DNA from: a virus | Strand: one strand, 5' to 3' | Virus record (IMG/VR): IMGVR_UViG_3300042868_007959 | Span: 1 to 64,000 of that record | DNA: 64,000 nucleotides | In this document: positions 1 to 64,000 of the stretch, piece by piece | Layout of the letters: the number at the start of each line of letters is the position of its first letter | How positions within the stretch are numbered: the first letter of the stretch is position 1 | Notes under the pieces: generated by a model | The model's input: only the letters and a program-made list of their open reading frames with translations | Told to the model about the DNA's origin: nothing | Database searches by the model: none | Made by a program: the position numbers and the translations under genes

Positions 1-537
1 CCCTAATACTTTATTTTGCCCATCGGCAGCATGAAAATAATCTGAAATAAACGGATTGTATTTTATTTCTTCCGCCATACCTTTTAATGTAATTGGATCA
101 TCTGGTAACTCCTGCACTATACCACCAACACCAACTACTTGCTCTCTAGATGACATTTCACCTTCATCTCTAGTAGTTCTCATAATTTTATGATACCCCA
201 AACTAATATCAAAATTAATATCCCCACCCAAAAGAATGTCATTGGTATAACCAATAATTCCTGCAGTTTGGTTTTTCCTTCCTGTTTTGGTTCTACCATA
301 AACACCAAAGGCACCATTTTTATTATGTTTAATATTATGTCTGTTAGTGTGGAACCATATTTCTTTACCTACTAGTTCAGGTGATCCACCTTCTAAATAA
401 CCGTGTTGTGCCTTTGACGCAATAACTGGATCTGACATTCCTGAGTGCCAAGGTGGTGTTTCATTTAGTAATCTATCTCTCATCTCCATTAATAGATTTA
501 CCTTCCCTATGTTAATTCTTTTATCTTTAGTTCTCAT
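1..537 (-). CDS. Hypothetical protein, C-terminus cut by the window edge
   Basis: An open frame runs from an ATG at 537 to the left edge, giving 179 residues without a stop. The N-terminus contains LLMEMRDRLLNE followed by T, so it resembles the tag-plus-(L/I)xE sites seen at the start of many neighbours. The rest is glycine-rich with HTNRHNIKHNKNGAFGVYGR and TGRKNQTAGIIGYTND, which could be a beta-rich structural or cargo protein. I do not recognise a family. The gene is followed on the same strand by the 563-1492 gene upstream, with a short AT-rich spacer. Confidence 0.75.
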   Translation of the reverse strand, partial: MRTKDKRINIGKVNLLMEMRDRLLNETPPWHSGMSDPVIASKAQHGYLEGGSPELVGKEIWFHTNRHNIKHNKNGAFGVYGRTKTGRKNQTAGIIGYTNDILLGGDINFDISLGYHKIMRTTRDEGEMSSREQVVGVGGIVQELPDDPITLKGMAEEIKYNPFISDYFHAADGQNKVLG

Positions 538-562
538 ATAATATAAATATCACTTATTTTAT

Positions 563-1492
563 TCAGTAAGACAATTTATCAAGTAAAGTTTCGTTAAACT
601 GATTCCAGTCTATGTCTCCATTACCACCATATCTGAAATGTCTATCTTCATTTATTCTTATTTTTTCATCTGGTAATATTGGGTTATCTCCTCCCCCATA
701 ATAATTCTCTTGTTCTGCGATCTTCCATAAAATTTCCTCGGGTAATGCGTAACCTGATTCTATTTCATCCATTAAAACTTCCCCAAAATACGAATTATCT
801 ACTAATTCACCTAACTCTATTTCACCTTCGTATTGTAATTCATCATAGTTTTTACCTTGGCTATCTACTTTATTTGTTAGTTTACCGTTAAATCTACTCA
901 AATAATCATTTATCGCATCTAAGATATCTGAATGTAATGAGTTGATATCTGCACTGTGCTGAGCATCTCCTGCAGCACAACCAATATCACTACCATACTC
1001 TGATTCTATAAACTCCTTAAAATCTTCTTCGTTTTCTTCACCATCTAAATTCTCTAAATATTTTTCTTTTAATATTTTCATATTATTTTGATCAATTTTA
1101 TCTATCAACCAATCATCAACATCAAAACATTCATAGTCATACCCATAATCGTAATCCCCTTCTAAAAAATTTTTCACAATTGTCTGTATACCATACTCAC
1201 CGTCATTAAAAAATTCTGAAATCTCATTTGCGGTATATATAACAGGTATATAGTAAGGTGTCCTATTCTTATATTCAGTTAAATATTTATAAATGACATT
1301 AAATTCTTTCTCCGTTGATCCAAGATCTAAATCTTTTAGGGTGTTTTTCATAAATTTTTCTGGATCAGAATCAAATATCTTAAATAATTTATTATAAACA
1401 TTTTCAGGAAATAATTCCCCAAATTTATCAATGTCCTCATCCGTAGAGTCATCACCAAACTCTAATAATATTTTTCTAATTGTACCCTTCAT
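563..1492 (-). CDS. Tagged acidic hypothetical protein (candidate capsid cargo)
   Basis: 309 residues. It begins MKGTIRKILLEF, a short basic amphipathic start ending in an LxE site like those of many genes here. The body is very acidic (runs of D/E, Tyr-rich stretch near residues 110-125) with no recognised domain. The C-terminal part contains RINEDRHFRYGGNGDIDW, another IxE-type site near the end. The start overlaps the end of the next gene upstream (1476-2057) by 17 bases, so the two are probably co-transcribed. Function unknown; packaging in the head is an inference from the tag. Confidence 0.8.
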   Translation of the reverse strand: MKGTIRKILLEFGDDSTDEDIDKFGELFPENVYNKLFKIFDSDPEKFMKNTLKDLDLGSTEKEFNVIYKYLTEYKNRTPYYIPVIYTANEISEFFNDGEYGIQTIVKNFLEGDYDYGYDYECFDVDDWLIDKIDQNNMKILKEKYLENLDGEENEEDFKEFIESEYGSDIGCAAGDAQHSADINSLHSDILDAINDYLSRFNGKLTNKVDSQGKNYDELQYEGEIELGELVDNSYFGEVLMDEIESGYALPEEILWKIAEQENYYGGGDNPILPDEKIRINEDRHFRYGGNGDIDWNQFNETLLDKLSY

Positions 1493-2057
1493 TATATTCT
1501 ATTTTTTCTATTAATCCATCTTGCATATATAGATAATCTTCATCAGTTAAATGATCCTCAAAACTTAATTTTGTATCATCATGTGCGTCATAACTATATA
1601 ATCCATACCATTTTATGAATTCCATAAAATCCCCAACTTTCCTTATATCTAATTTTCTTTGTATTTCTCCACTATGTTTAGTCATATCAATAATAAAAGG
1701 TTGTTCAGTATATGAAAAAAAATCTTCGTATACTATTTCTGGTATATAATCAATAAAATTATCTTTTTTCAGATTAAATGAGACTAAATCATAAACTTTC
1801 TCCGCATCAGTAACGGATAACCCAAAAGAATGTTGTATATGTTCTACAATTCTTTCTGCAAATATATTTTTTTTAGATAATTGAATATATAAACCACTTC
1901 TACTATCTGGAATTATTGGTTTACCGTCTAAATCAATAATAGTTGTTCTTACTTTTCCGTTCTCCAAAAAAAAATCATCCTTAATCATATTATAAATTCT
2001 CTTTATAATACCTTCTTGAGCAAATTCATTTAATATCTTCTTTATTTTGAAATTCAT
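1476..2057 (-). CDS. Tagged hypothetical protein
   Basis: 193 residues starting MNFKIKKILNEF, a basic helix ending in LNE, matching the tag family. No domain recognised; the middle is mixed alpha/beta with several aromatic residues. A TATTTAT-type box in the sense direction (plus-strand ATAAATA at 2073-2079) lies 15 bases before the ATG. It heads a two-gene unit with the 563-1492 gene. Confidence 0.8.
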   Translation of the reverse strand: MNFKIKKILNEFAQEGIIKRIYNMIKDDFFLENGKVRTTIIDLDGKPIIPDSRSGLYIQLSKKNIFAERIVEHIQHSFGLSVTDAEKVYDLVSFNLKKDNFIDYIPEIVYEDFFSYTEQPFIIDMTKHSGEIQRKLDIRKVGDFMEFIKWYGLYSYDAHDDTKLSFEDHLTDEDYLYMQDGLIEKIEYNEGYN

Positions 2058-2104
2058 TCTTATTATTTTTATATAAATATACTTAAATTATAATAAAATA
2101 TTTC

Positions 2105-2112
2105 TATATTTG
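2105..2112 (+). promoter_or_regulatory. Host-type -7 box (TATATTTG)
   Basis: TATATTTG matches the Bacteroidota -7 consensus TAnnTTTG and ends 4 bases before the ATG at 2117. If transcription starts a few bases after the box, as in that group, the mRNA would be almost leaderless. I see no clear TTTG element 19-20 bases upstream, so the call is moderate. Confidence 0.5.
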
Positions 2113-2116
2113 TAGA

Positions 2117-2386
2117 ATGGAAAGAAAAAAAGTGAAAACTGAAACCATCAAAAACGATGACTTCAAAAAAAGAGAGGTTGTGGAAGAGAAAAAAACCATC
2201 ATTAAAAGTGTTTCTAATGACAGTAAAGTAAAATGGGAGAAGGTTAAAGGTGTTAGTGGGAAAATAATTAGATATAAAGTGGGAGATGTTACCAGAAAAG
2301 AAGAGTTATCTAAAAAAAAATACCGTCAACTTTATGTGGGGGTTGACGGTAATGATATTTATTTTTATTATGAAATTATAGAATAA
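2117..2386 (+). CDS. Small basic hypothetical protein
   Basis: 89 residues, very rich in Lys and Glu (MERKKVKTETIKNDDFKKRE...), with a C-terminal half that could form a small beta structure (KVGDVTRK, YVGVDGNDIYFYYEI). It is one of the few plus-strand genes, lies directly behind a host-like -7 box, and lacks the tag, so it is more likely an early intracellular protein than capsid cargo. No family recognised. Confidence 0.65.
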   Translation: MERKKVKTETIKNDDFKKREVVEEKKTIIKSVSNDSKVKWEKVKGVSGKIIRYKVGDVTRKEELSKKKYRQLYVGVDGNDIYFYYEIIE

Positions 2387-2388
2387 TG

Positions 2389-2784
2389 TTATCTATTTCT
2401 CTCTCTTTCAGAAGTTATAGAGTTTTCTAAATCTTCCATTATTATATCATTTGTATCAATTACCATTTGATATGCTTCTAATGCGTCTACAATATGTTTA
2501 GATAATCTTTCAAAAGAAACATTAGTCATATTAGATCTATTAGATTTGTCCATTATCTTTTCTAGTTCATACATTGTTTCCTCCATCTCTTCATTTAAGT
2601 CTTTAATCGATCCTGTCAATTCGTATACATATTTAGTATAATTATATCCTGTCCCTTTAAACATACCACCGATACCCTTAATTGATGATATTAAACCTTC
2701 ATTAGTGTTTTCACTATTTTCTACTATTCTTTTTAATTCAGTATTAGAAAGTTCTATAACCTTACCATTTTTTTTGATTTTCAT
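2389..2784 (-). CDS. Tagged helical hypothetical protein
   Basis: 131 residues. The start MKIKKNGKVIELSNTELKRI followed by VENSENTNEG resembles the tag family (ELKRIVE then N/S). The body is mostly predicted helix, with a Gly-rich stretch SSIKGIGGMFKGTGYN after the tag and Glu-rich coiled segments. Convergent with the 2117-2386 gene, with only 2 bases between the stops. Function unknown. Confidence 0.75.
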   Translation of the reverse strand: MKIKKNGKVIELSNTELKRIVENSENTNEGLISSIKGIGGMFKGTGYNYTKYVYELTGSIKDLNEEMEETMYELEKIMDKSNRSNMTNVSFERLSKHIVDALEAYQMVIDTNDIIMEDLENSITSERERNR

Positions 2785-2848
2785 AACCTATTTTATTTAA
2801 TAAATATATTCTTATTAAGAAAAATTTTTTTTATTAATAAATTTTTCG

Positions 2849-2856
2849 TATATTTG
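2849..2856 (+). promoter_or_regulatory. Host-type -7 box (TATATTTG)
   Basis: TATATTTG about 20 bases before the ATG at 2876, followed by the same TATTATAAA sequence that follows the box at 6096-6103. No obvious TTTG element at the -33 position (the region is a T-run). Confidence 0.5.
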
Positions 2857-2875
2857 TATTATAAATTAATTGACT

Positions 2876-3280
2876 ATGATTTTTAAGTACACACAACCTA
2901 AAGGTGAGAAAGACATTAAATGTAATGGTGATTGTATGGTTAGAGCAGTAACTAATATCACTAAAGAAGATTATAATAAAGTACATAAAATTATGTATGG
3001 TCACGGGTGGAGAGCTTCTAGAGGTTCGTCTAAAGGTAAATGGGAGGAACAAATTACTAAAACTCTTGATGAATTAGGATTTAAATTTAAAAGAATTTCC
3101 TTTCCTGGTGTGAAAGGACAAAATAGAATGACAGGTAGAGAACTGTCTATGTTGAACCCTAACAGTAGGTATATTATTAGAGTATCGAAACATGTGTCTG
3201 TATTGGATTGTGGTAAACTATTAGACACTTGGGATTGTTCTGATAAGTGTGTCTACTTTGTGTGGGAAATTATCAATTAG
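2876..3280 (+). CDS. Papain-like (cysteine peptidase fold) protein
   Basis: 134 residues from the ATG at 2876; a TTG six bases earlier is in frame but less likely. The pattern CNGDCMVRAVTNITKED near the N-terminus and SKHVSVLDCGKLLDTWDCSD near the C-terminus fits the Cys...His/Asp arrangement of small phage papain-like proteins (Cys in a GDCxxRA context, His before VxxxDGKxxDTWDC). Recalled family resemblance, not a search result. It could cleave a peptide or amide bond in the host cell. It is followed 4 bases later by a Cys/His-rich small protein. Early expression is inferred from the host-type box upstream. Confidence 0.65.
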   Translation: MIFKYTQPKGEKDIKCNGDCMVRAVTNITKEDYNKVHKIMYGHGWRASRGSSKGKWEEQITKTLDELGFKFKRISFPGVKGQNRMTGRELSMLNPNSRYIIRVSKHVSVLDCGKLLDTWDCSDKCVYFVWEIIN

Positions 3281-3284
3281 AGGT

Positions 3285-3479
3285 ATGGAAAATAAAATAG
3301 TTAAATGTTGTAAAGAATGTCCTTGGGATATTAGGAATAAAAATAATGACTCAATAGTAGAACATTCTAAAAAATGGAAGAAGAAACATAATTGTCATAT
3401 GTTGATAAAAGGTAGGGAATACAAACTTTGGGATGATTTCCCAAAGTTCCAGTGTATAGGGAACAAATCTATTTTTTAG
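3285..3479 (+). CDS. Small Cys/His-rich protein, possible zinc binder
   Basis: 64 residues from the ATG at 3285, 4 bases after the previous stop, so co-transcribed with the papain-like gene. It carries KCCKECPWDIRN, then H..., KKHNCHM and FQCIG, enough Cys and His for a metal site. Upstream in-frame starts would run into the previous gene. No family recognised. Its end overlaps by 11 bases the end of the minus-strand gene at 3469. Confidence 0.6.
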   Translation: MENKIVKCCKECPWDIRNKNNDSIVEHSKKWKKKHNCHMLIKGREYKLWDDFPKFQCIGNKSIF

Positions 3480-4170
3480 TATCTACTTGATCCAATTCTT
3501 TAATTTTTTCTATTAGTTTTGCATACGTATTTTTTTCAGTTATCCCATTAGGATTTAATCCATTCTCTTTTTGGAATTTTCGTATTGCATCCATAGTAAA
3601 TTTACCGTATTTAGAATCTACCCCATCTTTTTTTGGACCAAATTTACCGATAAAATAATCCATCTTAATTAACATAGTTTGTATTTCACCTACTAGGTTG
3701 TTATAACAACCTTTTCTAATGATACTACTACCTAATACGTCAGTTTCATCTGCGGCACAATCGATTGTAGATTGTGTTTGTTTTTTTATGGTTTTACCAC
3801 CACCCTCTAATCCGTAACAAACATTTTTTAAAAACAGACACACTTGTTCTTTATCTTTAGTCAGTTTTGTTTGAAATTCTCTAAGTTCTTCTATAATATC
3901 CTCAATAAATTCGTCGAGTACCACACTCTCCTCAACCTTCGATGAAGAAGAACAAAAATCTCCCTCTTTCACTACCTCTCTTTGGGTATCACCAAAAACA
4001 TATATAACTTCTGAAGCAGATGTTTCTGCAACACACTCATTTTTATAAACTAACGTGTCACCATTTTGGGTACTTTTCGCACAAACAGGATTCCATTCCC
4101 CACCACATTTATAGTAGTCTTCTTTAAGGATTAACTTATTAAACTGATTTTCAGTTATTTTAATTTTCAT
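3469..4170 (-). CDS. Tagged Kazal-like and peptidoglycan-binding protein
   Basis: 233 residues. The tag MKIKITENQFNKLILKE is followed by a short cysteine domain: C22, PVC30, YKNEC46 and C73, which fits the Kazal protease-inhibitor pattern (PVC...TYxNxC) with only four of the usual six cysteines. The C-terminal ~75 residues (LVGEIQTMLIKM, VDSKYGKFTMDAIRKFQKEN, GLNPNGITEKNTY) form a peptidoglycan-binding type 1 domain. The combination suggests a packaged protein that meets the envelope, perhaps with protection from proteases. Cargo role is inferred. It stands at the end of a run of tagged genes (5195 to 3469). Confidence 0.75.
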   Translation of the reverse strand: MKIKITENQFNKLILKEDYYKCGGEWNPVCAKSTQNGDTLVYKNECVAETSASEVIYVFGDTQREVVKEGDFCSSSSKVEESVVLDEFIEDIIEELREFQTKLTKDKEQVCLFLKNVCYGLEGGGKTIKKQTQSTIDCAADETDVLGSSIIRKGCYNNLVGEIQTMLIKMDYFIGKFGPKKDGVDSKYGKFTMDAIRKFQKENGLNPNGITEKNTYAKLIEKIKELDQVDTKK

Positions 4171-4171
4171 C

Positions 4172-4411
4172 TTAATATTTACCGTTTATATATATAAATA
4201 AGACTTCAGGTATTCTCACACACTGACTCATATTACCATTCGAATCATAACAACCAATAACCTCCAAACCCCTTACAATATTTTTAATGTCTCTAGGTGC
4301 CTTCATAGTAACATTTTCGACATATTGTTTATTGTATAATTTATTTGAATCATAAAATGATTCATTTATAATTTTTTTTAGTTGGGATTCTGATATAATA
4401 ATTTTTTTCAT
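4172..4411 (-). CDS. Short tagged hypothetical protein
   Basis: 79 residues from the ATG at 4411. This start is preferred over an earlier in-frame one because it begins exactly with the tag MKKIIISESQLKKIINES and does not overlap the upstream gene. Site IINE then S. The remainder (about 60 residues) has two Cys (VIGCYDSNGNMSQC) and a hydrophobic end. Same run as the two peptidoglycan-binding genes on either side; function unknown. Confidence 0.75.
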   Translation of the reverse strand: MKKIIISESQLKKIINESFYDSNKLYNKQYVENVTMKAPRDIKNIVRGLEVIGCYDSNGNMSQCVRIPEVLFIYINGKY

Positions 4412-4412
4412 C

Positions 4413-5195
4413 TTAGTATGTTGCTTTATATCCATCACAATTTTTGATACACCAATCACCTAAAGCTTTAATTCTATTTTGTTCTTCAGTAGGTATACCT
4501 GTAGAAGGCATTTTATTAACATATCCAGTTGTAAATGTTTTACTACAAAGACTACAAGATAAATCTTTTCCACTTTCTTTTTTATTACCTCTTAAACAAA
4601 ACTCAAATCCTTTATAATCAGGATCTGTAACACTAAATATATATTTTTTAACACAGTCTTTTAAATTTTCACAATCAACTGTATCTATAATTTTTATGGG
4701 ATCGATAATATAATCATCTATATCATCTTGCCAATCTTTGTCATCTTGCCAATCTTTGTTATCTTGACAATTACAATCGGTACAAAATTTTGGTTTAGGT
4801 AATGATTTAGAGAATGACAATTTTTTACACATCATTTGCCAAGTATTAAACCCGACTTTACCGTCAGCAGTTAACCCAAATTTGTTTTGAAACTCTTCTA
4901 CTGCCCCTTTAGTTTGGTTTTTAAATACTCCATCACATTTCGTCCAGTCAGAATAACACCAATCACCACTCATACCACCACCACTGTACTTAGTATTAAA
5001 TTGGTTTACGTATAATAAATGCTGAATCATTTTAACAACGTCACCGTTTGATCCGTACATTGCCAACTTTCTTTTACATATTATTTCACATAAATCATCA
5101 CCTATTTGTATGATACCAGTGTAAGCCTCATTTAGAACACTTTTAACTATCTTACTTAATTGACTTTCAGTTAATTTAATTACTCTTTTTTTCAT
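4413..5195 (-). CDS. Tagged peptidoglycan-binding protein
   Basis: 260 residues. Tag MKKRVIKLTESQLSKIVKSV ending in VLNE then A. A peptidoglycan-binding type 1 domain follows at roughly residues 45-125 (YGSNGDVVKMIQHLL, GAVEEFQNKFGLTADGKVG). Next comes an acidic linker with a tandem KDWQDD repeat, and a Cys-rich C-terminal part (CTDCNCQD, CSLCSKTF, WCIKNCDGY). The domain makes contact with the cell wall plausible after ejection. The tandem repeat is visible in the DNA around 4722-4762. Confidence 0.78.
   Translation of the reverse strand: MKKRVIKLTESQLSKIVKSVLNEAYTGIIQIGDDLCEIICKRKLAMYGSNGDVVKMIQHLLYVNQFNTKYSGGGMSGDWCYSDWTKCDGVFKNQTKGAVEEFQNKFGLTADGKVGFNTWQMMCKKLSFSKSLPKPKFCTDCNCQDNKDWQDDKDWQDDIDDYIIDPIKIIDTVDCENLKDCVKKYIFSVTDPDYKGFEFCLRGNKKESGKDLSCSLCSKTFTTGYVNKMPSTGIPTEEQNRIKALGDWCIKNCDGYKATY
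4722..4762. repeat. Short tandem repeat coding KDWQDD
   Basis: Two or three near-identical units of about 18 bases (TCATCTTGCCAATCTTTG and variants) inside the peptidoglycan-binding gene. They encode repeated acidic KDWQDD units in a linker. Such a repeat could expand or contract by slippage. Confidence 0.7.
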
Positions 5196-5197
5196 TA

Positions 5198-5482
5198 TTA
5201 ATAATATATATCTTCATTATTTTCTTCACCATAATTTCCACCGAAAGATTCTGTTTGTATCCAGTCATTAAATAGATTTGCGTATTCTTCATCAGACATC
5301 TCATCGACAACCCCACCTAACCAGTTTTCAAATTCCTCAACTCTGGATGGGGTAAGATCTCCCCAACCAAACTTAAATTTCATTATATGTAAAACGTTAT
5401 CAATATCTATTGTAGATTCTCCCAATAATTTTCGATTTGCCTCTAAAATAACTTGTCTTTTAATTTTTAACAGTCTGCTCAT
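5198..5482 (-). CDS. Short tagged acidic protein
   Basis: 94 residues. Start MSRLLKIKRQVILEANRKLL then GEST, with two candidate sites (ILE|A and LLGE|S). The remaining ~75 residues are acidic and helical (VEEFENWLGGVVDEMSDEEY). A TATTTAT-type box precedes the gene in the sense direction about 10-20 bases upstream. Head of the run 5482 to 3469. Function unknown. Confidence 0.75.
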   Translation of the reverse strand: MSRLLKIKRQVILEANRKLLGESTIDIDNVLHIMKFKFGWGDLTPSRVEEFENWLGGVVDEMSDEEYANLFNDWIQTESFGGNYGEENNEDIYY

Positions 5483-5523
5483 TTCTTTTATATAATAAAT
5501 ATAACATTATTTGAAAAAAAATA

Positions 5524-6039
5524 TTAATCTAATGGATAATTAATATATAGCTCTATTATATCAATTAAACGAGTATTAGAAACAAACTCAGGTAAATTTG
5601 TCACTACAATATCTCTAATTATATCACTTATTTCATTATTTATTTCCCATCCATCCTTGTGATTGGAAATTAATGAATCAGTAATTTCATATAAATCCAT
5701 ATCATCATTATCATCATATACTTCTACTGTACCTTCAGGTGAAATATTGATGTAAAGTCTAACTACCTCTCCGAATAATGAATTCGCATCAATTGTTATA
5801 TATTTTTTTAGTTCGACTGAATGGATACCAAAATGAAAATCATAAGTACCCGTATTTGTGTAATCGGCAGTATGGAAATCTAATTTTCTTAGTTTTTTTA
5901 AAAACGATACTTCATATTTTAAAAAATTATTAAAATATTCTTTTTCATCTATTACAAAATCGGACAATTCAGATCGTCTTCCTAACCGATGTTCGGGATT
6001 TGAGAAATACCCTATTAATTTTTTTACATAGATACTCAT
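5524..6039 (-). CDS. Hypothetical protein
   Basis: 171 residues, MSIYVKKLIGYFSNPEHRLG... No tag with a clear (L/I)xE site and no recognised domain. Mixed alpha/beta composition with an acidic patch (YDDNDDMDLYE). It is divergent from the plus-strand gene at 6123. Confidence 0.7.
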   Translation of the reverse strand: MSIYVKKLIGYFSNPEHRLGRRSELSDFVIDEKEYFNNFLKYEVSFLKKLRKLDFHTADYTNTGTYDFHFGIHSVELKKYITIDANSLFGEVVRLYINISPEGTVEVYDDNDDMDLYEITDSLISNHKDGWEINNEISDIIRDIVVTNLPEFVSNTRLIDIIELYINYPLD

Positions 6040-6072
6040 ATTGAATAAATATGAAAATTTATGATAAAAAAT

Positions 6073-6103
6073 TTTGCCAATTAAAAAATAATATATATAT
6101 TTG
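6073..6103 (+). promoter_or_regulatory. Host-type promoter, TTTG-N19-TATATTTG
   Basis: TTTG at 6073-6076 and TATATTTG at 6096-6103, 19 bases apart, match the Bacteroidota vegetative promoter pattern. It drives the plus-strand genes at 6123 and 6281. The flanking sequence is shared with the box at 2849. Confidence 0.75.
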
Positions 6104-6122
6104 TATTATAAAACAATCGACT

Positions 6123-6284
6123 ATGAAAACTATGGTAATTAGAAATCTAAATGGTACTGACAGAAAGGTAACTAAATTTTTGTTTATTCCTGAATTTATT
6201 AAAGGAAAAATAAAATGGTTAACATTTGTGACAATACACGAAGATTACGTTGACGGTGAATGGATTCAAATAAGAAAGAAATGA
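6123..6284 (+). CDS. Small hypothetical protein
   Basis: 53 residues from the ATG at 6123, chosen because it is the first ATG after the promoter; an upstream in-frame start would lie before the -33 element. Basic, beta-prone (MKTMVIRNLNGTDRKVTKFL, WLTFVTIHEDYVDGEW). Its stop overlaps the next ATG (ATGA). Function unknown. Confidence 0.6.
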   Translation: MKTMVIRNLNGTDRKVTKFLFIPEFIKGKIKWLTFVTIHEDYVDGEWIQIRKK

Positions 6285-6568
6285 AACTAAGTAACATTTG
6301 TGAAATAAGAACCAATTTTGGTGATGCTGATTTTTGGTTACAACGAAAAGGTAGTGTAGAAACTGTTGGTACCCCTACCAAAGAGTTTAATCCTGAAAAT
6401 ATAGGTATTAAAGTTATTAGAACTGATATACTTGTTCCTGATTATCTTTACTACATTTTAACGTATTATCAAAGTATAGGATATTTTTCTAAAATATCAA
6501 AAGGGACACTCAATCTAAAAAATATTAGAACTGAGGATATTAGAAATATTGAGTTAGCTCAAAAATAA
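6281..6568 (+). CDS. HsdS-like target-recognition-domain protein
   Basis: 95 residues from the ATG at 6281 (ATGA overlap with the gene before). The pattern MKLSNICEIRTNFGDADFWL, LVPDYLYYILTYYQS and GTLNLKNIRTEDIRNIEL resembles one half of a type I restriction specificity subunit: start of the recognition domain, then TLNL.NI....I..I at the end. It is far too short for a full HsdS. It could be a DNA mimic/competitor of host HsdS or a DNA-binding protein in its own right. Followed by a terminator. Confidence 0.6.
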   Translation: MKLSNICEIRTNFGDADFWLQRKGSVETVGTPTKEFNPENIGIKVIRTDILVPDYLYYILTYYQSIGYFSKISKGTLNLKNIRTEDIRNIELAQK

Positions 6569-6570
6569 AA

Positions 6571-6606
6571 AACCCATCTTGGTAGCGAACCTGATGGGTT
6601 TATTTT
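6571..6606 (+). terminator. Rho-independent terminator
   Basis: AACCCATC (6571-6578) pairs with GATGGGTT (6593-6600), followed by TTATTTTG. Sits just after the stop of the HsdS-like gene. Confidence 0.7.
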
Positions 6607-6699
6607 GTCCGTAGACAACAACGGTCCTAATCCGTTTTATCTTTAATATCTTTTATTATAAATATTTTACTTTTAAAATTAATTTCAGTATTTTTAAAT

Positions 6700-7101
6700 A
6701 TGGATAACAATAGTATAAATAACTGGGAACTACACCAAAAACTTATGGAGAAAAAATATGGTAAAACCCCTATTACTGATAAATATAATTTTGAAAATAA
6801 TAGTGAGTTAGAAAAAGAATATAAGTCTAAAAATAGAAAGTTGTTCTCTATCCAAAATATCGATTTTAGGGAAGATTATATTGTTTTAGAATCCTATTTA
6901 CGAGATAGGAAAAAATATTATGTTAGTAACACCCTTACAATCCATACTGATACACCAGTAGGTAAAAATAACGAAGTAAAGTTATTGTGCGAACACTTTT
7001 GGGTGATGAAATCTATTAGTGAATTTATTTCGCAAGAAGAAAATAGGGTAGGGGGTTATAAAAACTTATTATCAGATTTATTAACCAAAGAAAAAAATTA
7101 A
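6700..7101 (+). CDS. Hypothetical protein
   Basis: 133 residues, MDNNSINNWELHQKLMEKKY..., charged and mostly helical, no domain recognised. Plus strand, about 130 bases after the terminator, with no clear TTTG/TAnnTTTG promoter. Convergent with a tiny minus-strand gene at 7098. Confidence 0.65.
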   Translation: MDNNSINNWELHQKLMEKKYGKTPITDKYNFENNSELEKEYKSKNRKLFSIQNIDFREDYIVLESYLRDRKKYYVSNTLTIHTDTPVGKNNEVKLLCEHFWVMKSISEFISQEENRVGGYKNLLSDLLTKEKN

Positions 7102-7205
7102 TTCTCTTTAGAATATTCTTTTAATAATCTCTCATTATTTTTTATTAATTCTAATCTTTGTTTAAGATTATTAGTATTTCTTTTATATTTTTTTGACTTA
7201 GCCAT
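7098..7205 (-). CDS. Very small basic helical protein
   Basis: 35 residues from an ATG at 7205 (MAKSKKYKRNTNNLKQRLEL then IKNNERLLKEYSKEN). Highly charged single helix with heptad-like leucines. Its stop overlaps the stop of the plus-strand gene by 3 bases. It fills an otherwise empty gap between two genes, which supports it; function unknown. Confidence 0.5.
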   Translation of the reverse strand: MAKSKKYKRNTNNLKQRLELIKNNERLLKEYSKEN

Positions 7206-7216
7206 AATTTTTATTT

Positions 7217-7822
7217 TTAATTATTATATTTTAGTGTGAAAAAATCTCTACCATTTAAATATATTTCATGGTGATCCAATAAAGATCCATCACTTATCAG
7301 TCGTTCATAATCTTTTGTGGGTACGATAGACATTTTACTATTGTAAATTAAAATATTTTCTTTAAATCCATCTTCTATAAAATATTCAAATTCTGATATT
7401 TTTTCGAATTCACTTTCATATGTTTCTTGATCGTCACCAGTGATAATTGCGAAATTAAAGTTTTTATCGCTTAAAGGTAATGTTTCCTTTATAACATCCT
7501 TTCTTTTATACATTTTTTCCCAAACATTAAAGGCATCACCCCTAATATCTCCATCTCTAGAAATCATCAACCCATTAGGGTGGCAAAACATTAAAGCCAC
7601 TTCTAATACTGTAGGACCAAATCCTTTTTCTGCCGCAATCATTGGAAAATAATAGGTACCATCTTTATTTCTAGATAATCCTACAAATCCTAAAATTTCA
7701 CCGTTAACAAAGTCATACAATGATATATTCATATCATCATATATGGAAATTATAATATTTCTAGGTAGAGATGACATTTTTTTGTATTCTTCTTTTAATA
7801 TTCTCCGTATTATTTCTTTCAT
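7217..7822 (-). CDS. Tagged protein, possible GNAT-like fold
   Basis: 201 residues. Tag MKEIIRRILKEEYKKM (ILKE then E). The body contains GEILGFVGLSRNKDGTYYF, AAEKGFGPTVLEVALMF, LMISRDGDIRGDAFNVWEKM and a charged C-terminal half. The middle resembles phage proteins with a GNAT-like 'AAExGxGP' loop, but the acetyl-CoA motif is not clear. Preceded by a TATTTAT-type box. Likely capsid cargo by its tag. Confidence 0.65.
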   Translation of the reverse strand: MKEIIRRILKEEYKKMSSLPRNIIISIYDDMNISLYDFVNGEILGFVGLSRNKDGTYYFPMIAAEKGFGPTVLEVALMFCHPNGLMISRDGDIRGDAFNVWEKMYKRKDVIKETLPLSDKNFNFAIITGDDQETYESEFEKISEFEYFIEDGFKENILIYNSKMSIVPTKDYERLISDGSLLDHHEIYLNGRDFFTLKYNN

Positions 7823-7856
7823 ATAATAATAATAATAATAAATATATTTCTATATC

Positions 7857-9017
7857 CTAAAAAGGCATTTTTTCTGATATCTCTAACGATAATTCTTTAA
7901 TATATTTTTTAAAAATAATTTCTGCCAATTCCTCATCCACACCAAAATTATTTACGACATAATCAATATCCATTGAACCCATCATCCATCCACTCTTCCA
8001 TCTATGTACATCCCAAGGTTTATAAGTGTATTCTTCCCAAGGATACATAGGAAACTTTACTGAGGCAATTTTTTCTGACATAGTACCCCCATAATTTTTA
8101 TCCAATATTTCGTATTCAGTATCTTCTAACATTGTTTTTACAATGTAATCGTAGAACTTTTGTTTTCTATCTACTGATTCTGTAACGTAACTTTTACCTT
8201 CACCATCTTCAAATCCTATTAATTGACCAGTTTTAGAATCGTATTCTTTTTCCACCCAATCCCCATAGGCATCTTCATAATACACCAACAATTCTTTACC
8301 AGTGTGGGGAATTTCTAACATTACTTGTACATATTGTGGTAGTGAAACCCCCCCAACTATAAAAGAGTCAGACATATGGATTGTTATACGCCACCCATAA
8401 ATCATTCTAAAAATATCACCCCATTCTTCTATAGGGATATTGAAATTATGGAAATCAACCATATAAGGTTTTTTCAATAAAGGAATTATTTTTTTATAGT
8501 ATGAATTTTTATCTTCTACTGATTCTGTAATATTTTTTTTCGATCTAATATCATATATTTCACCATCTGATTTTTCTCGATAAATCAATTCGTTATTGGA
8601 ATTAAATTCACTTACTATCCAAAAACCATTATTTTCGTAGTATATTTGATTTTCATTTTGATCGTACCTATATATAGATAGGTTTCCCATATCTAACTCC
8701 TCATGTTCAATTAAATTACCATAGTTATCATATACCTTCCTAAGATAATCTCCATTCGGGTATTCTTTATATGTAAGGTGATCATTATCCCAACGGTAAA
8801 GTTCCCAATACCCATCAGGTGTTTCATAATATAGTGGATTATTATCTTTTTTATCTAATACCTCATCCATACCAGTTATGTAAACAGGTTTATTAAAAAC
8901 AATAGATAATATTTGATCATGACTTTTTTTATCGTGAAACCCCATTTCCGATAAATCTTTAAAATACGGTTTTTGAATTATCTTTGCGACTTTATTATAT
9001 ATATTTTCTTTTTCCAT
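7857..9017 (-). CDS. Modular polyprotein with ITE/S and VTE/S linkers
   Basis: 386 residues in three parts. The first (about 1-160) has repeated YYETPDGYWELYRWDND-like and ENNGFWIVSEFNSN units resembling YD/RHS-type repeats. A linker NITESVEDK follows, then a second part. A second linker YVTESVDRK leads into one copy of the DDT module (DYIVKTMLEDTEYEI ... IDYVVNNFGVDEELAEIIF). Both linkers fit the prohead-protease rule. A TATTTAT box (9025-9031 complement) lies 7 bases before the ATG. No enzyme motif seen. Confidence 0.78.
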   Translation of the reverse strand: MEKENIYNKVAKIIQKPYFKDLSEMGFHDKKSHDQILSIVFNKPVYITGMDEVLDKKDNNPLYYETPDGYWELYRWDNDHLTYKEYPNGDYLRKVYDNYGNLIEHEELDMGNLSIYRYDQNENQIYYENNGFWIVSEFNSNNELIYREKSDGEIYDIRSKKNITESVEDKNSYYKKIIPLLKKPYMVDFHNFNIPIEEWGDIFRMIYGWRITIHMSDSFIVGGVSLPQYVQVMLEIPHTGKELLVYYEDAYGDWVEKEYDSKTGQLIGFEDGEGKSYVTESVDRKQKFYDYIVKTMLEDTEYEILDKNYGGTMSEKIASVKFPMYPWEEYTYKPWDVHRWKSGWMMGSMDIDYVVNNFGVDEELAEIIFKKYIKELSLEISEKMPF

Positions 9018-9053
9018 TATAATAATAAATATAGAGGAGAAAAGAAAATAAAA

Positions 9054-9605
9054 TTACCAGTTAAAATATAAATTTCTATCTATATCTATTCGTTTTCTAG
9101 TTTCTGGTAAAGGTAATCTTAATTCTTTAAGAATAATATTATGATTTGTTAAAATCTGATGTTCCAAATAATTAATACTAAGTCCTATACCACTTTTATA
9201 AGTATTAATTCCAGTAATTTCTAAATTTCTAATAAATTCATAACTATTTGGTAATAAAAAATCTGGTTCATAGGACTGACCGTAAAAATGTCTGTTAGGT
9301 ATATGTTGACTATATGACTTTTCCATCATTTCCCTATTGATATCATAAACCACTATATCCCATACATACCAAAAATATTCTTCTTTAACACATAAATTAT
9401 TGATGAAATGTTCATAAAATCTACCTATTATAGAAAAAAGGAAATTATTGGTAATATTTTTATCTTCAACACCCAAAGGATGTAAATTAAGTACGTCTAC
9501 CCCATCATCAAAAAATACATACCCCCAACGGTTTCCTGATGGGAAACGTTCTAATGAAAAATCGTGTAAACCTATTACTTTATCTGCGTATTTTTTTGGG
9601 TCCAT
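9054..9605 (-). CDS. Hypothetical protein
   Basis: 183 residues, MDPKKYADKVIGLHDFSLER..., without a tag. Aromatic-rich (FWYVWDIVVYD, RHFYGQSYEPDFLLP). The fragment YFWYVWD resembles the YVWD part of the DDT module but the rest does not align by eye. A host-type promoter lies just upstream. Function unknown. Confidence 0.7.
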   Translation of the reverse strand: MDPKKYADKVIGLHDFSLERFPSGNRWGYVFFDDGVDVLNLHPLGVEDKNITNNFLFSIIGRFYEHFINNLCVKEEYFWYVWDIVVYDINREMMEKSYSQHIPNRHFYGQSYEPDFLLPNSYEFIRNLEITGINTYKSGIGLSINYLEHQILTNHNIILKELRLPLPETRKRIDIDRNLYFNW

Positions 9606-9609
9606 AAGA

Positions 9610-9641
9610 CAAATATAGACAAATAAAATAATAAAATCAAA
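9610..9641 (-). promoter_or_regulatory. Host-type promoter, TTTG-N20-TATATTTG
   Basis: On the minus strand TTTG (9641-9638) and TATATTTG (9617-9610) are 20 bases apart. The box ends 4 bases before the ATG at 9605, so the transcript would be leaderless or nearly so. Confidence 0.72.
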
Positions 9642-9646
9642 TTATA

Positions 9647-10468
9647 TTAGGATTTCTTAATGTCCTTACTCTGATCCTCTACAAATGATTCTTTAATACC
9701 TGTATCTTTTAAAAACTTTTTGTGAGACTCCTTATAAGATTTTTGTGTTTCATCATCCGAATTTTTGGTGAACTGCCAATTCCAATAAAGTGAATCGTTT
9801 ATCTTAAACCCATAATACTCATGACTTTCTTTTTGTGTATCAACAACGTTATTACCATTCCAGTTCTGTCCCGTACAAATATACCCAGACTCAATATTTT
9901 TAATTAAATTAGATTCACCTAACGTTGTGTGTCTATTTTGAATCCATGTAAGTCTTTCCATTAAGTTTTGGTAGTACATATTTGCCTGTCCCCATCTTAC
10001 AGATGAAAAGAATACCACCGCATCTGATTCAAATAACTCCTTACTAATTTTCCATAGTTCATCGGAAGGTTCATTTATATTCACCCAACACCTATGAAAA
10101 CCAGAAGGATTTTTAGACTTATCCTTTAACATTGCCTTTAGTATACCACAACTGTTCCCATCTTTTCTTGATACGTTACCCTCACAAGGTAATATTTTCA
10201 TTTCTGTTACATCCATAAATTCTACAATATCACCTAACTCTTCTTTTATGTATAAGGCAATTAATCTAGATTTAGGTATATCGATATTATCATCATCGAA
10301 CTGATATCTATTAGAACAAGAAAGTAATAAAACTTTCTTTTTTTTCTTTAACTCATCTATTGTTTTTTTAAGGTTTCTAAAACTTGCGGTATTTGGTGAA
10401 TCATCTTTTGATTCAGACACAATACGCATCATATCTTTTATCCTATTTAATTCTTCTTGTAAATTCAT
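9647..10468 (-). CDS. Tagged flavodoxin-fold NAD(P)H-dependent reductase-like protein
   Basis: 273 residues from the ATG at 10468; this start gives MNLQEELNRIKDMMRI followed by VSES, a variant of the tag, and avoids overlap with the gene upstream. The body has KKVLLLSCSNRYQFDDD, then SRLIALYIKEEL, a Cys-rich loop, ELFESDAVVFFSSVRWGQAN and SGYICTGQNWNGNN, the order of elements in FMN-binding NADPH-dependent reductases and flavodoxin-like proteins. Substrate unknown. As a tagged protein it may be delivered with the DNA to alter host redox state; that is inference. Confidence 0.7.
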   Translation of the reverse strand: MNLQEELNRIKDMMRIVSESKDDSPNTASFRNLKKTIDELKKKKKVLLLSCSNRYQFDDDNIDIPKSRLIALYIKEELGDIVEFMDVTEMKILPCEGNVSRKDGNSCGILKAMLKDKSKNPSGFHRCWVNINEPSDELWKISKELFESDAVVFFSSVRWGQANMYYQNLMERLTWIQNRHTTLGESNLIKNIESGYICTGQNWNGNNVVDTQKESHEYYGFKINDSLYWNWQFTKNSDDETQKSYKESHKKFLKDTGIKESFVEDQSKDIKKS

Positions 10469-10475
10469 AATAATT

Positions 10476-11084
10476 TTAATATCTTGTATTATTAGTGACA
10501 AAATCACCTAAGAATAATCTATAGTTATCCCATAATATTTTAAGATTTTTACCCTCAATATTAAACATATCGGAACAATAACTAACGAATTTTGGTGGTG
10601 GGGTTTCTAGGTTTAATAAATATAGGATATCTATATTCTCATTACTACTATATCTTAACGAAATACTATTGACAAAAAAAGGTACCTTTAATACTGAAGA
10701 GTTAACTTGATAGGTATCATCTTCAAGAATATTTAATATCTTATCTAAATACGTAACCATTCTATCATCCGATTCGTTAATAGTTTTTTTATTATAAACA
10801 ATATCTATTAAAAAATCTTTATATTTTTCCCATACATAATCGATTTGATTATCATCTTCTAACACATAATTATCATATAGATAATCTACTAATCCCAGTG
10901 GTATAGAATTATATCGTAAAATCCCTTTCATATTTGCTTCAGTAAATGCTCTATGGTTACTCCAAGGTAACTTAAAAAATAATAAGAATGTCGTATCGGC
11001 AAGAGATTGAGATTCTTGAAATTTCGTGTTGGTAATTAAATCATTAATGATATAATTTAAATATTTTTCTATTCTACTGTTCAT
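10476..11084 (-). CDS. Two-module DDT polyprotein
   Basis: 202 residues: two diverged copies of the DDT module. Copy one has YLNYIINDLITNT and IDYVWEKYKDFLIDIV. Linker TINESDDR. Copy two has YLDKILNILEDDTYQV and FNIEGKNLKILWDNYRL. The linker fits INE|S. Its start overlaps the next gene upstream by 11 bases, so both belong to one operon. No enzymatic motif. Confidence 0.75.
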   Translation of the reverse strand: MNSRIEKYLNYIINDLITNTKFQESQSLADTTFLLFFKLPWSNHRAFTEANMKGILRYNSIPLGLVDYLYDNYVLEDDNQIDYVWEKYKDFLIDIVYNKKTINESDDRMVTYLDKILNILEDDTYQVNSSVLKVPFFVNSISLRYSSNENIDILYLLNLETPPPKFVSYCSDMFNIEGKNLKILWDNYRLFLGDFVTNNTRY

Positions 11085-11754
11085 TTATAAAAATTTCTCC
11101 CATCTTATTCATTAATAAAACCGTTGATCCTAAACCAAAACTTGTTACTATCGAAGGATTTTTATTTGTGTACTCCCTAAATATTTCCAACATCTCTTTA
11201 AGGATATAGTCCATATATGTGTCACAAAATTTCTCAAATGACTCTACAGTACCATCATTTTCTAAGTATAGTCCATATGAATTTTTAAAATCATGTATTT
11301 TTACCACATACATATCACTTCTATCCTCGAATTGTTCATATGTCATACTTTCTAAAAGACTGTCAACAGTTTGATATATAATTTTAATTAATTTTTGTTT
11401 TAGATCCTCACTAAAACCGTCAAATTTTAAAAAATCTGATGGGTTACCCATCATCCATTGGTGATGTGAGGTAATATTTTCAGTAATAGTTTCTATATTA
11501 CCACCATATCTTCTATCTTTTAATTTTGAGACATATCTATCCCATACATATCTAACCTCTGATCGGGCAACCCCATAATTATCTTCAATATATTCCACAA
11601 ATAAAATGTAAGGTGTTCCTTGATTCTTTAAAAAATATTCCCAACCCACAACACCAAATGGTGAGATAAGTTTTAAAGGGAGATCACTAATTTTACTATC
11701 GTCTACTAAAAAATCAACAATTCTATTCAAATATTGTATGTTTCTAACACTCAT
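11074..11754 (-). CDS. DDT-module protein with unknown C-terminal domain
   Basis: 226 residues from the ATG at 11754, chosen because it begins MSVRNIQYLNRIVDFLVDD, directly with the module. One DDT module (FVEYIEDNYGVARSEVRYVW) is followed by ETITEN (ITE then N) and a ~125-residue helical C-terminal domain (SDFLKFDGFSEDLKQKLI, YMDYILKEMLEIFREY). A TATTTAT box lies about 10 bases upstream of the ATG. Confidence 0.72.
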   Translation of the reverse strand: MSVRNIQYLNRIVDFLVDDSKISDLPLKLISPFGVVGWEYFLKNQGTPYILFVEYIEDNYGVARSEVRYVWDRYVSKLKDRRYGGNIETITENITSHHQWMMGNPSDFLKFDGFSEDLKQKLIKIIYQTVDSLLESMTYEQFEDRSDMYVVKIHDFKNSYGLYLENDGTVESFEKFCDTYMDYILKEMLEIFREYTNKNPSIVTSFGLGSTVLLMNKMGEIFINEQ

Positions 11755-11816
11755 ATATGTTTTTAAATAAATATCGTATAAAAACAAAAATATAAATGTA
11801 GATACGAATAGATTTA

Positions 11817-12065
11817 TTATTTTACAATTCTACTAATTAATAAATTAATCAGACTTTGTAACTCCTCAAAAGAATAGAATCTAATATTTGGATCAGTATT
11901 AAAAACATCAACATACCACTCATCATTTATTATTTCGTCATTTGATCTAGTAATGAATGTCAAACCATCTACTATGTCTAACGCATAGTAATAGGTATCA
12001 TCTTCATCATGTTCTTTCATTTCTTCTTTACTAAAACCCAATAGTTGTATTTCTCTTTCTGTCAT
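11817..12065 (-). CDS. Small acidic hypothetical protein
   Basis: 82 residues, MTEREIQLLGFSKEEMKEHD..., acidic, with a likely small alpha/beta fold (YYYALDIVDGLTFITRSND, ELQSLINLLISRIV). Lies between two polyprotein genes without a tag. Not recognised. Confidence 0.65.
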   Translation of the reverse strand: MTEREIQLLGFSKEEMKEHDEDDTYYYALDIVDGLTFITRSNDEIINDEWYVDVFNTDPNIRFYSFEELQSLINLLISRIVK

Positions 12066-12104
12066 GTTTATTTTATATAAGGGTAAAAATTTTTTTTTAA
12101 TAAA

Positions 12105-13445
12105 TCAATGATATATAGGATCTCGTACACCCCATTCATTTATTAGTATTTGATTTATTTCATTAATATAATCTTCCCACACACTATATGATTCGTCTTT
12201 AGTTAATCCATAAGTGTCACTACAATAGTTAAAGAAATCCTCCCTATCGAAATGCATAATTCTACTATATACTAAATGAGTAAAAGGGACGAAGATATTT
12301 ATCCAATCCGATGGCCACATACGATGAGGTTCTATTTGTGTATCATTTACAATAAATTCTAAAACTTTATCTAAATAATTTTTTCTCCTATCATTAGATT
12401 CTTTTATTAACCTATCCCTTTTAGGAAATTTATCAAACATAATCTTACTATATTTTTCCCACACAACATCAAACTCTTCTGAAGTTGTACCATAATGTTT
12501 ATTACAGTAATCTGAAAATTCATTATAAAATACTTCATTCGGTGATAATAAGGACATAAATGAAGAATAAAAATTTATCGATGGGTATACTATCATTTGT
12601 AATTTAGGGACAATACTTGTATCACCAATTAAAGATTCTACAACCTTATCTAAAAATCTATTATTAGTTTCTACCGATTCATTAAGACTATTATCTTCCA
12701 TTTTATCCTCTAATTCTTTTTTTAATTTGGTGAATAATATTTTTATATACCTATTAAAAATTTCTAATATTAGAGATGTATCGGTTATTCCATACTGATT
12801 ACTTATGTAATTTACTTCTACATCATTTAATGGATAGTCTCCCATAAAATTTAAATGATAATCTGCCCCATTCCAATCCTCAGTATATATCTCACCATCA
12901 CCATAAAATGGATATACAATTCTCGCCACAGGTTCGTCTTTAATTGTTTTAATCTTATATTGAGTATCTTCTAACATAAAATTAACAATCTTATCTATAA
13001 CCATATTTTCTTTATCCCCTACAGATTCATTAAGACTATTTTCACTATAATCATCTGAATACCCTTCAGAGTTTTCATAATATATTGCCATACTCTTATC
13101 ATTATATTCGTATTTTTCCCAGTACCCATCACTCTCTTCATAATATATCATATTCCCCATTTCATCGTAATCTCTTAATGTCCACGGACCATTATCCCAC
13201 TCAACGTATAAAGGAAGTTTAGGTGGGTTAGTAGGGATATTAATAGATATAATTGTTGCCTCACTATTTATATTTCTATCTATTTCTAAAGAATTTTTAT
13301 CTTTATTAAAAAGTAATGAAAATACATCTAACCATTTATCGGTAGGTATTTTGAACATCCTTAAGTCCTCAATATAAGGGGGTTTCATAACACTTACTAC
13401 CTTTTGGGAGTAATTATCATCATTTATAGATTCATTAATTTTCAT
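12105..13445 (-). CDS. Four-part modular polyprotein
   Basis: 446 residues. It opens MKINESINDDN, with an INE|S site within the first five residues. The first part resembles the N-terminal YD-like part of the 7857-9017 protein (RDYDEMGNMIYYEESDGYWE). Three DDT modules follow, each after SLNESV, SLNESV and LIKESN linkers (KIVNFMLEDTQYKI; KVVESLIGDTSIV ... YGTTSEEFDVVWEKY; KVLEFIVNDTQIE ... YGLTKDESYSVWEDY). A TATTTAT box (complement of 13451-13457) ends 5 bases before the ATG. Confidence 0.8.
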   Translation of the reverse strand: MKINESINDDNYSQKVVSVMKPPYIEDLRMFKIPTDKWLDVFSLLFNKDKNSLEIDRNINSEATIISINIPTNPPKLPLYVEWDNGPWTLRDYDEMGNMIYYEESDGYWEKYEYNDKSMAIYYENSEGYSDDYSENSLNESVGDKENMVIDKIVNFMLEDTQYKIKTIKDEPVARIVYPFYGDGEIYTEDWNGADYHLNFMGDYPLNDVEVNYISNQYGITDTSLILEIFNRYIKILFTKLKKELEDKMEDNSLNESVETNNRFLDKVVESLIGDTSIVPKLQMIVYPSINFYSSFMSLLSPNEVFYNEFSDYCNKHYGTTSEEFDVVWEKYSKIMFDKFPKRDRLIKESNDRRKNYLDKVLEFIVNDTQIEPHRMWPSDWINIFVPFTHLVYSRIMHFDREDFFNYCSDTYGLTKDESYSVWEDYINEINQILINEWGVRDPIYH

Positions 13446-13473
13446 ATAATATAAATATTACTATAAATAAAAA

Positions 13474-13506
13474 AACCTCACCGTTTCTGATGAGGTTAGT
13501 TTTTTG
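13474..13506 (-). terminator. Rho-independent terminator
   Basis: AACCTCA (13474-13480) pairs with TGAGGTT (13491-13497); the A-run on the plus strand to its left gives the T-run for minus-strand transcription. It follows the zinc-ribbon protein gene; a T-run on the right side could also serve plus-strand transcripts. Confidence 0.7.
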
Positions 13507-13523
13507 AAACCTTGTTGTTTATT

Positions 13524-14414
13524 TTATTTATTTTTTAGAAGTTCTATTAGTTCTTCTTTTGAGAGATTACTTAATTGTTCTTCATATGTTTCTTCTTTTA
13601 TTTCATTCCCACATTCAGGACAAAACTTCCAAGAAGACTTTTTAAGTTTTGTTAAACATTTCGAACATCTCTCAATTAAATCTTTTTTCTCTAATGGTTT
13701 CTGTGATTCTGGTAAAATCTTCCACACTGAAGTAGATACAGTCCATATATTAAAATTCTTATTTACTGTTTTAAATGTTTGATCACTTTCAGAACCTTTT
13801 TCCACTCTACCTGTCTCCACAGATTTAGATTTTTTTGAGAGACTTCTACTTCTTGGTTGTTGTTCAAATTTATTTGATCGTATATTATTACTAAAACTTA
13901 ATGTGTCATTAGTACTAGTTAAACTTACATCCATATTGGATTGTGAAGTATAGTTAAGATTTGAACTGTAAAAGTTATTACCAATTGGTGCCGTTAAATT
14001 GTTATTAATATAGGTTGGATTATAGGTTGGGTAAGTCGTAAATGAGTTTAACCTAACTTCGATTTGTTCTTCTTCCTCATAAAATAAAATTTCAACATCT
14101 CCATTGTTTGCAATTGCATTCATTGTTTCATTCGTTGAGTCCACTGTGTAAGTTTCAAACTTAAATTTGTTGGGGACATCAATGTACCTCTCAAGAAATA
14201 CTCTTTCACCTGGTCGTAATATAATACCACCACCGTTAATAAATTCTCCGTTTATTTTGATTTTTGATAGGACGTTTTTTCTTGATGGGTTATAAAGTTC
14301 TACTTCGAACTCCGATCCGTCCTTTAGATAAACACTCTGACCGAATTGTTTAACTCTTTGTTTTTCTTTTGTGATGTACGCACATGGTACATCATTGTTT
14401 AATTTGTAATTCAT
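13524..14414 (-). CDS. Hypothetical protein with C-terminal zinc ribbon
   Basis: 296 residues from the ATG at 14414 (MNYKLNNDVPCAYITKEKQR); longer in-frame starts lack support. The N-terminal ~130 residues are beta-rich (QSVYLKDGSEFEVELYNPSR, ILRPGERVFLERYID), as in a small virion or scaffold-like domain. A Ser/Asn-rich low-complexity middle follows, then ERCSKCLTKLKKSSWKFCPE plus CGNEI, a CxxC...CxxC zinc ribbon, and a short helical tail EEQLSNLSKEELIELLKNK. The ending is typical of phage and bacterial zinc-ribbon proteins. Exact role unknown. Confidence 0.7.
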   Translation of the reverse strand: MNYKLNNDVPCAYITKEKQRVKQFGQSVYLKDGSEFEVELYNPSRKNVLSKIKINGEFINGGGIILRPGERVFLERYIDVPNKFKFETYTVDSTNETMNAIANNGDVEILFYEEEEQIEVRLNSFTTYPTYNPTYINNNLTAPIGNNFYSSNLNYTSQSNMDVSLTSTNDTLSFSNNIRSNKFEQQPRSRSLSKKSKSVETGRVEKGSESDQTFKTVNKNFNIWTVSTSVWKILPESQKPLEKKDLIERCSKCLTKLKKSSWKFCPECGNEIKEETYEEQLSNLSKEELIELLKNK

Positions 14415-14561
14415 TTTCCTTATTTTATTTTTTATTATTATTGAACTCCGATTTGTTGGTATCTTTTCCAACTCAAATGACACAAGGACACTCGGAACCC
14501 AGTAACAAGGTTTCAATTATAAATATAAGGTATTTTTATTTTATTGTAAATAGTAAAATAT

Positions 14562-15014
14562 TTACCACCAACTGAACCCACCGAATTTAGTGGCATTAAA
14601 ACCAAATTTTTTATTCAATATAGATACTAATTCAGATTCCCATAATTTAGTCTTATTAAAATAATTGTTTAAAGTCTCCATCATCTCTTCACTAATAACA
14701 ATCATATCAAAATTAGTGTCCATAGCATATGTAATATCAGGTCTTTCGTAACAAGGTTCTGGTAGTTCATCGGAAAGTTCTTTAGGGTAATTACCATCCC
14801 CCCTATATCCTTTCCTCACAAGTTTAAAAATATAATCATCATGATTATCAGATTCAGGTAATACAAAACCAATTGCGTAAGGATCACAACAAATCCCCAT
14901 ACCACAGTTGTATTCCGCCCAATCCATCCATGAATCAGTTAAATTAGGGTATTCAATATCTAGTACTCTCTCTATAGTACTAATCATTTTACTTTCTGTT
15001 ATAATAATTTTCAT
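14562..15014 (-). CDS. Tagged hypothetical protein with Cys cluster
   Basis: 150 residues. Tag MKIIITESKMISTIERVL. The body has WAEYNCGMGICCDPYAIGF, a cluster of cysteines, and FDMIVISEEMMETLNNYF. ATGA overlap with the gene upstream. No family recognised; cargo role inferred from the tag and operon. Confidence 0.75.
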   Translation of the reverse strand: MKIIITESKMISTIERVLDIEYPNLTDSWMDWAEYNCGMGICCDPYAIGFVLPESDNHDDYIFKLVRKGYRGDGNYPKELSDELPEPCYERPDITYAMDTNFDMIVISEEMMETLNNYFNKTKLWESELVSILNKKFGFNATKFGGFSWW

Positions 15015-15337
15015 TTGTTAAAAATTTCAAGGTATAAATCTATTATGTATTGTCCATACCAATTCCAAATTTTATTTGATGTATCAAAATCCAATCCGTA
15101 ATGTCTATCCATAATCGTATAAAAACATTCAGGTACCAACTCAAAAAACGGATTATACCTTGAATGGTTTAAATGTATAGATATGTTACAATCAAATAAA
15201 TACCAATGGTATCCTTTTAGTTCTGTATTGGTTATTATGTCATTTATGACATAATCATTAAATCTTTTATTATCACTTATATTTACAGATTCATTAATAA
15301 GTCTTTTGAATTGATTTTCTGTTATAATAATCTTCAT
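15011..15337 (-). CDS. Tagged single DDT-module protein
   Basis: 108 residues from the ATG at 15337, which starts exactly with the tag MKIIITENQFKRLI then NES. After the INE|S site comes one diverged DDT module (FNDYVINDIITNTEL ... MDRHYGLDFDTSNKIWNWYG). This directly shows the tag and the module sharing the same type of cut site. ATGA overlaps at both ends. Confidence 0.78.
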   Translation of the reverse strand: MKIIITENQFKRLINESVNISDNKRFNDYVINDIITNTELKGYHWYLFDCNISIHLNHSRYNPFFELVPECFYTIMDRHYGLDFDTSNKIWNWYGQYIIDLYLEIFNK

Positions 15338-15651
15338 TTTAAAAATCCCCAATCTTGTATTTCATATAATTTTTGCATATATAGTTTCCAAACAATAAGA
15401 CACTCCTGTCCAGTAAGACCATAGGTGTCCTTACAATAATGATCAAAATAAATTAACTGAGAATCTAATCCACTATATACGGTGTTGTCTAATAAACCAA
15501 ATGTATGTTTAAAAACTGATCTAAATCCTGTTCTACCTGCAGTACTTCTACCATTACCTATATAATAAGGTGGATTAAACCAAGTATTACCTATTTCGGT
15601 ATCATCCACAAGGTACTCCACAATCTTATTTAAATATATCTCTTTATCCAT
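15334..15651 (-). CDS. Single DDT-module protein
   Basis: 105 residues that are one complete module: MDKEIYLNKIVEYLVDDTEI at the start and YCKDTYGLTGQECLIVWKLY near the end. It is the simplest version and defines the module length of about 100 residues. It has no N-terminal tag of its own. ATGA overlap with the gene downstream. Confidence 0.78.
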   Translation of the reverse strand: MDKEIYLNKIVEYLVDDTEIGNTWFNPPYYIGNGRSTAGRTGFRSVFKHTFGLLDNTVYSGLDSQLIYFDHYCKDTYGLTGQECLIVWKLYMQKLYEIQDWGFLK

Positions 15652-15658
15652 AACAGTC

Positions 15659-15982
15659 TTAAAGTTTTTTCATGTCTACTCCACCAGCACTACCCTCAGT
15701 TTTGGAACTTCTTGCAAAACCAATTACTGAAGTTACATTTTCTTTAGATAAAGTTTTCTCCACACCATTTTTACTTTTCACAATACATCCACCGTCACTT
15801 GTTTTGGAGATATCCGCAACATTTATATCCATATAATATTTGGAGAATCTAATTATAGTAGTTCTATCATCAGTACTTACAGAAACAGTTCCGTCATTAT
15901 TTACTTTAAATGTTGCACCATATAAAACGAAATTTTCGTTAATAAGTCTTTTGAATTGATTTTCCGATATAATAATTTTCAT
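15659..15982 (-). CDS. Short tagged hypothetical protein
   Basis: 107 residues. Tag MKIIISENQFKRLI then NEN. The rest is beta-prone (ATFKVNNDGTVSVSTDDRTT, SDGGCIVKSKNGVEKTLS) and could be a single small barrel. Upstream gene of the operon 15982 to 14562. Function unknown. Confidence 0.72.
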   Translation of the reverse strand: MKIIISENQFKRLINENFVLYGATFKVNNDGTVSVSTDDRTTIIRFSKYYMDINVADISKTSDGGCIVKSKNGVEKTLSKENVTSVIGFARSSKTEGSAGGVDMKKL

Positions 15983-16005
15983 TATATTTTGTTTTTATAT
16001 AAACA

Positions 16006-16830
16006 TCACTTAAGTAAGTTATAGTACTCTTTGAAGTGTTTTATTCTATCAGGTAAACCAATTGTACCCCCATTTACTCTTTTTGTGACTGCGGTTACTG
16101 TTGAATCGTCCGCACCTTTGTCACAGATACTCCATAACTTATTAGAATCAAAAAAGAACGCCGCAGATGCCAATGGATACTTAGTCGCAACCAAATCAGG
16201 GTTAGAAACACAATCTTCACCGATAAATTTGGTAAAATTAGTGTAATTTGACTTACCAGTTAACTGAATATACCCTCTACCTCTAAATTTAAACCCTTCT
16301 TTGGTAGTTTCGTCACCATTACCCATTCTACTTGCGTAAACACGAGCCGCAATCTTCTCAGGTTGACGTGCATATGACTCATTTAAGTTACCTGGAAAGT
16401 ATTTACCAAATATTTTCTTCAAACCGTCCGCAGAATAGTTTAAATTCTCTGAAACTGCCTTAAAACCACCTGATTCGTGACCACATTGAGCTAAAAAGTG
16501 AGCTAAACGTAAGTTATTTGTAATATTAAACTTTTTTGCAGTCTCAGGAATCTGTGCAATGACAGAATCAGGTATATGACCCTTTAATTTTTCAATATTT
16601 AATGACCCACCTGAAGGAATTACAACATCTTCTTTTATTATTACGGTTGACCCAAACATTTTTAACCATGTTCCGTCACCAACAACACCATCTGAGGTTA
16701 ATCCATTAGCCGATTGCCATTCTTTTACCGCTTTTTCTGTTCCGGGTCCGAATGATCCATCCGCAGTAAGACCTAATTTTGTTTGGAGTTTTTTTACGTC
16801 TTCTCCTTTAGACCCATTTTTTAATAACAT
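16006..16830 (-). CDS. Endolysin: peptidoglycan-binding plus GH19 lysozyme/chitinase-like domain
   Basis: 274 residues. Residues 1-62 form a peptidoglycan-binding type 1 domain (GSKGEDVKKLQTKLGLTADG, TEKAVKEWQSANGLTSDG). Residues ~85-274 form a glycoside hydrolase 19-type domain: HFLAQCGHESGGFKAVSENL carries the catalytic Glu, with FRGRGYIQLTGKSNYTNF and VTKRVNGGTIGLPDRI further on. GH19 enzymes of phages cut the glycan of peptidoglycan. No signal peptide, so a holin would be needed for release; the membrane protein at 16953 is the nearest candidate. Length is usual for modular phage endolysins. A TATTTAT box lies 16 bases before the ATG. Confidence 0.9.
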   Translation of the reverse strand: MLLKNGSKGEDVKKLQTKLGLTADGSFGPGTEKAVKEWQSANGLTSDGVVGDGTWLKMFGSTVIIKEDVVIPSGGSLNIEKLKGHIPDSVIAQIPETAKKFNITNNLRLAHFLAQCGHESGGFKAVSENLNYSADGLKKIFGKYFPGNLNESYARQPEKIAARVYASRMGNGDETTKEGFKFRGRGYIQLTGKSNYTNFTKFIGEDCVSNPDLVATKYPLASAAFFFDSNKLWSICDKGADDSTVTAVTKRVNGGTIGLPDRIKHFKEYYNLLK

Positions 16831-16894
16831 AACCTTTAATTTTATAATAAATATTCTAAAAATATTTTAAATCTTTTTTTAGTGAATATATGTA

Positions 16895-16924
16895 ATAAAA
16901 AAAACCCAGTATTTTAACTGGGTT
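16895..16924 (-). terminator. Rho-independent terminator
   Basis: AACCCAGT (16903-16910) pairs with ACTGGGTT (16917-16924), with an A-run to the left that becomes the U-run of minus-strand transcripts. It separates the two-component/membrane-protein operon from the endolysin gene. Confidence 0.72.
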
Positions 16925-16952
16925 CTTATTTTAATTAAATATTCTCATCTTC

Positions 16953-17435
16953 TTAGTTTATTTCACCATCTACCGATGATTCTTCTGTAGGGTACTCCTC
17001 AACAACCAAAGGAGTTTCTTCTTTAACTTGTGTATCTACAACAGTTGATCCTTGTGGTGGTCTTGGTGTTGTCGGATATTCCGCAACATTAGAAAAACTA
17101 TTTCCGTCTTCCTCATCAACTTTCTGAATTAACATCTTATCTCTGTCTTCAGAGTTGAACCAATAATCAACAACTTTATTAAGATTACCTACGAAGGCCC
17201 CGAATAAAATTAACAACATTTCTTTCCAGTTTTCTGCAATTTCAATTTGAAACATAACTGCCATATTAATACCAAAAATAATGAAGAAAAACAAGAATAA
17301 AATAATCCCTGTAATCTTCCATCTATTAGATTGCATTTGTTGCAACATATAATAGAAACGATTTTTATCCTCCACTTTAACATAAGGAGTTTCCCCGAAT
17401 AACATTTTTTTTAATCTACTTACCATTTTTTTCAT
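16953..17435 (-). CDS. Two-span membrane protein, holin candidate
   Basis: 160 residues with two hydrophobic segments (WKITGIILFLFFFIIFGINM and MLLILFGAFVGNLNKVVDYW), followed by FNSEDRDK and a Pro/Glu-rich cytoplasmic tail. The pattern of a second span ending in an aromatic residue and a small charged loop is common in phage holin-like proteins. It sits two genes away from the regulator genes and next to the endolysin. It could instead belong to the two-component cluster. Function not proven. Confidence 0.65.
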   Translation of the reverse strand: MKKMVSRLKKMLFGETPYVKVEDKNRFYYMLQQMQSNRWKITGIILFLFFFIIFGINMAVMFQIEIAENWKEMLLILFGAFVGNLNKVVDYWFNSEDRDKMLIQKVDEEDGNSFSNVAEYPTTPRPPQGSTVVDTQVKEETPLVVEEYPTEESSVDGEIN

Positions 17436-17443
17436 TTTTTTTA

Positions 17444-18124
17444 TTATTTATCTTTGTTAGGACTTGCACCATATTTTACCCCAAGTATTGTCCCCACTAT
17501 ACTGAAACTATTTGTTAACAGAATACCAAACATATTACTCCAAGTGGATCCAATAATCTCAGTATCCTTTCCTATTGTCATAGAATAAACATATATTCCC
17601 GTTGTGACACACCCAACACCTATAATTACATAAAGTGCAACCTTAACAATATTATTAATCAACTCAAACTGAGTTTTCTTTTGAACTATATCTAAATTGT
17701 TTTCTGCCTCATTTTTAGCATTTTCTGCAACGACTCTTGCCTGTTCAGATTGTTTCATAGCCTCAATCAGTTCGGCACTTATTTTTTCATTCTCTAGTTT
17801 CCATTCAAGAAGTTCAGAGTTTTGACTTTCAATCCGATTGTTTTGATCCTCCATACTGGTTAAAGTATTTTGGAGTTCCTCCACCATTCTTTGGTTTTCA
17901 TCGTTGAGTATAGTCAAATCTTTGTTCTGAACCTGAACCTGTTTGGTTACCTCCAAACGTTTACGTCTAGAATCTTTATCTTTATCCGTACATTTTTTTA
18001 AATAGTCTTTAAACAAATCGTTGTCCGATTCAAACAACTTAATAATGTTTCCTTCAAGTCCGATATTCTTGGACTCAAAGAGTTTAATTAAATTGTTTTC
18101 ACTATTTTTATCTAACTTTATCAT
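17444..18124 (-). CDS. Coiled-coil protein with two C-terminal membrane spans
   Basis: 226 residues: a short N-terminal part with two copies of IKLFES, a long coiled coil (about residues 50-150, rich in Gln, Asn and Glu), then VALYVIIGVGCVTTGIYVY and FGILLTNSFSIVGTILGVKY. The last span plus GASPNKDK is holin-like. Its start overlaps the response-regulator stop (ATGA), so it belongs to the same transcript as the kinase and regulator. It could be a spanin-, sensor- or holin-like partner; not resolved. Confidence 0.65.
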   Translation of the reverse strand: MIKLDKNSENNLIKLFESKNIGLEGNIIKLFESDNDLFKDYLKKCTDKDKDSRRKRLEVTKQVQVQNKDLTILNDENQRMVEELQNTLTSMEDQNNRIESQNSELLEWKLENEKISAELIEAMKQSEQARVVAENAKNEAENNLDIVQKKTQFELINNIVKVALYVIIGVGCVTTGIYVYSMTIGKDTEIIGSTWSNMFGILLTNSFSIVGTILGVKYGASPNKDK

Positions 18125-18558
18125 TTATATACTTTGAAAGGTAAGGTTCTATTTTTATAACCTTCATAATCTTTTCTGAACTCCTCTAAACGTGGCTCAA
18201 TGTCGTCAGATTTGATAATCCAAAACTGAGCTCCCGCTTGAACTGCCTTTGATTGTTCTTCTGGTTCGTTTGATGATGAAATAATTCCAACAACTACGTG
18301 ATTACCGTATTCAAAATTAATTTTTCTAATTAATTCTATACCATCAAAAGAACTACCAATGATGTTTAAATCAACAAACACACAATCAGGTTTATCATTA
18401 TCATCCCCACTTTTGAACCATTTTTCGAATTTTTTTGCCGCTTCGTCAGAACTATTTAACGCGTTTAAAGACAAACTTATGTCAAGTAACGAACAAGCGT
18501 CCTCAAATACTAAATGGAATAAATCCTCGTCATCCACCAATAAAATTGAATCAATCAT
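18121..18558 (-). CDS. Stand-alone response regulator receiver protein
   Basis: 145 residues, one receiver domain and no output domain. Key residues are present: D9, D10 acidic pocket (ILLVDDED), D63 phospho-acceptor (CVFVDLNI), S94 (GIISSSN) and K116 (WIIKSDD). A CheY-like single-domain regulator acts by binding a partner. The partner may be the coiled-coil membrane protein, whose ATG overlaps this stop. The histidine kinase gene lies 12 bases upstream. Very unusual in a phage. Confidence 0.88.
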   Translation of the reverse strand: MIDSILLVDDEDLFHLVFEDACSLLDISLSLNALNSSDEAAKKFEKWFKSGDDNDKPDCVFVDLNIIGSSFDGIELIRKINFEYGNHVVVGIISSSNEPEEQSKAVQAGAQFWIIKSDDIEPRLEEFRKDYEGYKNRTLPFKVYK

Positions 18559-18570
18559 TTTTTTCTTTTT

Positions 18571-20169
18571 TTATTTTATTTTTATTTTCATTTTAGTTCC
18601 TATTTCATTTTTCTCACAAGTAATTTTAAACTTGTGTTCTTCCAAAATTGCAACGCAAATATTTAATCCCAAACCAGTACCTGATTCCTTTTGTCCTTCT
18701 TTTCTTGTATATGGTTTACATAGGTAATCAAAATCTTCTTGTGTTAACCCCCTACCATTATCTTGAATGTAAACAGTATTCTCATCAGAATATATTTTAA
18801 CAAACTTAGTGTCAGAATCATTGTACTTTAAACCATTCCTGATTAAGTTGTCAACTGCAGTACAGAATAACGCTTCGTTTACTTCTATTGTTGGTAAGTC
18901 CTCAATAATTACTTGACTACTATATGCGGTTGATGATAGGTAATCAGATAGTATCACTTTTAAATCGCATTCCGCCTTATTTAAAACAACATCTTTTTTA
19001 ACAAGATTTGTAAACTCATATACCCCTTTATACACTTTTTGTGAATGTTTAAGACCTTCCTTAATCATTCTAATTGGTGCCTCTATTTTTAAATCGGTAA
19101 TGTCTTCGGGTTTTAATCTTCTTTCTAAAGAACTTAATCCTCTTGGCATATATGTATTGATACCTGAGTGCATATCGTGTCTTAATATTTTAGCGGCATG
19201 TTCTAAATAAGTGTTCTTTTTTTCAATCTCTTTCTTTTGTTCGTGAGTAGTGGTGACATCTGTTGCAATTTTCATAACACGATAAATCTTACCATCCATA
19301 CCAATGATTGGATTATAGGTTGCTTGAAGATGTATTAAGGAACCATCCTTTTTAACTCTAGTGATTTCACCAGTAAATAATATACCATCATTTAATTTTT
19401 CCCAAAAAAGAGAATATTCCTCACTTTTTGAGTGGTCCTCATCTATAAAAATCCTATGGTGTTTCCCAACCACTTCATCCAGTGATGAATATCCCATAGT
19501 ATTTAAAAACAATTCATTAGCGAAAATTATATTCCCCTTCAAATCAAACTCAATAACAGCGTTGGATTTATTTATCGCGTTCATTCTATTACGAATTTCC
19601 ACTTCTTTTTTCTTAAGATCTGTAACATCTTGTCTAATTGATGAGAATCCCTCCAACTTACCGTGTTTGTCAAATTTTGCCTTGATGTAGGTATCGACAT
19701 AATATAGTTCACCTGATTTTCCTTTGTTGGTAACAACATCATTCCATATCTCACCTTTCATTACTTTTTCATACATTTTACCCCAATATCCATCAGGTTG
19801 TAATCCTGAGTTTACAATAACATGATCCTTACCTTTAACCTCATCTAAAGACCAACCTGAAACATCCTCAAACTTTTTATTAACGTATGTAATTTTACCG
19901 TATTTATCGGCAACAGAAACGATGGTTGCAGAATCAATAAAATCTTCACTATCTTTTATTTGTTTTAATAAACCATCTTTTAACTCTACGGTTTGGGATT
20001 TCATTAAAAAATAAAATAATGGAGAAAATAATAAAAAGCAAGATATCTCAATAATTTTTGTTATATCAGTGGATCCAATAATCCCCGATAAAACAAAAAT
20101 TTTAGTTAAAAGAAAAGTAACCATCAAGATTACAGAAGGTATTATTAATAATTTACGTTTTTTAATCAT
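18571..20169 (-). CDS. Membrane PAS-PAS sensor histidine kinase
   Basis: 532 residues: two membrane spans (about 8-31 and 37-56), PAS domain 1 (about 75-185), PAS domain 2 (about 200-310, with DGKIYRVMKIATDVT), a dimerisation/phosphoacceptor region with H331 in ILRHDMHSGI, and a HATPase domain with N-box (DNLIRNGLKYND), G1 (IQDNGRGL, D470) and G2 (SGTGLGLNIC). All catalytic landmarks are intact, so it is probably active. It almost certainly phosphorylates the regulator encoded next. A TATTTAT box ends 4 bases before the ATG. The codon and base use look like the neighbours, so this is not an obvious recent insertion. Confidence 0.9.
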   Translation of the reverse strand: MIKKRKLLIIPSVILMVTFLLTKIFVLSGIIGSTDITKIIEISCFLLFSPLFYFLMKSQTVELKDGLLKQIKDSEDFIDSATIVSVADKYGKITYVNKKFEDVSGWSLDEVKGKDHVIVNSGLQPDGYWGKMYEKVMKGEIWNDVVTNKGKSGELYYVDTYIKAKFDKHGKLEGFSSIRQDVTDLKKKEVEIRNRMNAINKSNAVIEFDLKGNIIFANELFLNTMGYSSLDEVVGKHHRIFIDEDHSKSEEYSLFWEKLNDGILFTGEITRVKKDGSLIHLQATYNPIIGMDGKIYRVMKIATDVTTTHEQKKEIEKKNTYLEHAAKILRHDMHSGINTYMPRGLSSLERRLKPEDITDLKIEAPIRMIKEGLKHSQKVYKGVYEFTNLVKKDVVLNKAECDLKVILSDYLSSTAYSSQVIIEDLPTIEVNEALFCTAVDNLIRNGLKYNDSDTKFVKIYSDENTVYIQDNGRGLTQEDFDYLCKPYTRKEGQKESGTGLGLNICVAILEEHKFKITCEKNEIGTKMKIKIK

Positions 20170-20245
20170 ACAAATAAATATAGAAAAAATATTAAAAACT
20201 ATTTACTTTAATTAATTTTTTCATATTTATAAAAAAATTAAAATT

Positions 20246-20842
20246 ATGAACTATACAAAAGAACAGGTTGAGGCTGCCGTAAAAGCCAAAGGTTATGTTT
20301 GGTTTGAGGACGCAAACAATAAAGGGTATGATGTAAACATTGTCGGTATTAGAAATTCAAGTACTGGACAAAAAGTGACTAACGTATTTGACGATTACAT
20401 AACATTATCTTACAAAGTTGATGGACAATGGAAATTCCATATTTGGCCAGCAACTACTGATCCAGGTACTAAAGGTGTTATGCAATTTGGTAACAAGGCA
20501 GGTGTCGCAAGATTAGTAGAGGGACAATACAGAGGGTCACATACAATGAGACTTCATGCTGGGAAATATGAAGCATTGGGTCAAAACAAACCAGTTAAAG
20601 TTTTCAGAGATCCTAATAAGAATATGGAATATGATGAAAATAAAATTCAAGAAGGTGTATTTGGAATTAATATACACAAAGCAGGTGCCGACTCAACTTA
20701 TGTTGAAAATTGGTCAGAAGGTTGTCAAGTGTTTAAAAAGTCAAAGGACTTTGAAGAATTTATGTCTATCTGTAGGAAAGCAAAAGGGGTACACGGTAAT
20801 TCATTTACCTATACACTAATCGAAACTAACGACATTAAATAA
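20246..20842 (+). CDS. YkuD-like L,D-transpeptidase-like protein
   Basis: 198 residues. The motif GINIHKAG...ENWSEGCQVF carries the His and the Ser-x-Gly-Cys of the YkuD L,D-transpeptidase catalytic site, preceded by long conserved beta stretches (NIVGIRNSSTGQKVTNVFDD, WKFHIWPATTDPGTKGVM, GQYRGSHTMRLHAGKYEALG). Many phages of Gram-negative hosts carry this protein, usually unannotated. It may cut or remodel peptidoglycan, for example in lysis or entry. A TATTTAT box (20224-20230) lies 15 bases before the ATG; a terminator follows. Divergent from the kinase gene. Confidence 0.78.
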   Translation: MNYTKEQVEAAVKAKGYVWFEDANNKGYDVNIVGIRNSSTGQKVTNVFDDYITLSYKVDGQWKFHIWPATTDPGTKGVMQFGNKAGVARLVEGQYRGSHTMRLHAGKYEALGQNKPVKVFRDPNKNMEYDENKIQEGVFGINIHKAGADSTYVENWSEGCQVFKKSKDFEEFMSICRKAKGVHGNSFTYTLIETNDIK

Positions 20843-20863
20843 ATCTACCAACATTAAATAATA

Positions 20864-20888
20864 AAAGGTTCTTAGGGACCTTTTTTTT
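20864..20888 (+). terminator. Rho-independent terminator
   Basis: AAAGGT pairs with ACCTTT around CTTAGGG-like loop, followed by a run of eight T (20881-20888). It lies 22 bases after the stop of the YkuD-like gene. Confidence 0.75.
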
Positions 20889-21013
20889 ATGATCCAAATA
20901 AAAAATCTCATCAAGAGGGGTTGGGGTGATTGAACAGTTCGGTCGTACAACTGATTAAATAGAAGATATCATATTACGAAAAATATTTTATTATACCAAA
21001 GTATTTATTTAAT

Positions 21014-21397
21014 ATGAAAAGAACCATTAAAAGAATATTAAAGGAAGAACTAACCGAAACAGAATATATGGGCGGAATTATTCCCTCACATTTTTTAGAG
21101 GAACTGGGAATTAAATTATTTAAAGAAGAAGATGTTGCCAGTCTTACAGAAATACAATTCGATACAAAACGTGTTGTAATAGATCTTTTTACTCTTGACG
21201 GAGACGAAGGATATGGTAGTTATGAAGATGCGATGAGTATACCTGATGGTTTTCAATACCAATACGGTTTTAACATTAATGATTTACCTGTAAGTTTTAT
21301 AAAGTACTTAATAAAAGAACTGAATGATAACTATGGTACCAATTATTTGTACCCATTTTTAGATATAATACCAAAAGGTATGTTTAAGAACCTTTAA
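21014..21397 (+). CDS. Tagged hypothetical protein
   Basis: 127 residues. Tag MKRTIKRILKEELTETEY (ILKE then E). Acidic alpha/beta body with no recognised domain (VVIDLFTLDGDEGYGSYED). It is a plus-strand member of the tag family. A TATTTAT box (21002-21008) ends 5 bases before the ATG. Its 3' end overlaps the end of the giant polyprotein gene by 14 bases on the other strand. Confidence 0.75.
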   Translation: MKRTIKRILKEELTETEYMGGIIPSHFLEELGIKLFKEEDVASLTEIQFDTKRVVIDLFTLDGDEGYGSYEDAMSIPDGFQYQYGFNINDLPVSFIKYLIKELNDNYGTNYLYPFLDIIPKGMFKNL

Positions 21398-23642
21398 TAT
21401 AAGAATCAAATTTATCTATAATGATATTTTTATATGTATCCCATACATATTTAATATCGTCATCAGTCAAACCATACATATCTTTAGTATAATTAGAAAA
21501 AGAAGCGGGATAATTAATACGAAAAAGTAAATTATAACTTAAAGAAGATAGACGGTAAAAAGGTGCGAAGAATATATCGTCATTAATCGAAACTTTAGTA
21601 TCAGCCACAAGAAATTCCACAATTTTATTTAGATATTCATCTTTTCTATCTACAGATTCATTAATTCTATCACCATTCTTTTTTAATAACATTTCTTCAT
21701 ATATAATAGTAGATAATTTTTGTATGTATCTATCATATAACTCTTGTACAGTATCTATATCACATATACTATAAGTGTTACAAATATAATCTATATCTTC
21801 TCCTTCATCTAAATTAAAACCACTACCATTTGACCAATCATAAATATCATATATACTATAATCATATGCATCCTCATCCACATCCTCATCAGGATTAGTA
21901 AAAGGGTACCATATTTCTACTTTAGTTTCTGAATGATCACTAAACCTATTAATGTAAATATTATATTCGGTATCGTCTATCATAAAATCTACAATCTTAT
22001 TTAGATAATCAGATTTTCTATCTACAGATTCATTTATATTATTACCTTTAACCCTTAACATATCATCGTATATTTTAGTGAATAATTTCTCAGTGTATTT
22101 TTTAAATATATCTTCTATGGTTTTTACACTACGTATATTGTACACATCCCACATATATTCAATCTCCACTCTATTAAGGATATATTCACTCGATTCCTTA
22201 ATAGTAGATACCTCATATATAGTATAAGGGAATCCAGAGTCTTGTGCAGAATAAGGATACCTTATATAGACAAAAATTTCTGTAGAATCGACATTATATT
22301 GGGAAATACTAAGTTCATATTCGGTATCGTCTACCATATAATCAGAAATCTTATCTATTAGATCATCCTTTCTATCCACTGATTCATTAATGGGGACTTT
22401 AAATATATTAAGGATATTTTTTTTATATTTACTCCACACCCCTTTTACTTCTGAATTAGTTAACCCATAACTATCTTTACAATAGTTAAAAAAGTTTCTT
22501 TTCAACATATCATCAGATATTTTTTTTAAGTAGACTGTAGAAAACCATATAGATGCAAACGATGGTTTAAAAATTCCAAAATCTCCTTCTCCCATAGATA
22601 TTTCCGTGTCATCTACAAGAAATCCCACAATCTTATCTAAATAATCAGATTTTCTATCCACAGATTCGTTAATGGTAGGTACACCATTAATGATAGAAAA
22701 CCCATTAATTTTAGGGGTTAAAACTTTAAGATATCTTTTCCATAATTTTCTTATTTCCTCATCATCTGTCAATCCATACGTGTCTTTACAATAGTTAAAA
22801 AAGTTTCTTACATAAGAATTACCAATAAGATATTTTAATTCTAAATGATCTGTCATAGGTATTAGACCATAGAAATGATTAAAAGTAGGTTTAGCGTGAC
22901 CAGTAGGATAAGGTGGATACCACACTTTATTCTTTTGATCCACCATAGTGTCATCCACAAGGTAATCTATAATTTTATCCATATATTCACCTTTAGAAAT
23001 TTTATCCACAGATTCATTAATATTATCCTTACCAAATACAATATCCCTCATAACATCCTTATATGTTTCCCATACATAAACAATACCCTCTTCTGAAGTA
23101 ATTCCAAACGACTCATCAATGTATTCCATAAAACCGTCTATAGGGATATATGTCTCAAAAAGAAGTCTGTGAAAAGGTGTGAAATTATTACTACCTTGTC
23201 TAAGTGATCTCTTATATGTAAAAGGAAAAAATATCATCCTATTTTCATAGTCTACTTTAGTATCATCTACAAGAAATCCCACAACCTTATCTAAATATCT
23301 TTTTTTATTATCCACAGATTCATTAATGGGTTTAAGATCATACATAATAGATTCTTTATTATATCTATCCTTAATAATGGTTTTATAGTTGTCCCATATA
23401 TATTTTGTCTCATCGTAATTTAAACCATATGTATCCCTACAAGTTATCTGAACATCTGAAGGCATACCCCACGAAAGTTTATTTTTTAAATCATCGATAA
23501 AACTAGGTAAAGGTTTACCATTCGGACCTATCGGAGAAAAAGGATATATTATAACACCCGTTTCATATCTAATTATAGTATCATCAACAAACCACTTAAG
23601 AATCTTATCTAAATATATTTTTTTATTATCTTCCATATCCAT
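21384..23642 (-). CDS. Seven-module DDT polyprotein
   Basis: 752 residues made of seven copies of the DDT module. Each starts with a form of YLDKIV.FLVDDT and most end with YCKDTYGLT..E...VW..Y. Six linkers read INESVD: KPINES (cut after E108), DNINES, PTINES, VPINES, NNINES, DRINES. Modules five and six are a second subtype (DDTEYELS, DDTEYNIY, followed by beta stretches and a late YMWD/YICN motif). There is no N-terminal tag other than the module itself. If cut at each INE|S the product would be seven proteins of about 90-125 residues. Function of the module unknown. Confidence 0.88.
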   Translation of the reverse strand: MDMEDNKKIYLDKILKWFVDDTIIRYETGVIIYPFSPIGPNGKPLPSFIDDLKNKLSWGMPSDVQITCRDTYGLNYDETKYIWDNYKTIIKDRYNKESIMYDLKPINESVDNKKRYLDKVVGFLVDDTKVDYENRMIFFPFTYKRSLRQGSNNFTPFHRLLFETYIPIDGFMEYIDESFGITSEEGIVYVWETYKDVMRDIVFGKDNINESVDKISKGEYMDKIIDYLVDDTMVDQKNKVWYPPYPTGHAKPTFNHFYGLIPMTDHLELKYLIGNSYVRNFFNYCKDTYGLTDDEEIRKLWKRYLKVLTPKINGFSIINGVPTINESVDRKSDYLDKIVGFLVDDTEISMGEGDFGIFKPSFASIWFSTVYLKKISDDMLKRNFFNYCKDSYGLTNSEVKGVWSKYKKNILNIFKVPINESVDRKDDLIDKISDYMVDDTEYELSISQYNVDSTEIFVYIRYPYSAQDSGFPYTIYEVSTIKESSEYILNRVEIEYMWDVYNIRSVKTIEDIFKKYTEKLFTKIYDDMLRVKGNNINESVDRKSDYLNKIVDFMIDDTEYNIYINRFSDHSETKVEIWYPFTNPDEDVDEDAYDYSIYDIYDWSNGSGFNLDEGEDIDYICNTYSICDIDTVQELYDRYIQKLSTIIYEEMLLKKNGDRINESVDRKDEYLNKIVEFLVADTKVSINDDIFFAPFYRLSSLSYNLLFRINYPASFSNYTKDMYGLTDDDIKYVWDTYKNIIIDKFDSYIKGS

Positions 23643-23765
23643 ATTATAAATACCTTAATATTTGGAAACGTAAATTTTTCTGGAAAATTTTTAACCCTAT
23701 ATACCGTTCACCAGAAATGGGTGTTCATTGTCACTGAACAAACCTATGTATTGAACAATAAAAAA

Positions 23766-23790
23766 ACCCCACTCTTATTAGGAATGGGGT
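23766..23790 (-). terminator. Rho-independent terminator
   Basis: ACCCC...GGGGT hairpin around ACTCTTATTAGGAAT with an A-run on its left side (U-run for minus transcripts). It follows the tagged 100-residue gene at 23814. Confidence 0.65.
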
Positions 23791-23813
23791 AATATATTAT
23801 AAGGTTTTTATTT

Positions 23814-24116
23814 TTACCATTTTTCTCCTTCGTCATCTTTATTTCTAAGATCTTCTAATAAATCCATAAAGATTACACTCTCATCTATATAATGTAATTG
23901 ATATCTAAATTCCTCCATTATCTTTTCTGCGGCATCATAAATTTCATTTTCATACCATCCTGGATCAATATCTTGATGAGATAATTCACTTTCTATGGAC
24001 GAAACAATATCTTCGATGGAAATTGAATTACCCATTGACATATCTTGTGATTCTTTTACGGTTTTTTTAACTATTCTAGTTAAATCGTTCTCTGTTAATC
24101 TTACTATCTTTTTCAT
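23814..24116 (-). CDS. Short tagged acidic protein
   Basis: 100 residues. The clearest form of the longer tag: MKKIVRLTENDLTRIVKKTV then KES. The rest is acidic and helical (DIVSSIESELSHQDIDPGWY, AAEKIMEEFRYQLHYIDESV). A TATTTAT-type box lies in the spacer before the ATG. It has its own terminator. Function unknown. Confidence 0.78.
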   Translation of the reverse strand: MKKIVRLTENDLTRIVKKTVKESQDMSMGNSISIEDIVSSIESELSHQDIDPGWYENEIYDAAEKIMEEFRYQLHYIDESVIFMDLLEDLRNKDDEGEKW

Positions 24117-24233
24117 ATTATAATTTTTTTATTATATAAATATACTATAATTCTCAAAATTAAAAATTTACTTGAAAAATTTTTGGGTAGTTGGGGAAGA
24201 ATGAAAATGGGGTCGACATTTGGAGAGATGAAA

Positions 24234-24252
24234 TAAAAAAAGGTTCGAACCT
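24234..24252 (-). terminator. Terminator of the candidate ncRNA
   Basis: Self-complementary AGGTTCGAACCT (24241-24252) followed on the minus strand by a T-run. Confidence 0.6.
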
Positions 24253-24451
24253 AAACTTAAAAATTTCCTGGAAAATTCATGGACAATATCGCCTCCCCTA
24301 CCACAACCAAAACATACCCAGAGGGAAGGGGGGATACGATGGGGGGTGTCTGGGGGACCCTCCCTCTTACTCTATAGGAGGGGGGTTTATTGTGTCTCTT
24401 ATCAAAGACCCCCTCCCCATTAGGATTATATGTATATATCTATCTCATTTC
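24234..24451 (-). ncRNA. Candidate structured non-coding RNA with own promoter and terminator
   Basis: A host-type promoter at 24458-24489 points left into a stretch with no convincing gene and unusually high G+C. On the minus strand GGAGGGGGT pairs with ACCCCCCTCC, AGAGGGAGGG with CCTTCCCTCT, and the transcript ends in AGGTTCGAACCT followed by seven T (24235-24252). A transcript of roughly 215 bases results. A plus-strand open frame across it (93 codons) has none of the composition of the neighbouring proteins and no promoter. The GGTTCGAACC end resembles a tRNA T-loop, but no tRNA fold can be drawn. Confidence 0.6.
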
Positions 24452-24457
24452 ATACTA

Positions 24458-24489
24458 CAAATATACGAATAATATATTAGAAAATCAAA
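24458..24489 (-). promoter_or_regulatory. Host-type promoter, TTTG-N20-TATATTTG
   Basis: Minus strand TTTG (24489-24486) and TATATTTG (24465-24458) with exactly 20 bases between them. No start codon of a real gene follows, so it points to an RNA gene. Confidence 0.72.
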
Positions 24490-24760
24490 TTATAGGGCAT
24501 AAAAAAAGGAGATAGTTTCATATTCTGTTGTAATTAATACTTACTGAATAATCTTTCTATCTCCTTCTATCGTCTCTACTCAGTCTATGAACTCTGAGGA
24601 GACTTTACGTGTTAACCTTCCGTTCATGTATAAGAAGAACTTGTCATTCTCTACACTATCTTCTCCATAAGGGTGGGGAGGAGAAGAGGAAAGGATCCCA
24701 CATAACTAAATCAAACAACTATGATACAATATTAAGTATATTATTTTAAAAAGTCAATAG
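24490..24760 (-). other. Gene-free stretch with paired segments and a short open-frame remnant
   Basis: No complete gene. On the minus strand GGAGATAG (plus-strand complement near 24540-24566) pairs with CTATCTCC near 24507-24514, followed by a T-run, so it may hold a second RNA or a long-loop terminator for the 24761 gene. A frame reading SVENDKFFLYMNGRLTRK then VSSEFID and a stop looks protein-like but lacks a good start, so a gene remnant is possible. Confidence 0.35.
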
Positions 24761-25786
24761 TTATCTATTATAATTTATCATTTCTTCATATATAATAGGA
24801 CGTAGTTTATTTATATATCTATTATATAGTTCTTGTGTGATCCATCTTTGAGTTATACCAAATTGTTCTTCTAAATAATCTCTATCAGTTTCATTCAGAA
24901 AGAACTGTTCCCAGTCTACTTCCATTTCATCCATTTGAAATTCATCAGAGTCACCACTAGGGAAAGTTATCTCCACTCTTACATGTCGTTCTAAGTCATC
25001 TTCACCTAATTCTTCCATAAAGATATCCCATGTGGTGTCTTGTACCATAAAGTCTACTATTCTATTAAGTGTATCCTCTTTTCTTTCTACAGATTCATTC
25101 ATAGGGTTTTTAGATGATCCTAATAGTTCTTTTACTTTATCATATAATAAAGAATAATACCTTTGAGATATATTAGTAATAAGATTCCAATCTTTTATAC
25201 TATATGTATCATTAACATAATTAACAAAATTCAAATCATAACCTCTCCTTAATAATAATGGTAATACTTTATCAATACTGTATGAGTTAAATCCTTCAGA
25301 AGGGTAAACTATTACCACTCTATCTCTATGAAAATAGTATTCAGTATCATCTAACATATACTGTGAGATCTTATCTACTAATAGATCTTCCTTATTCTCT
25401 TTAGATTCATTCATTGGTTTACGTTCATAATTATCAAAGTCGTTTAATATGTTTGTAAATAAGATTGTATAATACTTTAAATATATTTTTTCTAGAATGG
25501 TTTCATCTTTTATACTATAGTTGTCATCCATATAGTTATAATCATATAAATTAAAAAAGATTACATCCACCCCTTTCTCTTTAAAATCATTTAGATGAGA
25601 TCTAATTTCACTCTCATTTAAATATATTAGATAATTATACATTGGATATTTTACCTCACATATTATCTCACCCATAAACCTATGGTAGACTTCATATGTA
25701 GTATCACCCAGTAGACTCTCTACAACTCTATCTACTAATAGATCCTCTCTATTCTCTTTAACAATACCTTTAATGGTTACCTTCAT
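24761..25786 (-). CDS. Three-module DDT polyprotein
   Basis: 341 residues. It starts MKVTIKGIVKENREDLLVDR, where the tag-like start (VKE|N) flows directly into module one (VVESLLGDTTYEV). Two linkers PMNESK and PMNESV precede modules two (KISQYMLDDTEYYF) and three (RIVDFMVQDTTWDI). All three belong to the second subtype with beta stretches such as VEITFPSGDSDEF and a late YL/YVNDTYSI. The linkers use Met at the third position before the cut (MNE|S). A TATTTAT box lies before the ATG. Confidence 0.82.
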   Translation of the reverse strand: MKVTIKGIVKENREDLLVDRVVESLLGDTTYEVYHRFMGEIICEVKYPMYNYLIYLNESEIRSHLNDFKEKGVDVIFFNLYDYNYMDDNYSIKDETILEKIYLKYYTILFTNILNDFDNYERKPMNESKENKEDLLVDKISQYMLDDTEYYFHRDRVVIVYPSEGFNSYSIDKVLPLLLRRGYDLNFVNYVNDTYSIKDWNLITNISQRYYSLLYDKVKELLGSSKNPMNESVERKEDTLNRIVDFMVQDTTWDIFMEELGEDDLERHVRVEITFPSGDSDEFQMDEMEVDWEQFFLNETDRDYLEEQFGITQRWITQELYNRYINKLRPIIYEEMINYNR

Positions 25787-26046
25787 TTTCTTTAATAATA
25801 TATTAATAAATATTAGGATATGTCAGAAATGATCCGTAACTTTATATTGTCAGTGGTTCATAACCGAGACGGGTCAGAGAAACAAGTTCTTCTCTAAGAG
25901 GGTGGACTCCGACCTGTCTTATATATTTATAATTAGTTCACCTATGATCAACCGACCTCTGATCTCTTCATACTATATATCTATATGTACGCCTGTTTCG
26001 GTATTACCACCAACATAACAAAGGTAGTAATAATAATCGACATATC
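25787..26046. other. Gene-free spacer with hairpins
   Basis: About 260 bases without a gene. On the plus strand GACGGGTC pairs with GACCTGTC and encloses AGAGAA...TTCTCT (about 25867-25917); further right GGTATTACCACC faces GGTAGTAATAAT. These could be an RNA element or terminator of the 26047-27120 gene on the minus strand. The right part holds the promoter region of the 25786 gene. Confidence 0.35.
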
Positions 26047-27120
26047 CTAAAATAATCCACTATTTTTTATATAATGATGCCACACATATTGTATTTCTTC
26101 TATATGTAACCCATACATATTTTCACAATATATAGAAAACGCCCTGAAGGAATGTACTGGAAGATGTTGTTGTTTGTTAGGAGTAAGTAGGAGTATATTA
26201 CTAAAGTATGGATATTTAATTTCTCTCTCTTCATAATCTATAATAGTATCATCTATTATATACTGTACAATTTTATCTAAGTATATTTTTTTACTGTCTA
26301 CAGATTCATTCATTGGTTTGGAATTTATCTTATGATTAAATATAACTTTATATTGATCCCATACATATACTGATTCCTCATATGTTAATCCATATGTATC
26401 ATTACAATATTCAGAGAACGCATTAAATAATGGAGATTCAATTGTTGCGTAATATAATGGTGTTGATAAACCCCATTGGGAATTAATATAAGGAAGAAAA
26501 GGATATGTTACTAACTTTTGTTCATAGTCTAGTTCTGTATCATCGATTATATACTGTGATATATTGTCTAGATATTTTTCTTTTCTCTCTACAGATTCAT
26601 TAATAGATCCTTTATCGTCAACAATAGATTTATATTTTTCCCACACATATATAATTTCTTCACCTGTCAATCCATATATATCTTTACAATATTTAAGAAA
26701 AGAATAGTAGTAAGGAGAAGGTATTATAAAGGGTGGAATAATAGGAATGGGATTATATAGATATGGTAGTTTACATAGATTCTTATTGTAATCTATCTCT
26801 GTATCATCTATTATATACTGTACAATCTTATCTAGATATATTTCTTTATTGTCTACGGATTCATTGATAGATCCAGGAAGTTTAATCTTTCTATTAATTT
26901 GAAATAAAAGATTACCATAGACATATAAACAATCATCACTGTTTAAACCATAGTCAAACTCTAATATATCCCATACCGTACTGAAGAATCCATTTGAAAG
27001 AAACTCTACATCATAGGTTCTATTAGATCCATCTAATATCTCTACTGTAGAATGAAGATAATTTATTTTAATATCCTCTAACAAATACTCCACTATCTTA
27101 TTTAAATGTGTTTTATCCAT
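26047..27120 (-). CDS. Four-module DDT polyprotein
   Basis: 357 residues: four modules of the first subtype. MDKTHLNKIVEYLLEDIKI opens module one. Linkers SINESVDNK, SINESVERK and MNESVDSK precede copies with YLDKIVQYIIDDTEID, YLDNISQYIIDDTELD and YLDKIVQYIIDDTIID, each ending in a YGLT/YGLH...E..YVW motif. Copies two to four are much more alike at their starts than the copies in other genes, so they look like recent duplications. A TATTTAT box lies within 10 bases of the ATG. Confidence 0.85.
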   Translation of the reverse strand: MDKTHLNKIVEYLLEDIKINYLHSTVEILDGSNRTYDVEFLSNGFFSTVWDILEFDYGLNSDDCLYVYGNLLFQINRKIKLPGSINESVDNKEIYLDKIVQYIIDDTEIDYNKNLCKLPYLYNPIPIIPPFIIPSPYYYSFLKYCKDIYGLTGEEIIYVWEKYKSIVDDKGSINESVERKEKYLDNISQYIIDDTELDYEQKLVTYPFLPYINSQWGLSTPLYYATIESPLFNAFSEYCNDTYGLTYEESVYVWDQYKVIFNHKINSKPMNESVDSKKIYLDKIVQYIIDDTIIDYEEREIKYPYFSNILLLTPNKQQHLPVHSFRAFSIYCENMYGLHIEEIQYVWHHYIKNSGLF

Positions 27121-27135
27121 ACCTATAAATATATG

Positions 27136-27198
27136 TTAACGGTTGAATGTAATGTTATCACCATGTTCCCATTCTCCTACTTCTATCTCATCTTCCAT
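27136..27198 (-). CDS. Possible 20-residue peptide
   Basis: A short frame MEDEIEVGEWEHGDNITFNR follows a TATTTAT box in the sense direction only a few bases upstream of the ATG. Length alone makes it doubtful; it could be a leader peptide or chance. Confidence 0.25.
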   Translation of the reverse strand: MEDEIEVGEWEHGDNITFNR

Positions 27199-27269
27199 AT
27201 AAATAAATATACGTAGTGGTAAAAAGTGGTAAGGTTCTAGTTTTGTTAATAACTTTTTTATCGAAATAG

Positions 27270-27300
27270 TTGATTTTTACATATTTTTTCCGTATATTTG
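27270..27300 (+). promoter_or_regulatory. Orphan host-type promoter, TTG-N20-TATATTTG
   Basis: TTG at 27270-27272 and TATATTTG at 27293-27300, 20 bases apart, on the plus strand. The sequence CCGTATATTTGTAT repeats that of the 2849 box. No plus-strand gene follows for more than a kilobase. Confidence 0.65.
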
Positions 27301-27632
27301 TATATAGGTTTTTGAAAATTTCAGAAATATTATAGGGAGAATTAACGCACTACGCAATGTTATTTTACCCTTTCTCTTTAAACCTTATTCAATTTCCCAC
27401 TTTTTACCACATTAAACATCGATTATAAAATATAGTCTATTTTAATGAGGCAAACACATTTCTACGTATAGGTACAGTTTATAGAATTAATTGTGGGGGT
27501 TTCTGGTACACTCTAATAAACTATCTTTTAAGAAATATCTTCCTATACCATACAGATGTCATAGTGTCTCAGACGGTCTTAAATTCATTATTAGGTTGTA
27601 GACTTATATTGTATGAATATTAGGTTGTAGAC
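27301..27632 (+). ncRNA. Gene-free region downstream of an orphan promoter; possible RNA gene
   Basis: About 330 bases with stops in all frames and no recognised gene. It begins right after the plus-strand promoter. No strong terminator hairpin is visible, so its 3' end is unknown. A transcript would run antisense into the HNH endonuclease gene at 27633, so an antisense RNA is another possibility. Confidence 0.35.
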
Positions 27633-27639
27633 TTATATT
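27590..27639. repeat. Direct repeat at the 3' end of the HNH gene
   Basis: ATTAGGTTGTAGACTTATAT occurs at 27590 and again at 27619 (21 identical bases each, 29-base period). The second copy contains the stop codon of the HNH endonuclease gene. This could be a duplication scar of homing-gene insertion. Confidence 0.75.
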
Positions 27640-28373
27640 ATTTTATCTCTTTTAACATACCTATTAATATATGAACATAGTGGTTGTATATTACTATGGT
27701 GATTTAGTTTTATAATATCTTCTTCACACTTACCTGATGATAATGGAATTATATGATCCAAATCCCATCCATAGTTTTTAGTTTTATGATCACATAAACC
27801 ATAGTTATTCCAGTTCATCCATTCTTCCCATTGTGATTCCATATATAATTTAAATTCTTCGTATGTGCAACCTAATATCTTATATGTTTTAGATTTTTTT
27901 GTATACCCATTTTTTTTTAGGGTTACATTAATTCTATTACGAATTGAGTTAGTCAGTTTATATATAGTATTTTGATTATATCTTTGTCTACGATACCCTT
28001 GTAACCTTTCTTTATGTTTTTCCCTATATTCTTTATTTTTTATAGATAGTATTTCTTTATTTTTTTCAGTATATATTTTGTCATATTCTTTTTTCTTATC
28101 TTTAATAATTTCTTTATTTTTTTCTAAATATAACTTCCTCTTTTCTTTGTAATTTTTACTATAATATAGTTTAGAATATTCATTTGTTTTTAATCTATTT
28201 TTTTCTTTATTTTTTTCTCTATATTCTTTTTTATGGAGATATAATCTTTCTTTATTTTTTTCACTATAAAGTTTTTGGTATTCCTTTAAACATAACTTAC
28301 ATTTAGTTCTACCTTTAGGAAATTCAGTTAATTCTTTTTCTTCCTTACATTTGGTACATACTTTCTTTTCCAT
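27633..28373 (-). CDS. HNH endonuclease with N-terminal zinc finger and KEYR-type repeats
   Basis: 246 residues. The N-terminus has KVCTKCKEEKELTEF and CKLCLKEYQ, a Cys4 finger common in phage HNH proteins. The middle is a Lys/Glu/Asn/Tyr-rich repeat of the type KEYREKNKE, probably a DNA-contacting helix array. The C-terminus has the HNH core: WDLDHIIPLSSG, LNHHSNIQPLC, YINRYVKRDKII. Probably a free-standing homing endonuclease. The repeat at its 3' end and its neighbour, another homing endonuclease, mark this as a mobile-DNA hot spot. Confidence 0.85.
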   Translation of the reverse strand: MEKKVCTKCKEEKELTEFPKGRTKCKLCLKEYQKLYSEKNKERLYLHKKEYREKNKEKNRLKTNEYSKLYYSKNYKEKRKLYLEKNKEIIKDKKKEYDKIYTEKNKEILSIKNKEYREKHKERLQGYRRQRYNQNTIYKLTNSIRNRINVTLKKNGYTKKSKTYKILGCTYEEFKLYMESQWEEWMNWNNYGLCDHKTKNYGWDLDHIIPLSSGKCEEDIIKLNHHSNIQPLCSYINRYVKRDKII

Positions 28374-28403
28374 ATAAAAATGTCAAAAACGTTTGATAAC
28401 CCT

Positions 28404-29117
28404 TTATATTATTTCCTTTCTATTTTTACCTCTTTGTTTACCATCGTGTCTGTATCTTTGATGTCTACTTTTTATATCTACCCTCCAACAGAAACCTCCC
28501 GCAGTCATACGTTCACCTTTATCAACCTTACAAATATTACCTGTCGTAGTGTTATTTTCTTTTGCCGCATCACTTATTGATTCATATGTCTTTATTATAT
28601 TGCCAAAGATATCCAACTTATGAACCCTTACAATTCTATTTTTATTTACATTTATAATGGTTTTTTCCTTTTTTAATACCTCATACCTGTGATGTTGATT
28701 ATATGTATTATCACACCATTCCAAATTTCCTACCCTATTATCATCTGTTATACCATTAATATGATTAATTTGTGGTAAATTATTGGGATTCGGTATAAAT
28801 GATTTGGCAACCTCTCTGTGTACCAATACTGATAATCTTTTTACTTTCGATGTTGTACACATATCATCATTGTAACTTAGATGAATCGATACATAGTTCT
28901 TTTTATTTAATGTACCAACAAGAATACCTTCATCAATTTTAATTAATGTTTGTTTGTATGGTTTACTAGTTTTTTTACTTATTCTGTTGGATACGGTATA
29001 CCCCTCCAAACGTTTAACCCTACCCATGTTTGATACGTAAAAGGTGTTCTCATGACCCACCATCGGTTTCCATACTTCACCTTCAATATTCTTTAAATCT
29101 TTATTTCTGTGTACCAT
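28404..29117 (-). CDS. HNH homing endonuclease with NUMOD4 and NUMOD1-like domains
   Basis: 237 residues from the ATG at 29117, chosen because a host promoter lies immediately upstream. NUMOD4-like start (GEVWKPMVGHENTFYVSNMG, RVKRLEGY), HNH core (LVHREVAKSFIPNPNNLPQI, NHINGITDDNRVGNLEWCDN) and a C-terminal NUMOD1-like segment (VHKLDIFGNIIKTYESISDA, FCWRV). This is the classic SPO1/I-TevIII-like free-standing arrangement. It ends in basic residues. Confidence 0.88.
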   Translation of the reverse strand: MVHRNKDLKNIEGEVWKPMVGHENTFYVSNMGRVKRLEGYTVSNRISKKTSKPYKQTLIKIDEGILVGTLNKKNYVSIHLSYNDDMCTTSKVKRLSVLVHREVAKSFIPNPNNLPQINHINGITDDNRVGNLEWCDNTYNQHHRYEVLKKEKTIINVNKNRIVRVHKLDIFGNIIKTYESISDAAKENNTTTGNICKVDKGERMTAGGFCWRVDIKSRHQRYRHDGKQRGKNRKEII

Positions 29118-29135
29118 AATAAAACTATTATACCA

Positions 29136-29166
29136 CAAATATAATAAAATAATTCATATAAACAAA
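29136..29166 (-). promoter_or_regulatory. Host-type promoter, TTTG-N19-TATATTTG
   Basis: Minus strand TTTG (29166-29163) and TATATTTG (29143-29136), 19 bases apart, about 18 bases before the ATG at 29117. Confidence 0.65.
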
Positions 29167-29193
29167 AAAAACCCCATATTTCTATAGAGGTTC
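29165..29193 (-). terminator. Probable terminator
   Basis: Imperfect hairpin AACCCCATATT/TATAGAGGTT with an A-run on its left, following the small lipoprotein gene at 29214. A near copy is found at 33347-33370. Confidence 0.55.
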
Positions 29194-29213
29194 TAATATT
29201 AGTTATTGTAGAT

Positions 29214-29420
29214 TCATATAAATTTTCTATTCGATATATTATGTACCTTCTTAACTTTAGAATAAGATCTAACACCTTGTTTCCTAATCTTTATCATCTT
29301 ATTTTTCATAATCAGATCCTGTTTAATCATCCCATCGTTTTGGAGTTTCATATTCCTTTCATGTAGACTATAATTAACCGAACAAGAAACTAATAGTATA
29401 AGTATTATTATAAATTTCAT
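29214..29420 (-). CDS. Small lipoprotein
   Basis: 68 residues. The start MKFIIILILLVSC is a compact signal peptide with lipobox LVSC; the mature part is short and basic (KQGVRSYSKVKKVHNISNRK). Last gene of the run of small early genes. Probably anchored in the inner or outer membrane; role perhaps in superinfection exclusion, which is only a guess from similar small phage lipoproteins. Confidence 0.68.
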   Translation of the reverse strand: MKFIIILILLVSCSVNYSLHERNMKLQNDGMIKQDLIMKNKMIKIRKQGVRSYSKVKKVHNISNRKFI

Positions 29421-29429
29421 ATATATTCT

Positions 29430-29798
29430 CTATTTCATTACTATATGTTTACCACAATTCTTTAATTCTTCCACATAGGTTAATAACTCTTCTACTGTCT
29501 CAAAGATCACTTCATTCTTTTCCCCACTATTAGAGACAATTACACAATAAGGTTTATAATAAAATGTTTCATCCTCTATGTATTTTTCTGTTGATCTTTT
29601 ATTATACTCTTCTATGGTTCCCCAGTATTCGTCATCCCATTTTCCATATACACCATAAAATTTTTCATACTTAGGGAATATCCCATATCTGGTACCTACT
29701 TTTATTGAACCGTTTCTTACGGATAAACCTATATCCCACACTTCTGTCTTTGTGTGGACATATATTTCTGATATATTATCAGTGAACAATATTTTCAT
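29430..29798 (-). CDS. Hypothetical early protein
   Basis: 122 residues, MKILFTDNISEIYVHTKTEV..., alpha/beta, aromatic-rich (YGKWDDEYWGTIEEYNK) with a helical end. No family recognised. Part of the run 33273 to 29214. Confidence 0.65.
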   Translation of the reverse strand: MKILFTDNISEIYVHTKTEVWDIGLSVRNGSIKVGTRYGIFPKYEKFYGVYGKWDDEYWGTIEEYNKRSTEKYIEDETFYYKPYCVIVSNSGEKNEVIFETVEELLTYVEELKNCGKHIVMK

Positions 29799-29804
29799 AA
29801 TTTA

Positions 29805-30005
29805 TTATTTATTTAATTCTTTACGTTCCTCAATTAAATTCTCTATTTCTTCTATGGGTAGAGTTAATATTAATTGTCTTAACATTTGATATTCCATCCC
29901 AACTTGTTTTAATATATACTCCATCGTTTCCCCATCAACCTCTACCTTCTTTAACTCTTGTATGATGTCATAAATGGTGGTGAAATTTTCTTTTAATACT
30001 GTCAT
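29805..30005 (-). CDS. Small acidic helical early protein
   Basis: 66 residues, almost all helical and acidic (DIIQELKKVEVDGETMEYIL, LPIEEIENLIEERKE). Not recognised. Six bases separate it from the gene downstream. Confidence 0.65.
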   Translation of the reverse strand: MTVLKENFTTIYDIIQELKKVEVDGETMEYILKQVGMEYQMLRQLILTLPIEEIENLIEERKELNK

Positions 30006-30014
30006 AATCTTATT

Positions 30015-30236
30015 TTAATTATGTTTAGTTATATCTAACAGATAATTTAAATCCATTTTTAATGAATCTCTACCCATTTGTAATAAATGATTCTTTATTC
30101 CCGTAATTGGATCGGTATCGTAATAAACTGTTGTTGCCTGACCATTGATACCTTTAATACAAAAATACTTATCATTAACGTTATACGTTTCTAAATTAAA
30201 CAGTTCAACTAAGTGTAATATTTCCTCTTTATTCAT
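30015..30236 (-). CDS. Small hypothetical early protein
   Basis: 73 residues, MNKEEILHLVELFNLETYNV..., with a probable compact fold. Its ATG follows the A/G-rich AAGTTATGA context seen before several genes of this run (AGTAAGTTATGA). Not recognised. Confidence 0.65.
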   Translation of the reverse strand: MNKEEILHLVELFNLETYNVNDKYFCIKGINGQATTVYYDTDPITGIKNHLLQMGRDSLKMDLNYLLDITKHN

Positions 30237-30260
30237 AACTTACTATTTTTGTTTATTATA

Positions 30261-30437
30261 TTATTTATTTCTTTTTAATGGTTCCTTCTTAAATGAGTAT
30301 CCAGTTATGTCAGTATACCTCAGTAACTCTTTATCTCCTTCGATATCTATACTACCATTACCAATTCTAACCATAACGATTTTAAACCCCAATTTATTTG
30401 AGAACCATTTAATTAATCTTACATTTAATCTTTTCAT
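30261..30437 (-). CDS. Very small hypothetical early protein
   Basis: 58 residues from an ATG at 30437 (MKRLNVRLIKWFSNKLGFKI, VMVRIGNGSIDIEGDKELLR), basic and amphipathic at the start, charged at the end. It fills the gap between two other small genes in the same direction, which supports it. Confidence 0.6.
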   Translation of the reverse strand: MKRLNVRLIKWFSNKLGFKIVMVRIGNGSIDIEGDKELLRYTDITGYSFKKEPLKRNK

Positions 30438-30443
30438 ACTTTA

Positions 30444-30698
30444 TTATCTACCTATTTTATTAAAGTCTTCGGGAGTTAATTCCTCCATCCTTTTGTCTTT
30501 CCAATTAGTCCCAATAACGGCAAGTGCTTGTCCCATATCAAAACCAGTTTCAGAATAACAGAATAATTCTTCACCATCATCACCAAATACATGAGTTATA
30601 TCTACTGTATCGTGAGACCAAACGTACAACCATTTTTCTTCAGTTGACCCATAAGGTCCTTCAGATTCATATTTTATTTTCCTATACTGACTACTCAT
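30444..30698 (-). CDS. Small hypothetical early protein
   Basis: 84 residues, MSSQYRKIKYESEGPYGSTE..., beta-prone first half (EEKWLYVWSHDTVDITHVFG) and ETGFDMGQALAVIGTNW. Not recognised. Seven bases before the next gene downstream. Confidence 0.65.
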   Translation of the reverse strand: MSSQYRKIKYESEGPYGSTEEKWLYVWSHDTVDITHVFGDDGEELFCYSETGFDMGQALAVIGTNWKDKRMEELTPEDFNKIGR

Positions 30699-30704
30699 CT
30701 TTAT

Positions 30705-31079
30705 TTATTTAAAGTAATTTATATGTCTTTTAGATATTGGATGTTCATTACCTTTTGAATCCCTAACCATATACAACCCTGATTTGGTTTTTCTCATAAT
30801 GGTAAAAATTTCTTCATTTCTATAACTTCTCCAAGGTTGTGACATTCTTAAATCTCTCCCAAAATCAATTGTCGTTTCTTTTCCTATGTATTCTTCTTCA
30901 CTTACATATTCTGATTTAAGTTCATCACCAACTTCTTTTTTCCAAAGTTGTTTCATCCTTCCACGAGAAAGGAAATCACACATTGTTTCCCACCAGTTAA
31001 TATAACCTTTTTTAGGATGAACGTCTTCTTTCCAACGACCTGTTCCTTTTAATTTCTTTTCTCTTCCGTAAGGTTTCAT
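30705..31079 (-). CDS. Basic hypothetical early protein
   Basis: 124 residues, MKPYGREKKLKGTGRWKEDV..., with Trp-rich segments and a C-terminal part that may be an SH3-like or KOW-like strand pair (IFTIMRKTKSGLYMVRDSKG). Not recognised with confidence. Confidence 0.62.
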   Translation of the reverse strand: MKPYGREKKLKGTGRWKEDVHPKKGYINWWETMCDFLSRGRMKQLWKKEVGDELKSEYVSEEEYIGKETTIDFGRDLRMSQPWRSYRNEEIFTIMRKTKSGLYMVRDSKGNEHPISKRHINYFK

Positions 31080-31084
31080 TATAT

Positions 31085-31153
31085 TTAATCTTCTATACCA
31101 TTATCTAAAATGTCCTGTAATAAATCTGTGTATTGTTTGTCTAATTTATTCAT
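31085..31153 (-). CDS. 22-residue peptide resembling a thymidylate synthase start
   Basis: The frame from the ATG at 31153 reads MNKLDKQYTDLLQDILDNGI then ED and a stop. This resembles the N-terminal residues of thymidylate synthase (QYLDLLxDILxNGxxK/D), but the following RTGTGT part is missing. It may be a truncated remnant or a coincidence in a short frame. It overlaps the end of the 31146 gene by 8 bases. Confidence 0.35.
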   Translation of the reverse strand: MNKLDKQYTDLLQDILDNGIED

Positions 31154-31352
31154 CTGTTCCTAAGTTTTTTAATCCTTCAATAACTTCCTTATTAAACTCT
31201 AAGGCAAAATCTCTTTCTATCATGTTAATAAGTGCTTGTTCAGCATCTAGTTTACCTTCAACAGTTGCCATTTCAACACAATCATCATCCGTTTTCTCAC
31301 TCCAAAACATCATATGTTTGAGTAAATCATTCCCATCAATTTTAATATTCAT
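31146..31352 (-). CDS. Small acidic early protein
   Basis: 68 residues, MNIKIDGNDLLKHMMFWSEK..., acidic and helical. Its ATG is preceded by AGAAAGTTATGA, the shared start context. Not recognised. Confidence 0.65.
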   Translation of the reverse strand: MNIKIDGNDLLKHMMFWSEKTDDDCVEMATVEGKLDAEQALINMIERDFALEFNKEVIEGLKNLGTDE

Positions 31353-31845
31353 AACTTTCTAATTTAATCATTGCAAAATATTCAAAATCTGATATAGTGA
31401 ATTCTTCTATCCTACCAGGTGTTGATTTTAGATATTCAACAATCACCTTATTTTCAGTTATATCATTTACAACTATCTCAACAGGAGTTGACCCTAAATC
31501 TAAAGTAAATTTTTTTCCAATTAGTTGTTCTTTACCATAATGCTCCAATTGATTTTCGTTGAAGATATGTAATAATCCGTATTCATCCATTTCACCAATC
31601 ACCCTGATGTCACCAGCAATTGTTTCAAATACACCTACAATTGTACAAGGAAATTTATAACCTTTTGGTTTGTGAGTCTTGTCTCCCACTTTAAATTTTG
31701 TTTCAGTTTGATTAATGATACCTTTGAGTCGTTTAATTTCCTCAATTACATCATCACCCAATTCAATCTTAGACATCATTGTTAGGTCTACCACTTGAGA
31801 GTATAATACTTTAATTAACTCGTCTTTTGCTTCTTCTTTATTCAT
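31342..31845 (-). CDS. Hypothetical early protein
   Basis: 167 residues from the ATG at 31845, chosen because it follows the TGAAAGTTATGA context. N-terminal helical part, then KFKVGDKTHKPKGYKFPCTI VGVF-type strands that suggest a small beta-barrel, and a second beta half (GKKFTLDLGSTPVEIVVNDI). Overlaps the genes on both sides by a few bases. Confidence 0.68.
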   Translation of the reverse strand: MNKEEAKDELIKVLYSQVVDLTMMSKIELGDDVIEEIKRLKGIINQTETKFKVGDKTHKPKGYKFPCTIVGVFETIAGDIRVIGEMDEYGLLHIFNENQLEHYGKEQLIGKKFTLDLGSTPVEIVVNDITENKVIVEYLKSTPGRIEEFTISDFEYFAMIKLESYEY

Positions 31846-32218
31846 AACTTTCAATTGTTTTATCGTTGTATGTTATTGTGATTAGTTTGGTTGGGGTATT
31901 CCATTCATTATTCATTCTCCATTCTATGTCTTCAAGGTTGATAGTACGATTCCATGAATAATCCCATTTTTCTTTACATAAACCCATTCTCGCTACCAAA
32001 CTCAGTTCTCGTTCCTCAATCTTTAGTCCCCACTTTTCAGAGAATGTTTTATCGTAAGTACATAAACCAACAAACATTTCTTTGTCGGGTTTTCTGTAGG
32101 TTTTTTTACCATCCAATCGTGCAACTAAAAGACACATCCCAATAGAATTATCCTTTTCATATTCCTTTGAATAATTCTCATATGCTTTATTCAATAAATC
32201 TTGTTGTTCTTTACTCAT
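31838..32218 (-). CDS. Hypothetical early protein
   Basis: 126 residues, MSKEQQDLLNKAYENYSKEY..., with several Trp and Cys residues in the second half (GLCTYDKTFSEKWGLKIEER). Its ATG follows TAGAAAGTTATGA. Not recognised. Confidence 0.66.
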   Translation of the reverse strand: MSKEQQDLLNKAYENYSKEYEKDNSIGMCLLVARLDGKKTYRKPDKEMFVGLCTYDKTFSEKWGLKIEERELSLVARMGLCKEKWDYSWNRTINLEDIEWRMNNEWNTPTKLITITYNDKTIESYE

Positions 32219-32224
32219 AACTTT

Positions 32225-32461
32225 CTATTGTTTGTTTCCAAAGTGTGATATATCGTATGATATCTTTTCTTTTTCTTCAACCGTGTTGTCACTTTTAATT
32301 TCACCAATTGCTCTTGATGAAACCCACACCGTTTGTTTTTGATTAAGTATTTCGTTCACCTTTTTTGAGGCGTCGCTATCATTAAATTGAATGGTCTTTC
32401 CTTCATCTGTTGTGTATCCAACAATCTCACCATTATATTCTACAGGGATTTCTTTATTCAT
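32225..32461 (-). CDS. Small hypothetical early protein
   Basis: 78 residues, MNKEIPVEYNGEIVGYTTDE..., beta-prone start then acidic helix. Overlaps the next gene upstream by 8 bases. Not recognised. Confidence 0.65.
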   Translation of the reverse strand: MNKEIPVEYNGEIVGYTTDEGKTIQFNDSDASKKVNEILNQKQTVWVSSRAIGEIKSDNTVEEKEKISYDISHFGNKQ

Positions 32462-32615
32462 CTTTGTTTTGTTTTTTTATTTTTAATGATTCAACACCCA
32501 CAACGTCATCTTCTTTTAATCCGTGTAAATGTAAAGGAATTTTAAGAGATCTAAATAAATTTTGTTGTAAGTATTCAATATCTTCAATTTCTTCTTTTGT
32601 TAATTCTTCACTCAT
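32454..32615 (-). CDS. Very small acidic early protein
   Basis: 53 residues from an ATG at 32615 (MSEELTKEEIEDIEYLQQNL, FRSLKIPLHLHGLKEDDVVG). Overlaps neighbours by 8 bases at each end, the usual spacing in this run. Confidence 0.6.
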   Translation of the reverse strand: MSEELTKEEIEDIEYLQQNLFRSLKIPLHLHGLKEDDVVGVESLKIKKQNKDE

Positions 32616-32892
32616 CTTCATCTTTGTTTAGTAATTTACGACCTTCTTCCCATATTGGTGATCCACACATATAAGGATGTTCAATAACATCTTCAAGAAA
32701 TTCCTCAAGTTCTTTTATTCTATTATCCTTTTCTTCTTTATTTAATCTCCTTTCAATTATGGATTCAAGTTCTGTTGATATTTCATTTTCAATGTCATCA
32801 CCCAAATTATCCCACCAATCATCGAATCCCCATCTAACATAAAGAACATCAAGTATCTCTAAAACACATTTTTTGATTTCTAATTTACTCAT
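32608..32892 (-). CDS. Small acidic early protein
   Basis: 94 residues, MSKLEIKKCVLEILDVLYVR..., Trp-rich (WGFDDWWDNLGDDIENEI) and Glu-rich helix, with HPYMCGSPIWEEGRKLL at the end. ATGA-type overlap with the gene upstream. The acidic profile could mimic DNA, but that is speculation. Confidence 0.65.
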   Translation of the reverse strand: MSKLEIKKCVLEILDVLYVRWGFDDWWDNLGDDIENEISTELESIIERRLNKEEKDNRIKELEEFLEDVIEHPYMCGSPIWEEGRKLLNKDEDE

Positions 32893-33107
32893 CTTGATAT
32901 TATCTTACATTTATCTTTACTAATGTCGTGTGATTTTTCACCAACCTTTACTCTATAATAGGAACCATAAAAATTTGACCAATCTTTAACAACCTCAAAC
33001 TGTTCACCTTGTTTAAATTTTTTCTCCACAAGTCCAGATCTATAGTAATTCAATAATTCGTGAAGGTAATGTTCACACAAACAATCTTTTGTTACCTCTA
33101 TTGTCAT
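32889..33107 (-). CDS. Small early protein, possible SH3-like fold
   Basis: 72 residues. A short helix (DCLCEHYLHELLNYYRSG) then KFKQGEQFEVVKDWSNFYGS and YYRVKVGEKSHDISKDKCKI, which reads like a small beta-barrel. Not recognised. Confidence 0.64.
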   Translation of the reverse strand: MTIEVTKDCLCEHYLHELLNYYRSGLVEKKFKQGEQFEVVKDWSNFYGSYYRVKVGEKSHDISKDKCKIISR

Positions 33108-33108
33108 T

Positions 33109-33273
33109 TTAATTTTGTTTTTCGTATATATTTCTATTTTGTTCCATCTTACTAAAACCTAGTATCTGATGTTCAGTTACATTGATAACCCATTCCTCAA
33201 AATACTTATGATACTTTTTGTGGTTATCTTTATAAAATACTTCTTCTAACCAAACATAAAGTTCTGGTGTCAT
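33109..33273 (-). CDS. Very small early protein, first gene of the run
   Basis: 54 residues from an ATG at 33273 (MTPELYVWLEEVFYKDNHKK, YHKYFEEWVINVTEHQILGF). It is the first gene after the promoter at 33299-33330, with about 25 bases of leader, which supports it. Not recognised. Confidence 0.62.
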   Translation of the reverse strand: MTPELYVWLEEVFYKDNHKKYHKYFEEWVINVTEHQILGFSKMEQNRNIYEKQN

Positions 33274-33298
33274 ACTATCAGTTTAATAAAATAATAAA

Positions 33299-33330
33299 CA
33301 AATATATGATTTTTATAACACATAATCAAA
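33299..33330 (-). promoter_or_regulatory. Host-type promoter, TTTG-N20-TATATTTG
   Basis: Minus strand TTTG (33330-33327) and TATATTTG (33306-33299) with 20 bases between. It heads the run of about fourteen small minus-strand genes down to 29214. Confidence 0.75.
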
Positions 33331-33346
33331 TATTTTTAAAATAAAA

Positions 33347-33370
33347 AACCCCTATATTTCTATAGAGGGT
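33347..33370 (-). terminator. Rho-independent terminator
   Basis: ACCCCTATA pairs with TATAGAGGGT around TTTC, with an A-run on the left. It ends the glycosyltransferase transcript just before the early promoter. Confidence 0.68.
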
Positions 33371-33402
33371 ATTATAATATTTCTTGTTATATCTAAAAAA
33401 AT

Positions 33403-34164
33403 CTATATGTATTGTTCAAAAATTTTATTATAATGCTCATAACCTACAATATTTTTATTTCTAATAATTTTAATTTCATTTAAATTATATCTCCACTCAG
33501 GTTCAACTATTCTAGGTTTTGCACCGTGAAAGTGTATTATTTTTGAATTTTCATTTATCCCCCAATACGGTTTCCAATTATATTCCAATGGTAATTTACC
33601 GATATTTCCTTTATATATATCATTGTACATTGTTTGATCCCAAACCGATAAACTATCAAAATTAGTGTTAATATAGTTTAATATTTTTTCATCGTCAATT
33701 AAGAATGATTTAACATTGAATAACATTACACCCGCATTAATATAAGACCAATTATTAACATCAAATTCTGGACACGCAGAGAAATATTTTGGTTTAATAG
33801 TATTGATATCGGAATAATCTCCTTTTTGGAAAATAACATCGTAATCAGTATAAAGACAAAATTCATCATCATAACCTAATTTACTTAATAAAAATGGGAT
33901 TTCAGTCCTTAAAAACGTTCCTGATGAAATAGTTAATGAACCTTCTTTTTTTGTTCTTTCCGAATTAACAAATGTATCATAACATCTATGTCTATGTTCG
34001 ATAATAGTTACACCATCAGGTAAATCTAACTCCTCCTTCTTCCCATCAAAAATAACAAACACTTCGAAATCTGTATTTTGTAGTGCAGAATTAACTGAAT
34101 GTTTAAGTAATTTTATATTGTCTGTCTTACATGTATCACTATTTGTTGCTAAAAACAATTTCAT
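33403..34164 (-). CDS. GT8-like glycosyltransferase (GT-A fold)
   Basis: 253 residues from the ATG at 34164 (MKLFLATNSDTCKTDNIKLL); longer starts overlap the gene upstream. YTDYDVIF gives the DxD metal/sugar-nucleotide site, INAGVMLFNVKSF the NAGVMLxN motif, VWDQTMYNDIY and KIIHFHGAKPRI the later GT8-type signatures (HF.G..KP). It probably transfers a hexose to a protein, lipid or DNA target; the substrate is not visible. Two bases downstream of the Ntn-hydrolase-like gene, same transcript. Confidence 0.8.
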   Translation of the reverse strand: MKLFLATNSDTCKTDNIKLLKHSVNSALQNTDFEVFVIFDGKKEELDLPDGVTIIEHRHRCYDTFVNSERTKKEGSLTISSGTFLRTEIPFLLSKLGYDDEFCLYTDYDVIFQKGDYSDINTIKPKYFSACPEFDVNNWSYINAGVMLFNVKSFLIDDEKILNYINTNFDSLSVWDQTMYNDIYKGNIGKLPLEYNWKPYWGINENSKIIHFHGAKPRIVEPEWRYNLNEIKIIRNKNIVGYEHYNKIFEQYI

Positions 34165-34165
34165 A

Positions 34166-35101
34166 TTATGTTGGTAATTTTTTCCCTTTGTGATGAGTTT
34201 TCTCACTCTCTATTCTTATCTTTATTTTTGGTGAATAACCTTTAGGTAATTTATTATTGATACCCTCAAATTCCCCCATTTCATTATCCATTCTTATAAC
34301 AATTTGTTTTTCTTTTATGTTCATCATAATTTGTCCAACAGTATGCATATTATACATATTTTTAGTCCTATATGGATTTAAGAATGGATCGTCATCATAT
34401 TTTTGTTTTAATGTATTAATTACATCCATATCTGTTTTGGCATCTTTTAAATGTTTTTTCGCCAATTCCATTCTAGATACAGATGATTTTCTTTTTTCAC
34501 CTGTAGTGTAACCCGCATCTTTTTGGTATACACCATGATTTGATCTAACAACTATTTTAGAATCCTCTTTTAATTTTTTAATTATTGGTGCATGTTTAGA
34601 TGTCATTTCAATAACATAAATATCTTTACCATCTGATACAAATGTCTCACCTCTTAAACCCCATTTACTTTTTGTTCCAGTAAACTCAATTAATGACTTT
34701 ACTGCGGATCTCATATCTTTTTTTGTGAGAGCTTCTCTTATTTTTTGCCCATCTTTTGAGTATACCCTCTTTTCAGTTTTATCGTTTTTAGTTTTTCTTT
34801 GTTTGAGTACTTTTTCACCTTCTTTTTCATCGGAAGCAGTTGATAATGCAGAATTTACTATACTGATTCCATACTCATTCATTCCCTCACTCCAATCAGT
34901 ATCAACATCCCTCCAATAGGCAATTTCAACACCGTCAACTATTTCGTGAACCAATTCAATTTTCGCCTTATAACCTCTATCCCTATTTTTTGCTAAAACA
35001 ATGGTATCTTTTAATTTAACTCCTGCAATTACACATTCATTTAATACTCTTGGTTCCGTTTCTTCGAGTAATATTCTTCTTATATTGTTTTGTAAATTCA
35101 T
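34166..35101 (-). CDS. Tagged Ntn-hydrolase-like enzyme, predicted to be activated by head-protease cleavage
   Basis: 311 residues. The tag MNLQNNIRRILLEETEPR is followed by VLNE22|C23. From C23 the sequence reads CVIAGVKLKDTIVLAKNRDR, then GMNEYGISIVNSAL, ETFVSDGKDIYVIEM and VVRSNHGV. That is the order of features in cysteine Ntn hydrolases of the choloylglycine hydrolase/C45 kind: N-terminal Cys, NRD, and a late R-x-N segment. Such enzymes need a free N-terminal Cys; here the LxE site sits exactly before it. The substrate (an amide or acyl group) is unknown. A TATTTAT box ends 4 bases before the ATG. Confidence 0.72.
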   Translation of the reverse strand: MNLQNNIRRILLEETEPRVLNECVIAGVKLKDTIVLAKNRDRGYKAKIELVHEIVDGVEIAYWRDVDTDWSEGMNEYGISIVNSALSTASDEKEGEKVLKQRKTKNDKTEKRVYSKDGQKIREALTKKDMRSAVKSLIEFTGTKSKWGLRGETFVSDGKDIYVIEMTSKHAPIIKKLKEDSKIVVRSNHGVYQKDAGYTTGEKRKSSVSRMELAKKHLKDAKTDMDVINTLKQKYDDDPFLNPYRTKNMYNMHTVGQIMMNIKEKQIVIRMDNEMGEFEGINNKLPKGYSPKIKIRIESEKTHHKGKKLPT

Positions 35102-35127
35102 ACATATAAATATATTACAAAATAAAA

Positions 35128-35153
35128 AAACCCCTACATTTATTTAAAGGTTT
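35128..35153 (-). terminator. Weak terminator
   Basis: AAACC...GGTTT hairpin with an A-run on the left (35123-35129), after the small gene at 35176. Confidence 0.45.
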
Positions 35154-35175
35154 ATATTAAAGTAATAGTGATTAT

Positions 35176-35352
35176 TTATTCTCTTTCATATGTGGTAATA
35201 ATTTCTTCTCCCACTTGTAAGGTTACTATATGAGTTGGGGTAGTTTCTTTATAAACTTCTTCAGTAATATATAAATTTTCCCACTCCACATCGGTGTTTT
35301 TCATTACCCATTGGATTCTTTCTTCCCAAGTCATTTTTCGTTTTATACCCAT
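35176..35352 (-). CDS. Very small hypothetical early protein
   Basis: 58 residues from an ATG at 35352 (MGIKRKMTWEERIQWVMKNT, then acidic and beta-prone). Same direction and spacing as the other small genes of the 36.7-35.2 kb run; last of that run. Confidence 0.58.
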   Translation of the reverse strand: MGIKRKMTWEERIQWVMKNTDVEWENLYITEEVYKETTPTHIVTLQVGEEIITTYERE

Positions 35353-35366
35353 ATTATTTAGTTTAA

Positions 35367-35666
35367 TTAATCTACAACACCATTACCATAATATAAGTCA
35401 AAACTTTTTTTATTATGATCATCTGACTTTAACCATTCTTTATACTTTAATTCAAACCAATTATCTTGAAATGTGTAGTGACTACCATTACAGTATCTAA
35501 GTTTGTTATTTAGATTATAGAATTGTTCGAATAACCCAATCTCACTTTCATCAGATATTTCTTTATTATATTTAATAACTGAACTCATATCCCTATAACG
35601 AAAACCATTTTCAGTTACAACTGATTCGTCTCTAGGAGACCAGTAATCTAAAATTGTTTTAACCAT
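35367..35666 (-). CDS. Hypothetical early protein
   Basis: 99 residues, MVKTILDYWSPRDESVVTEN..., aromatic- and Asn-rich, no family recognised. One base from the lipoprotein gene upstream. Confidence 0.63.
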   Translation of the reverse strand: MVKTILDYWSPRDESVVTENGFRYRDMSSVIKYNKEISDESEIGLFEQFYNLNNKLRYCNGSHYTFQDNWFELKYKEWLKSDDHNKKSFDLYYGNGVVD

Positions 35667-35667
35667 A

Positions 35668-35853
35668 TTATTTTATATTATTTTTTCCGTATTCTTTCCA
35701 TTCTTTTTTGGGGATGATCGTATCATTCATATCTAAACAACTCCATTCACATGTATTGTGATCATAAAAATGAACATGTATTCTATCTACGTGAACTTTT
35801 GGTGAACAAGATGATAGTAACAACAAAACTAATATTTTTTTTATATTACTCAT
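35668..35853 (-). CDS. Small lipoprotein
   Basis: 61 residues. MSNIKKILVLLLLSSC is a signal peptide with lipobox LSSC. The mature part has two further Cys (CEWSC) and several His (HVDRIHVHFYDHN). Overlaps the next gene upstream by 8 bases. Surface or periplasmic role after infection is inferred. Confidence 0.7.
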   Translation of the reverse strand: MSNIKKILVLLLLSSCSPKVHVDRIHVHFYDHNTCEWSCLDMNDTIIPKKEWKEYGKNNIK

Positions 35854-36082
35854 CCTCTAACTCAACTATTGTGTTCTCAATATCACCTATTTTATCCTTT
35901 ACTAATTTTCGCATGTTTTCCATTTGAGATAACATTGACAATCTAAGGTTATGGAACTCTTCGTCCTTTATTTCACTAAAAGAACTATAATGTTTAAAAC
36001 AATATTCAAAACCCTCGTTGTCCATCCTATAATCAACATTTAACCAATGTTCCAATTGATCTTCTAATTCTTCTCTATTCAT
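35846..36082 (-). CDS. Small acidic helical early protein
   Basis: 78 residues, MNREELEDQLEHWLNVDYRM..., helical with a possible coiled coil at the end (NMRKLVKDKIGDIENTIVEL). Not recognised. Confidence 0.63.
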   Translation of the reverse strand: MNREELEDQLEHWLNVDYRMDNEGFEYCFKHYSSFSEIKDEEFHNLRLSMLSQMENMRKLVKDKIGDIENTIVELEDE

Positions 36083-36245
36083 CTTCTTTATTTAATTTTC
36101 CTAACATTTCTTCTATTTCGTATCCGTTTTCTTCCAGTTCCTTTTGAATCTTTTTATCATTTATGAATTTGGCATCTTCCCACGCTTCCTTAACACTACC
36201 CCATTTAAACAACAATCTAAAAAAATCATATATTAACTTAAACAT
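36075..36245 (-). CDS. Very small early protein
   Basis: 56 residues from an ATG at 36245 (MFKLIYDFFRLLFKWGSVKE, then AWEDAKFINDKKIQKELEEN). An amphipathic hydrophobic start suggests membrane contact. Overlaps by 8 bases with genes on both sides, as in the rest of the run. Confidence 0.58.
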   Translation of the reverse strand: MFKLIYDFFRLLFKWGSVKEAWEDAKFINDKKIQKELEENGYEIEEMLGKLNKEDE

Positions 36246-36450
36246 TGTTAATAGTTTCTAGAAAATCCCACACGTTATTTGTAAACTCCTCATAAAGATC
36301 ACCATCCTCATCATCAGATAAGTCAATGATATAATTATCAAGACAATCATCAACGACTACTTCCAATATCTCACCAAGAGTCTGATCATCATTTTTAAAT
36401 TCAATGTACTTATCTTTAATGTACTTTTTTTGATATTGTGTTAATTCCAT
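36238..36450 (-). CDS. Small acidic early protein
   Basis: 70 residues from the ATG at 36450 (MELTQYQKKYIKDKYIEFKN); an earlier in-frame start would overlap the lipoprotein gene. Very acidic (DLSDDEDGDLYEEF). Not recognised; DNA mimicry is possible but not shown. Confidence 0.62.
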   Translation of the reverse strand: MELTQYQKKYIKDKYIEFKNDDQTLGEILEVVVDDCLDNYIIDLSDDEDGDLYEEFTNNVWDFLETINNV

Positions 36451-36467
36451 TCTATATAAGTTTAAAG

Positions 36468-36710
36468 TTATTTTATAATAACAGTGCCTTCCATAACACC
36501 CCAACTCGATTTTTCCCTAAAGTAAACCACATTCGTAGTAGTATCTTTGGTACATATCCACATTTGGTTTTCTTTCCATGTTACATTTAAGACAACTTCG
36601 TTTGTTTTAAGTTTTAACTCTTCAGTACCTCCCCATCTTCTCGCTCTAGCATTATCTGTACAAGAGGACAATCCAATTACCCCCATTAGTAAAATTATTA
36701 TTTTTTTCAT
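36468..36710 (-). CDS. Small lipoprotein, first gene of the second early run
   Basis: 80 residues. Signal peptide MKKIIILLMGVIGLSSC with lipobox LSSC; mature part basic then beta-prone (RARRWGGTEELKLKTNEVVL, MWICTKDTTTNVVYF). A host-type promoter lies 20 bases upstream, so it is likely made early. Superinfection exclusion is a possible role by analogy with other phage lipoproteins. Confidence 0.7.
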   Translation of the reverse strand: MKKIIILLMGVIGLSSCTDNARARRWGGTEELKLKTNEVVLNVTWKENQMWICTKDTTTNVVYFREKSSWGVMEGTVIIK

Positions 36711-36729
36711 ATATAATTTATTATTTAAA

Positions 36730-36761
36730 CAAAATTAATGATAATATATTTAATTAACAAA
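36730..36761 (-). promoter_or_regulatory. Host-type promoter, TTTG-N20-TAATTTTG
   Basis: Minus strand TTTG (36761-36758) and TAATTTTG (36737-36730), 20 bases apart. It heads the small-gene run down to 35176. Confidence 0.7.
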
Positions 36762-36762
36762 T

Positions 36763-36798
36763 AAAAATCCCTCATTTAATTAAAAAAGAGGGATTTTT
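36763..36798. terminator. Bidirectional terminator
   Basis: AAAAATCCCTC (36763-36773) pairs with GAGGGATTTTT (36788-36798), giving U-runs on both strands. It ends the metallopeptidase transcript upstream of the early promoter. Confidence 0.75.
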
Positions 36799-36827
36799 AA
36801 ATTGTCATAGTAAAATTATTTTATATA

Positions 36828-38261
36828 TTACTTTATCATTTTATTAAATTTTTTAATAGTATGTGCCAAATCTAAATCTTTCCCGTTAAATGGTTTCGTT
36901 GGGGATATCGTATTTTTTTCATTATTCATCGCAAAATTATCTAAATTCTCAAATAAAGTTTTCAAATCTGGTGTGAAATTATTTAAAACCCAACAAGCCA
37001 AAATTCTATATACAGGAAGTGTATCTATTTGTTGTTCCTTATTAACCCAACCTTCATTCCAATATGAAAAAAGAACACCAACCCAATCCATTTTTTCTCC
37101 AGGTTTAAGATTTAGTCTACTCCTAATTTCTGTAAGATTTGCAGTTTTTTCTGAATGTTCACAATTATACCCCAAATTCTTTGAGTTTAAAATCAAACTA
37201 TCTATCAAATTTTTTATCTTAGTTTTAGATCTTTTTTCACCTATTTTTCCGTATTTTGGGTGAGATATGGATGATAAATCTTTTATACCTTTTTCTAAAT
37301 CTAATTTCAATTCTTCTGGTGTATCAAAGTCAACGGGTTCACCATCAGATTCTCTATCGTCATAATTGTTTAAAACCTCAACAGATTTTTTTAAATCTTC
37401 CAAACCTATTTTATTATTTTCCTCTTTTTTAGGTGGGAATGATTTAGAAATCACTTCTGTAGATGTTAATAAACCAACCCTATCTTCTAATAAGTGTTGT
37501 ATTTCATGTGCAAAAGTTTGTTCATAATATGTCAACCCACCAATTAAAGGAGATGGTACAAAAACCCTACAATCATTTATATCGTTACCCCCTGAAACTG
37601 TTGACCCTAACGCACCTAACCACGCAGTTAATTCATTACTCCCATTTTGTATTAGTGCATCATATTCTTTGTCAAAAATATGTCCCAAACTGGAATTTTC
37701 TAAATTAGAATCGATATAGGCATCTGAAACAAATGCAAAATTATTTTCATTACTACCATATCTGTTAAGCATAACTAATTCAATATTATCAATAACCTTT
37801 AAATAATTTTTAAATTTAGTTTCCACTTCAGGCATACTTATACCAAACATTTCCATATGCTTTGATTTGGTTTTTGTATCATTTAACCAATTTCTCCACC
37901 AAGTTTTTGCCTTTTCTAATAATGGAGTAATTTTTGCCCTATCAGAATTTCTCGTATCATTGAGTTTTTGGTAAAATAATTTTTTTTGTTGTTCAAATGA
38001 ATCATCTATACCACTATATGTATCTTTATAATTTTTAGGTGTTTCGTCCTCACTAAATCCATAATTAACACATTTTTTCTTAACAATATCCCAGTATTGT
38101 CCTTCAGTACATTCAGGCCACTCTAATTTGTCACTACCTGTAGGTTTTAACATTTCGATTGCGTTAGATTCAGTAATTAAATTATTACGTGAGTTATTAT
38201 CTTCGTTGATAATACCCATCATCTTTTTAATTTTTTGTATCTCTTCTATTAAATTTTTCAT
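36828..38261 (-). CDS. Tagged zinc metallopeptidase-like protein (HEIQH)
   Basis: 477 residues. The start MKNLIEEIQKIKKMMGIINE then D, and NLITE31|S32, give two candidate cut sites. A central region contains EQTFAHEIQHLLEDRVG with the HExxH zinc motif (H252, E253, H256). The C-terminal half is helical and charged. A third zinc ligand is not obvious. A CxE..CxxxK.C-type motif occurs near residue 50-64 (CTEGQYWDIVKKKC). As packaged cargo it could cut host or envelope proteins on entry; that is inference. Confidence 0.72.
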   Translation of the reverse strand: MKNLIEEIQKIKKMMGIINEDNNSRNNLITESNAIEMLKPTGSDKLEWPECTEGQYWDIVKKKCVNYGFSEDETPKNYKDTYSGIDDSFEQQKKLFYQKLNDTRNSDRAKITPLLEKAKTWWRNWLNDTKTKSKHMEMFGISMPEVETKFKNYLKVIDNIELVMLNRYGSNENNFAFVSDAYIDSNLENSSLGHIFDKEYDALIQNGSNELTAWLGALGSTVSGGNDINDCRVFVPSPLIGGLTYYEQTFAHEIQHLLEDRVGLLTSTEVISKSFPPKKEENNKIGLEDLKKSVEVLNNYDDRESDGEPVDFDTPEELKLDLEKGIKDLSSISHPKYGKIGEKRSKTKIKNLIDSLILNSKNLGYNCEHSEKTANLTEIRSRLNLKPGEKMDWVGVLFSYWNEGWVNKEQQIDTLPVYRILACWVLNNFTPDLKTLFENLDNFAMNNEKNTISPTKPFNGKDLDLAHTIKKFNKMIK

Positions 38262-38279
38262 ATGTTATTCACTTATATT

Positions 38280-38939
38280 TTATTTACATTGTCCCCACTC
38301 AAAACTTCTAACTCTACATCTTTTTACACTTTTAAGACTGATGTTGAATGAGCAAAGGATTGCGTTAGCTAACCATATAGCTATCAATGTAACTAATACA
38401 ACACTAGCAATAGTTAATATTAATGCTGGCATTGTAAAGGATCCAAAAATTGTGACTAATGCCATACTAGTACCAAAAAATTCACTTAATACTTCTTCAT
38501 TATCAGATACGCTTTTTTCTGCCTCAGATTTTTTAGATTTTATATTTTTAAATAATTTTTTTAAATCTTTTACTGTTAAAGTATGTAAAAAATCTATAAA
38601 TTTATCCATATATTCTTTTATTGTATCTAATATTTCTTCTGCCTTATCTTTAAATTTATCTTTAACTATTTGACCAAATTTCTTTTCTACATAACCATCC
38701 ATATCAGACATCTGACAAATTTCTGTATTGTCTAAAGAATTAATTACGTCTTCCTGACTAGTTAAAGAAATGCCGACCTCTTTCATTATCTCATCACCAC
38801 CCTCAGATGTCAATTCATCCATAAATGACATTTTATTATCATCATCTATATCATATTCTCTAAGTAATTTCTTATTATCACCTAATTGATATTCAAAAAG
38901 ATGTTTCATTTTTCTAAGTTCTAATTCAATGTTTTTCAT
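38280..38939 (-). CDS. Tagged helical protein with a membrane segment
   Basis: 219 residues. Start MKNIELELRKMKHLFEYQLG with LLRE then Y as a possible site. Acidic helical middle, then a long hydrophobic segment (FTMPALILTIASVVLVTLIA, IWLANAILC) and a short Cys-containing basic tail. It could insert in the host membrane after ejection. No family recognised. Confidence 0.68.
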   Translation of the reverse strand: MKNIELELRKMKHLFEYQLGDNKKLLREYDIDDDNKMSFMDELTSEGGDEIMKEVGISLTSQEDVINSLDNTEICQMSDMDGYVEKKFGQIVKDKFKDKAEEILDTIKEYMDKFIDFLHTLTVKDLKKLFKNIKSKKSEAEKSVSDNEEVLSEFFGTSMALVTIFGSFTMPALILTIASVVLVTLIAIWLANAILCSFNISLKSVKRCRVRSFEWGQCK

Positions 38940-38956
38940 AATATGTATGTTTTATT

Positions 38957-39250
38957 TTATTTACAAATCGTACTTTGTATTGCTGACCACCAAGTATCTG
39001 ACTCATCAACCTCTGAATCACCAGTCATTCCGTACTCATCTAATTCACTTCTAATTTCGATTGTAGCTTCTTTCCACATCCTCAAAGGCTTCTTTATTTC
39101 ATCCCACGATTCAGGATTTTCTTTTCTATTTCCTAAATGATTTTCTAATAATTTCATTCCCTCTTCATATGTGTCGACACTCATTATATTACAAATGTCT
39201 TTCTTTTTATTAGTTTCTTCCTTTAATATTTTTCTAATTATAGATTTCAT
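38957..39250 (-). CDS. Short tagged protein
   Basis: 97 residues. Tag MKSIIRKILKEETNKKKD (ILKE then E). Helical, acidic and Trp-containing rest (DESDTWWSAIQSTICK). Six bases from the gene upstream. Function unknown. Confidence 0.74.
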   Translation of the reverse strand: MKSIIRKILKEETNKKKDICNIMSVDTYEEGMKLLENHLGNRKENPESWDEIKKPLRMWKEATIEIRSELDEYGMTGDSEVDESDTWWSAIQSTICK

Positions 39251-39255
39251 ATTAC

Positions 39256-39786
39256 TTATCTTTTACTGATGATATCCTTAAGTTTTTCTAATGAAACTTT
39301 TAATATCTCACCTTGTTCTCTTGGTCTTAATTGACTCATTTGTTTTGCAGTTGATATCGAATACCTACTATCATTTTCGAACCACTGCCCATCTTTAAAA
39401 ACAAAAATAGGGTACCAATTATATGAATATACTACGTATGACCTATTTTCATATTGGGAATGGGTATTACTACCTTTAAATGGTACCTTAGCCATAACTA
39501 AATCTCTACCTGTTTTATTACTAGTAGCAACTCTTTTTTTAGTTATATCAGTTCTCACCAACTCATCGTACTCATCTTTGAAGTAATTGTCTTTAAATAA
39601 CTGATAAAGTTCAAATGCGTCTACACCTGAAAACCCGAAGTTTTTATTAATAAAAGCAATAACCTTACTGTATGGGGTATCTACTCCAAACCCCTCAGAT
39701 TTTAATGTCTTGATAATATATTTTTCTAATTTTTCTTTTCTATTATCAACCTCTTCTTTTAATATTTTTTTGATAGTATTTTTCAT
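39256..39786 (-). CDS. Tagged hypothetical protein
   Basis: 176 residues. Tag MKNTIKKILKEEVDNRKEKL. The first ~70 residues (YIIKTLKSEGFGVDTPYSKV, NKNFGFSGVDAFELYQLFKD) recall the layout of a DDT module but with different residues. A beta-rich part follows (RSYVVYSYNWYPIFVFKDGQ). A TATTTAT box ends 4 bases before the ATG, so it heads the unit 39786 to 36828. Confidence 0.74.
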   Translation of the reverse strand: MKNTIKKILKEEVDNRKEKLEKYIIKTLKSEGFGVDTPYSKVIAFINKNFGFSGVDAFELYQLFKDNYFKDEYDELVRTDITKKRVATSNKTGRDLVMAKVPFKGSNTHSQYENRSYVVYSYNWYPIFVFKDGQWFENDSRYSISTAKQMSQLRPREQGEILKVSLEKLKDIISKR

Positions 39787-39820
39787 ATATATAAATATAT
39801 TGTTTTCTTAAAAAAATGGA

Positions 39821-39848
39821 CATAAAAAAATCCATACAATGTATGGAT
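39821..39848 (-). terminator. Rho-independent terminator
   Basis: ATCCATAC (39830-39837) pairs with GTATGGAT (39841-39848), with an A-run on the left. It follows the small membrane protein gene at 39871. Confidence 0.72.
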
Positions 39849-39870
39849 CTTTATTTAATCTAATAAGATA

Positions 39871-40041
39871 TTAGGATTTTTTAACTTTATCAATGTATGA
39901 CCATATAAAACCTACTGCAGTCATTAATCCACCTGTAATTTCAGTTACTAAAGCTTCGTCAAAATAACCTAACATAACTACTGCACCACCAATTGCGGTT
40001 AGTGAATGTCTAATTAAACCTAAAATTTGTTCTTTACTCAT
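39871..40041 (-). CDS. Small two-span membrane protein, holin-like
   Basis: 56 residues from an ATG at 40041. Reads MSKEQILGLIRHSLTAIGGA, VVMLGYFDEALVTEITGGLM, then TAVGFIWSYIDKVKKS: two hydrophobic spans around a short acidic turn, Lys at the end. This is the layout of small phage holins of the Pam3-gp28 kind (family resemblance by eye). Far from the endolysin gene, so it competes with the 16953 protein for the holin role. TATTTAT box upstream. Confidence 0.7.
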   Translation of the reverse strand: MSKEQILGLIRHSLTAIGGAVVMLGYFDEALVTEITGGLMTAVGFIWSYIDKVKKS

Positions 40042-40125
40042 TTTTTTATTTTTAGTTCTTTATTATTATTATATAAATATAGTAGAATATGTAAAACTAT
40101 ATACCATTTAATAGTTACGTCTGTT

Positions 40126-40365
40126 CTAAAGATCATCAAGACACCATATAGGTGTTTTTTCTCCAACATAAGCATCCATAACATTAAAATGAAAATATTC
40201 TAATGCCTCTTCTTCTGTCATCTCAATGGATAGTATCTCAATACACTTACTAACAGAATAAATTAACCTCATAGAGTGTTGATCAATACCAATTATTGCA
40301 TCGTCAAAACCATCTGCTTTAAGTATCTCATCTTCAGGAAACCATTCTAAAATCTTATCTAACAT
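40126..40365 (-). CDS. Small acidic hypothetical protein
   Basis: 79 residues, MLDKILEWFPEDEILKADGF..., acidic, with two Cys. No tag site. Not recognised. Four bases from the lipoprotein gene upstream. Confidence 0.63.
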   Translation of the reverse strand: MLDKILEWFPEDEILKADGFDDAIIGIDQHSMRLIYSVSKCIEILSIEMTEEEALEYFHFNVMDAYVGEKTPIWCLDDL

Positions 40366-40369
40366 AATT

Positions 40370-40504
40370 TTATTTTTTAGAAACTTTTTCTATTTTTTTA
40401 TAATGTGTTTTACCATAGGCATCACAATCAGCCTTTTTAGTAGTTTTACAACTAATTACAATCGTTAAAGTAACGATTAATAAGTAAACTATTTTACGAT
40501 TCAT
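40370..40504 (-). CDS. Very small lipoprotein
   Basis: 44 residues from an ATG at 40504. MNRKIVYLLIVTLTIVISC is a signal peptide with lipobox VISC; the mature part is only about 26 basic residues (KTTKKADCDAYGKTHYKKIE). Resembles phage lysis or entericidin-like lipoproteins in size. Overlaps the end of the sigma-factor gene by 11 bases. Confidence 0.62.
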   Translation of the reverse strand: MNRKIVYLLIVTLTIVISCKTTKKADCDAYGKTHYKKIEKVSKK

Positions 40505-41021
40505 ATACTTTGTTTTTTAATTTTTTTATTATATTATTTTTAGCTCTATGGAGATTTGATTTAGATGTACCTTCATGTATATTTAATCTATCCGATATTT
40601 CTTTATGTGTTAAATCCTCATAGTAATACATAAGTATTGCAGTTTTATGTGATGCGGGTAATGTATCTAAAACTAAACTTATATCATTTAATTTTTCTTC
40701 ATTATTATTATCATCTTCTTCAACAGGTGAATCTACATTGTCACAATACTCGATAGGGTACTTTTTTTTCCTTAAAAAATCTATAGACATATTCTTAAAA
40801 ATTCTGTAGATCCAACCATCAAAACTACCTTTACCGTCATACTTATCAATACAACTATAAAGTTTTATGAAACCATTTTGTAGTATGTCTTCCGCATCCA
40901 TATCATTTTTTATATACCTCTTTACTGTAGTATACGCAATTTTCCTATAACATCGATACATTTCTGATTGTGAAATTTTATCACCCCTTAAACAACCTTC
41001 GATTACCTCATTTAAATCCAT
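40494..41021 (-). CDS. Sigma-70 family (ECF-type) RNA polymerase sigma factor
   Basis: 175 residues with region 2 (YRKIAYTTVKRYIKNDMDAE, DILQNGFIKLYS, GSFDGWIYRIFKNMSIDFLR) and region 4 (LPASHKTAILMYYYEDLTHK, EISDRLNIHEGTSKSNLHRA). Length and layout are those of Bacteroidota ECF sigmas, without extra domains. A TATCTTTG box (41042-41049 complement) lies upstream. It may direct host RNA polymerase to the phage TATTTAT-type promoters; that link is inferred. Confidence 0.88.
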   Translation of the reverse strand: MDLNEVIEGCLRGDKISQSEMYRCYRKIAYTTVKRYIKNDMDAEDILQNGFIKLYSCIDKYDGKGSFDGWIYRIFKNMSIDFLRKKKYPIEYCDNVDSPVEEDDNNNEEKLNDISLVLDTLPASHKTAILMYYYEDLTHKEISDRLNIHEGTSKSNLHRAKNNIIKKLKNKVYES

Positions 41022-41077
41022 ATATAAATAATATTAGAAAACAAAGATAATATAAAATAATTAATAAATGAAAAATT

Positions 41078-43072
41078 TTAATTAATTATTTTTCTAATTG
41101 TCCCGTCATCGTAAATTTCTAACAATAAACCTTTAGTTTGTTGATCAACTTCCTGACCTAATAAATTTATATATTTAACAATTTTTTTATCTTTGATTTG
41201 TTTAGATACACTTATTGGTCCATATATTTTAAATTGCCCATCTATATCATATTGGTTTAATCTATAATAAGTTAACTCATTTAAGTTATAATCAATAAAA
41301 GAATATTTTATTTCTGTGTTACTATTATATGCTGCTTCTTTAATTGAGATGGTTTCCCAAAAAACCCCATCTAAACTCATTTCCAAATCAAAGTAACTAG
41401 AATTATGTTCAGATGCAGTTGCCCACTTTATCACATTATATTGTTGGTATGGGTACCCCTCAAATTCAATTAGTTCTACAGGTAATGATATAGGGTTAGA
41501 TATTCTTATAGTATACTCCTCAATTTCACCATATCCATACCCAGTTGAGTAGTAGGCATCCACGTTTGGAGTTGAATTCCAAACTGAAAGGACTCTCATA
41601 AGGACATCTCCTGTTGTCGCATCTAAGGGGATTGTTATTGATTGTGATGTTGAATTTGCAGTTGGTTTTAACAAAACATTCTCAGATGTCTGAAACGTAC
41701 CGTCACCATTCCAATCAATCCAAGCACCATAACCTTGACCTGGTGGTACTGTATTTGACGCAGTAACAGATAAATTATAAGGTTCACCTTTTGTGACATT
41801 CCCAATAATTGAGGTGAAATCAGAATAAGCATCACCATCATTAGTAGTTGTGTTATTAATGTCACTAATAGTCACATTAGTAATATGATCACCATCAGCA
41901 ATTCCTGATGAATATGGAGGTGCACTTTTTAATGTTATATTTACAATATTTGACACACCAGAAGGGCAAGTACCGTCTTTAGATGTTGTTCTAACATAAA
42001 CGTTTGGTTGTTGTATATTTAATTGGATGTTAAAGGGGTTAGTTGGGGTAACGAATGTATTACTAACCGTACCAAAATTATTGTAAGAGAATTCAATTTT
42101 TGTAATTGTTCCACCATTACCTGTAGTAGTTAAAGAAACGGCATCATTCACTGTTGTTAAAATTTTATCTGAACTTAATGTTCCTCCATTTGTCGGAGTC
42201 GTACAAACTGTTACTGATGTTACTGTTGCCTGAAACCCAGACCTAATACCTAAACCATCTGAAGTAAATCTTAAAGTTAGTTGACCTAAAGAGTTTTCCG
42301 CAGTAATGCTTGTCGGTAATGATGTACCATTTAATGTGGTCAATAAAGTAGAACTTGTATTTGGTCCGTCATAGACATACAGATAATCCCAACCTGACTC
42401 TAGATTAAATGATGAAAAATTTAATTGTAATTTTTTTGTATTATCTGATGGTGTTAAAGTTACTGTTTGGTCTAAACTATTGGCGTAATTATCTGTTGTC
42501 CCACCCCTATCTGTTATGGTATATGTTAATGTGGATGTTAGAGTTTGACTACAATTTGACTCAAAAGGGATAATAGTATTAGAATTACTATTCGAAGACG
42601 TAACACCAAAATCATCTAAATACCATACATTCATTCCTGACGCTCTCGTATCCCTTATTCGAATATAGACATTTACTAAATTTAAAATAGTTAAATCAAT
42701 TGTCCTTTTATTATATGTTGCGGTAGGATTGGCGGAATATGTATTACGAGTTGTCCAGTTTGTATTATCAGTAGATGTTTCCACTACAAAATTGTGTGTC
42801 GCGGAAGTACCACTTCTTCTTATCCAAAAAGTCACTACTGACGGATTTGATATTATGGGTGTCCTTATGAAATCTCCTTGACCATTAAATGATAAATTAT
42901 TATTACCAGTTCTTACTGATGCCGTACTATATCCTATTGATGATTGATCCCAAGTTCCTCCCTGAGTTGGTAATGATCCATTAAAACTTTCATAAATTAA
43001 ATATTGACTACATTGTGTGATACCCAAAAAAGAAATTAGGGTAAATAGTGAGATTAATATTATTCTTTTCAT
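41078..43072 (-). CDS. Secreted CUB/GEVED protein with type 9 secretion-like C-terminal domain
   Basis: 664 residues. Signal peptide MKRIILISLFTLISFLGITQ. Residues ~25-155 look like a MAM/lectin-like beta-sandwich (VRTGNNNLSFNGQGDFIRTP). Residues ~170-285 form a CUB-like domain (LYVYDGPNTSSTLLTTLNG, LTLRFTSDGLGIRSGFQATV). Residues ~400-525 form a GEVED domain (GYGAWIDWNGDGTFQTSENV, STGYGYGEIEEYTIRIS). The end (LPVELIEFEGYPYQQYNVIK, then YINLLGQEVDQQTKGLLLEI) is typical of Bacteroidota proteins exported by the type 9 system. In a phage it is exceptional: it may be displayed on infected cells or be a virion fibre whose domains were taken from the host. Confidence 0.82.
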   Translation of the reverse strand: MKRIILISLFTLISFLGITQCSQYLIYESFNGSLPTQGGTWDQSSIGYSTASVRTGNNNLSFNGQGDFIRTPIISNPSVVTFWIRRSGTSATHNFVVETSTDNTNWTTRNTYSANPTATYNKRTIDLTILNLVNVYIRIRDTRASGMNVWYLDDFGVTSSNSNSNTIIPFESNCSQTLTSTLTYTITDRGGTTDNYANSLDQTVTLTPSDNTKKLQLNFSSFNLESGWDYLYVYDGPNTSSTLLTTLNGTSLPTSITAENSLGQLTLRFTSDGLGIRSGFQATVTSVTVCTTPTNGGTLSSDKILTTVNDAVSLTTTGNGGTITKIEFSYNNFGTVSNTFVTPTNPFNIQLNIQQPNVYVRTTSKDGTCPSGVSNIVNITLKSAPPYSSGIADGDHITNVTISDINNTTTNDGDAYSDFTSIIGNVTKGEPYNLSVTASNTVPPGQGYGAWIDWNGDGTFQTSENVLLKPTANSTSQSITIPLDATTGDVLMRVLSVWNSTPNVDAYYSTGYGYGEIEEYTIRISNPISLPVELIEFEGYPYQQYNVIKWATASEHNSSYFDLEMSLDGVFWETISIKEAAYNSNTEIKYSFIDYNLNELTYYRLNQYDIDGQFKIYGPISVSKQIKDKKIVKYINLLGQEVDQQTKGLLLEIYDDGTIRKIIN

Positions 43073-43254
43073 AGTATTGTGTATAAAATATCGTTATATA
43101 TTATAAATATAAGGATATGACACTATATCTCAATTGATTCTAAGAAAAAAACTATGTTATTTATCATAGATACACTTTACATGAATATTTTCACATATAT
43201 TATAATTTTTATTTAATAAACTAACTATAATGGGTATTAAGTTATAAATATAAT

Positions 43255-43650
43255 TTAAAAAGTATATTTAGATTTAACTTTTTCTGAAATAGGTATTGGA
43301 TCACCGTTCTCATCAATCCTAACGAATTTTATGTTTGTACTTAAAACCACATTTTGTGTACCAGAATAAACATTGTGGGATCTAGCCTCTAAATGTAAAG
43401 TTAGGGATGTATTACCAACACCTAAAACTTTACCATATATTTTTATTAATTGTCCTTCTTTGGCAGGTTTCTTAAATAAACATTCATCTATTTTAACTGT
43501 AACCATTCTGGGTGTATCAGATACCTCCATCGCATATGCAGCACCCGCAGCGTCTAACCACGCCAATAATTTTCCACCAAATAAATTCCCATGAAACCCT
43601 AAGTCAGACTTCTTTATTGGGTGAGTGGAAATTAAATTAAAATCATTCAT
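43255..43650 (-). CDS. Hotdog-fold acyl-CoA thioesterase (YciA/BACH-like)
   Basis: 131 residues from the ATG at 43650, chosen because it starts the conserved domain (MNDFNLISTHPIKKSDLGFH). Motifs GNLFGGKLLAWLDAAGAAYA, VTVKIDECLFKKPAKEGQLI and GNTSLTLHLEARSHN match acyl-CoA thioesterase hotdog enzymes, with the D in LDAAGA as catalytic candidate. It would release fatty acids from CoA and so affect lipid metabolism in the infected cell. Overlaps the thymidine kinase gene by 8 bases. Confidence 0.82.
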   Translation of the reverse strand: MNDFNLISTHPIKKSDLGFHGNLFGGKLLAWLDAAGAAYAMEVSDTPRMVTVKIDECLFKKPAKEGQLIKIYGKVLGVGNTSLTLHLEARSHNVYSGTQNVVLSTNIKFVRIDENGDPIPISEKVKSKYTF

Positions 43651-44221
43651 ATATTTCTTTTTTCTTTTTCTTATATTGTTTTCTACCAACAGGAACATAA
43701 GAATCGTTTCCACCTATCATAACTTTTTCCCCATCGAATGTAGGTATCCCATTAATAGTCCTCATGTTCATAATCGCCTTCTCATCATACTTACAAATAG
43801 ATTTTAGTTCTTCTATATCATCGGATAATGTCATAAGATAAATTGACCCCTCAAAGGGTTCACCCTTAAAATCTGATCTTAATCCATATGCAATAACATC
43901 ACAATCTAATTCATCAACAATATCAGTTAATTGCCAAACTTGTTCTTTAGTTAAAAACTGAGACTCATCAACAAAAATACAGTCACAACCAAAACAATTT
44001 TCTGATACAAACTCAAAAAGATTAGTGGATTGATCAAAAGAATACGCATCTCTACTTATACCTACTCTAGAAGTAATTTTATTTTTACCATATCTATCAT
44101 CTAAATTCGATGTAAATAATATGATGTTTCTTTCTCTTTCTTCGTAATTAAACGCAGTTTTTAATAAATCTAATGATTTACCTGCACCCATTGTTGAATA
44201 TCTAAAGTATAACTTTGCCAT
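43643..44221 (-). CDS. tdk: Thymidine kinase (type II)
   Basis: 192 residues. P-loop STMGAGKS (residues 9-16), DESQF (Walker B), and the thymidine-binding AYGLRSDFKGEPFEGS. Phosphorylates thymidine for phage DNA synthesis. The zinc-binding C-terminal part is reduced: CKYDEKAIMNMR keeps one Cys where cellular enzymes have CxxC. C-terminal Lys-rich tail. In one unit with the thioesterase; divergent from the ADP-ribosyltransferase-like gene. Confidence 0.9.
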   Translation of the reverse strand: MAKLYFRYSTMGAGKSLDLLKTAFNYEERERNIILFTSNLDDRYGKNKITSRVGISRDAYSFDQSTNLFEFVSENCFGCDCIFVDESQFLTKEQVWQLTDIVDELDCDVIAYGLRSDFKGEPFEGSIYLMTLSDDIEELKSICKYDEKAIMNMRTINGIPTFDGEKVMIGGNDSYVPVGRKQYKKKKKEIYE

Positions 44222-44279
44222 AATTTTTTTTATAATTATAAGTATTTATTATTATAAAATAAAGTATTATTCTACAAAT

Positions 44280-44705
44280 ATGAAATATAAATTAACTAAA
44301 GAAGAGATAGGTAATCTTTTATCAGATTACGAATATATGGGTTACGATGAAGAATCCGCAAAAGATGATTTAGTAGATTTAGTTTCATACTTCAACAATT
44401 TAAAATCTCCTTTAACTTTATATAGAATAATTTGTTCTGATAGTATAGAAGAAATAAACATTACAAAGGTAGGATCACACTATTCATTAGATAAAAAAAA
44501 TCTAACAAATAATCATTATAGAAGAGGTAGTATTGCGGGAGATTGTAGAGGTGAGAAGGTTTTCATATTGACTGTGACTGCGGACAACTCTTTGATAAAT
44601 GTTATGGAGACGTTATCCAATAACATTTTATACCCTCATGAAAAAGAAATAACCCTCAAAAATGAGGGTTATGGTAGTAATGTTATAAAAATAGAAGAAT
44701 TATAA
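44280..44705 (+). CDS. Mono-ADP-ribosyltransferase-like protein
   Basis: 141 residues. The R-S-E pattern of ADP-ribosyltransferases can be read: LTLYRIICSD with R49, VGSHYSLD (residues 65-71) and YPHEKEITL with E121-K-E123, at the usual spacings, followed by a strand NVIKIEEL. Phage enzymes of this kind (T4 Alt, ModA, ModB) modify host RNA polymerase or ribosomal proteins. It lacks the tag, so it would be made after infection. A TATTTAT box (44243-44249) lies 30 bases upstream. Convergent with the IMPDH-like gene, overlapping by 6 bases. Confidence 0.65.
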   Translation: MKYKLTKEEIGNLLSDYEYMGYDEESAKDDLVDLVSYFNNLKSPLTLYRIICSDSIEEINITKVGSHYSLDKKNLTNNHYRRGSIAGDCRGEKVFILTVTADNSLINVMETLSNNILYPHEKEITLKNEGYGSNVIKIEEL

Positions 44706-45800
44706 TAAGTGAGCTTTCGACTCAACCATACCAGAATTAGTTATTTCTACAAAAGTTGCCTTTTCATTAAATTCCGATATAGTCCTACAACCGCTATAAG
44801 ATAATGCGGATTTAACTCCATCATTTAAACCTTCAATAATAAAACTAACTCCTCCTTTGAATGGTATCAATGTTGATTCCCCTTCAATATGTCTCTCTAC
44901 TTGACCGTGACTTGATTTAGTTTCTAAACTAGCGGAACCTCTATATCTTTTATATAATGATCCATTATTTTTTTCGACAATCTTACCAGGAGATTCTTTG
45001 GTGCCTGCCAATAACGAACCTAACATCACACAATTTGCACCAGCAGCTAAAGCTTTAGCAATATCACCACTATTTCTAATTCCACCATCTGCCATCACAG
45101 GTATAGATATATTTGAACCTACTACACAATCATTAATTGATGTTACATTTGGTACCCCATGACCAGTTTTTATTCTTGTTGTACACAGACTACCTCCACC
45201 GATACCGACTCTTAAACCGTCAGCACCCCATTCACAAAGATCCATAGCTGATCTCGTAGTAGATATGTTACCTGCAATGATATCTACATGTGAGGGTAAA
45301 CATTTCCTTAACTCAGAAATCATATTTTTAACATTAAGATGGTGACCGTGCGCAACATCAATAATTAATATATTTGCACCACTCTCAACCAATTTAGTTG
45401 ATCTAATAATATCTGAAGACATTACCCCAATCGCTGCCATAACAGGAATGTCCTTAATTTCTGTGTGCCAATCATCGTACATAACTCCCCACTCTTCATA
45501 TGTTGAATTATCTCTAAAATGTTTTCTAACTTTTTTGACTTCTTCACATTGTTCTTCTACTGTCATAAATCTATGAATACAACCTACACCACCTAGTTCT
45601 GCCATTTTAATTGCCATTTCAGATTCACATACTGTATCCATACAAGATGCGACATAAGGTGTTAATAAACCATATCTTCTACTAACTTTAGTTTCTAATC
45701 TAATATGTGATCTACTACTAATGTCTGAGTACTTAGGAACTAATAATACATCGTCATATGTTAAAGATTTTTCTACTTTTAATTTATTCTGACTTTTCAT
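44700..45800 (-). CDS. IMP dehydrogenase/GMP reductase family enzyme without CBS domains
   Basis: 366 residues from the ATG at 45800; a TTG 9 bases earlier is in frame. TIM-barrel motifs: LTYDDVLLVPKYSD, PYVASCMDTVCESEMAIKMA, ILIIDVAHGHH, GADGLRVGIGGGSLCTTR with the catalytic Cys, GVPNVTSIND, IPVMADGGIRNSGDIAKALA and ANCVMLGSLLAGTKESPG. The short insert in place of CBS domains suits GMP reductase or a reduced IMPDH; KRYRGSASLE is nearer IMPDH (YRGMGS). It acts in guanine nucleotide supply. Overlaps the small gene upstream. Confidence 0.85.
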   Translation of the reverse strand: MKSQNKLKVEKSLTYDDVLLVPKYSDISSRSHIRLETKVSRRYGLLTPYVASCMDTVCESEMAIKMAELGGVGCIHRFMTVEEQCEEVKKVRKHFRDNSTYEEWGVMYDDWHTEIKDIPVMAAIGVMSSDIIRSTKLVESGANILIIDVAHGHHLNVKNMISELRKCLPSHVDIIAGNISTTRSAMDLCEWGADGLRVGIGGGSLCTTRIKTGHGVPNVTSINDCVVGSNISIPVMADGGIRNSGDIAKALAAGANCVMLGSLLAGTKESPGKIVEKNNGSLYKRYRGSASLETKSSHGQVERHIEGESTLIPFKGGVSFIIEGLNDGVKSALSYSGCRTISEFNEKATFVEITNSGMVESKAHLL

Positions 45801-45801
45801 T

Positions 45802-45957
45802 TTATTCAATCATTTTTTCATTGTTATTTTCTGATATATATTCGCCCCACTCTTCCGATAAGACATGAAATATTACACCAGGTAAACATAATATTATAGG
45901 TATAATTAAAAATATAACAGAAATTATTTTTAACCCCCAAAATAATATTTTACTCAT
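45802..45957 (-). CDS. Small single-span membrane protein
   Basis: 51 residues from an ATG at 45957. MSKILFWGLKIISVIFLIIP then IILCLPGVIFHVLSEEW: one long hydrophobic segment and an acidic tail. It fits exactly between two genes in the same direction (ATGA-type overlap upstream). Function unknown. Confidence 0.58.
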   Translation of the reverse strand: MSKILFWGLKIISVIFLIIPIILCLPGVIFHVLSEEWGEYISENNNEKMIE

Positions 45958-46117
45958 CTGTTTTAGTTTTTTTACGTTTACGTGTTATTTTTTTAACGGA
46001 TTCAACTACCTCAACCTCATCTCCTTTCTCCTCAGAAATTTTGATTTCTACATAATCAGGAAAGAACATATTCATTCCGATACCTGTACACACTCTAATT
46101 GTTTTTTCTTTACTCAT
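45950..46117 (-). CDS. Very small hypothetical protein
   Basis: 55 residues from an ATG at 46117 (MSKEKTIRVCTGIGMNMFFP, DYVEIKISEEKGDEVEVVES) with a basic tail KKITRKRKKTKTDE. Overlaps both neighbours by 8 bases, so part of the operon that begins at 46844. Confidence 0.6.
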   Translation of the reverse strand: MSKEKTIRVCTGIGMNMFFPDYVEIKISEEKGDEVEVVESVKKITRKRKKTKTDE

Positions 46118-46286
46118 ACTTTTTGTTTATCATTCTTATTAATTCATTGTAACCTAAAAAATCCTCAAATTTTATATAATAAAGATTCACATAATTTTTG
46201 GCGGATTCAAAATGGCACTCTTTCACACAACTCTGTATCACCGAAACACATTTCTGTTTTGCCTCTATTTGTTTAAGAAGTTCCAT
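46110..46286 (-). CDS. Very small hypothetical protein
   Basis: 58 residues from the ATG at 46286 (MELLKQIEAKQKCVSVIQSC, VKECHFESAKNYVNLYYIKF), helical, with three Cys. An earlier TTG is in frame. Not recognised. Confidence 0.58.
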   Translation of the reverse strand: MELLKQIEAKQKCVSVIQSCVKECHFESAKNYVNLYYIKFEDFLGYNELIRMINKKYE

Positions 46287-46575
46287 CTTCAATTATTTTT
46301 AATAATGTTATTATCTTATCACACATTTCATATTCTTCTATAGATTCGTAATAAGATAGACATTTATTTAAACTATTCGTCCAGTCACTCTTTTTTAATT
46401 CTGTTGTTAACATAGTATTCTCTAAAGGGTTAATTACCCTAAAAATAATTAAAGACTCTAAATTCTCCTCTATTGATTTTTTAACGCCTTCTACAATTAA
46501 TGAACATATTAACCATTTATTATCCTGAAGAAAAATTTTTTGACTGTCCCCATTACTAACATAAAAATCTTTCAT
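46273..46575 (-). CDS. Hypothetical protein
   Basis: 100 residues, MKDFYVSNGDSQKIFLQDNK..., mixed alpha/beta with a helical end. ATGA overlap with the gene upstream. Not recognised. Confidence 0.65.
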   Translation of the reverse strand: MKDFYVSNGDSQKIFLQDNKWLICSLIVEGVKKSIEENLESLIIFRVINPLENTMLTTELKKSDWTNSLNKCLSYYESIEEYEMCDKIITLLKIIEDGTS

Positions 46576-46844
46576 AATGCCAAAACTAATTTTTTATACT
46601 CCTCATATAATTTTGTCACATATAAGTTTGAAATTGTTATACAGTAAGATTGGTGTATCCCTAAATTAGAAAGATCACGATTTATTAACCTGATTAATAT
46701 ATTTCTACCAAACTGTGTAGTAATATCAAATGTTTCTTCTGTCAAAGACATTTTTATTTTTGAAGGTAACCCATTATTGTCAAACAAAGGGATAAAATTA
46801 TTATCCAAAAATTTATCCATATTTTTAAGATTAAGAACATCCAT
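46572..46844 (-). CDS. Hypothetical protein, first gene of operon
   Basis: 90 residues, MDVLNLKNMDKFLDNNFIPL..., no recognised domain. It directly follows the host-type promoter at 46861-46892 and leads the operon to the IMPDH-like gene. Confidence 0.65.
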   Translation of the reverse strand: MDVLNLKNMDKFLDNNFIPLFDNNGLPSKIKMSLTEETFDITTQFGRNILIRLINRDLSNLGIHQSYCITISNLYVTKLYEEYKKLVLAL

Positions 46845-46860
46845 ATCAAAAGGTTTTAGA

Positions 46861-46892
46861 CAAATATAAAAATAATTTTCTAATTATCCAAA
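46861..46892 (-). promoter_or_regulatory. Host-type promoter, TTTG-N20-TATATTTG
   Basis: Minus strand TTTG (46892-46889) and TATATTTG (46868-46861) with 20 bases between; the -33 part lies in the end of the gene upstream. Drives 46844 to 44700. Confidence 0.74.
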
Positions 46893-47299
46893 TTTATTTC
46901 ATTAATTAATTTATGTAATTTATGATCATTCAGTCCCAACCTTTCTTTACACTCTAAAAGTTCCGAACTATTCATTTCATAATTCTGATAATAACTTTCA
47001 TATGACACTAGTAGATTATTCATTAACTCCACAAAATCATAAAATACAGTTCTATCTCTAGTATTATTTAATATAATTAATGGACCTTCTTTATCCCCTC
47101 TATGTACTTTTTCTAATAATAAGTGGGAACTACTCTTTATAATACTAACTTTTAATTGATCAAAAATGTGATCAATATTGACTCTTTGATCCTTAATATC
47201 ATTTATTTTTTTACGTAAAGTAGTTAAGTATTCCTCATCTAAAGTATGTTCTTTACCTAAATGTTTTTTTAAGGCATTAATTAGATATTCATTTTCCAT
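46880..47299 (-). CDS. Helical hypothetical protein
   Basis: 139 residues, MENEYLINALKKHLGKEHTL..., mostly helical with a possible coiled coil, no recognised family. Divergent from the plus-strand gene at 47384. Confidence 0.65.
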   Translation of the reverse strand: MENEYLINALKKHLGKEHTLDEEYLTTLRKKINDIKDQRVNIDHIFDQLKVSIIKSSSHLLLEKVHRGDKEGPLIILNNTRDRTVFYDFVELMNNLLVSYESYYQNYEMNSSELLECKERLGLNDHKLHKLINEINLDN

Positions 47300-47383
47300 A
47301 AGTAAGTATAAAAAATTTATTTAATAAAATCAACATATATTTTTTTTATATTGTTTTTTTTATTAACTTCGAATAAAAAATTT

Positions 47384-47911
47384 ATGAATATTTTTGTTTT
47401 AGATTACGACACAAAAAAATGTGCACAAATGCATTGTGATAAACATGTTGTTAAAATGATTTTAGAGACTGCACAGTTACTCTGCGGTGTACACCATATG
47501 ACAAACAGTGTAAGTGACATAGAAGTACCATATAAGTTATCTCATAGGAATCACCCATGTTCTATTTGGGTAAGGGGTTGTGTTGAGAATTATGTATGGT
47601 TATGTGATTTAGGTATCGAACTATGTAAAGAATATACATATAGATATGGTAAGCGACATAAATCACAGGATGTGATCGAGTGGTGTATGTTAAATATACC
47701 TAATATTAAAGAGATTGGTGATATCACACCTTTTCCATTGGCAATGAATGACGAATGTAAAATAAATGGTGAGGTAGTAGAATCTTACAGAAAATACTAT
47801 ATTATGTATAAGAAAGATTTTGCTAAATGGACTGGTAGAGAAATTCCTTTATGGTTTAATCCTTCAAATGATTCATCAGTACCCCACCAAGTGAAGATAC
47901 TTGTCTCATAA
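47384..47911 (+). CDS. Conserved phage protein of unknown function
   Basis: 175 residues from the ATG at 47384, chosen because it starts the conserved block MNIFVLDYDTKKCAQMHCDK then HVVKMILETAQLLC. Later motifs: LSHRNHPCSIWVRGCVENYV, CKEYTYRYGKRHKSQDVIEW, TPFPLAMNDE and YRKYYIMYKKDFAKWTGREI. I have seen closely similar proteins in marine phages, without a known function. Conserved His, Cys and Asp residues suggest an enzyme. Its 3' end overlaps the 47856 gene on the other strand by 56 bases. Confidence 0.7.
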   Translation: MNIFVLDYDTKKCAQMHCDKHVVKMILETAQLLCGVHHMTNSVSDIEVPYKLSHRNHPCSIWVRGCVENYVWLCDLGIELCKEYTYRYGKRHKSQDVIEWCMLNIPNIKEIGDITPFPLAMNDECKINGEVVESYRKYYIMYKKDFAKWTGREIPLWFNPSNDSSVPHQVKILVS

Positions 47912-48461
47912 TCTCATTTATTGCGGCATCCCCTAAAGAAACTTTTCTTTTAGTATAGTCAATACCTAAGACACCGATAAATCTATCATCAATACTTTTT
48001 ATTGCGAATAAATAACCTGATTTGCAACTATTTTCTTCTGCAATATATTTTAAACCGTATGTGGGAATAGTATCATCCTTAAAATCAGGTATTTTAATCA
48101 CATCATTATTAACCAATTCATTCAGTGATTTTGAAAATAGGTTAACAGGTATATTCTGTAAACTATGTTGTATGGATGAAGCCCCAATACCAACTGTTTC
48201 ATAGATAATTGAGAATTTTGCGATAGATTTACCTGTTGGGTAAAAATGACCACCATTATGGAATTGTGTCACCCATATCCTATCGGCATTATTATCTCCC
48301 TTTATCTCATCAATTTTATGTGTAACTAATTCACTTACTTGAAGTACCTCTGCAACCATATCAGGTTTTTTAGTTTTTCTTTTCTCAACCCAATTTTTGA
48401 CTAAAAATATTGTAACTGGACTTATGACACCAGTGATAAATGCAATCGCTATCTCAACCAT
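47856..48461 (-). CDS. Membrane-anchored GAF-like protein
   Basis: 201 residues. An N-terminal span (IAIAFITGVISPVTIFLVKN) is followed by a charged linker and a domain with DRIWVTQFHNGGHFYPTGKS, IYETVGIGASSIQHSLQNIP and KSGYLFAIKSIDDRFIGVLG, the layout of a GAF-type sensor domain. The ligand is unknown. A TATTTAT box lies about 20 bases upstream. Confidence 0.65.
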   Translation of the reverse strand: MVEIAIAFITGVISPVTIFLVKNWVEKRKTKKPDMVAEVLQVSELVTHKIDEIKGDNNADRIWVTQFHNGGHFYPTGKSIAKFSIIYETVGIGASSIQHSLQNIPVNLFSKSLNELVNNDVIKIPDFKDDTIPTYGLKYIAEENSCKSGYLFAIKSIDDRFIGVLGIDYTKRKVSLGDAAINEIMRQVSSLGGVLMNHLKD

Positions 48462-48515
48462 ATTAATCTTTTAATTATAAATATATCACCTAACTAAAAA
48501 GTATTAGATAAAGGC

Positions 48516-48543
48516 AAAAAAAATGGGGGACTAAACCCCCATT
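48516..48543 (-). terminator. Rho-independent terminator
   Basis: AATGGGGG (48522-48529) pairs with CCCCCATT (48536-48543), loop ACTAAA, A-run on the left. It ends the DUF932 transcript. Confidence 0.78.
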
Positions 48544-48561
48544 CATATCGTATCTATTGAT

Positions 48562-49356
48562 TTACAACAAACTCTCAGAAAGACTCCACAACATTTTGTT
48601 TACATCTAAATTTTGTTCGATTGATCTAATTGATCGACTTCTAGATCTTCTAACTTTACCGTTGTCTCTTGGTGTAACAATCAATGTACCACCCTGTAAC
48701 ATATTTTCCTGTACTCTATTGAATACACTCCACAAATCGTTACCAGAATCTTCATCTCTTCTGATGTGTAACATCTGATTCAAATCAATTAATTTATCAG
48801 AACCCCATCTTTCATCTGCAACCATTTTGGCGAAATCATATTGTTGAGTCATCGTTAAATCTTTGGACATCATATCCTGAACTCTACCAACAACCAATGG
48901 GATTTTCTCTGTTGTCATATTAATAACTTTAAGAATATCCTCTTTTTGAAACCCTTTGTGCATCACTCGGAACTCATCAAAAGTTTTATCTGCGATAACC
49001 AAACCATTAGAACAAACTAATCTGAATAGTCCCACATGAAACTTAAATGAAGATGAACCATCGTGTGAATTGGTTAATAAAATTTCTGGATGGGTATCAC
49101 CAATCTCTCTAGATAAATTAATGTTGTTTTCATTACGAAAACGTAACATATGTTTTTTAAATGGGCTTTTAGCTTCGTACCCCTTTCTAGTTGATGATTG
49201 CATCGCCTTTGTAGGTAACCAACCTTGTTCACTTAAAATTTCGATCACTTCCGTAGTTGGGATGAATCGATAAACATTCGACAAATGGTTTGATGGGGCT
49301 TGTGTAAGAGCCGATGGACAAACTGAACCAATTTGATTTAAATTTAAATATTCCAT
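48562..49356 (-). CDS. DUF932-family phage/plasmid-like protein
   Basis: 264 residues. HLSNVYRFIPTTEVIEILSE, GWLPTKAMQSSTRKGYEAKS, FKFHVGLFRLVCSNGLVIAD and the basic C-terminal RRSRSRSIRSIEQNLDVNKM fit the DUF932 group often found on phages and plasmids; its function is unknown but a DNA-related role is usual in discussion. Likely co-transcribed with the 49398 gene upstream. Confidence 0.78.
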   Translation of the reverse strand: MEYLNLNQIGSVCPSALTQAPSNHLSNVYRFIPTTEVIEILSEQGWLPTKAMQSSTRKGYEAKSPFKKHMLRFRNENNINLSREIGDTHPEILLTNSHDGSSSFKFHVGLFRLVCSNGLVIADKTFDEFRVMHKGFQKEDILKVINMTTEKIPLVVGRVQDMMSKDLTMTQQYDFAKMVADERWGSDKLIDLNQMLHIRRDEDSGNDLWSVFNRVQENMLQGGTLIVTPRDNGKVRRSRSRSIRSIEQNLDVNKMLWSLSESLL

Positions 49357-49397
49357 AGTTTTTATTTTTTATTTGTTATAAAGTTAAGTATAATTTA

Positions 49398-49784
49398 TTA
49401 AACTGCCAAAATTTCTTTTAATTTATTTACACGATTAGTGTAAGTTTTTTGATAAAACTTATCAAACGACTCTTTAATATAGACAAAACTAACAGGTCCA
49501 CCCATATATTTATACGCAGTCCCCCAATTCATTCCGTCATCTACCATATCAATCACACCTATAGAAACAGAATTTATACTAGTGTTACCAATAATAACAT
49601 TGATACCAGTTTCAGGTGAATACAAACCTCTTTTACAATCTTCACCTTTAGGACTTTCTACAAACCCTCTTTTTCGAAATTCTGACATTACATAATCGAA
49701 CATATCTGTACCCATTTCCTTTTTAAGGGAATTAAGTTCACTTTTCAGTTCTTTGATTTTAGTTACTTTCTCTAATACTTTCAT
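49398..49784 (-). CDS. Hypothetical protein
   Basis: 128 residues, a helical start (KIKELKSELNSLKKEMGTDM) then a beta-rich part (GLYSPETGINVIIGNTSINS). No family recognised. Divergent from the HAD fusion gene. Confidence 0.66.
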   Translation of the reverse strand: MKVLEKVTKIKELKSELNSLKKEMGTDMFDYVMSEFRKRGFVESPKGEDCKRGLYSPETGINVIIGNTSINSVSIGVIDMVDDGMNWGTAYKYMGGPVSFVYIKESFDKFYQKTYTNRVNKLKEILAV

Positions 49785-49883
49785 AGTTATTATTTTTTAG
49801 TTATTGTAAATTTAAGTCTTTTTTTTCAAACTACCAAACATTTTAATCTTTTTTTTTAATATTTATTGTATATTATTATTTAT

Positions 49884-51698
49884 ATGAGAAAATTAAACAG
49901 AGCAGAAATAAGATTTCTTAAATATTTAGATGAACATTTAGACGATGTGTTTGATAAAACGTCAGCACTTAAAGTGTTAAGAGATGATTTAGGTTTAGAT
50001 TCAAAAGAGGCGGCACACTTATATAGTGTTTGGTACTTCACCAAAGGAGATACAGATTATAGTGAGGTAGACTACGATGATGATAATAGTTTAGTATCTT
50101 TTATAAGGAAAATGAGTTCTTTTAATAGTAATTCTGATAGAGAATCTTATATAGATATGTTATATGAAGATGAACTTGAGAAATTAGAGAGAATTTATGG
50201 TGAATGGATTAATATTCGTTGTGGTGGTTGGAGAAGTACTTTACCATGTATCGTATGGGATAGTGATGGTATCACATTAGAATTAGATTATGATGATTGG
50301 AAAGAACATTTTTCAGGATTACATGAACAAAGTTTCTATATCTATGATAAAGCGTATAGTGATTATGGTAGTGATTATGACGAAATGGATGATTCAGAGT
50401 TTGATTACGCTTATAGTAATGATGAAACTATAGAACTTTTTGAAGAATTAGCGTTAATCGTAGGTAAAAATACTTGGCCTGGTAAAGATAATGGAGAGAT
50501 ATCGGAAAAAGATATATCTAATTTTTTAGAAAGTATTTTACCATCAGATGTATATGAATCGATAGTTAGTGATTATGTAACTGAACTAGGATATGTGGTT
50601 ACAAATGCTAGAAATAAATCAACAAGAGAAACTTACTCGAATGAAATAAAATATGACGTTAACAAATCCAGTTGTAGTACAAGTAATAATTGTATCGAAA
50701 TACCATATGATGATTTAATCGAAATAATTAATGAAAATGGTTTAGTAAATTTATCTGAATTAAAAGACGCTGAAATACAACCAGACATTGATCTAGAAAA
50801 TGGTTATTACGATTCTTGGGTAGATGATGATGGGGTTGATGAGGTAATAACTGAATTTAACAGAACATTAAGACGATCCATAGATTCAATTATAGAAGAT
50901 GGTGGAATAGATATTAATGAATTAATAGAAAAAAGAGAGGGTTTTTATAAATTTATTAAAGATTTAGGTTTTGTTTTAATAAACTCAACAAATAAGGGTG
51001 ATTGGTATAAAAGTAAGGATGATAAAATACATTTTTATATGAACGATGTAGATTTTGGGGAAGATAAGATTAAATTTACATATGAAGGTAAATCACATTT
51101 AGTTCCGATAGAAGATTTAAGTGATTGGTCACAAGGTAGTGTATTAGATTTAAATGAAAGTGTTAGATATAACAAGATTAAATTACTGAAAGAGAATAAA
51201 GAAATAATTAATAAAATATCGATATTCGATTTTGATGGTACACTTATGGAGACACCTCATCCAGAGAAGGGTAAGTTATTTTGGGAAGAAACTACAGGTA
51301 TGAAATATCCTCATATTGGGTGGTGGAGTAAACCTGAATCTTTAGATACTAAAGTATTTAACATTAGGACTATAACCCCAACTGTTAAAGCGTATAAGAA
51401 AGAAATGGGGGATCCTAATACATTAGTCATTATGTTAACAGGTAGGTTACCACAACAACACGATCAAGTGGAAGGTTTATTGTCCTCAAACGGGATTTAC
51501 TTTGACGAGTACCATTATAAAGGTAACGGTGATACTTTAGGTAGTAAAATAAATACTATTAGAACATTATTAAGTAAATACCCAACAGTTGAGTCCATTG
51601 AGATGTGGGAGGATAGAGAACCTCACGCAATTGAGTTTGAGAAATGGGGTGAAGAAAATGGTGTAACTATAAAAGTTAATTTAGTATTAAAGAAGTAA
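49884..51698 (+). CDS. Large acidic protein fused through LNE/S to a HAD phosphatase-like domain
   Basis: 604 residues from the ATG at 49884 (a TTG further up is in frame). The first ~420 residues are acidic and Tyr/Asp-rich. They share with the 52665 and 57678 proteins an N-terminal helical part and segments such as FYIYDKAYSDYGS. A linker LDLNE425|S426 leads to a HAD domain: ISIFDFDGTLMETPHPEKG, VIMLTGRLPQQHDQVEGLL and EMWEDREPHAIEFEKWGEEN, close to the 'Swiss army knife' RNA-repair HAD group. Cleavage at LNE|S would free a 179-residue enzyme. A TATTTAT box (49860-49866) lies 17 bases upstream. Confidence 0.78.
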   Translation: MRKLNRAEIRFLKYLDEHLDDVFDKTSALKVLRDDLGLDSKEAAHLYSVWYFTKGDTDYSEVDYDDDNSLVSFIRKMSSFNSNSDRESYIDMLYEDELEKLERIYGEWINIRCGGWRSTLPCIVWDSDGITLELDYDDWKEHFSGLHEQSFYIYDKAYSDYGSDYDEMDDSEFDYAYSNDETIELFEELALIVGKNTWPGKDNGEISEKDISNFLESILPSDVYESIVSDYVTELGYVVTNARNKSTRETYSNEIKYDVNKSSCSTSNNCIEIPYDDLIEIINENGLVNLSELKDAEIQPDIDLENGYYDSWVDDDGVDEVITEFNRTLRRSIDSIIEDGGIDINELIEKREGFYKFIKDLGFVLINSTNKGDWYKSKDDKIHFYMNDVDFGEDKIKFTYEGKSHLVPIEDLSDWSQGSVLDLNESVRYNKIKLLKENKEIINKISIFDFDGTLMETPHPEKGKLFWEETTGMKYPHIGWWSKPESLDTKVFNIRTITPTVKAYKKEMGDPNTLVIMLTGRLPQQHDQVEGLLSSNGIYFDEYHYKGNGDTLGSKINTIRTLLSKYPTVESIEMWEDREPHAIEFEKWGEENGVTIKVNLVLKK

Positions 51699-51701
51699 AA
51701 A

Positions 51702-52022
51702 TTATTTATCCTTTTTAGGTGAAGGTAAATATTTTAAATCTGTATAACTCATATAGATATATTCTGTTACCATATCTACATTACTGTAATATATATTCCA
51801 TTTATCATACCCGAAATAGTCAGGTATAAATTCCTCATCGTCCACATATTCTAAAAAGTCTTGACCATCAGTTACATAGTGTTCATAACACCAGTTATAG
51901 TAATCACTGTCAACTAACTCCCTATAGTAGTCATCACCATCTCCCTCTACTTTAAAAACTAATGTAAGAATATTATCCAAATCACAGATAATATCATAAA
52001 CCTCTTGTATTGTGTAATTCAT
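51702..52022 (-). CDS. Acidic hypothetical protein
   Basis: 106 residues, MNYTIQEVYDIICDLDNILT..., very rich in Tyr and Asp. No family recognised. Convergent with the HAD fusion gene, 3 bases apart. Confidence 0.65.
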   Translation of the reverse strand: MNYTIQEVYDIICDLDNILTLVFKVEGDGDDYYRELVDSDYYNWCYEHYVTDGQDFLEYVDDEEFIPDYFGYDKWNIYYSNVDMVTEYIYMSYTDLKYLPSPKKDK

Positions 52023-52045
52023 AATATATTTTGAAAATAAATATA

Positions 52046-52393
52046 TTAAAATATAACAATACGTAATTTTAGTTTAAATTTTTTACATAAATCTATCATA
52101 TGTTTTGTACCCTTACTCTTCCCATCCCAAAAAATAATTGCACCATCAGCCACTTTAGCCATCTCTTCATTTCTCATGTATCCCGCTCTTTTACCGTATA
52201 AATCCCACATTGCGGGGTATTCTTCTAATTTATGATGGTTCTGGTGGGCATAATCTTCACCTAATGAATCCGCACCTTTAGCTTTTCCAGATATGATAGA
52301 AATTTCTTTCTGATTTTTTAAAAAGTAATCTAGTTTTTGTTTTAATAGTTCGTAGTCATTAAATGTCCTACTACCTGCAACTATGACTTTCAT
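52046..52393 (-). CDS. SLOG-family protein (DUF2493-like)
   Basis: 115 residues. MKVIVAGSRTFNDYELLKQK, SIISGKAKGADSLGEDYAHQ and YMRNEEMAKVADGAIIFWDG, then SKGTKHMID, are hallmark motifs of the YspA/DUF2493 branch of the SLOG nucleotide-binding superfamily. These proteins bind nucleotides or nucleotide-derived signals; a role in anti-defence or nucleotide metabolism is possible. ATGA overlap with the DUF3310 gene. Confidence 0.85.
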   Translation of the reverse strand: MKVIVAGSRTFNDYELLKQKLDYFLKNQKEISIISGKAKGADSLGEDYAHQNHHKLEEYPAMWDLYGKRAGYMRNEEMAKVADGAIIFWDGKSKGTKHMIDLCKKFKLKLRIVIF

Positions 52394-52614
52394 TGATTGT
52401 TTCTACTCTCTAATTCTATTAATTTATCTAAGTATTGTTTCGCCTTTTTGAGATCCTCAATACCATTCTTGTGTCTCCATCTAGTAACATATTTAACAAC
52501 ATTACCTTCAAAAAAATCTAAATTATGTGAATGCGAATAGTCCCACATTTCTATTCCTTTATTGTAGTGGGATGGGTGTACAACTCTTTCGTTCGGGTTA
52601 ATAGATTTATCCAT
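52390..52614 (-). CDS. DUF3310 protein
   Basis: 74 residues. VVHPSHYNKGIEMWDY, FEGNVVKYVTRWRHKNGIED and LKKAKQYLDKL are the DUF3310 signature, common in phages, of unknown role but often near nucleotide metabolism genes. Full length for the family. Confidence 0.88.
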   Translation of the reverse strand: MDKSINPNERVVHPSHYNKGIEMWDYSHSHNLDFFEGNVVKYVTRWRHKNGIEDLKKAKQYLDKLIELESRNNQ

Positions 52615-52664
52615 ATTTTTTAGTTTTAAGTATATGGATTTTTTATTTAAATGTCAATATACTT

Positions 52665-53795
52665 TTATAATATATGGTGGAAATTATCTACTACAAAATA
52701 ACTTTGGTTGTCTATATCGACTGTCATTAAGTGCTCAGTATTTAACGCTTTGCTAATCATCTCTTTTATCATACCCATCTCATCAAATTGTATGAGTCCG
52801 TCATCTATTGCTTCACTTATTGTCATTTCCGATTCATTAACATAATCAATTGGGTTTTCTTTATACTCATCCTCTAATTCATCAAATCTATAATGAAGAT
52901 ACATATTTTTTATGTCCTCATCAGAAATTTCACTATCTCTAAGATCATCAATATCAGATTCTAAATCAGAAATGTATTGTGATATGTTATGATAATCTAG
53001 ATTTAGTTCATTTAATTTAGTTTCTATTTTATTTAAATACTTTTCGAATCTATTATAATCTTCATCATCATCACCTTCTATCTCTTGTTTAATAACCGCC
53101 CTTTCGGATTCTAAAGATTCTATTTTTTTAAGTAGTGAATTCATTTTTTTTTCTTCTAATTTTAATTCACCTTCTAAATCTAATATCATTTCTCTATTGT
53201 TTTCGATTTCTTCTAATGTTTTACCATCATCTATATATTCTAATAAATTATCAATCGATTTATACCCTATCTCTTCCTGAATCTTCTCATTGATGTTATA
53301 GTTTAAAGATTCTTCATCTAAAACAATATATTTTTCTATCAGTGGTCTCCTATACCCACTAAATTCGTTATCATACATTTTTTCTCTAATACTACGAACT
53401 AGGTCATCATATGTACCAACTTCATATATCCCACCATTCTCAATAAATTTATAAATTTTTAAATCGTAAACATCACCTCTAAAAATAAAAAATTCTGGTA
53501 CAACTCCCCATAATTTTGATATCGCTCTAACTTGTCTACTATATCTATCTTCAGAAGTTAATTCCCATTCTATCAATTCATCATATGTTTCATCATCCTC
53601 TATGATATTATTTTTATATAACTTAATAACTCTACCTATTAAATCTCTATCATCTATATGTAAATCATTAACCAAAACTTTATATATACTTTCAGGATTT
53701 CTAGACTCAAGATTACTATGTAAATAATTAAGTAATTTTAATTCAACCTTATTAACGTGATCAACATTTTCCGATATTAATTTTATTAATTTCAT
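52665..53795 (-). CDS. Tagged acidic coiled-coil protein
   Basis: 376 residues. MKLIKLISENVDHVNKVELK: a short tag (LISE then N) and a helical start shared with the 57678 and 49884 proteins. Middle is a long Glu-rich coiled coil (residues ~200-290). A late DYVNESEMT offers another VNE|S site. ATGA overlap with the zinc-finger gene downstream. Function unknown. Confidence 0.75.
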   Translation of the reverse strand: MKLIKLISENVDHVNKVELKLLNYLHSNLESRNPESIYKVLVNDLHIDDRDLIGRVIKLYKNNIIEDDETYDELIEWELTSEDRYSRQVRAISKLWGVVPEFFIFRGDVYDLKIYKFIENGGIYEVGTYDDLVRSIREKMYDNEFSGYRRPLIEKYIVLDEESLNYNINEKIQEEIGYKSIDNLLEYIDDGKTLEEIENNREMILDLEGELKLEEKKMNSLLKKIESLESERAVIKQEIEGDDDEDYNRFEKYLNKIETKLNELNLDYHNISQYISDLESDIDDLRDSEISDEDIKNMYLHYRFDELEDEYKENPIDYVNESEMTISEAIDDGLIQFDEMGMIKEMISKALNTEHLMTVDIDNQSYFVVDNFHHIL

Positions 53796-54664
53796 TCTAT
53801 ATATTTTTCTATATCATCTAAAGTTATTTCATTACCATTAATCACATCAATAATTTCATTTACTTTATTATTAAAATCCTCTTCGTAATCTACTTGAATA
53901 CTTTCCACATACTCCTTATCAAGAGTCATATAAATGTTTTTACTATTCCTTTCAAAAAAATCATCAACGTCACTATTTTCCCATTCTAATACATCCGTAG
54001 CAATAACCATATAACTAATCTCTTCCATCTGGTAATAATGATCTCTAGTGTGTTGTTCGCCAGCACCGTCGCAATAATCACAAGGGATTTTACCGCTACC
54101 ATCACAATCGTAACAAGTTTCATTTCCTGCACCACCACATTCACTACATTCTATTTCTTGTTCTTCACCTTCTCCATCTGTTTCTATTTTCATACCCTCT
54201 CCGTCACAATAACCACATTCTAAATTACCCTCTCCGTCACAATTTCTACATTCTACTTCACCACTACCGTGACACTCATCACATTGGTATGTTTCTTCAC
54301 GATAATCCTCTTCTATATTTGGACTAGTACAAGAAATGAATGTTAATCGGAACCCTTCCCCTGTTGAAATTCTATCAGTTAAAAAGTTGTTAACATCTAT
54401 ATTGATAAGATATAAAAATACAAGGTTTTTGGTGTCTTTATTTTCTAAAGATAACTCATGTTTAAAAAAATTTACTAATCTTTTATATTGGTTACTGTAA
54501 ATGATTGATGTGTCTGAAAAACAATCGTCACAATATACTTTTTGCCAAAAAAAATCTTTTAAATCTGGTTCCGAATTAGATAACATGTTTAAACATTTTC
54601 GATAAAAAATATTATCTAATTTAGATTGGTATGAACTTTCTTTAATTATATTAATAAACTTCAT
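53792..54664 (-). CDS. Tagged protein with six DnaJ-type CxxCxGxG zinc fingers
   Basis: 290 residues. Start MKFINIIKESSYQSKLDNIF (IIKE then S). Six CxxCxGxG motifs lie at about residues 128-210: CDECHGSGE, CRNCDGEGN, CGYCDGEGM, CSECGGAGN, CYDCDGSGK, CDYCDGAGE. No J-domain. DnaJ-type zinc fingers help unfold or hold proteins, or bind partners. As tagged cargo it might assist other packaged proteins. The ends of the protein are acidic and helical. Confidence 0.8.
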   Translation of the reverse strand: MKFINIIKESSYQSKLDNIFYRKCLNMLSNSEPDLKDFFWQKVYCDDCFSDTSIIYSNQYKRLVNFFKHELSLENKDTKNLVFLYLINIDVNNFLTDRISTGEGFRLTFISCTSPNIEEDYREETYQCDECHGSGEVECRNCDGEGNLECGYCDGEGMKIETDGEGEEQEIECSECGGAGNETCYDCDGSGKIPCDYCDGAGEQHTRDHYYQMEEISYMVIATDVLEWENSDVDDFFERNSKNIYMTLDKEYVESIQVDYEEDFNNKVNEIIDVINGNEITLDDIEKYIE

Positions 54665-54925
54665 TTATAGTTTTTTTACTTTTACTGTTAAATCCCCACT
54701 CCCTTTAATTACTCTATGATATACACCTTTAGGTATTAATGTTCTTTCAGTTAATGGTTTAGGTAGTTCGTTATCAATCTGGATCATCCAATCGGTATCT
54801 CCCACACTCTCTACAATTCTATCTTCCTTGTCTCTGTGCCACACTAATTCACTACTACCCACACTTTCAGAAAATTTTCTAACGTGATAACCATCTACAA
54901 TATTTTCATCAAAAGGAAAATCCAT
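54665..54925 (-). CDS. Small cupin-like protein
   Basis: 86 residues from the ATG at 54925; longer frames overlap the gene upstream. GYHVRKFSESVGSSELVWHR DKEDR-like strand, then ELPKPLTERTLIPKGVYHRV and GSGDLTVKVKKL fit a small cupin-like beta-barrel with a single His, as in other phage genes. One site VESVG is VE.S. Function unknown. Confidence 0.62.
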   Translation of the reverse strand: MDFPFDENIVDGYHVRKFSESVGSSELVWHRDKEDRIVESVGDTDWMIQIDNELPKPLTERTLIPKGVYHRVIKGSGDLTVKVKKL

Positions 54926-54926
54926 A

Positions 54927-55313
54927 TTATCTCTTTTTACGACCTTGACAATGTGCCCTTTGTGAAAACCCTTTTGGGTTATTACAGTCAATAGACTTTT
55001 TATATTTTTGTGACCACTTTTCTTCTAACATATCTGAAGACTTTTTTTCACCTTCTAATTTATTCATAAAGAAATCAAATACTTGATCAATATTAACCTT
55101 TGCTTCAGTTACATGATCATCTGCCCAATCATGACCATTGTTTAAAATGTCATTTACTTTATTCGGATCAAATTCTTTAATCATAATATCTAATTGTCTT
55201 CTCATTTGAGTTAGGTTACTGAAAAACATATAGTTTTCACCTTTAGATTCTTCATTTAAAGTTTCTCTTACTATTCTATAAAGATCCTTTTCTGTCAATG
55301 TTACTTTTTTCAT
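54927..55313 (-). CDS. Tagged protein with conserved C-terminal Cys/Lys motif
   Basis: 128 residues. Tag MKKVTLTEKDLYRIVRETL then NEE. Helical middle (MRRQLDIMIKEFDPNKVNDI). The C-terminal KWSQKYKKSIDCNNPKGFSQ then RAHCQGRKKR is a motif I recall from many T4-like and marine phage proteins, with two Cys and many basic residues, probably DNA- or metal-binding. Function unknown. Confidence 0.78.
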   Translation of the reverse strand: MKKVTLTEKDLYRIVRETLNEESKGENYMFFSNLTQMRRQLDIMIKEFDPNKVNDILNNGHDWADDHVTEAKVNIDQVFDFFMNKLEGEKKSSDMLEEKWSQKYKKSIDCNNPKGFSQRAHCQGRKKR

Positions 55314-55323
55314 ATTTTATTTT

Positions 55324-56088
55324 TTATAAACCTTGTTTTATTGATGCCTCTTGAGAACTAGAAGCGGTTTGTGGTACGCAGTCACCTAAACTATCATCTG
55401 ACATTACTGTCATTAACCCACCAATAAAGTCAGTCATTATGGAGTTAGCCAAACCACCTGTTTTTTCACCGAATTTTTTTCGTATACCATCAGATATTAT
55501 TGTTAACATCTGAGCACTAATAAACCCACCACCTAAAGCTTTTAAAATTGTTTTTGCAATATTTTTTAAGAACCCTTTTTGTTGGTTGTACCTTCTATAC
55601 ATCATCTCAATCGCATCATCTATAGTAAAATTATTTGATTCTTCTTTAGTCAATAAATTGTTAGTAATTAACTCATTTTTCATATCAGTATAAACTCTTT
55701 GGAATAAGTCATATATTTGATTTTTTACTGGTTCCATTCTTTCTGCTGCTAAAGTACCAGGTTTTCTACCTTTCCTACAATCTTCCGCATTTAAATCTTC
55801 TAATCTACCAAATAATGAACCCAAAGGTTCTATTATAGTTTGTAGTTGTGTTCTATAATTACCTAAATTAGCTGATTTCATATCCTCAGCAAATTTTGCC
55901 AAAGATTTTTCTAAATTAGGTAAATTGTCTACATCTGCCGTTTGCGTCGCCTGTTTCTCACTACCGACTGTTTTATTTTTACTTACCCTAGATAGTATAA
56001 GTTTTGCCTTATCTAAAAAATTTTCAGATATTAAAGATTTATTTTTTATTAATCTTCTAAATTGTCTCTCACTAATAATAATTTTCAT
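55324..56088 (-). CDS. Tagged helical protein
   Basis: 254 residues. Tag MKIIISERQFRRLIKNKSLI then SEN. Mainly helical; a hydrophobic Gly-rich stretch (LKALGGGFISAQMLTIISDG) could be a membrane hairpin. Ends SQEASIKQGL. No family recognised. Operon with 56101 and 54927 genes. Confidence 0.74.
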   Translation of the reverse strand: MKIIISERQFRRLIKNKSLISENFLDKAKLILSRVSKNKTVGSEKQATQTADVDNLPNLEKSLAKFAEDMKSANLGNYRTQLQTIIEPLGSLFGRLEDLNAEDCRKGRKPGTLAAERMEPVKNQIYDLFQRVYTDMKNELITNNLLTKEESNNFTIDDAIEMMYRRYNQQKGFLKNIAKTILKALGGGFISAQMLTIISDGIRKKFGEKTGGLANSIMTDFIGGLMTVMSDDSLGDCVPQTASSSQEASIKQGL

Positions 56089-56100
56089 AATTCTTTTTTT

Positions 56101-57669
56101 TTACCACCAAGTTCCTCCACCTGACAATCCTAATTGTTTTGCGTATCTTGGTAATCTACAACTCCAATAGCCCGCACTACATTTATCATTTTTTTGAGTA
56201 CAATTATGTCTGTCCGCAAATGCTTTCCTAGCTTTAGGGTCTCTAAGTTTAACTGCGAGATTACCCCCACCTGACTTAGCCCCAAAAGAAACTTTCTTAA
56301 CTTTATCGTTACACATAACATAAACATAAAATTTCTTAGAACCACCTCTTTTAGGTTTACTAAGTTCTACTTTTTTACCTTTATATTCTGCCTCATTTAA
56401 ATTATATTCCTCATTTGGTATATCTAACCACACTAATTTACCTTCATAAATTCCTTGTTTACCTATATCTGTTTTAATAATTTCTAAATCATTATGAGAA
56501 AGATCGACTCCACCTTTTTGATATACTTCCCTAACCTCATTGATAAGGTTGAAGAAGGATTCGCTACCATACCTATATACTGTTTCTGTCAGAGGTATTT
56601 GATTATCAATGTGATATTTTAAACCTTCACTTATAATAGATTTACTTTCCGTTATTAACATTCTATCGTAGTTTAAAGACTCATTCTTTTTAGATTTATA
56701 CCCTTTAACTTTAATAGGACTAGGTGTTTGACCTTTACCTGATTTACCATCTGTTTTTTCTCTTTCTCTCTTACGTCTACATGCAGAATCTTTAGACTCT
56801 TGACTCATGTTCGCCGCCACACTCTTTGCTCTACAAACTGGATACCCACCTTTGTCGGAATCACCTCTTCCACATTCAGGATGTCCACCACCTTCTTTTT
56901 TTCTACATATATTAACCCAAGGTCCTTGTGGTTGTTTAGTCCCTTTATTTTTTTTCTTTGTTCCAAACCAAACCGCCAAATCTTCATGTATTTCTATATT
57001 GTGAAATGAATCTAAATCTTGTGCCATTTCAGGTGACCAAGACTCATTAGTTTTACCAGAGCAATAACTCCCACTACATCTTTTTTTACCATCTAACCCC
57101 GCAATTGTACCTTTACAAACTTGAACTGCGTGTCCATTAGCGTAAGCAGAAGGGTAAACATCGTATTTAGATTTGGCAGAACTTACACCTCTAGCACAAA
57201 GTTTATTAGATTTTTTCTTTTTTCTTTCATCTAATCTTTCTGTATCTTCCTCATCTTCTTTCTCATTACTAGACGGCATAATACTTATACCATATTTGTT
57301 TAATATCTTCTCAAGTGCAATAGGAATCGCCATAGACACTGCTCCCATACTCATAACTGCCACTATCTTTGCAATATCTTTAGATTGTGCCTTTAAAAAC
57401 TCAATATCCTTTTCAGATACCTCTTTTTTGGATAATAAGTCACCTAAAATCTTTACCGCTTTAACAGTTTCACTTTTTTCTCTTTTTGCTATCTTAACAA
57501 AATTTTTCCATGAGTTAATCATATCATCTTTTTTGTTATTTAAAAAAGATTTCATTTTTTCACCAAACTCATTAACTACTTTAGGTTCTTCTTCTGAAAA
57601 TAATCCAGTTGACTTATTATCAAACCTCATTTCATTAAATAGTTTTTTTAATTTTTCTCTATCTATCAT
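56101..57669 (-). CDS. Tagged basic Cys-rich polyprotein with DUF5872-like repeats
   Basis: 522 residues. Start MIDREKLKKLFNEM (LFNE then M). Three basic Cys/Gly-rich parts follow: KKSNKLCARGVSSAKSKYDV with VYPSAYANGHAVQVCKGT; EDLAVWFGTKKKNKGTKQPQ with GGYPVCRAKSVAANM; and FYVYVMCNDKVKKVSFGAKS with HNCTQKNDKCSAGYWSCRLP. These resemble DUF5872-type small basic domains of phage and large-virus proteins, perhaps DNA-packing. Between them lie sites LITE|S, ISEG, LNE|A (NLNEAEYKG). Cleavage could free a ~95-residue basic C-terminal protein. A hydrophobic segment near residues 90-115. Confidence 0.78.
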   Translation of the reverse strand: MIDREKLKKLFNEMRFDNKSTGLFSEEEPKVVNEFGEKMKSFLNNKKDDMINSWKNFVKIAKREKSETVKAVKILGDLLSKKEVSEKDIEFLKAQSKDIAKIVAVMSMGAVSMAIPIALEKILNKYGISIMPSSNEKEDEEDTERLDERKKKKSNKLCARGVSSAKSKYDVYPSAYANGHAVQVCKGTIAGLDGKKRCSGSYCSGKTNESWSPEMAQDLDSFHNIEIHEDLAVWFGTKKKNKGTKQPQGPWVNICRKKEGGGHPECGRGDSDKGGYPVCRAKSVAANMSQESKDSACRRKREREKTDGKSGKGQTPSPIKVKGYKSKKNESLNYDRMLITESKSIISEGLKYHIDNQIPLTETVYRYGSESFFNLINEVREVYQKGGVDLSHNDLEIIKTDIGKQGIYEGKLVWLDIPNEEYNLNEAEYKGKKVELSKPKRGGSKKFYVYVMCNDKVKKVSFGAKSGGGNLAVKLRDPKARKAFADRHNCTQKNDKCSAGYWSCRLPRYAKQLGLSGGGTWW

Positions 57670-57677
57670 ACTTATAA

Positions 57678-58766
57678 TTAATCTATTCTATATATATAAT
57701 AATATTCCCCATTGTATCTTTCATAACTTTCATTACCATCATAAGATGCTAATGTGACACCTCTATCTTCATTTTCAGCCAAATAAGACTCTAATCCTGA
57801 CTCATCAAAATCGTAGTAGTATCGTATTGCATCTTCTTTAGACAACCCAAATTCGTCAGTAAAATAAGATAAACCACCATCTATTACCCTTTCTCTTATC
57901 TCTTCATCATATTTTTCAATCAACTCCTCTCTAGCAGTATCAACTAAACTATCTAGTTCAGATTTCTTATCTTCTAATTGGTCCCCTAAAGTTTCCATTT
58001 CAGAACTTAATTCTCTCATTTTAATAGTTACATCGTCAATAGCTGAATCGTTTTCACCCTCTTCATTATCTTCTTCTAGATCACTCATCTCATCGTCTAA
58101 ATCAGATATTTCTGATTCAATCTCCTCAATTCTATATTCGATATTACTTATTTGTTCCTCAAATTCATCTTTATCGTATCCTGCTTCAGAAATTATATCA
58201 TCATCATCCATATCATCTACCCTATAATTTGCTTCTTCAGATGCGAAATGACTAAGACTATAATCATTAAGTTCGATATAGTCTTCAATTAGTGATGTAT
58301 CGATATTATCATACCCACCTTGATTGTCTACCCATCCATCAAAATACTTCTCCATTGCCGATGCAACGTCACTATCTGTCCCAACTGCAAATTTTTCATC
58401 ATCTTCTATATTACGGAAAACTTTTAACCCATAGTGTTCTTCATCGGTGTCTTCTATCATAATAGGAGGTAAATTTGCCCACTCCGACAAAGCTGCATGT
58501 TCATCATAGTAGTTAGAAATGTCATCAATATCATCTAAATCTGAATCTGTAACCCCTTCATAATTACCATCTTCATTAAAATTGTTTACAAATAAATGTA
58601 ACAATTCTAATTTTAGTGTCATATCCTCAATATTCAAAGTTTTTGTTAAAAATCCCCATATATCAGAAACATCATCAGTCTCACCTAAAGAAAGTGTCAT
58701 TGCCCTAAGAACTCTTTTATGTATTGGTAAAATGGTATTTTCAGTTATAAGTTTACTTAATTTCAT
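57678..58766 (-). CDS. Tagged acidic coiled-coil protein, paralogue of 52665
   Basis: 362 residues. MKLSKLITENTILPIHKRVL: tag (LITE then N) and helical start. Very acidic; coiled coil around residues 205-290 (ISNIEYRIEEIESEISDLDD). Ends with YNGEYYYIYRID. Same size, order and composition as the 52665 protein and similar to the start of the 49884 fusion. Function unknown. TATTTAT box within 30 bases upstream. Confidence 0.76.
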   Translation of the reverse strand: MKLSKLITENTILPIHKRVLRAMTLSLGETDDVSDIWGFLTKTLNIEDMTLKLELLHLFVNNFNEDGNYEGVTDSDLDDIDDISNYYDEHAALSEWANLPPIMIEDTDEEHYGLKVFRNIEDDEKFAVGTDSDVASAMEKYFDGWVDNQGGYDNIDTSLIEDYIELNDYSLSHFASEEANYRVDDMDDDDIISEAGYDKDEFEEQISNIEYRIEEIESEISDLDDEMSDLEEDNEEGENDSAIDDVTIKMRELSSEMETLGDQLEDKKSELDSLVDTAREELIEKYDEEIRERVIDGGLSYFTDEFGLSKEDAIRYYYDFDESGLESYLAENEDRGVTLASYDGNESYERYNGEYYYIYRID

Positions 58767-58840
58767 TTTTTTTAATATTTACATTTATATTAATAAATAT
58801 TACTTTTATAAGTAAAATAAACAATATTAAATATTTTATT

Positions 58841-59029
58841 ATGTTAATTGTTAATGTCAAAGGTGGTAATATAGAAAGAGCCTTAAAAGAACTTAAAGGA
58901 AAGTTCATAAAAACAAATATTGCGAAGGAATGTACAAACAGAAAAGAGTACGTAAAAAAGTCTATTATAGAAAGACAACAAGTACAAAAGGCACAGTACA
59001 TTCAAAATAAAAAAAGAAATAACGAGTAA
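58841..59029 (+). CDS. rpsU: Ribosomal protein bS21
   Basis: 62 residues matching bS21: MLIVNVKGGNIERALKELKG, KFIKTNIAKECTNRKEYVKK, SIIERQQVQKAQYIQNKKRN. Length and motifs are those of Bacteroidota bS21. Several large phages carry bS21. In Bacteroidota this protein sits at the anti-Shine-Dalgarno region of the ribosome, so a phage copy could change which mRNAs are translated. No Shine-Dalgarno-like sequence precedes it here. The ferritin gene starts directly at its stop (TAA then ATG). Confidence 0.88.
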   Translation: MLIVNVKGGNIERALKELKGKFIKTNIAKECTNRKEYVKKSIIERQQVQKAQYIQNKKRNNE

Positions 59030-59524
59030 ATGGAAAAAGGAGTTTTAAATTTATTGAACGAACAAATATGGTTCGAAAATAGAGCGTCTCATTATTATTT
59101 AAACCTATCGGTTTTATGTGAGTCAAAAGGTTTTAAAGGTATATCTAAATTTTTTAGAGAACAGTCTAATGAAGAAAGAGAACATATGTTAAAGATATGT
59201 GATTACATTTTAGAACGAGATCAAAAACCAATTATTCCGTCAAATACGTTTTTAGATGATAGTGAATTAGATTTCGATAACATCTTAAAGATATTTGAGG
59301 ATAGTCTTTTTAACGAAAGAGAAATCACTAATTCATTTCATAAAATTATCATAACTTGTAGAGAATTAGGGGATTTCACAACTGAAAACTTCATCCAATG
59401 GTTTATAGAAGAACAAAGAGAAGAAGAATCTAAATTTAAGTCCCTAATTGATGAATTAAAGATTATAGGTAGTAACACCACAAGTGGGTCTGCATTATAT
59501 TTATTTGATAAAAATATTTCTTAA
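59030..59524 (+). CDS. Ferritin (bacterial-type)
   Basis: 164 residues, four-helix ferritin. Metal ligands by position: ENRASHYYLNLSVLCESKGF with the first Glu, EEREHMLKICDYI (E and H of the ferroxidase site), then FNEREITNSFHKIIITCREL and QWFIEEQREEESKFKSLIDE. Stores iron as ferric mineral and limits oxidative damage. Begins immediately after the bS21 stop, so the two are co-expressed. An iron-storing phage protein is rare. Confidence 0.88.
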   Translation: MEKGVLNLLNEQIWFENRASHYYLNLSVLCESKGFKGISKFFREQSNEEREHMLKICDYILERDQKPIIPSNTFLDDSELDFDNILKIFEDSLFNEREITNSFHKIIITCRELGDFTTENFIQWFIEEQREEESKFKSLIDELKIIGSNTTSGSALYLFDKNIS

Positions 59525-59709
59525 ATTATTTTTACATAAATATATATCATATCTAAAGATTCAACAAACTTTATATCACCACCTAACCCCTTTTTTTGTG
59601 CCTTAATTTTATAACTATCATAGATAACATCAAAATTATCTTCTAATTCTTCTGTCATTATTTTCCCTAAATAGAATAATGCTTTATCGTTTTGAACTTC
59701 ATTTTTCAT
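59521..59709 (-). CDS. Small hypothetical protein
   Basis: 62 residues, MKNEVQNDKALFYLGKIMTE..., helical then beta. Convergent with ferritin (4-base overlap). Preceded by a TATTTAT box. Not recognised. Confidence 0.62.
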   Translation of the reverse strand: MKNEVQNDKALFYLGKIMTEELEDNFDVIYDSYKIKAQKKGLGGDIKFVESLDMIYIYVKII

Positions 59710-59743
59710 TTCTCACCCATTTAGATATAAATATCTTAAAGGG

Positions 59744-61699
59744 TTAAAATGGTCTATTGATATTTATAATGGGAGTTCTATTTTCAACTACCTCTTCTGT
59801 TGGTAAATCATCTACACCCCAGTATTCTCCTATCATATCTTGTTCTACTTCAGGTACTTCTTCTAATCGGATGTAAGGGTTATGTACCGCATTTATCTGG
59901 AAAATTGAGGACGTATTATTTTCACTACTTTCATCTTTTAATGATATTAAAAATCCCCTATTCAATAGTTCTATATCCCCAAAAGATTTTATTTTTTTAT
60001 CGTACCCATCAGTAAACCTCTTTTTATTTATTTTATTAACCAATAGATTACCAATAGTCTTATGGTATTCAGTAGTTTCTTTATTACAATACGATAATAT
60101 CTGGATCATTCTAAACATTAACTGATTATCTTCTAATTCTATTTCCAAAGCTGACATATTATTAGGTGTGATAATCACAAATATTTTAGTCTTACCACTA
60201 GCAATCTTCAATTTATAATTCTGAGCATCATTATTAATACAATTCTTAAGTTTATTACCTGCCCATCTCATATCCAACTCAGAAGTTAACTCCTTAATTT
60301 TTATATCATATGGTAGGTTTAACTCATCAAAAACAATTGGTTCAATTATATTGGCTGAATATTTTTCTTTTTCTTTATCTAATTCTTGTTTCATATTTTC
60401 ATATGTAGGTTTAATCAAAATATTCCTACTTAATAATGATTTTTGTAGTAATGGTGATACCCATTCTCCATCTGAATTAAATAATTTATTAATACTCTTT
60501 ACAAAATTATAGGATTCTTGTGCATTCATTTTAAATTTAAAAATGATATATAGTAACCATCTTTCAGAATCTACCATTTTATCAATATATTGTATATGTG
60601 ATAAATCAAAATCACAATTATGGTATTGGTTATTTGTTAGACAAAGCATCTTAGAGAAATGACTATTTTTTAATATCAATTCTGCCTTAAACTTTTGTTT
60701 TTTGTTAATATCATTTTTAGTTAAATTATATGCCCCCATAAATGTTAACGGGTTAAATGATAATTGTTCTAAAATACCAAATATTAGTTCATTCTTTTTA
60801 TTATATTTTTTAGGTGTAAGTGACCATATAATATCATTATATTTCGCCCAATTACCTAATACCTCTGTTGGTATAGTATATTTGGGGTTTAACCACTTAA
60901 CACTTTCAGGAATTACTACATCATTAGGATTGGATCTATAAGCCCAAGTAGATTTCTTATGATCAAAGTATTTAATTAATGAGAAATACTCCTTCAATTT
61001 AGAATAGTATTTCATATACATATCTTTATACTTAGAACCAAAATATACTCCAAATGAACGTCTAGACATTCTAACAATATTCTCTACTATTAAGGGTTGA
61101 CTTAATAACTCCATACACGAATCTACATTACAAAAACAATTTAGTTCGTCCATCTTTTTAAACAATCTTATTGCAGTATGTGCAGGTGTGTATATCGCAG
61201 TAACCTCTAATTGTTTATTTTCTAAAAAACTTTTAAAGTCCTCAGTATATATAAGAATGTTAGTTGTTAAATCAATACCAACTTGACAACAATTAAAATC
61301 GAACCCATTTAAAATGTATTCATAATCTGTTTTGGGTGAAGACAGTGAAGAATTCTTCCTAATATAAATGTTATTCAGATACCCATCTCTATCTACTTTA
61401 ACTATTTGGTATGTGGTGTTAGTATCATACGCCATTTTAGTAACCATATACCCATCACCTTCAATGTTCAATGAGTTAGTTCTAACTGGCGCATTTGACG
61501 ATGGACTATCATATCCCTTATCCTCAATAAATATATCTAAATCGTTTATAGGGTAATTACCACCCCAAACCATATTTAAGATAGTATTCGCCACTGCACC
61601 ACCAGCCAAAAATCCGCTACTAGGGATGTTGTCATACTTACTCAATTCAATTAGTATCTCACTAACTAAAGATTTTTTTTCTAAAACATTATTCATCAT
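59744..61699 (-). CDS. Nucleotidyltransferase-like protein with PcfJ-like C-terminal part
   Basis: 651 residues. N-terminal part: SSGFLAGGAVANTILNMVWG and YPINDLDIFIED carry the GG and DxD of the polymerase-beta-type nucleotidyltransferase fold. The C-terminal part has ELDMRWAGNKLKNCINNDAQ and YKLKIASGKTKIFVIIT, the pattern of PcfJ-type domains (GxxLxxCI...Y...I..G...I). The middle is a large helical region. It could add nucleotides to an RNA or protein, for example as a toxin or anti-defence factor; not shown. Overlaps the small membrane protein gene by 11 bases. Confidence 0.66.
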   Translation of the reverse strand: MMNNVLEKKSLVSEILIELSKYDNIPSSGFLAGGAVANTILNMVWGGNYPINDLDIFIEDKGYDSPSSNAPVRTNSLNIEGDGYMVTKMAYDTNTTYQIVKVDRDGYLNNIYIRKNSSLSSPKTDYEYILNGFDFNCCQVGIDLTTNILIYTEDFKSFLENKQLEVTAIYTPAHTAIRLFKKMDELNCFCNVDSCMELLSQPLIVENIVRMSRRSFGVYFGSKYKDMYMKYYSKLKEYFSLIKYFDHKKSTWAYRSNPNDVVIPESVKWLNPKYTIPTEVLGNWAKYNDIIWSLTPKKYNKKNELIFGILEQLSFNPLTFMGAYNLTKNDINKKQKFKAELILKNSHFSKMLCLTNNQYHNCDFDLSHIQYIDKMVDSERWLLYIIFKFKMNAQESYNFVKSINKLFNSDGEWVSPLLQKSLLSRNILIKPTYENMKQELDKEKEKYSANIIEPIVFDELNLPYDIKIKELTSELDMRWAGNKLKNCINNDAQNYKLKIASGKTKIFVIITPNNMSALEIELEDNQLMFRMIQILSYCNKETTEYHKTIGNLLVNKINKKRFTDGYDKKIKSFGDIELLNRGFLISLKDESSENNTSSIFQINAVHNPYIRLEEVPEVEQDMIGEYWGVDDLPTEEVVENRTPIININRPF

Positions 61700-61880
61700 C
61701 TTTATTGTTTTTATAGTTCTTATACAAAAAAAAGGAAGGTATTGTTATACCTAAAAATAAAATAATATACAATATTATTGGGTAAATTATTATTATAGTT
61801 AAAAATAGGCAAAAACATATGACACCTATTAAAGAATAAAATCTAATTTTACCCCTATCTATTTTATCAAAATCAAACAT
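61689..61880 (-). CDS. Small two-span membrane protein
   Basis: 63 residues, MFDFDKIDRGKIRFYSLIGV, then ICFCLFLTIIIIYPIILYII with two hydrophobic stretches and a basic/acidic tail. Lies between the peptidase and the nucleotidyltransferase-like gene, same transcript. Function unknown. Confidence 0.62.
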   Translation of the reverse strand: MFDFDKIDRGKIRFYSLIGVICFCLFLTIIIIYPIILYIILFLGITIPSFFLYKNYKNNKDDE

Positions 61881-61881
61881 A

Positions 61882-62850
61882 TTACATTATATCTTCTAAA
61901 TAATTTTTCACCTCGTTGGAGATTTCTCTTCTACTCGCACCAATTGTAATTAAATCAACTACCATATCTACAATTTCATCTGATATGGTATTGATGAAAT
62001 CATCATCATTATCGTCATCATCACCTATAAATGGTGAATAACTATTACTATATGTTTCAGTAATTATTTTTTTCTTATGAATATATTTTATATTACCCAA
62101 ATGAGAAATTAATTTTTCACCTGCAATGAGAGAATCTGATACTTCACTGATAACCACATATTCTTGATTAGTATGTTGTTTGTAATAACCACAACCCAAA
62201 TTAAGACAGTTGAAGTCGTATTTAGTTGCCAATTGATTAACGTCAGTAAATGGATCATTACTAAATTTAGTATAACCAGATTCGTTTAAAGTCGCCTTAA
62301 TTTTATCCTTAAAATCTAAATCGAAAAGATTAACTCCCCAACAAACTTCACTTATCCAATTATTAGATGGTGCATCAAACTGAATTGCGTACCCCACATT
62401 ATCAAAGAAGGCATCATCAGATTCTTTAGAACCTTTCATACCTATCTCTTCTTCAACAAAGAAAGCCCCTTTTAAGTTATCGAATTTGTTGAAGAGTTCT
62501 AAACAAACAAAGACACCACACTTATCATCCCCACCAATACCTGTTTGTATTTCTGTAGTGGGATGAAAGGCAATTAGATTATCGTCATTTTCTTTAATGA
62601 TTAGACGTTCTTTATTTTCAATTAAGGTAATATGTGATCTATGAACTGTATCCATATGTGAAACGACACAAGGGAAATGTTCTTGCGGATAGGTTACCAT
62701 ACCCTTAGTAAGATAGAGATTACCTTTTTTATCGGTGTAATACTCTATACCGTTAGTTTTTGCAAACTCTATTATGTAGTCTCTAACCATACTTTCATCA
62801 CCAGATATTGATGGTAGGGACAAAACTTCTTTTAAAAAATCTAAATTCAT
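61882..62850 (-). CDS. M20-family metallopeptidase (peptidase T/aminopeptidase-like)
   Basis: 322 residues. Zinc-site motifs: VVSHMDTVH (H65, D67), TGIGGDDKCG (D108), EEEIGMKGS (E134/E135), FDAPSN (D159) and a late HTNQEYV. These are the hallmark blocks of M20 peptidases such as tripeptide aminopeptidases. It may recycle peptides from degraded host proteins. Acidic C-terminal linker DDDDNDDD. First gene of its operon behind a host-type promoter. Confidence 0.85.
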   Translation of the reverse strand: MNLDFLKEVLSLPSISGDESMVRDYIIEFAKTNGIEYYTDKKGNLYLTKGMVTYPQEHFPCVVSHMDTVHRSHITLIENKERLIIKENDDNLIAFHPTTEIQTGIGGDDKCGVFVCLELFNKFDNLKGAFFVEEEIGMKGSKESDDAFFDNVGYAIQFDAPSNNWISEVCWGVNLFDLDFKDKIKATLNESGYTKFSNDPFTDVNQLATKYDFNCLNLGCGYYKQHTNQEYVVISEVSDSLIAGEKLISHLGNIKYIHKKKIITETYSNSYSPFIGDDDDNDDDFINTISDEIVDMVVDLITIGASRREISNEVKNYLEDIM

Positions 62851-62864
62851 ATCTTATTTTTAGA

Positions 62865-62896
62865 CAAATATATGGAATAGATTCCGAATAACCAAA
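62865..62896 (-). promoter_or_regulatory. Host-type promoter, TTTG-N20-TATATTTG
   Basis: Minus strand TTTG (62896-62893) and TATATTTG (62872-62865) with 20 bases between, about 15 bases before the ATG at 62850. The cleanest example in the window. Confidence 0.78.
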
Positions 62897-62974
62897 TTTT
62901 TATTGATTTATTATTTACAAAATAATATTAATACTGATATTTATAATAATAACATTTTAAAAAAACTTAATCAA

Positions 62975-63076
62975 ATGGGTTGCGGTTGTAAAAAGAAAAA
63001 ACCAGTGGTTACTACTCAAAGTAGTAATCAAAGTACTACTCAAAGTAGTAATCAGTCAAATAATAGTGGTAACTAA
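62975..63076 (+). CDS. Small MGCGCKKKK protein
   Basis: 33 residues from an ATG at 62975: MGCGCKKKKPVVTTQSSNQS then TTQSSNQSNNSGN. Short Cys/Lys-headed proteins of this sort occur in T4-like and Bacteroidota phages. The Ser/Thr/Gln-rich tail is encoded by short repeats. A TATTTAT box (62938-62944) lies 30 bases upstream. Too short for most gene callers. Confidence 0.6.
   Translation: MGCGCKKKKPVVTTQSSNQSTTQSSNQSNNSGN
63002..63055 (+). repeat. Short tandem repeat in the small protein gene
   Basis: Repeated units of the type ACTACTCAAAGTAGTAATCA across 63008-63052 encode TTQSSNQS repeats. Confidence 0.65.
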
Positions 63077-63493
63077 TTAAGTTAATTGATTTGCGGGTCC
63101 TCTAGCAGGCTCAACCGACCACGGTGAGCTATCTATTGGATTCGCAACTCCCCTATTTACATCTTTAAGAGGCCAAACAGTAGAAGATCCACCAGCAGGT
63201 GCACCTTCATCCTCCTCGTCTAATATTTCTTCATCAGTATAATCATCAATACCGATACCATATTCAGTTACGACAAGTCCGTACCCACCTTCTTTATCAT
63301 AGTACCCTAAATAGATATCATTATCATCATACACTACTGTTTCGTATGCATTACTATCAAACCTAAGTCTTTTAGGTTCACCATTAACCCATTTAAGTAT
63401 TTTCTTATACCAACTTTTAGGATCTTTGATTGTTTCACCAAATTCCCTAATTAGTATTTTTTTATATTGACTTTCTGTAATTATTATTTTCAT
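63077..63493 (-). CDS. Tagged hypothetical protein
   Basis: 138 residues from the ATG at 63493, which starts exactly with the tag MKIIITESQYKKILIREF (LIRE then F). Acidic, with a Pro/Gly-rich C-terminal end (PSWSV-type, GPANQLT). The start is coupled to the stop of the gene upstream (TGATG). No family recognised. Confidence 0.73.
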   Translation of the reverse strand: MKIIITESQYKKILIREFGETIKDPKSWYKKILKWVNGEPKRLRFDSNAYETVVYDDNDIYLGYYDKEGGYGLVVTEYGIGIDDYTDEEILDEEDEGAPAGGSSTVWPLKDVNRGVANPIDSSPWSVEPARGPANQLT

Positions 63494-63843
63494 CACCAAT
63501 TTCTTTCTTTATTGTTAATAACATTTAGCAATTTAACTTTTATGTTTTTATTTCCAGTCATATCCATTATTTCCCCTTTTATATCATAGAAAAAACTACC
63601 TACATCTGCACTATCAAAAATAGAATCAATATAAATTATTAAACCAATTTCATTATCAAAAGAAGTTGCAACTTCGACATTTTCTACTATATCCAATATT
63701 TCACAATCAACATCCTCATCAGCATAATCCCAATCCTCATCTTCTGTAGCGTGTTCACACTTATCCCTTAAATTATTTAATGAGATGTCCACTATTTTTT
63801 GATAAACAGTTTTAAGTTGGTTTTCAGTTATTAAAACTTTCAT
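63493..63843 (-). CDS. Tagged acidic hypothetical protein
   Basis: 116 residues. Tag MKVLITENQLKTVYQKIVDI, then a very acidic stretch (EDEDWDYADEDVDCEILDIV) and a beta/helix end. ATGA overlap with the partial gene upstream. Function unknown. Confidence 0.73.
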   Translation of the reverse strand: MKVLITENQLKTVYQKIVDISLNNLRDKCEHATEDEDWDYADEDVDCEILDIVENVEVATSFDNEIGLIIYIDSIFDSADVGSFFYDIKGEIMDMTGNKNIKVKLLNVINNKERNW

Positions 63844-64000
63844 TCTATTAATTTTATATAGGATTTATATTGATCTGGCGTCCAATCAGTTGAAAAATCA
63901 AATAAAGTATCTCTAGCCATATCCCTCACAAGTTCTGCATCATCCAAATCCCAATCCAAATCAGGAAACTGATTGGGGTATGTGTCCACTAACTCTATAT
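63840..64000 (-). CDS. C-terminal part of a hypothetical protein, N-terminus cut by the window edge
   Basis: An open frame enters from the right edge and ends at a TGA (63840-63842) that overlaps the next ATG. The visible 52 residues end DLDWDLDDAELVRDMARDTL then FDFSTDWTPDQYKSYIKLIE. Acidic and helical; no family recognised. Confidence 0.6.
   Translation of the reverse strand, partial: IELVDTYPNQFPDLDWDLDDAELVRDMARDTLFDFSTDWTPDQYKSYIKLIE

Follow-up and report, generated by a model that had tools for sequence, protein, structure and literature searches.

A kinase, response regulator and coiled-coil membrane protein triplet among the lysis genes of large aquatic phages: a candidate phosphorelay for lysis timing

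Why would a phage carry a complete two-component system beside its lysis genes? Lysis timing is usually viewed as the work of an intrinsic holin clock, so a sensor-switch pair and a membrane protein among lysis genes raise the question of whether the virus reads its host. We examined this locus in a 64-kb stretch of DNA (the window), which is the first part of a virus record of 253,879 bp. The major head protein of this virus is T4-type (phrog_138), and among the closest catalogued relatives of its capsid protein are an uncultured phage of 484 kb and Flavobacterium phages with ~40% identity. The features of the locus are as follows.

18571..20169, minus strand: membrane histidine kinase (HK), 532 aa (translation, Pfam, alignment)
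18121..18558, minus strand: single-domain response regulator (RR), 145 aa (translation, Pfam, alignment)
17444..18124, minus strand: coiled-coil membrane protein (CC), 226 aa (translation, alignment, AlphaFold2 model)
16953..17435, minus strand: holin-like membrane protein, 160 aa, with an acidic C-terminal tail, starting 8 bp past CC
16900..16927, minus strand: intrinsic-terminator-like hairpin closing the HK-RR-CC-holin run (sequence)
16006..16830, minus strand: endolysin, 274 aa, PG_binding_1 and Glyco_hydro_19 (GH19) (Pfam, PHROG)
20246..20842, plus strand: second endolysin-like gene, divergent from HK (phrog_3000; phrog_33083 endolysin, 4.8e-10)
20174..20181, minus strand: promoter-like element ATATTTAT upstream of HK (enrichment only)
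16847..16854, minus strand: promoter-like element ATATTTAT upstream of the endolysin (enrichment only)
12105-13445, 15334-15651, 21384-23642 and 24761-25786, minus strand: genes of an ~85-aa multicopy domain (sequence motif)

Translation bore out the layout described in the first-pass annotation, in which the start of CC overlaps the stop of RR (ATG over stop codon, with an overlap of 4 nt) and a holin-like gene and an endolysin follow. Since HK, RR, CC and the holin-like gene stop at the terminator-like hairpin, the endolysin is apparently a separate transcript. The GH19 enzyme was called endolysin by PHROG at 1.9e-66, and Pfam gave no convincing match in the CC or the holin-like protein of the window. 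The multicopy domain (YLDKIVxFLVDDT...YGLTxxExxxVWxxY), present in up to seven tandem copies per protein, flanks the lysis and two-component region.

The same annotation had described HK as a kinase with intact H, N, G1 and G2 boxes, and the family alignment agreed. HK has two hydrophobic segments at its N-terminus, two PAS domains (PAS1, ~aa 77-190; PAS2, ~aa 204-306), a dimerisation region (DHp) with H331 and a HATPase_c domain (aa 435-531; Pfam, 2.4e-14). The dimerisation region was not matched by the Pfam HisKA model, and the H box (RHDMHSGINTYMPRG) was taken from the alignment, where its histidine is kept in 34 of 34 aligned kinases. H331, N445, DNGRG (470-474) and GLG (499-501) showed no or almost no variation across the family sets examined. 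HK thus carries the phospho-accepting His and the ATP-binding N, G1 and G2 boxes of a two-component kinase.

PAS1 matched MmoS (4e-22), Aer (4e-16) and NifL (2e-8), which are FAD redox or energy sensors. It has the sequence hallmarks of an FAD-type redox PAS domain, including the HxIVNS and W...N motifs, and a strict pattern detected both motifs in 77 of the 142 loci, a lower bound. These similarities suggest that the HK of the window, with predicted FAD binding at PAS1, probably senses redox or energy state. Sensor architectures differ across loci, comprising PAS-PAS, GAF-PAS-PAS and a further type seen in a second kinase of one sub-group. This second HK has one TM segment close to its N-terminus and another around residue 180-220; the two bracket ~170 residues, and the kinase is likely a periplasmic sensor. 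Directly ahead of it, in L065 (6041-6658) and ~20 further loci, lies a gene for a secreted protein, c6 (motif YPIxTIxxGDSVVIL...QS), which in some loci overlaps the kinase gene and is thereby translationally coupled to it. c6 may be a ligand of the second kinase or a spanin-like protein; its structure was predicted at low confidence (mean pLDDT 61).

RR was matched by Response_reg (2.7e-9) and consists of a receiver without an output domain, as the first reading had proposed together with D63 and K116. D9, D10, D63 and K116 were invariant in 99 of 99 RR sequences, so that the acidic pair, the phospho-acceptor Asp and the Lys of a two-component receiver are all in place. Cellular relatives were sought in the phylum of one bin and in plasmids. 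No close relative was found among the plasmid proteins searched, the nearest plasmid-borne RRs being ~26-30% identical.

The 50,697 catalogued phage records contained neither RR nor CC relatives, and matches to HK were partial only, covering PAS or kinase. IMG/VR held at least 593 stretches with a relative of RR, 105 with a relative of HK and 253 with a relative of CC, and gene order was kept. The claim that two-component systems are almost unknown in phages therefore stands for catalogued phages but fails for environmental phages, where the triplet is common. The search for related triplets elsewhere had been proposed in the first-pass annotation, which named absence from related phages together with flanks of recent host DNA as grounds for abandoning its view; neither was seen. 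Carriers are large phages of lakes and seas, and the triplet is widespread in aquatic phages.

The first set of RRs was at least 73% identical to that of the window, and a scan with the RR motif only added further, more divergent loci. All sources pooled gave 180 distinct RR genes. HK lay upstream in 176 of the 180, and three loci had no HK despite adequate sequence. CC lay downstream in all 176 that had enough sequence, the other four being cut off by the end of the contig. The RR and CC genes overlapped in 155 loci, by 4 nt in 108 and by 1 nt in 47. A few loci have insertions inside the triplet. One is a GIY-YIG homing endonuclease (phrog_314) placed precisely between HK and RR (L136:10161-10883, L053, L184, L198), and one sub-group has an added multi-TM protein of ~165 aa between RR and CC (L288:3283-3783, L317:5141-5635). 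Because hundreds of relatives retain gene order and active sites, the triplet of the window is not a chance arrangement.

The lowest median dN/dS values were those of RR (0.08) and the HK core (0.09); CC had 0.17 and the sensor half of HK 0.34, the last value being inflated by domain exchange. These ratios indicate strong purifying selection on RR and the kinase core. Together with the varied sensor architectures, the ratios point to variable input and constant output.

CC consists of a small N-terminal region with an invariant EGN, a long cytosolic coiled coil and a C-terminal two-helix membrane hairpin. In the AlphaFold2 model (mean pLDDT 84) the small N-terminal part is followed by a helix at 36-184 and a second membrane helix at 189-219. 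Invariant residues are numerous in the hairpin (W195, N197, GILLTN, FSI, GTI, KY), which is more conserved than the coiled coil. Comparison with solved structures gave coiled-coil noise only, and Foldseek with the model returned one uncharacterised phage homologue, the rest being noise. When the CC alignment was used in a pattern-based scan of 84,980 species genomes from bacteria and archaea, a single locus was confirmed; virus contigs in IMG/VR are 98-100% identical to it and its neighbour genes are phage-like. On these sequence comparisons CC is a viral protein. The one cellular exception is a contig of a published bacterial bin, L234 (CAJQGZ010000002.1); it carries the triplet, matches IMG/VR virus contigs exactly or almost exactly, and is likely a misbinned phage.

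We then asked how far CC resembles a holin. Weak matches to phrog_1544 were obtained for 27 of 41 CC sequences (best 1.3e-5). This family is holin-like: its profile hits, at 3.9e-10, a protein of phage DSL-LC04 that is annotated 'Holin of 3TMs' and whose gene adjoins a peptidase. Run against the genome of the window and seven other whole virus records, phrog_1544 had matches in all but one. Located by conversion of locus coordinates, these fell only on CC hairpins, adjacent holin-like proteins or a 3TM holin; in the window's genome the holin-like protein was the sole segment matched (E 0.02). The E-values are weak (7e-6 to 0.02) and cellular control genomes also give such scores at E <=1. The location of the matches, not their score, therefore carries the argument. 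CC also has a large cytosolic coiled coil, and hhalign of its profile was not significant against either the few 3TM holins compared or the holin-like gene of the window. We accordingly do not claim CC-holin homology.

The link to lysis drawn in the first reading holds far beyond the window. Among 88 distinct loci whose sequence reaches 3 kb to either side, a cell-wall hydrolase lay within 3 kb of the triplet in 46, and a hydrolase or a small holin-like gene in 65, counts that overstate independent events because the loci are related. For comparison, positions no more than 5 kb from such genes make up ~6% of the window's genome. Four unrelated hydrolase families were found near triplets, namely GH19, phrog_33083-like, Amidase_2 and DUF5675, and in divergent phages the triplet lies within complete lysis cassettes. 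The order in L317 is Amidase_2, PF05105 holin, small TM protein, HK, RR, TM protein and CC. In L305 it is DUF5675, small TM protein, HK, RR, CC, an ORF and lastly a lipoprotein carrying a TM at its C-terminus, which is u-spanin-like in that it is laid out as a unimolecular spanin would be. In L301, HK is preceded by a PF05105 holin and by a coiled protein of periplasmic type; in L243 the neighbours are a TM protein and a small lipoprotein whose C-terminal part includes a hydrophobic stretch. Two small neighbouring families, c4 and c17, are holin-like by topology alone, c17 matching phrog_20 at 0.03. With the few families screened, a recognised lysis gene was absent within reach in 16 of 61 loci, a few of which have other holin- or spanin-like neighbours. 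A tree of 60 triplets shows at least 18 changes in the position or strand of the GH19 gene, which is in the locus in about half of the cases and so does not represent one frozen arrangement. By gene content, what the neighbours of the triplet have in common is lysis function, rather than one inherited block.

Of 139 first HKs, 47 have the element ATATTTAT upstream, as do 17 of 59 endolysins; it precedes 1 RR among 169, 2 CCs among 166 and 19% of other genes. This distribution is consistent with one transcript beginning ahead of HK. In the 253,879-bp record it is enriched 12-28 nt ahead of start codons (52 forward, 22 reverse). It is a possible late promoter of these phages. Because it precedes HK and, in the window's genome, many structural genes, its placement suggests that the triplet is expressed late. 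The T4 late promoter TATAAATA showed no convincing enrichment (16 seen against 10 expected from shuffles, and 34 in reverse orientation).

The best reading of the locus, and one we consider fairly probable, is a phage phosphorelay that would set lysis timing through CC. It draws on the intact catalytic residues, the near-obligate triplet, purifying selection, the virus-only CC and the lysis neighbourhood; phosphotransfer, the binding of RR to CC and the sign of its effect, as well as the signal and the influence on lysis, are what we infer from them. In this scheme the membrane HK would read the infected cell, sensing redox or energy state in the phage of the window and a periplasmic signal in the kinases of the sub-group, and would hand its phosphate to the single-domain RR. 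As RR has no DNA-binding or output domain, RR-phosphate should work through protein contact, the kind of gating that the first reading suggested, and it would meet the translationally coupled CC at the tip of the cytosolic rod. Binding would switch the holin-like membrane hairpin of CC between a permissive and a restraining state. By itself or together with the neighbouring holin-like protein, CC would then either release hole formation or hold it back, and lysis would thereby follow the condition of the cell. More tentatively, CC could be a phosphorylation-controlled holin or antiholin and the system the first viral phosphorelay, reading the redox, energy or envelope state of the host, with RR-phosphate contacting CC to time lysis; this specific version is possible, and we hold it with some reserve.

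An unlikely alternative, but the one that fits best after this reading, is that HK and RR turn on CC upon envelope attack, CC being a superinfection-exclusion or membrane-protection protein and not a lysis timer. The second HK of the sub-group, with its likely periplasmic sensor coupled in some loci to the secreted c6, would suit such a role, and exclusion proteins are often small membrane proteins. However, the genes around the triplet are cell-wall hydrolases and holins, not early immunity genes, and ATATTTAT is common to structural and lysis genes. Exclusion also overlaps with lysis timing, since T4 lysis inhibition unites both roles.

RR might instead target the host (e.g. motility or host signalling), with CC merely a membrane tether or sink for RR. 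Bacterial single-domain regulators commonly work through protein contact, and RR is more conserved than CC, as this would predict. We regard it as distinctly improbable, because CC is present in every testable triplet and translationally coupled to RR, its hairpin is better conserved than its coiled coil, and even the nearest RRs on plasmids are distant. That HK, RR and CC are recently captured host genes, passenger or auxiliary and without a dedicated viral role, is highly improbable: the HK and RR domains do belong to cellular families, but the triplet recurs in viral stretches by the hundred with fixed order, low dN/dS and a virus-only third gene, the plasmid proteins searched held no close relative, and the conserved family and the virus-only CC rule out recent host DNA.

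A lysis timer of this kind would resemble several known systems in part. It shares with bacterial HK and CheY-like RR systems the H, N, G1 and G2 boxes, the acidic pair, D63, K116 and adjacent genes. Unlike them, the triplet is virus-borne in hundreds of contigs and coupled to a virus-only membrane protein, its RR has no output domain and its H region is unmatched by Pfam HisKA. Staphylococcal LytSR with CidAB/LrgAB is a two-component system tied, as proposed here, to cell lysis and to membrane proteins that resemble holins. There the regulator, LytR, binds DNA and acts on transcription, whereas the RR of the triplet, a 145-aa receiver alone, lacks the LytTR DNA-binding domain and has a co-translated membrane partner. 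In T4 lysis inhibition, which involves holin T and the antiholins RI and RIII, a signal in the infected cell changes holin triggering. The likeness lies in the T4-related lineage and in such a signal, proposed for the triplet; to our knowledge T4 lysis inhibition has no kinase or phosphorelay, whereas the triplet has a kinase and CC has a long cytosolic coiled coil.

If the phosphorelay reading is true, many environmental phages measure the host before lysing, by means of a conserved kinase, regulator and membrane effector, and viruses keep a two-component pathway with a new type of output protein. Viruses may thus read host state for timing their escape, and the triplet makes the question of the lysis-timing signal directly testable.

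Phage-encoded signalling proteins are on record. The C. difficile phage phiCDHM1 carries host-derived quorum-sensing agrDBC with an AgrC-type kinase, in which no response regulator was found (PMC3901668); it resembles the triplet in encoding a histidine kinase-type protein, whereas the triplet has both HK and RR. cREC, a divergent receiver which a survey of 224 jumbo phages found with NAD/ADPr enzymes and never in HK systems (PMC7824862), is likewise a receiver-like domain of jumbo phages, as RR is of large phages. The canonical receiver residues and the adjacent HK rule out that RR is a cREC. Among the open-access full texts searched, we found no phage two-component pair of such a kind. A further protein, c16, has an N-terminal TM and a GAF-like C-terminal part; it lies near the triplet in several relatives (e.g. 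L018:10918-11526) and away from it in the phage of the window (47856-48461, minus strand).

Follow-up and report, generated by a model that had tools for sequence, protein, structure and literature searches.

Eukaryotic viruses routinely make polyproteins, in which one open reading frame (ORF) encodes several folded products separated by sites for a virus protease. Among tailed phages, the internal proteins IPI, IPII, IPIII and Alt of T4 carry a capsid-targeting sequence and are cleaved by gp21 (PMC9026906, PMC12373910), and the inner-body and ejection proteins of phiKZ and SPN3US have propeptides that are cut (PMC10052503, PMC5694885). Phages and plasmids also encode polyvalent proteins, including DarB and DdrB of P1, which are long multidomain chains (PMC5512222, PMC9024508). 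In the literature searched (open-licence papers), no tailed-phage ORF is described as being cut by a prohead protease into several folded products. The locus analysed here lies in the first 64,000 nucleotides (the window) of the 253,879-base virus record IMGVR_UViG_3300042868_007959, from a giant uncultured phage. Its strings of domains are joined by apparent cut sites of the capsid protease, which suggests that each polyprotein may be loaded into the head as one chain and cut there into many small proteins.

The DDT module and the genes that carry it

The DDT module (~90–125 amino acids) occurs in 7, 3 and 4 copies in the neighbouring genes 21384, 24761 and 26047 (named by their first coordinate; Table 1), all open and all on the minus strand. 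These counts, made in a sequence-only reading of the window, are confirmed by the ORFs and by a profile search. A search of the whole record with the module profile gave 24 places, all within 7,857–27,120 of the window. The weakest of them (13026–13424, 32.7 bits) was dropped because it is a different domain type, KPPYxxDL, which occurs also in gene 7857; the result is 23 clear copies spread over nine genes (7.8–27.1 kb of the record), in agreement with the total first estimated. Outside the three main genes, copies are found in 7857 (1), 10476 (2), 11074 (1), 12105 (3), 15011 (1) and 15334 (1). A second subtype had been read as retaining only the first motif of the module, but it proves to be a diverged version of the whole module, since both subtypes share a common profile and an identical order of secondary-structure elements, the beta strands and the last helix being longer in the second. 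Identity among copies falls to 20–40%, and purifying selection is apparent from pN < pS in most pairs. The modules are mostly acidic (pI <7 in 22/23; mean net charge −6), whereas the internal proteins of T4 are basic, which speaks against a role as head cargo.

Modelling of one module with AlphaFold, a check proposed with the first reading, gives one confident small alpha/beta fold (pLDDT 86.9). In a two-module model, confidence falls precisely at the INE|S linker, between two folded domains. Fold searches with the module model against the PDB and the BFVD viral models returned no significant match, and the best PDB sequence match, heat shock protein SSE1 (E 0.047), was judged to be due to chance. 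Searches with Pfam and PHROGs gave no significant match for the polyproteins of the window, nor did Pfam find a significant domain in the larger polyproteins of relatives; a stretch in relatives L121/L123 that looked ADP-ribosyltransferase-like by eye was rejected for want of Pfam support. The wider phage search that had also been proposed produced no match to the module in 50,697 phage records (tblastn), and the finding of no isolate phage with the module counts against a role as head cargo.

Table 1. Module-bearing and associated genes, and predicted cut sites, in coordinates of the window
Feature	Position	Strand	Details
Polyprotein gene, 752 aa, 7 DDT modules	21384..23642	-	ORF; 7 profile matches, whole-protein E 3.8e-157 with a model built from the window's own modules
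Polyprotein gene, 341 aa, 3 longer-subtype modules	24761..25786	-	ORF, profile; leader MKVTIKGIVKE
Polyprotein gene, 357 aa, 4 modules	26047..27120	-	ORF, profile; module replaced in relative L013
Gene of a 446-aa mixed polyprotein with 3 DDT modules after one KPPYxxDL-type domain	12105..13445	-	Profile
Gene of a 386-aa mixed polyprotein with one DDT module and two PYxxD-type domains	7857..9017	-	Profile; ITE|S and VTE|S joints
Two-module protein, 202 aa	10476..11084	-	Profile; junction TINE|S
One DDT module, then second region	11074..11787	-	Profile
Single DDT module after capsid-targeting-like leader	15011..15352	-	ORF, profile; leader MKIIITENQFKRLINE|SV
Stand-alone DDT module, no leader	15334..15651	-	Profile
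Stand-alone 'MISTIERV' domain	14562..15014	-	ORF; leader MKIIITE|SK
Predicted cut site 1 (Glu-Ser codons), gene 21384	23316..23321	-	INE|SVDNK
Predicted cut site 2, gene 21384	23010..23015	-	INE|SVDKI
Predicted cut site 3, gene 21384	22662..22667	-	INE|SVDRK
Predicted cut site 4, gene 21384	22380..22385	-	INE|SVDRK; inside pLDDT<50 segment of two-module model
Predicted cut site 5, gene 21384	22026..22031	-	INE|SVDRK
Predicted cut site 6, gene 21384	21654..21659	-	INE|SVDRK
Predicted cut site 1, gene 26047	26857..26862	-	INE|SVDNK
Predicted cut site 2, gene 26047	26593..26598	-	INE|SVERK
Predicted cut site 3, gene 26047	26302..26307	-	MNE|SVDSK
Predicted cut site, gene 24761	25403..25408	-	MNE|SKENK
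Predicted cut site, gene 24761	25091..25096	-	MNE|SVERK
Predicted cut site, gene 12105	13023..13028	-	LNE|SVGDK
Predicted cut site, gene 12105	12675..12680	-	LNE|SVETN
Predicted cut site, gene 12105	12396..12401	-	IKE|SNDRR
Predicted cut site, gene 10476	10770..10775	-	INE|SDDRM
Predicted cut site, gene 7857	8520..8525	-	ITE|SVEDK
Predicted cut site, gene 7857	8175..8180	-	VTE|SVDRK
Predicted leader cut site, gene 15011	15287..15292	-	INE|SVNIS

Linkers, head protease and scaffold

The modules are joined by linkers of the INE/S type, as first described (INE|S, LNE|S, MNE|S and ITE|S), with VTE|S and IKE|S present as well. The called proteome contains 30 instances of the pattern [ILMV]NES, where 7.6 are expected, and 17/30 lie in module genes. 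A head protease of the (L/I)xE type, on whose presence the sequence-only reading depended, is encoded in the genome as a Peptidase_S77 head maturation protease at 252079–252768 of the record (PF03420, 82.1 bits, E 4.4e-24; phrog_207, E 1.7e-39), adjoining the genes of a scaffold-like protein and a gp23-type capsid protein. The capsid protein has LLNE|S at the position of E65|A66 in T4, and (L/I)xE|(S/A/T) stands just before the mature capsid start in 79/79 of the capsid relatives whose N-terminus is complete. Sites of the same kind are present in the scaffold protein (MNE|SVENK and LNE|S) and at the protease C-terminus (MSE|SK); all 75 of 75 scaffold relatives have them within 80 residues of the C-terminus, and many of these sites, of the form [IM]NES[VI]E.K, resemble the linkers. 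When the module genes are set aside, a linker profile scores highest at the scaffold site MNE|SVENK (22.7 bits, with 18.1 the best score in 20 shuffled proteomes). The hydrophobic-x-Glu|small-residue linker site matches the predicted cut sites in the capsid, scaffold and protease proteins of the same phage, in line with the proposal that the linkers fit gp21-type sites.

The scaffold site also bears on another explanation, that the strings are parts of the prohead core or scaffold (compare gp67/gp68 and gp22 of T4) which are degraded to clear the head and are not cargo. The shared MNE|SVENK, the acidic, scaffold-like modules and the large strings devoid of a targeting leader, as in T4 core proteins, are in its favour. 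However, the sites cluster between folded domains and not throughout them, single-module genes with leaders exist, and 23 diverged copies of changing number, with a patchy occurrence in 9/32 related contigs (many partial), fit an essential assembly part badly, so that this explanation appears unlikely.

Across relatives, junctions between adjacent modules have Glu at P1 in 51/51 cases and Ser at P1' in 48/51, and the density of the motif there is about 15 times that in module cores. The motif by itself is insufficient, because cores contain it too (18 in 7,982 residues); this and a few deviant junctions in relatives (TNE|S, ITE|N, INE|N) count against head cargo. In an alignment of 49 module pairs, whose columns average 26% identity, the linker Glu never changes. 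Common linkers would be expected by descent if the products were uncut multidomain proteins and INES the conserved edge of a tandemly duplicated unit. Yet few alignment columns vary as little as those of the linker Asn, Glu and Ser, while the modules stand at 20–40% identity, and the codons vary under constant residues (TCT/TCA/TCG/TCC for Ser, ATT/ATA/ATC for Ile). In addition, the motif coincides with the predicted cut sites of the capsid, scaffold and protease proteins, connects unrelated domains through sites of identical type and aligns with the leader ends of stand-alone versions. Uncut chains are accordingly improbable, somewhat more so than core parts.

Leaders, reshuffling and the proposed fate of the modules

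Near-identical neighbours differ by gain, loss and replacement of modules, with the linkers retained; the counterpart of gene 21384 in relative L013 has 8 modules. Gene 12105 begins with MKINES, which fits the loss of an upstream module still present in relative L124, and the L126/L094 polyprotein ends in a module that is the counterpart of gene 15334 (61–64% identical). Domains of the strings also occur alone in relatives, after capsid-targeting-like leaders, and the 'MISTIERV' domain is placed in L099 after a DDT module (joint NPINE|SENK). Leader-like N-terminal peptides are found on genes 15011 (beginning at an internal ATG) and 24761 (similar to other capsid-targeting-like N-termini of the genome) and on two L013 genes. 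No targeting leader could be recognised on the large strings 21384 and 26047 or on the stand-alone 15334, a point against head cargo; a search for one upstream of 21384 and 26047 revealed only a few extra in-frame open codons. A ATATTTAT box, enriched upstream of virion genes, precedes 5/9 module genes; it performed better than the T4 late promoter TATAAATA, which is unspecific in this genome. That the module proteins are intracellular accessory or defence proteins, never inside the head, would agree with the many stand-alone modules that start directly at M-D/E-K..YLDKI without a leader, but it is the least credible explanation, as it leaves the protease-site linkers without explanation and conflicts with the leader-bearing versions (15011, 24761, L013) and the virion-like upstream box.

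The module genes thus quite likely encode head-targeted polyproteins whose cleavage in the prohead yields single-domain proteins; these would probably be injected as a fast-changing effector or anti-defence repertoire. We infer head entry and cleavage from the sequences, and injection and an effector role as a further step. Strings of independently folding domains, mostly DDT and sometimes others, would enter the prohead, where the gp21-type protease (Peptidase_S77) would cut after Glu at every hydrophobic-x-Glu|Ser linker, using the sequence at which it matures the capsid protein and scaffold. The single-domain products would stay in the full head and most likely be injected along with the DNA, as a diverse, fast-reshuffled set of early effectors like the T4 internal proteins, for example inhibitors of host defence. 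The chances are about even for a broader proposal, that in a lineage of giant T4-related phages the capsid-maturation protease frees dozens of single-domain effectors from head polyproteins, the string being an evolvable cassette array whose modules are gained, lost or swapped between fixed protease sites. Such an array would let the injected arsenal change with targeting and regulation unaltered. If the prohead protease does cut one ORF product into several folded proteins, a simple rule (an [ILMVF]xE|S site between domains) would make the injected proteins of uncultured giant phages findable from sequence alone, the modules would stand as a new family, probably of early effectors, whose fold matches nothing known, and a natural means of packing equal amounts of many proteins in a phage head would be at hand.

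Comparison with described systems

In common with the T4 internal proteins, the module proteins have the predicted hydrophobic-x-Glu site of a gp21-type protease and, on some members, short leader-like peptides, and they form an accessory, variable set of diverse small proteins whose turnover suits an arms race. In contrast, T4 internal proteins are basic and yield one mature domain per single leader, whereas the modules are mostly acidic, number up to seven per ORF (8 in a relative) and lack a leader in the longest strings. With phiKZ and SPN3US the parallels are a giant phage head and a gp21-related protease with many substrates, whose cleavage in SPN3US follows x-x-Glu with a preference for Ser at P1', a pattern that the predicted linker sites share; there, however, cleavage takes off a propeptide or shortens the C-terminus of the protease and leaves one mature domain instead of many. 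Polyvalent proteins are likewise long multidomain chains, some of them processed, for which head packing and injection have been proposed. They combine disparate known enzyme domains, and self-processing by built-in peptidase domains has been proposed for them, while the present strings are mostly copies of one unknown fold with sites matching the capsid protease; disparate known activities in one chain, the criterion of Iyer et al. (2017), are not seen, as Pfam gave no significant domain for the polyproteins of the window or for the larger ones of relatives. In layout, the locus is like the polyproteins of eukaryotic viruses, with several folded products and intervening protease sites in one ORF, but it is unrelated to them and belongs to a tailed phage; the protease gene lies in another part of the genome, and the enzyme normally works within the prohead.

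Module genes, copy number and fold

The record holding the window, 253,879 bases from an uncultured virus, was searched in full with a profile built from the window copies of the DDT module, the repeated domain of ~90-125 residues whose copies start near YLDKIV.FLVDDT. The profile matched 24 places, all at 7.8-27.1 kb. By far the weakest of them (13026-13424) was rejected as a DDT module, being lost when the profile was retrained on related contigs (relatives); it belongs to a second type of domain, KPPYxxDL, which is also found in 7857-9017. The remaining 23 modules, in nine genes (named here by start coordinate), equal the copy number estimated in the sequence-only reading, whose counts for three neighbouring genes were likewise borne out (see table). 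Its claim that a second subtype keeps only the first motif did not stand, as the same profile matches this subtype and the order of helices and strands is equal; its strands and last helix are longer than those of the first subtype.

Neighbouring genes encoding strings of DDT modules
Feature	Position	Strand	Basis
7-module gene	21384-23642	minus	ORF and profile
3-module gene	24761-25786	minus	ORF and profile
4-module gene	26047-27120	minus	ORF and profile

Structure prediction of one module, a check that the same reading had proposed, gave a confident AlphaFold2 model (pLDDT 86.9, pTM 0.80; alignment of 112 sequences) consisting of a helix, a beta hairpin, a short helix and two long helices. 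Foldseek returned no significant match for this fold in PDB or viral models, and the module sequence had no match in Pfam or PHROGs. Conservation is highest in the first helix with 'DT', at a Pro following the hairpin and in 'YC.D.YGLT..E...W..Y'; in the middle third, both sequence and length are hypervariable. Most modules are acidic (mean net charge -6), with pairwise identities mostly of only 20-40%.

Linkers and the head maturation protease

Junctions between modules read INE|S, LNE|S, MNE|S or ITE|S, as noticed earlier from the sequence, and also VTE|S and IKE|S (the bar marks the predicted cut after the P1 Glu). Glu occupies P1 in 51/51 distinct adjacent-module junctions of the window and relatives, some of which are orthologous between close relatives and hence not independent; the P1' residues are 48 Ser, two Asn and one Gly. 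The pattern [ILMVFY]xE followed by Ser (Gly once) fits 48/51 junctions, the three others being TNE|S, ITE|N and INE|N. The motif is present in module cores too, and what is special is its place (48 per 1,440 junction residues versus 18 per 7,982 module-core residues). The linker Glu is invariant in 49 aligned module pairs, for a mean column identity of 26%; linker columns have entropies among the lowest in the alignment (Asn 0.61, Glu 0.70 and Ser 0.30 bits), and the linker Ser and Ile codons vary. In a model of two modules (mean pLDDT 74, pTM 0.53), residues 90-95, the linker with the Glu-Ser bond, lie at pLDDT <50 between two folded domains.

The published T4 cleavage site is L/I-x-E (PMC9026906), and Ser at P1' is preferred by the SPN3US protease (PMC10052503). 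The gp21-like protease for which a search had been suggested was found in the genome, in the form of a Peptidase_S77 head maturation protease; a scaffold-like acidic protein and then a gp23-type capsid protein come after it, matching genes 21-22-23 of T4 in order. The capsid protein carries ALLNE|STSAD at residues 58-61, immediately preceding the conserved SGSFETVVFPIVRRVF; this site reads (L/I)(N/T/S/C)E|(S/A/T) in 79/79 relatives whose N-terminus is complete, and Flavobacterium phage immuto, an isolate, shows IVSE|A at the equivalent place. PMNE|SVENK and NLNE|STAY stand in the C-terminal region of the scaffold, and 75/75 scaffold relatives have such sites in their last 80 residues, often as [IM]NES[VI]E.K. 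The protease itself carries QMSE|SK near its C-terminus (similar in 42/59 relatives), recalling reports of C-terminal self-processing in SPN3US and T4 (PMC10052503, PMC9026906). When 17 window linkers were made into a profile and this was compared, with no chosen target, with all other proteins of the genome, its best match was the scaffold MNESVENK (22.7 bits; the highest score in 20 shuffled proteomes was 18.1). The third-best match, within the shuffled range, was STINE|STIRK in a 192-aa structural-region protein outside the window (genome 224591-225169), a candidate prohead core protein.

Leaders, expression and module turnover

About 40 of the 333 called ORFs start with a short peptide (for example MKIIITENQFKRLINES, MKNTIKKILKEE, MKKVTLTEKDLYRIVRETLNEES or MKFKKLITES) that is like T4 capsid-targeting sequences in position and x-E ending. 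Leader patterns match 28 N-termini versus one mid-protein window among 182 proteins of >140 residues, counts that are descriptive and no independent test, the patterns having been drawn up after viewing the sequences. To judge from three cases connecting them, linkers and leaders are interchangeable. The 15011 module stands behind the leader MKIIITENQFKRLINE|S, and modules of relative L013 behind MKNVIKKILKEE and MKRIIREILKEE; the MISTIERV domain (14562-15014) follows MKIIITE|SK, whereas its L099 version comes after a DDT module via NPINE|SENK; the PYxxD domain comes after NITE|S in 7857 but in L126 is a stand-alone domain with MKVTIKGIIKE|S before it. The set of about 40 spreads over the genome and over otherwise unrelated proteins (in the window, for example, 3469-5195, 15659-15982, 38957-39786, 52665-58766 and 63077-64000); it includes two proteins with peptidoglycan-binding domains, and an M23 peptidase outside the window starts similarly. 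Such leaders could be a sign of virion proteins that are packaged in the head or cleaved.

A ATATTTAT/TATTTATA box lies <=60 bases upstream of 25/61 structural-region genes versus 7/75 genes of the non-structural stretch at 66-135 kb (p = 3e-5). Five module genes (7857, 12105, 21384, 24761 and 26047) have the box upstream; it is absent from the four others, of which 10476, 15011 and 15334 overlap or directly follow an upstream gene. This motif count, as distinct from a mapped promoter, fits late expression of module genes together with virion genes. The ATATTTAT box, a candidate late promoter, stands before the start codons of 60/250 ORFs of >=90 aa, and within 50 bases in 53 ORFs versus 13 for its reverse complement.

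Strings differ between relatives. L013 has 8 modules against 7 in the window counterpart, and identity jumps within this one gene (zero differences in module 5, pS 0.16 in module 2, pS 0.20 in module 7); in the string of 26047, one module is missing and a different one is found at another place, with neighbours ~99% identical. Gene 12105 starts MKINES, where L124 has an extra module ending INES, and the stand-alone 15334 module is the last bead of the L126/L094 string (61-64% identical). In most modules pN < pS. Of the related contigs searched, 9/32 carry modules; tblastn against 50,697 phage records found the module in no isolate. Relatives also hold larger mixed strings of 762, 1,039 and 1,435 residues (L123:13717-16005, L121:6174-9293 and L120:4890-9197, in this order), whose non-DDT segments are likewise parted by x-E|S; an ADP-ribosyltransferase-like C-terminal segment seen by eye in one of them was set aside for want of Pfam support. 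Two ORFs that look HNH-endonuclease-like by eye (27633-29138, minus strand) adjoin the polyprotein genes, L013 having a longer similar ORF (871-2325), and possibly aid module turnover. At 18121-20169 (minus strand), a PAS-PAS histidine-kinase-like protein (Pfam PAS, HATPase_c) adjoins a response-regulator-like ORF, and both are kept in L013.

Proposed route through the head and known systems

Late in infection, strings would be produced alongside other head proteins and go into the prohead core; activation of the protease would then lead to cuts between domains, and the freed single domains would remain in the head and exit with the DNA. Head entry is the step with the weakest support, because 21384, 26047 and 15334 have no leader. 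Since gp22, gp67 and gp68 of T4 are core components (PMC9026906), leaderless strings possibly enter by affinity for the core. A first guess, given slightly less than an even chance, is that the released domains have an anti-defence role, because in being varied, hypervariable in the middle, patchy in occurrence and subject to module turnover they resemble the internal proteins of T4, among which three are inhibitors of different type IV restriction enzymes (PMC12373910). In the open-licence literature, no description was found of a phage ORF whose product the prohead protease cuts into several folded proteins; the nearest known ideas are the internal proteins of T4, the ejection proteins of giant phages, whose propeptides are cut, and polyvalent proteins.
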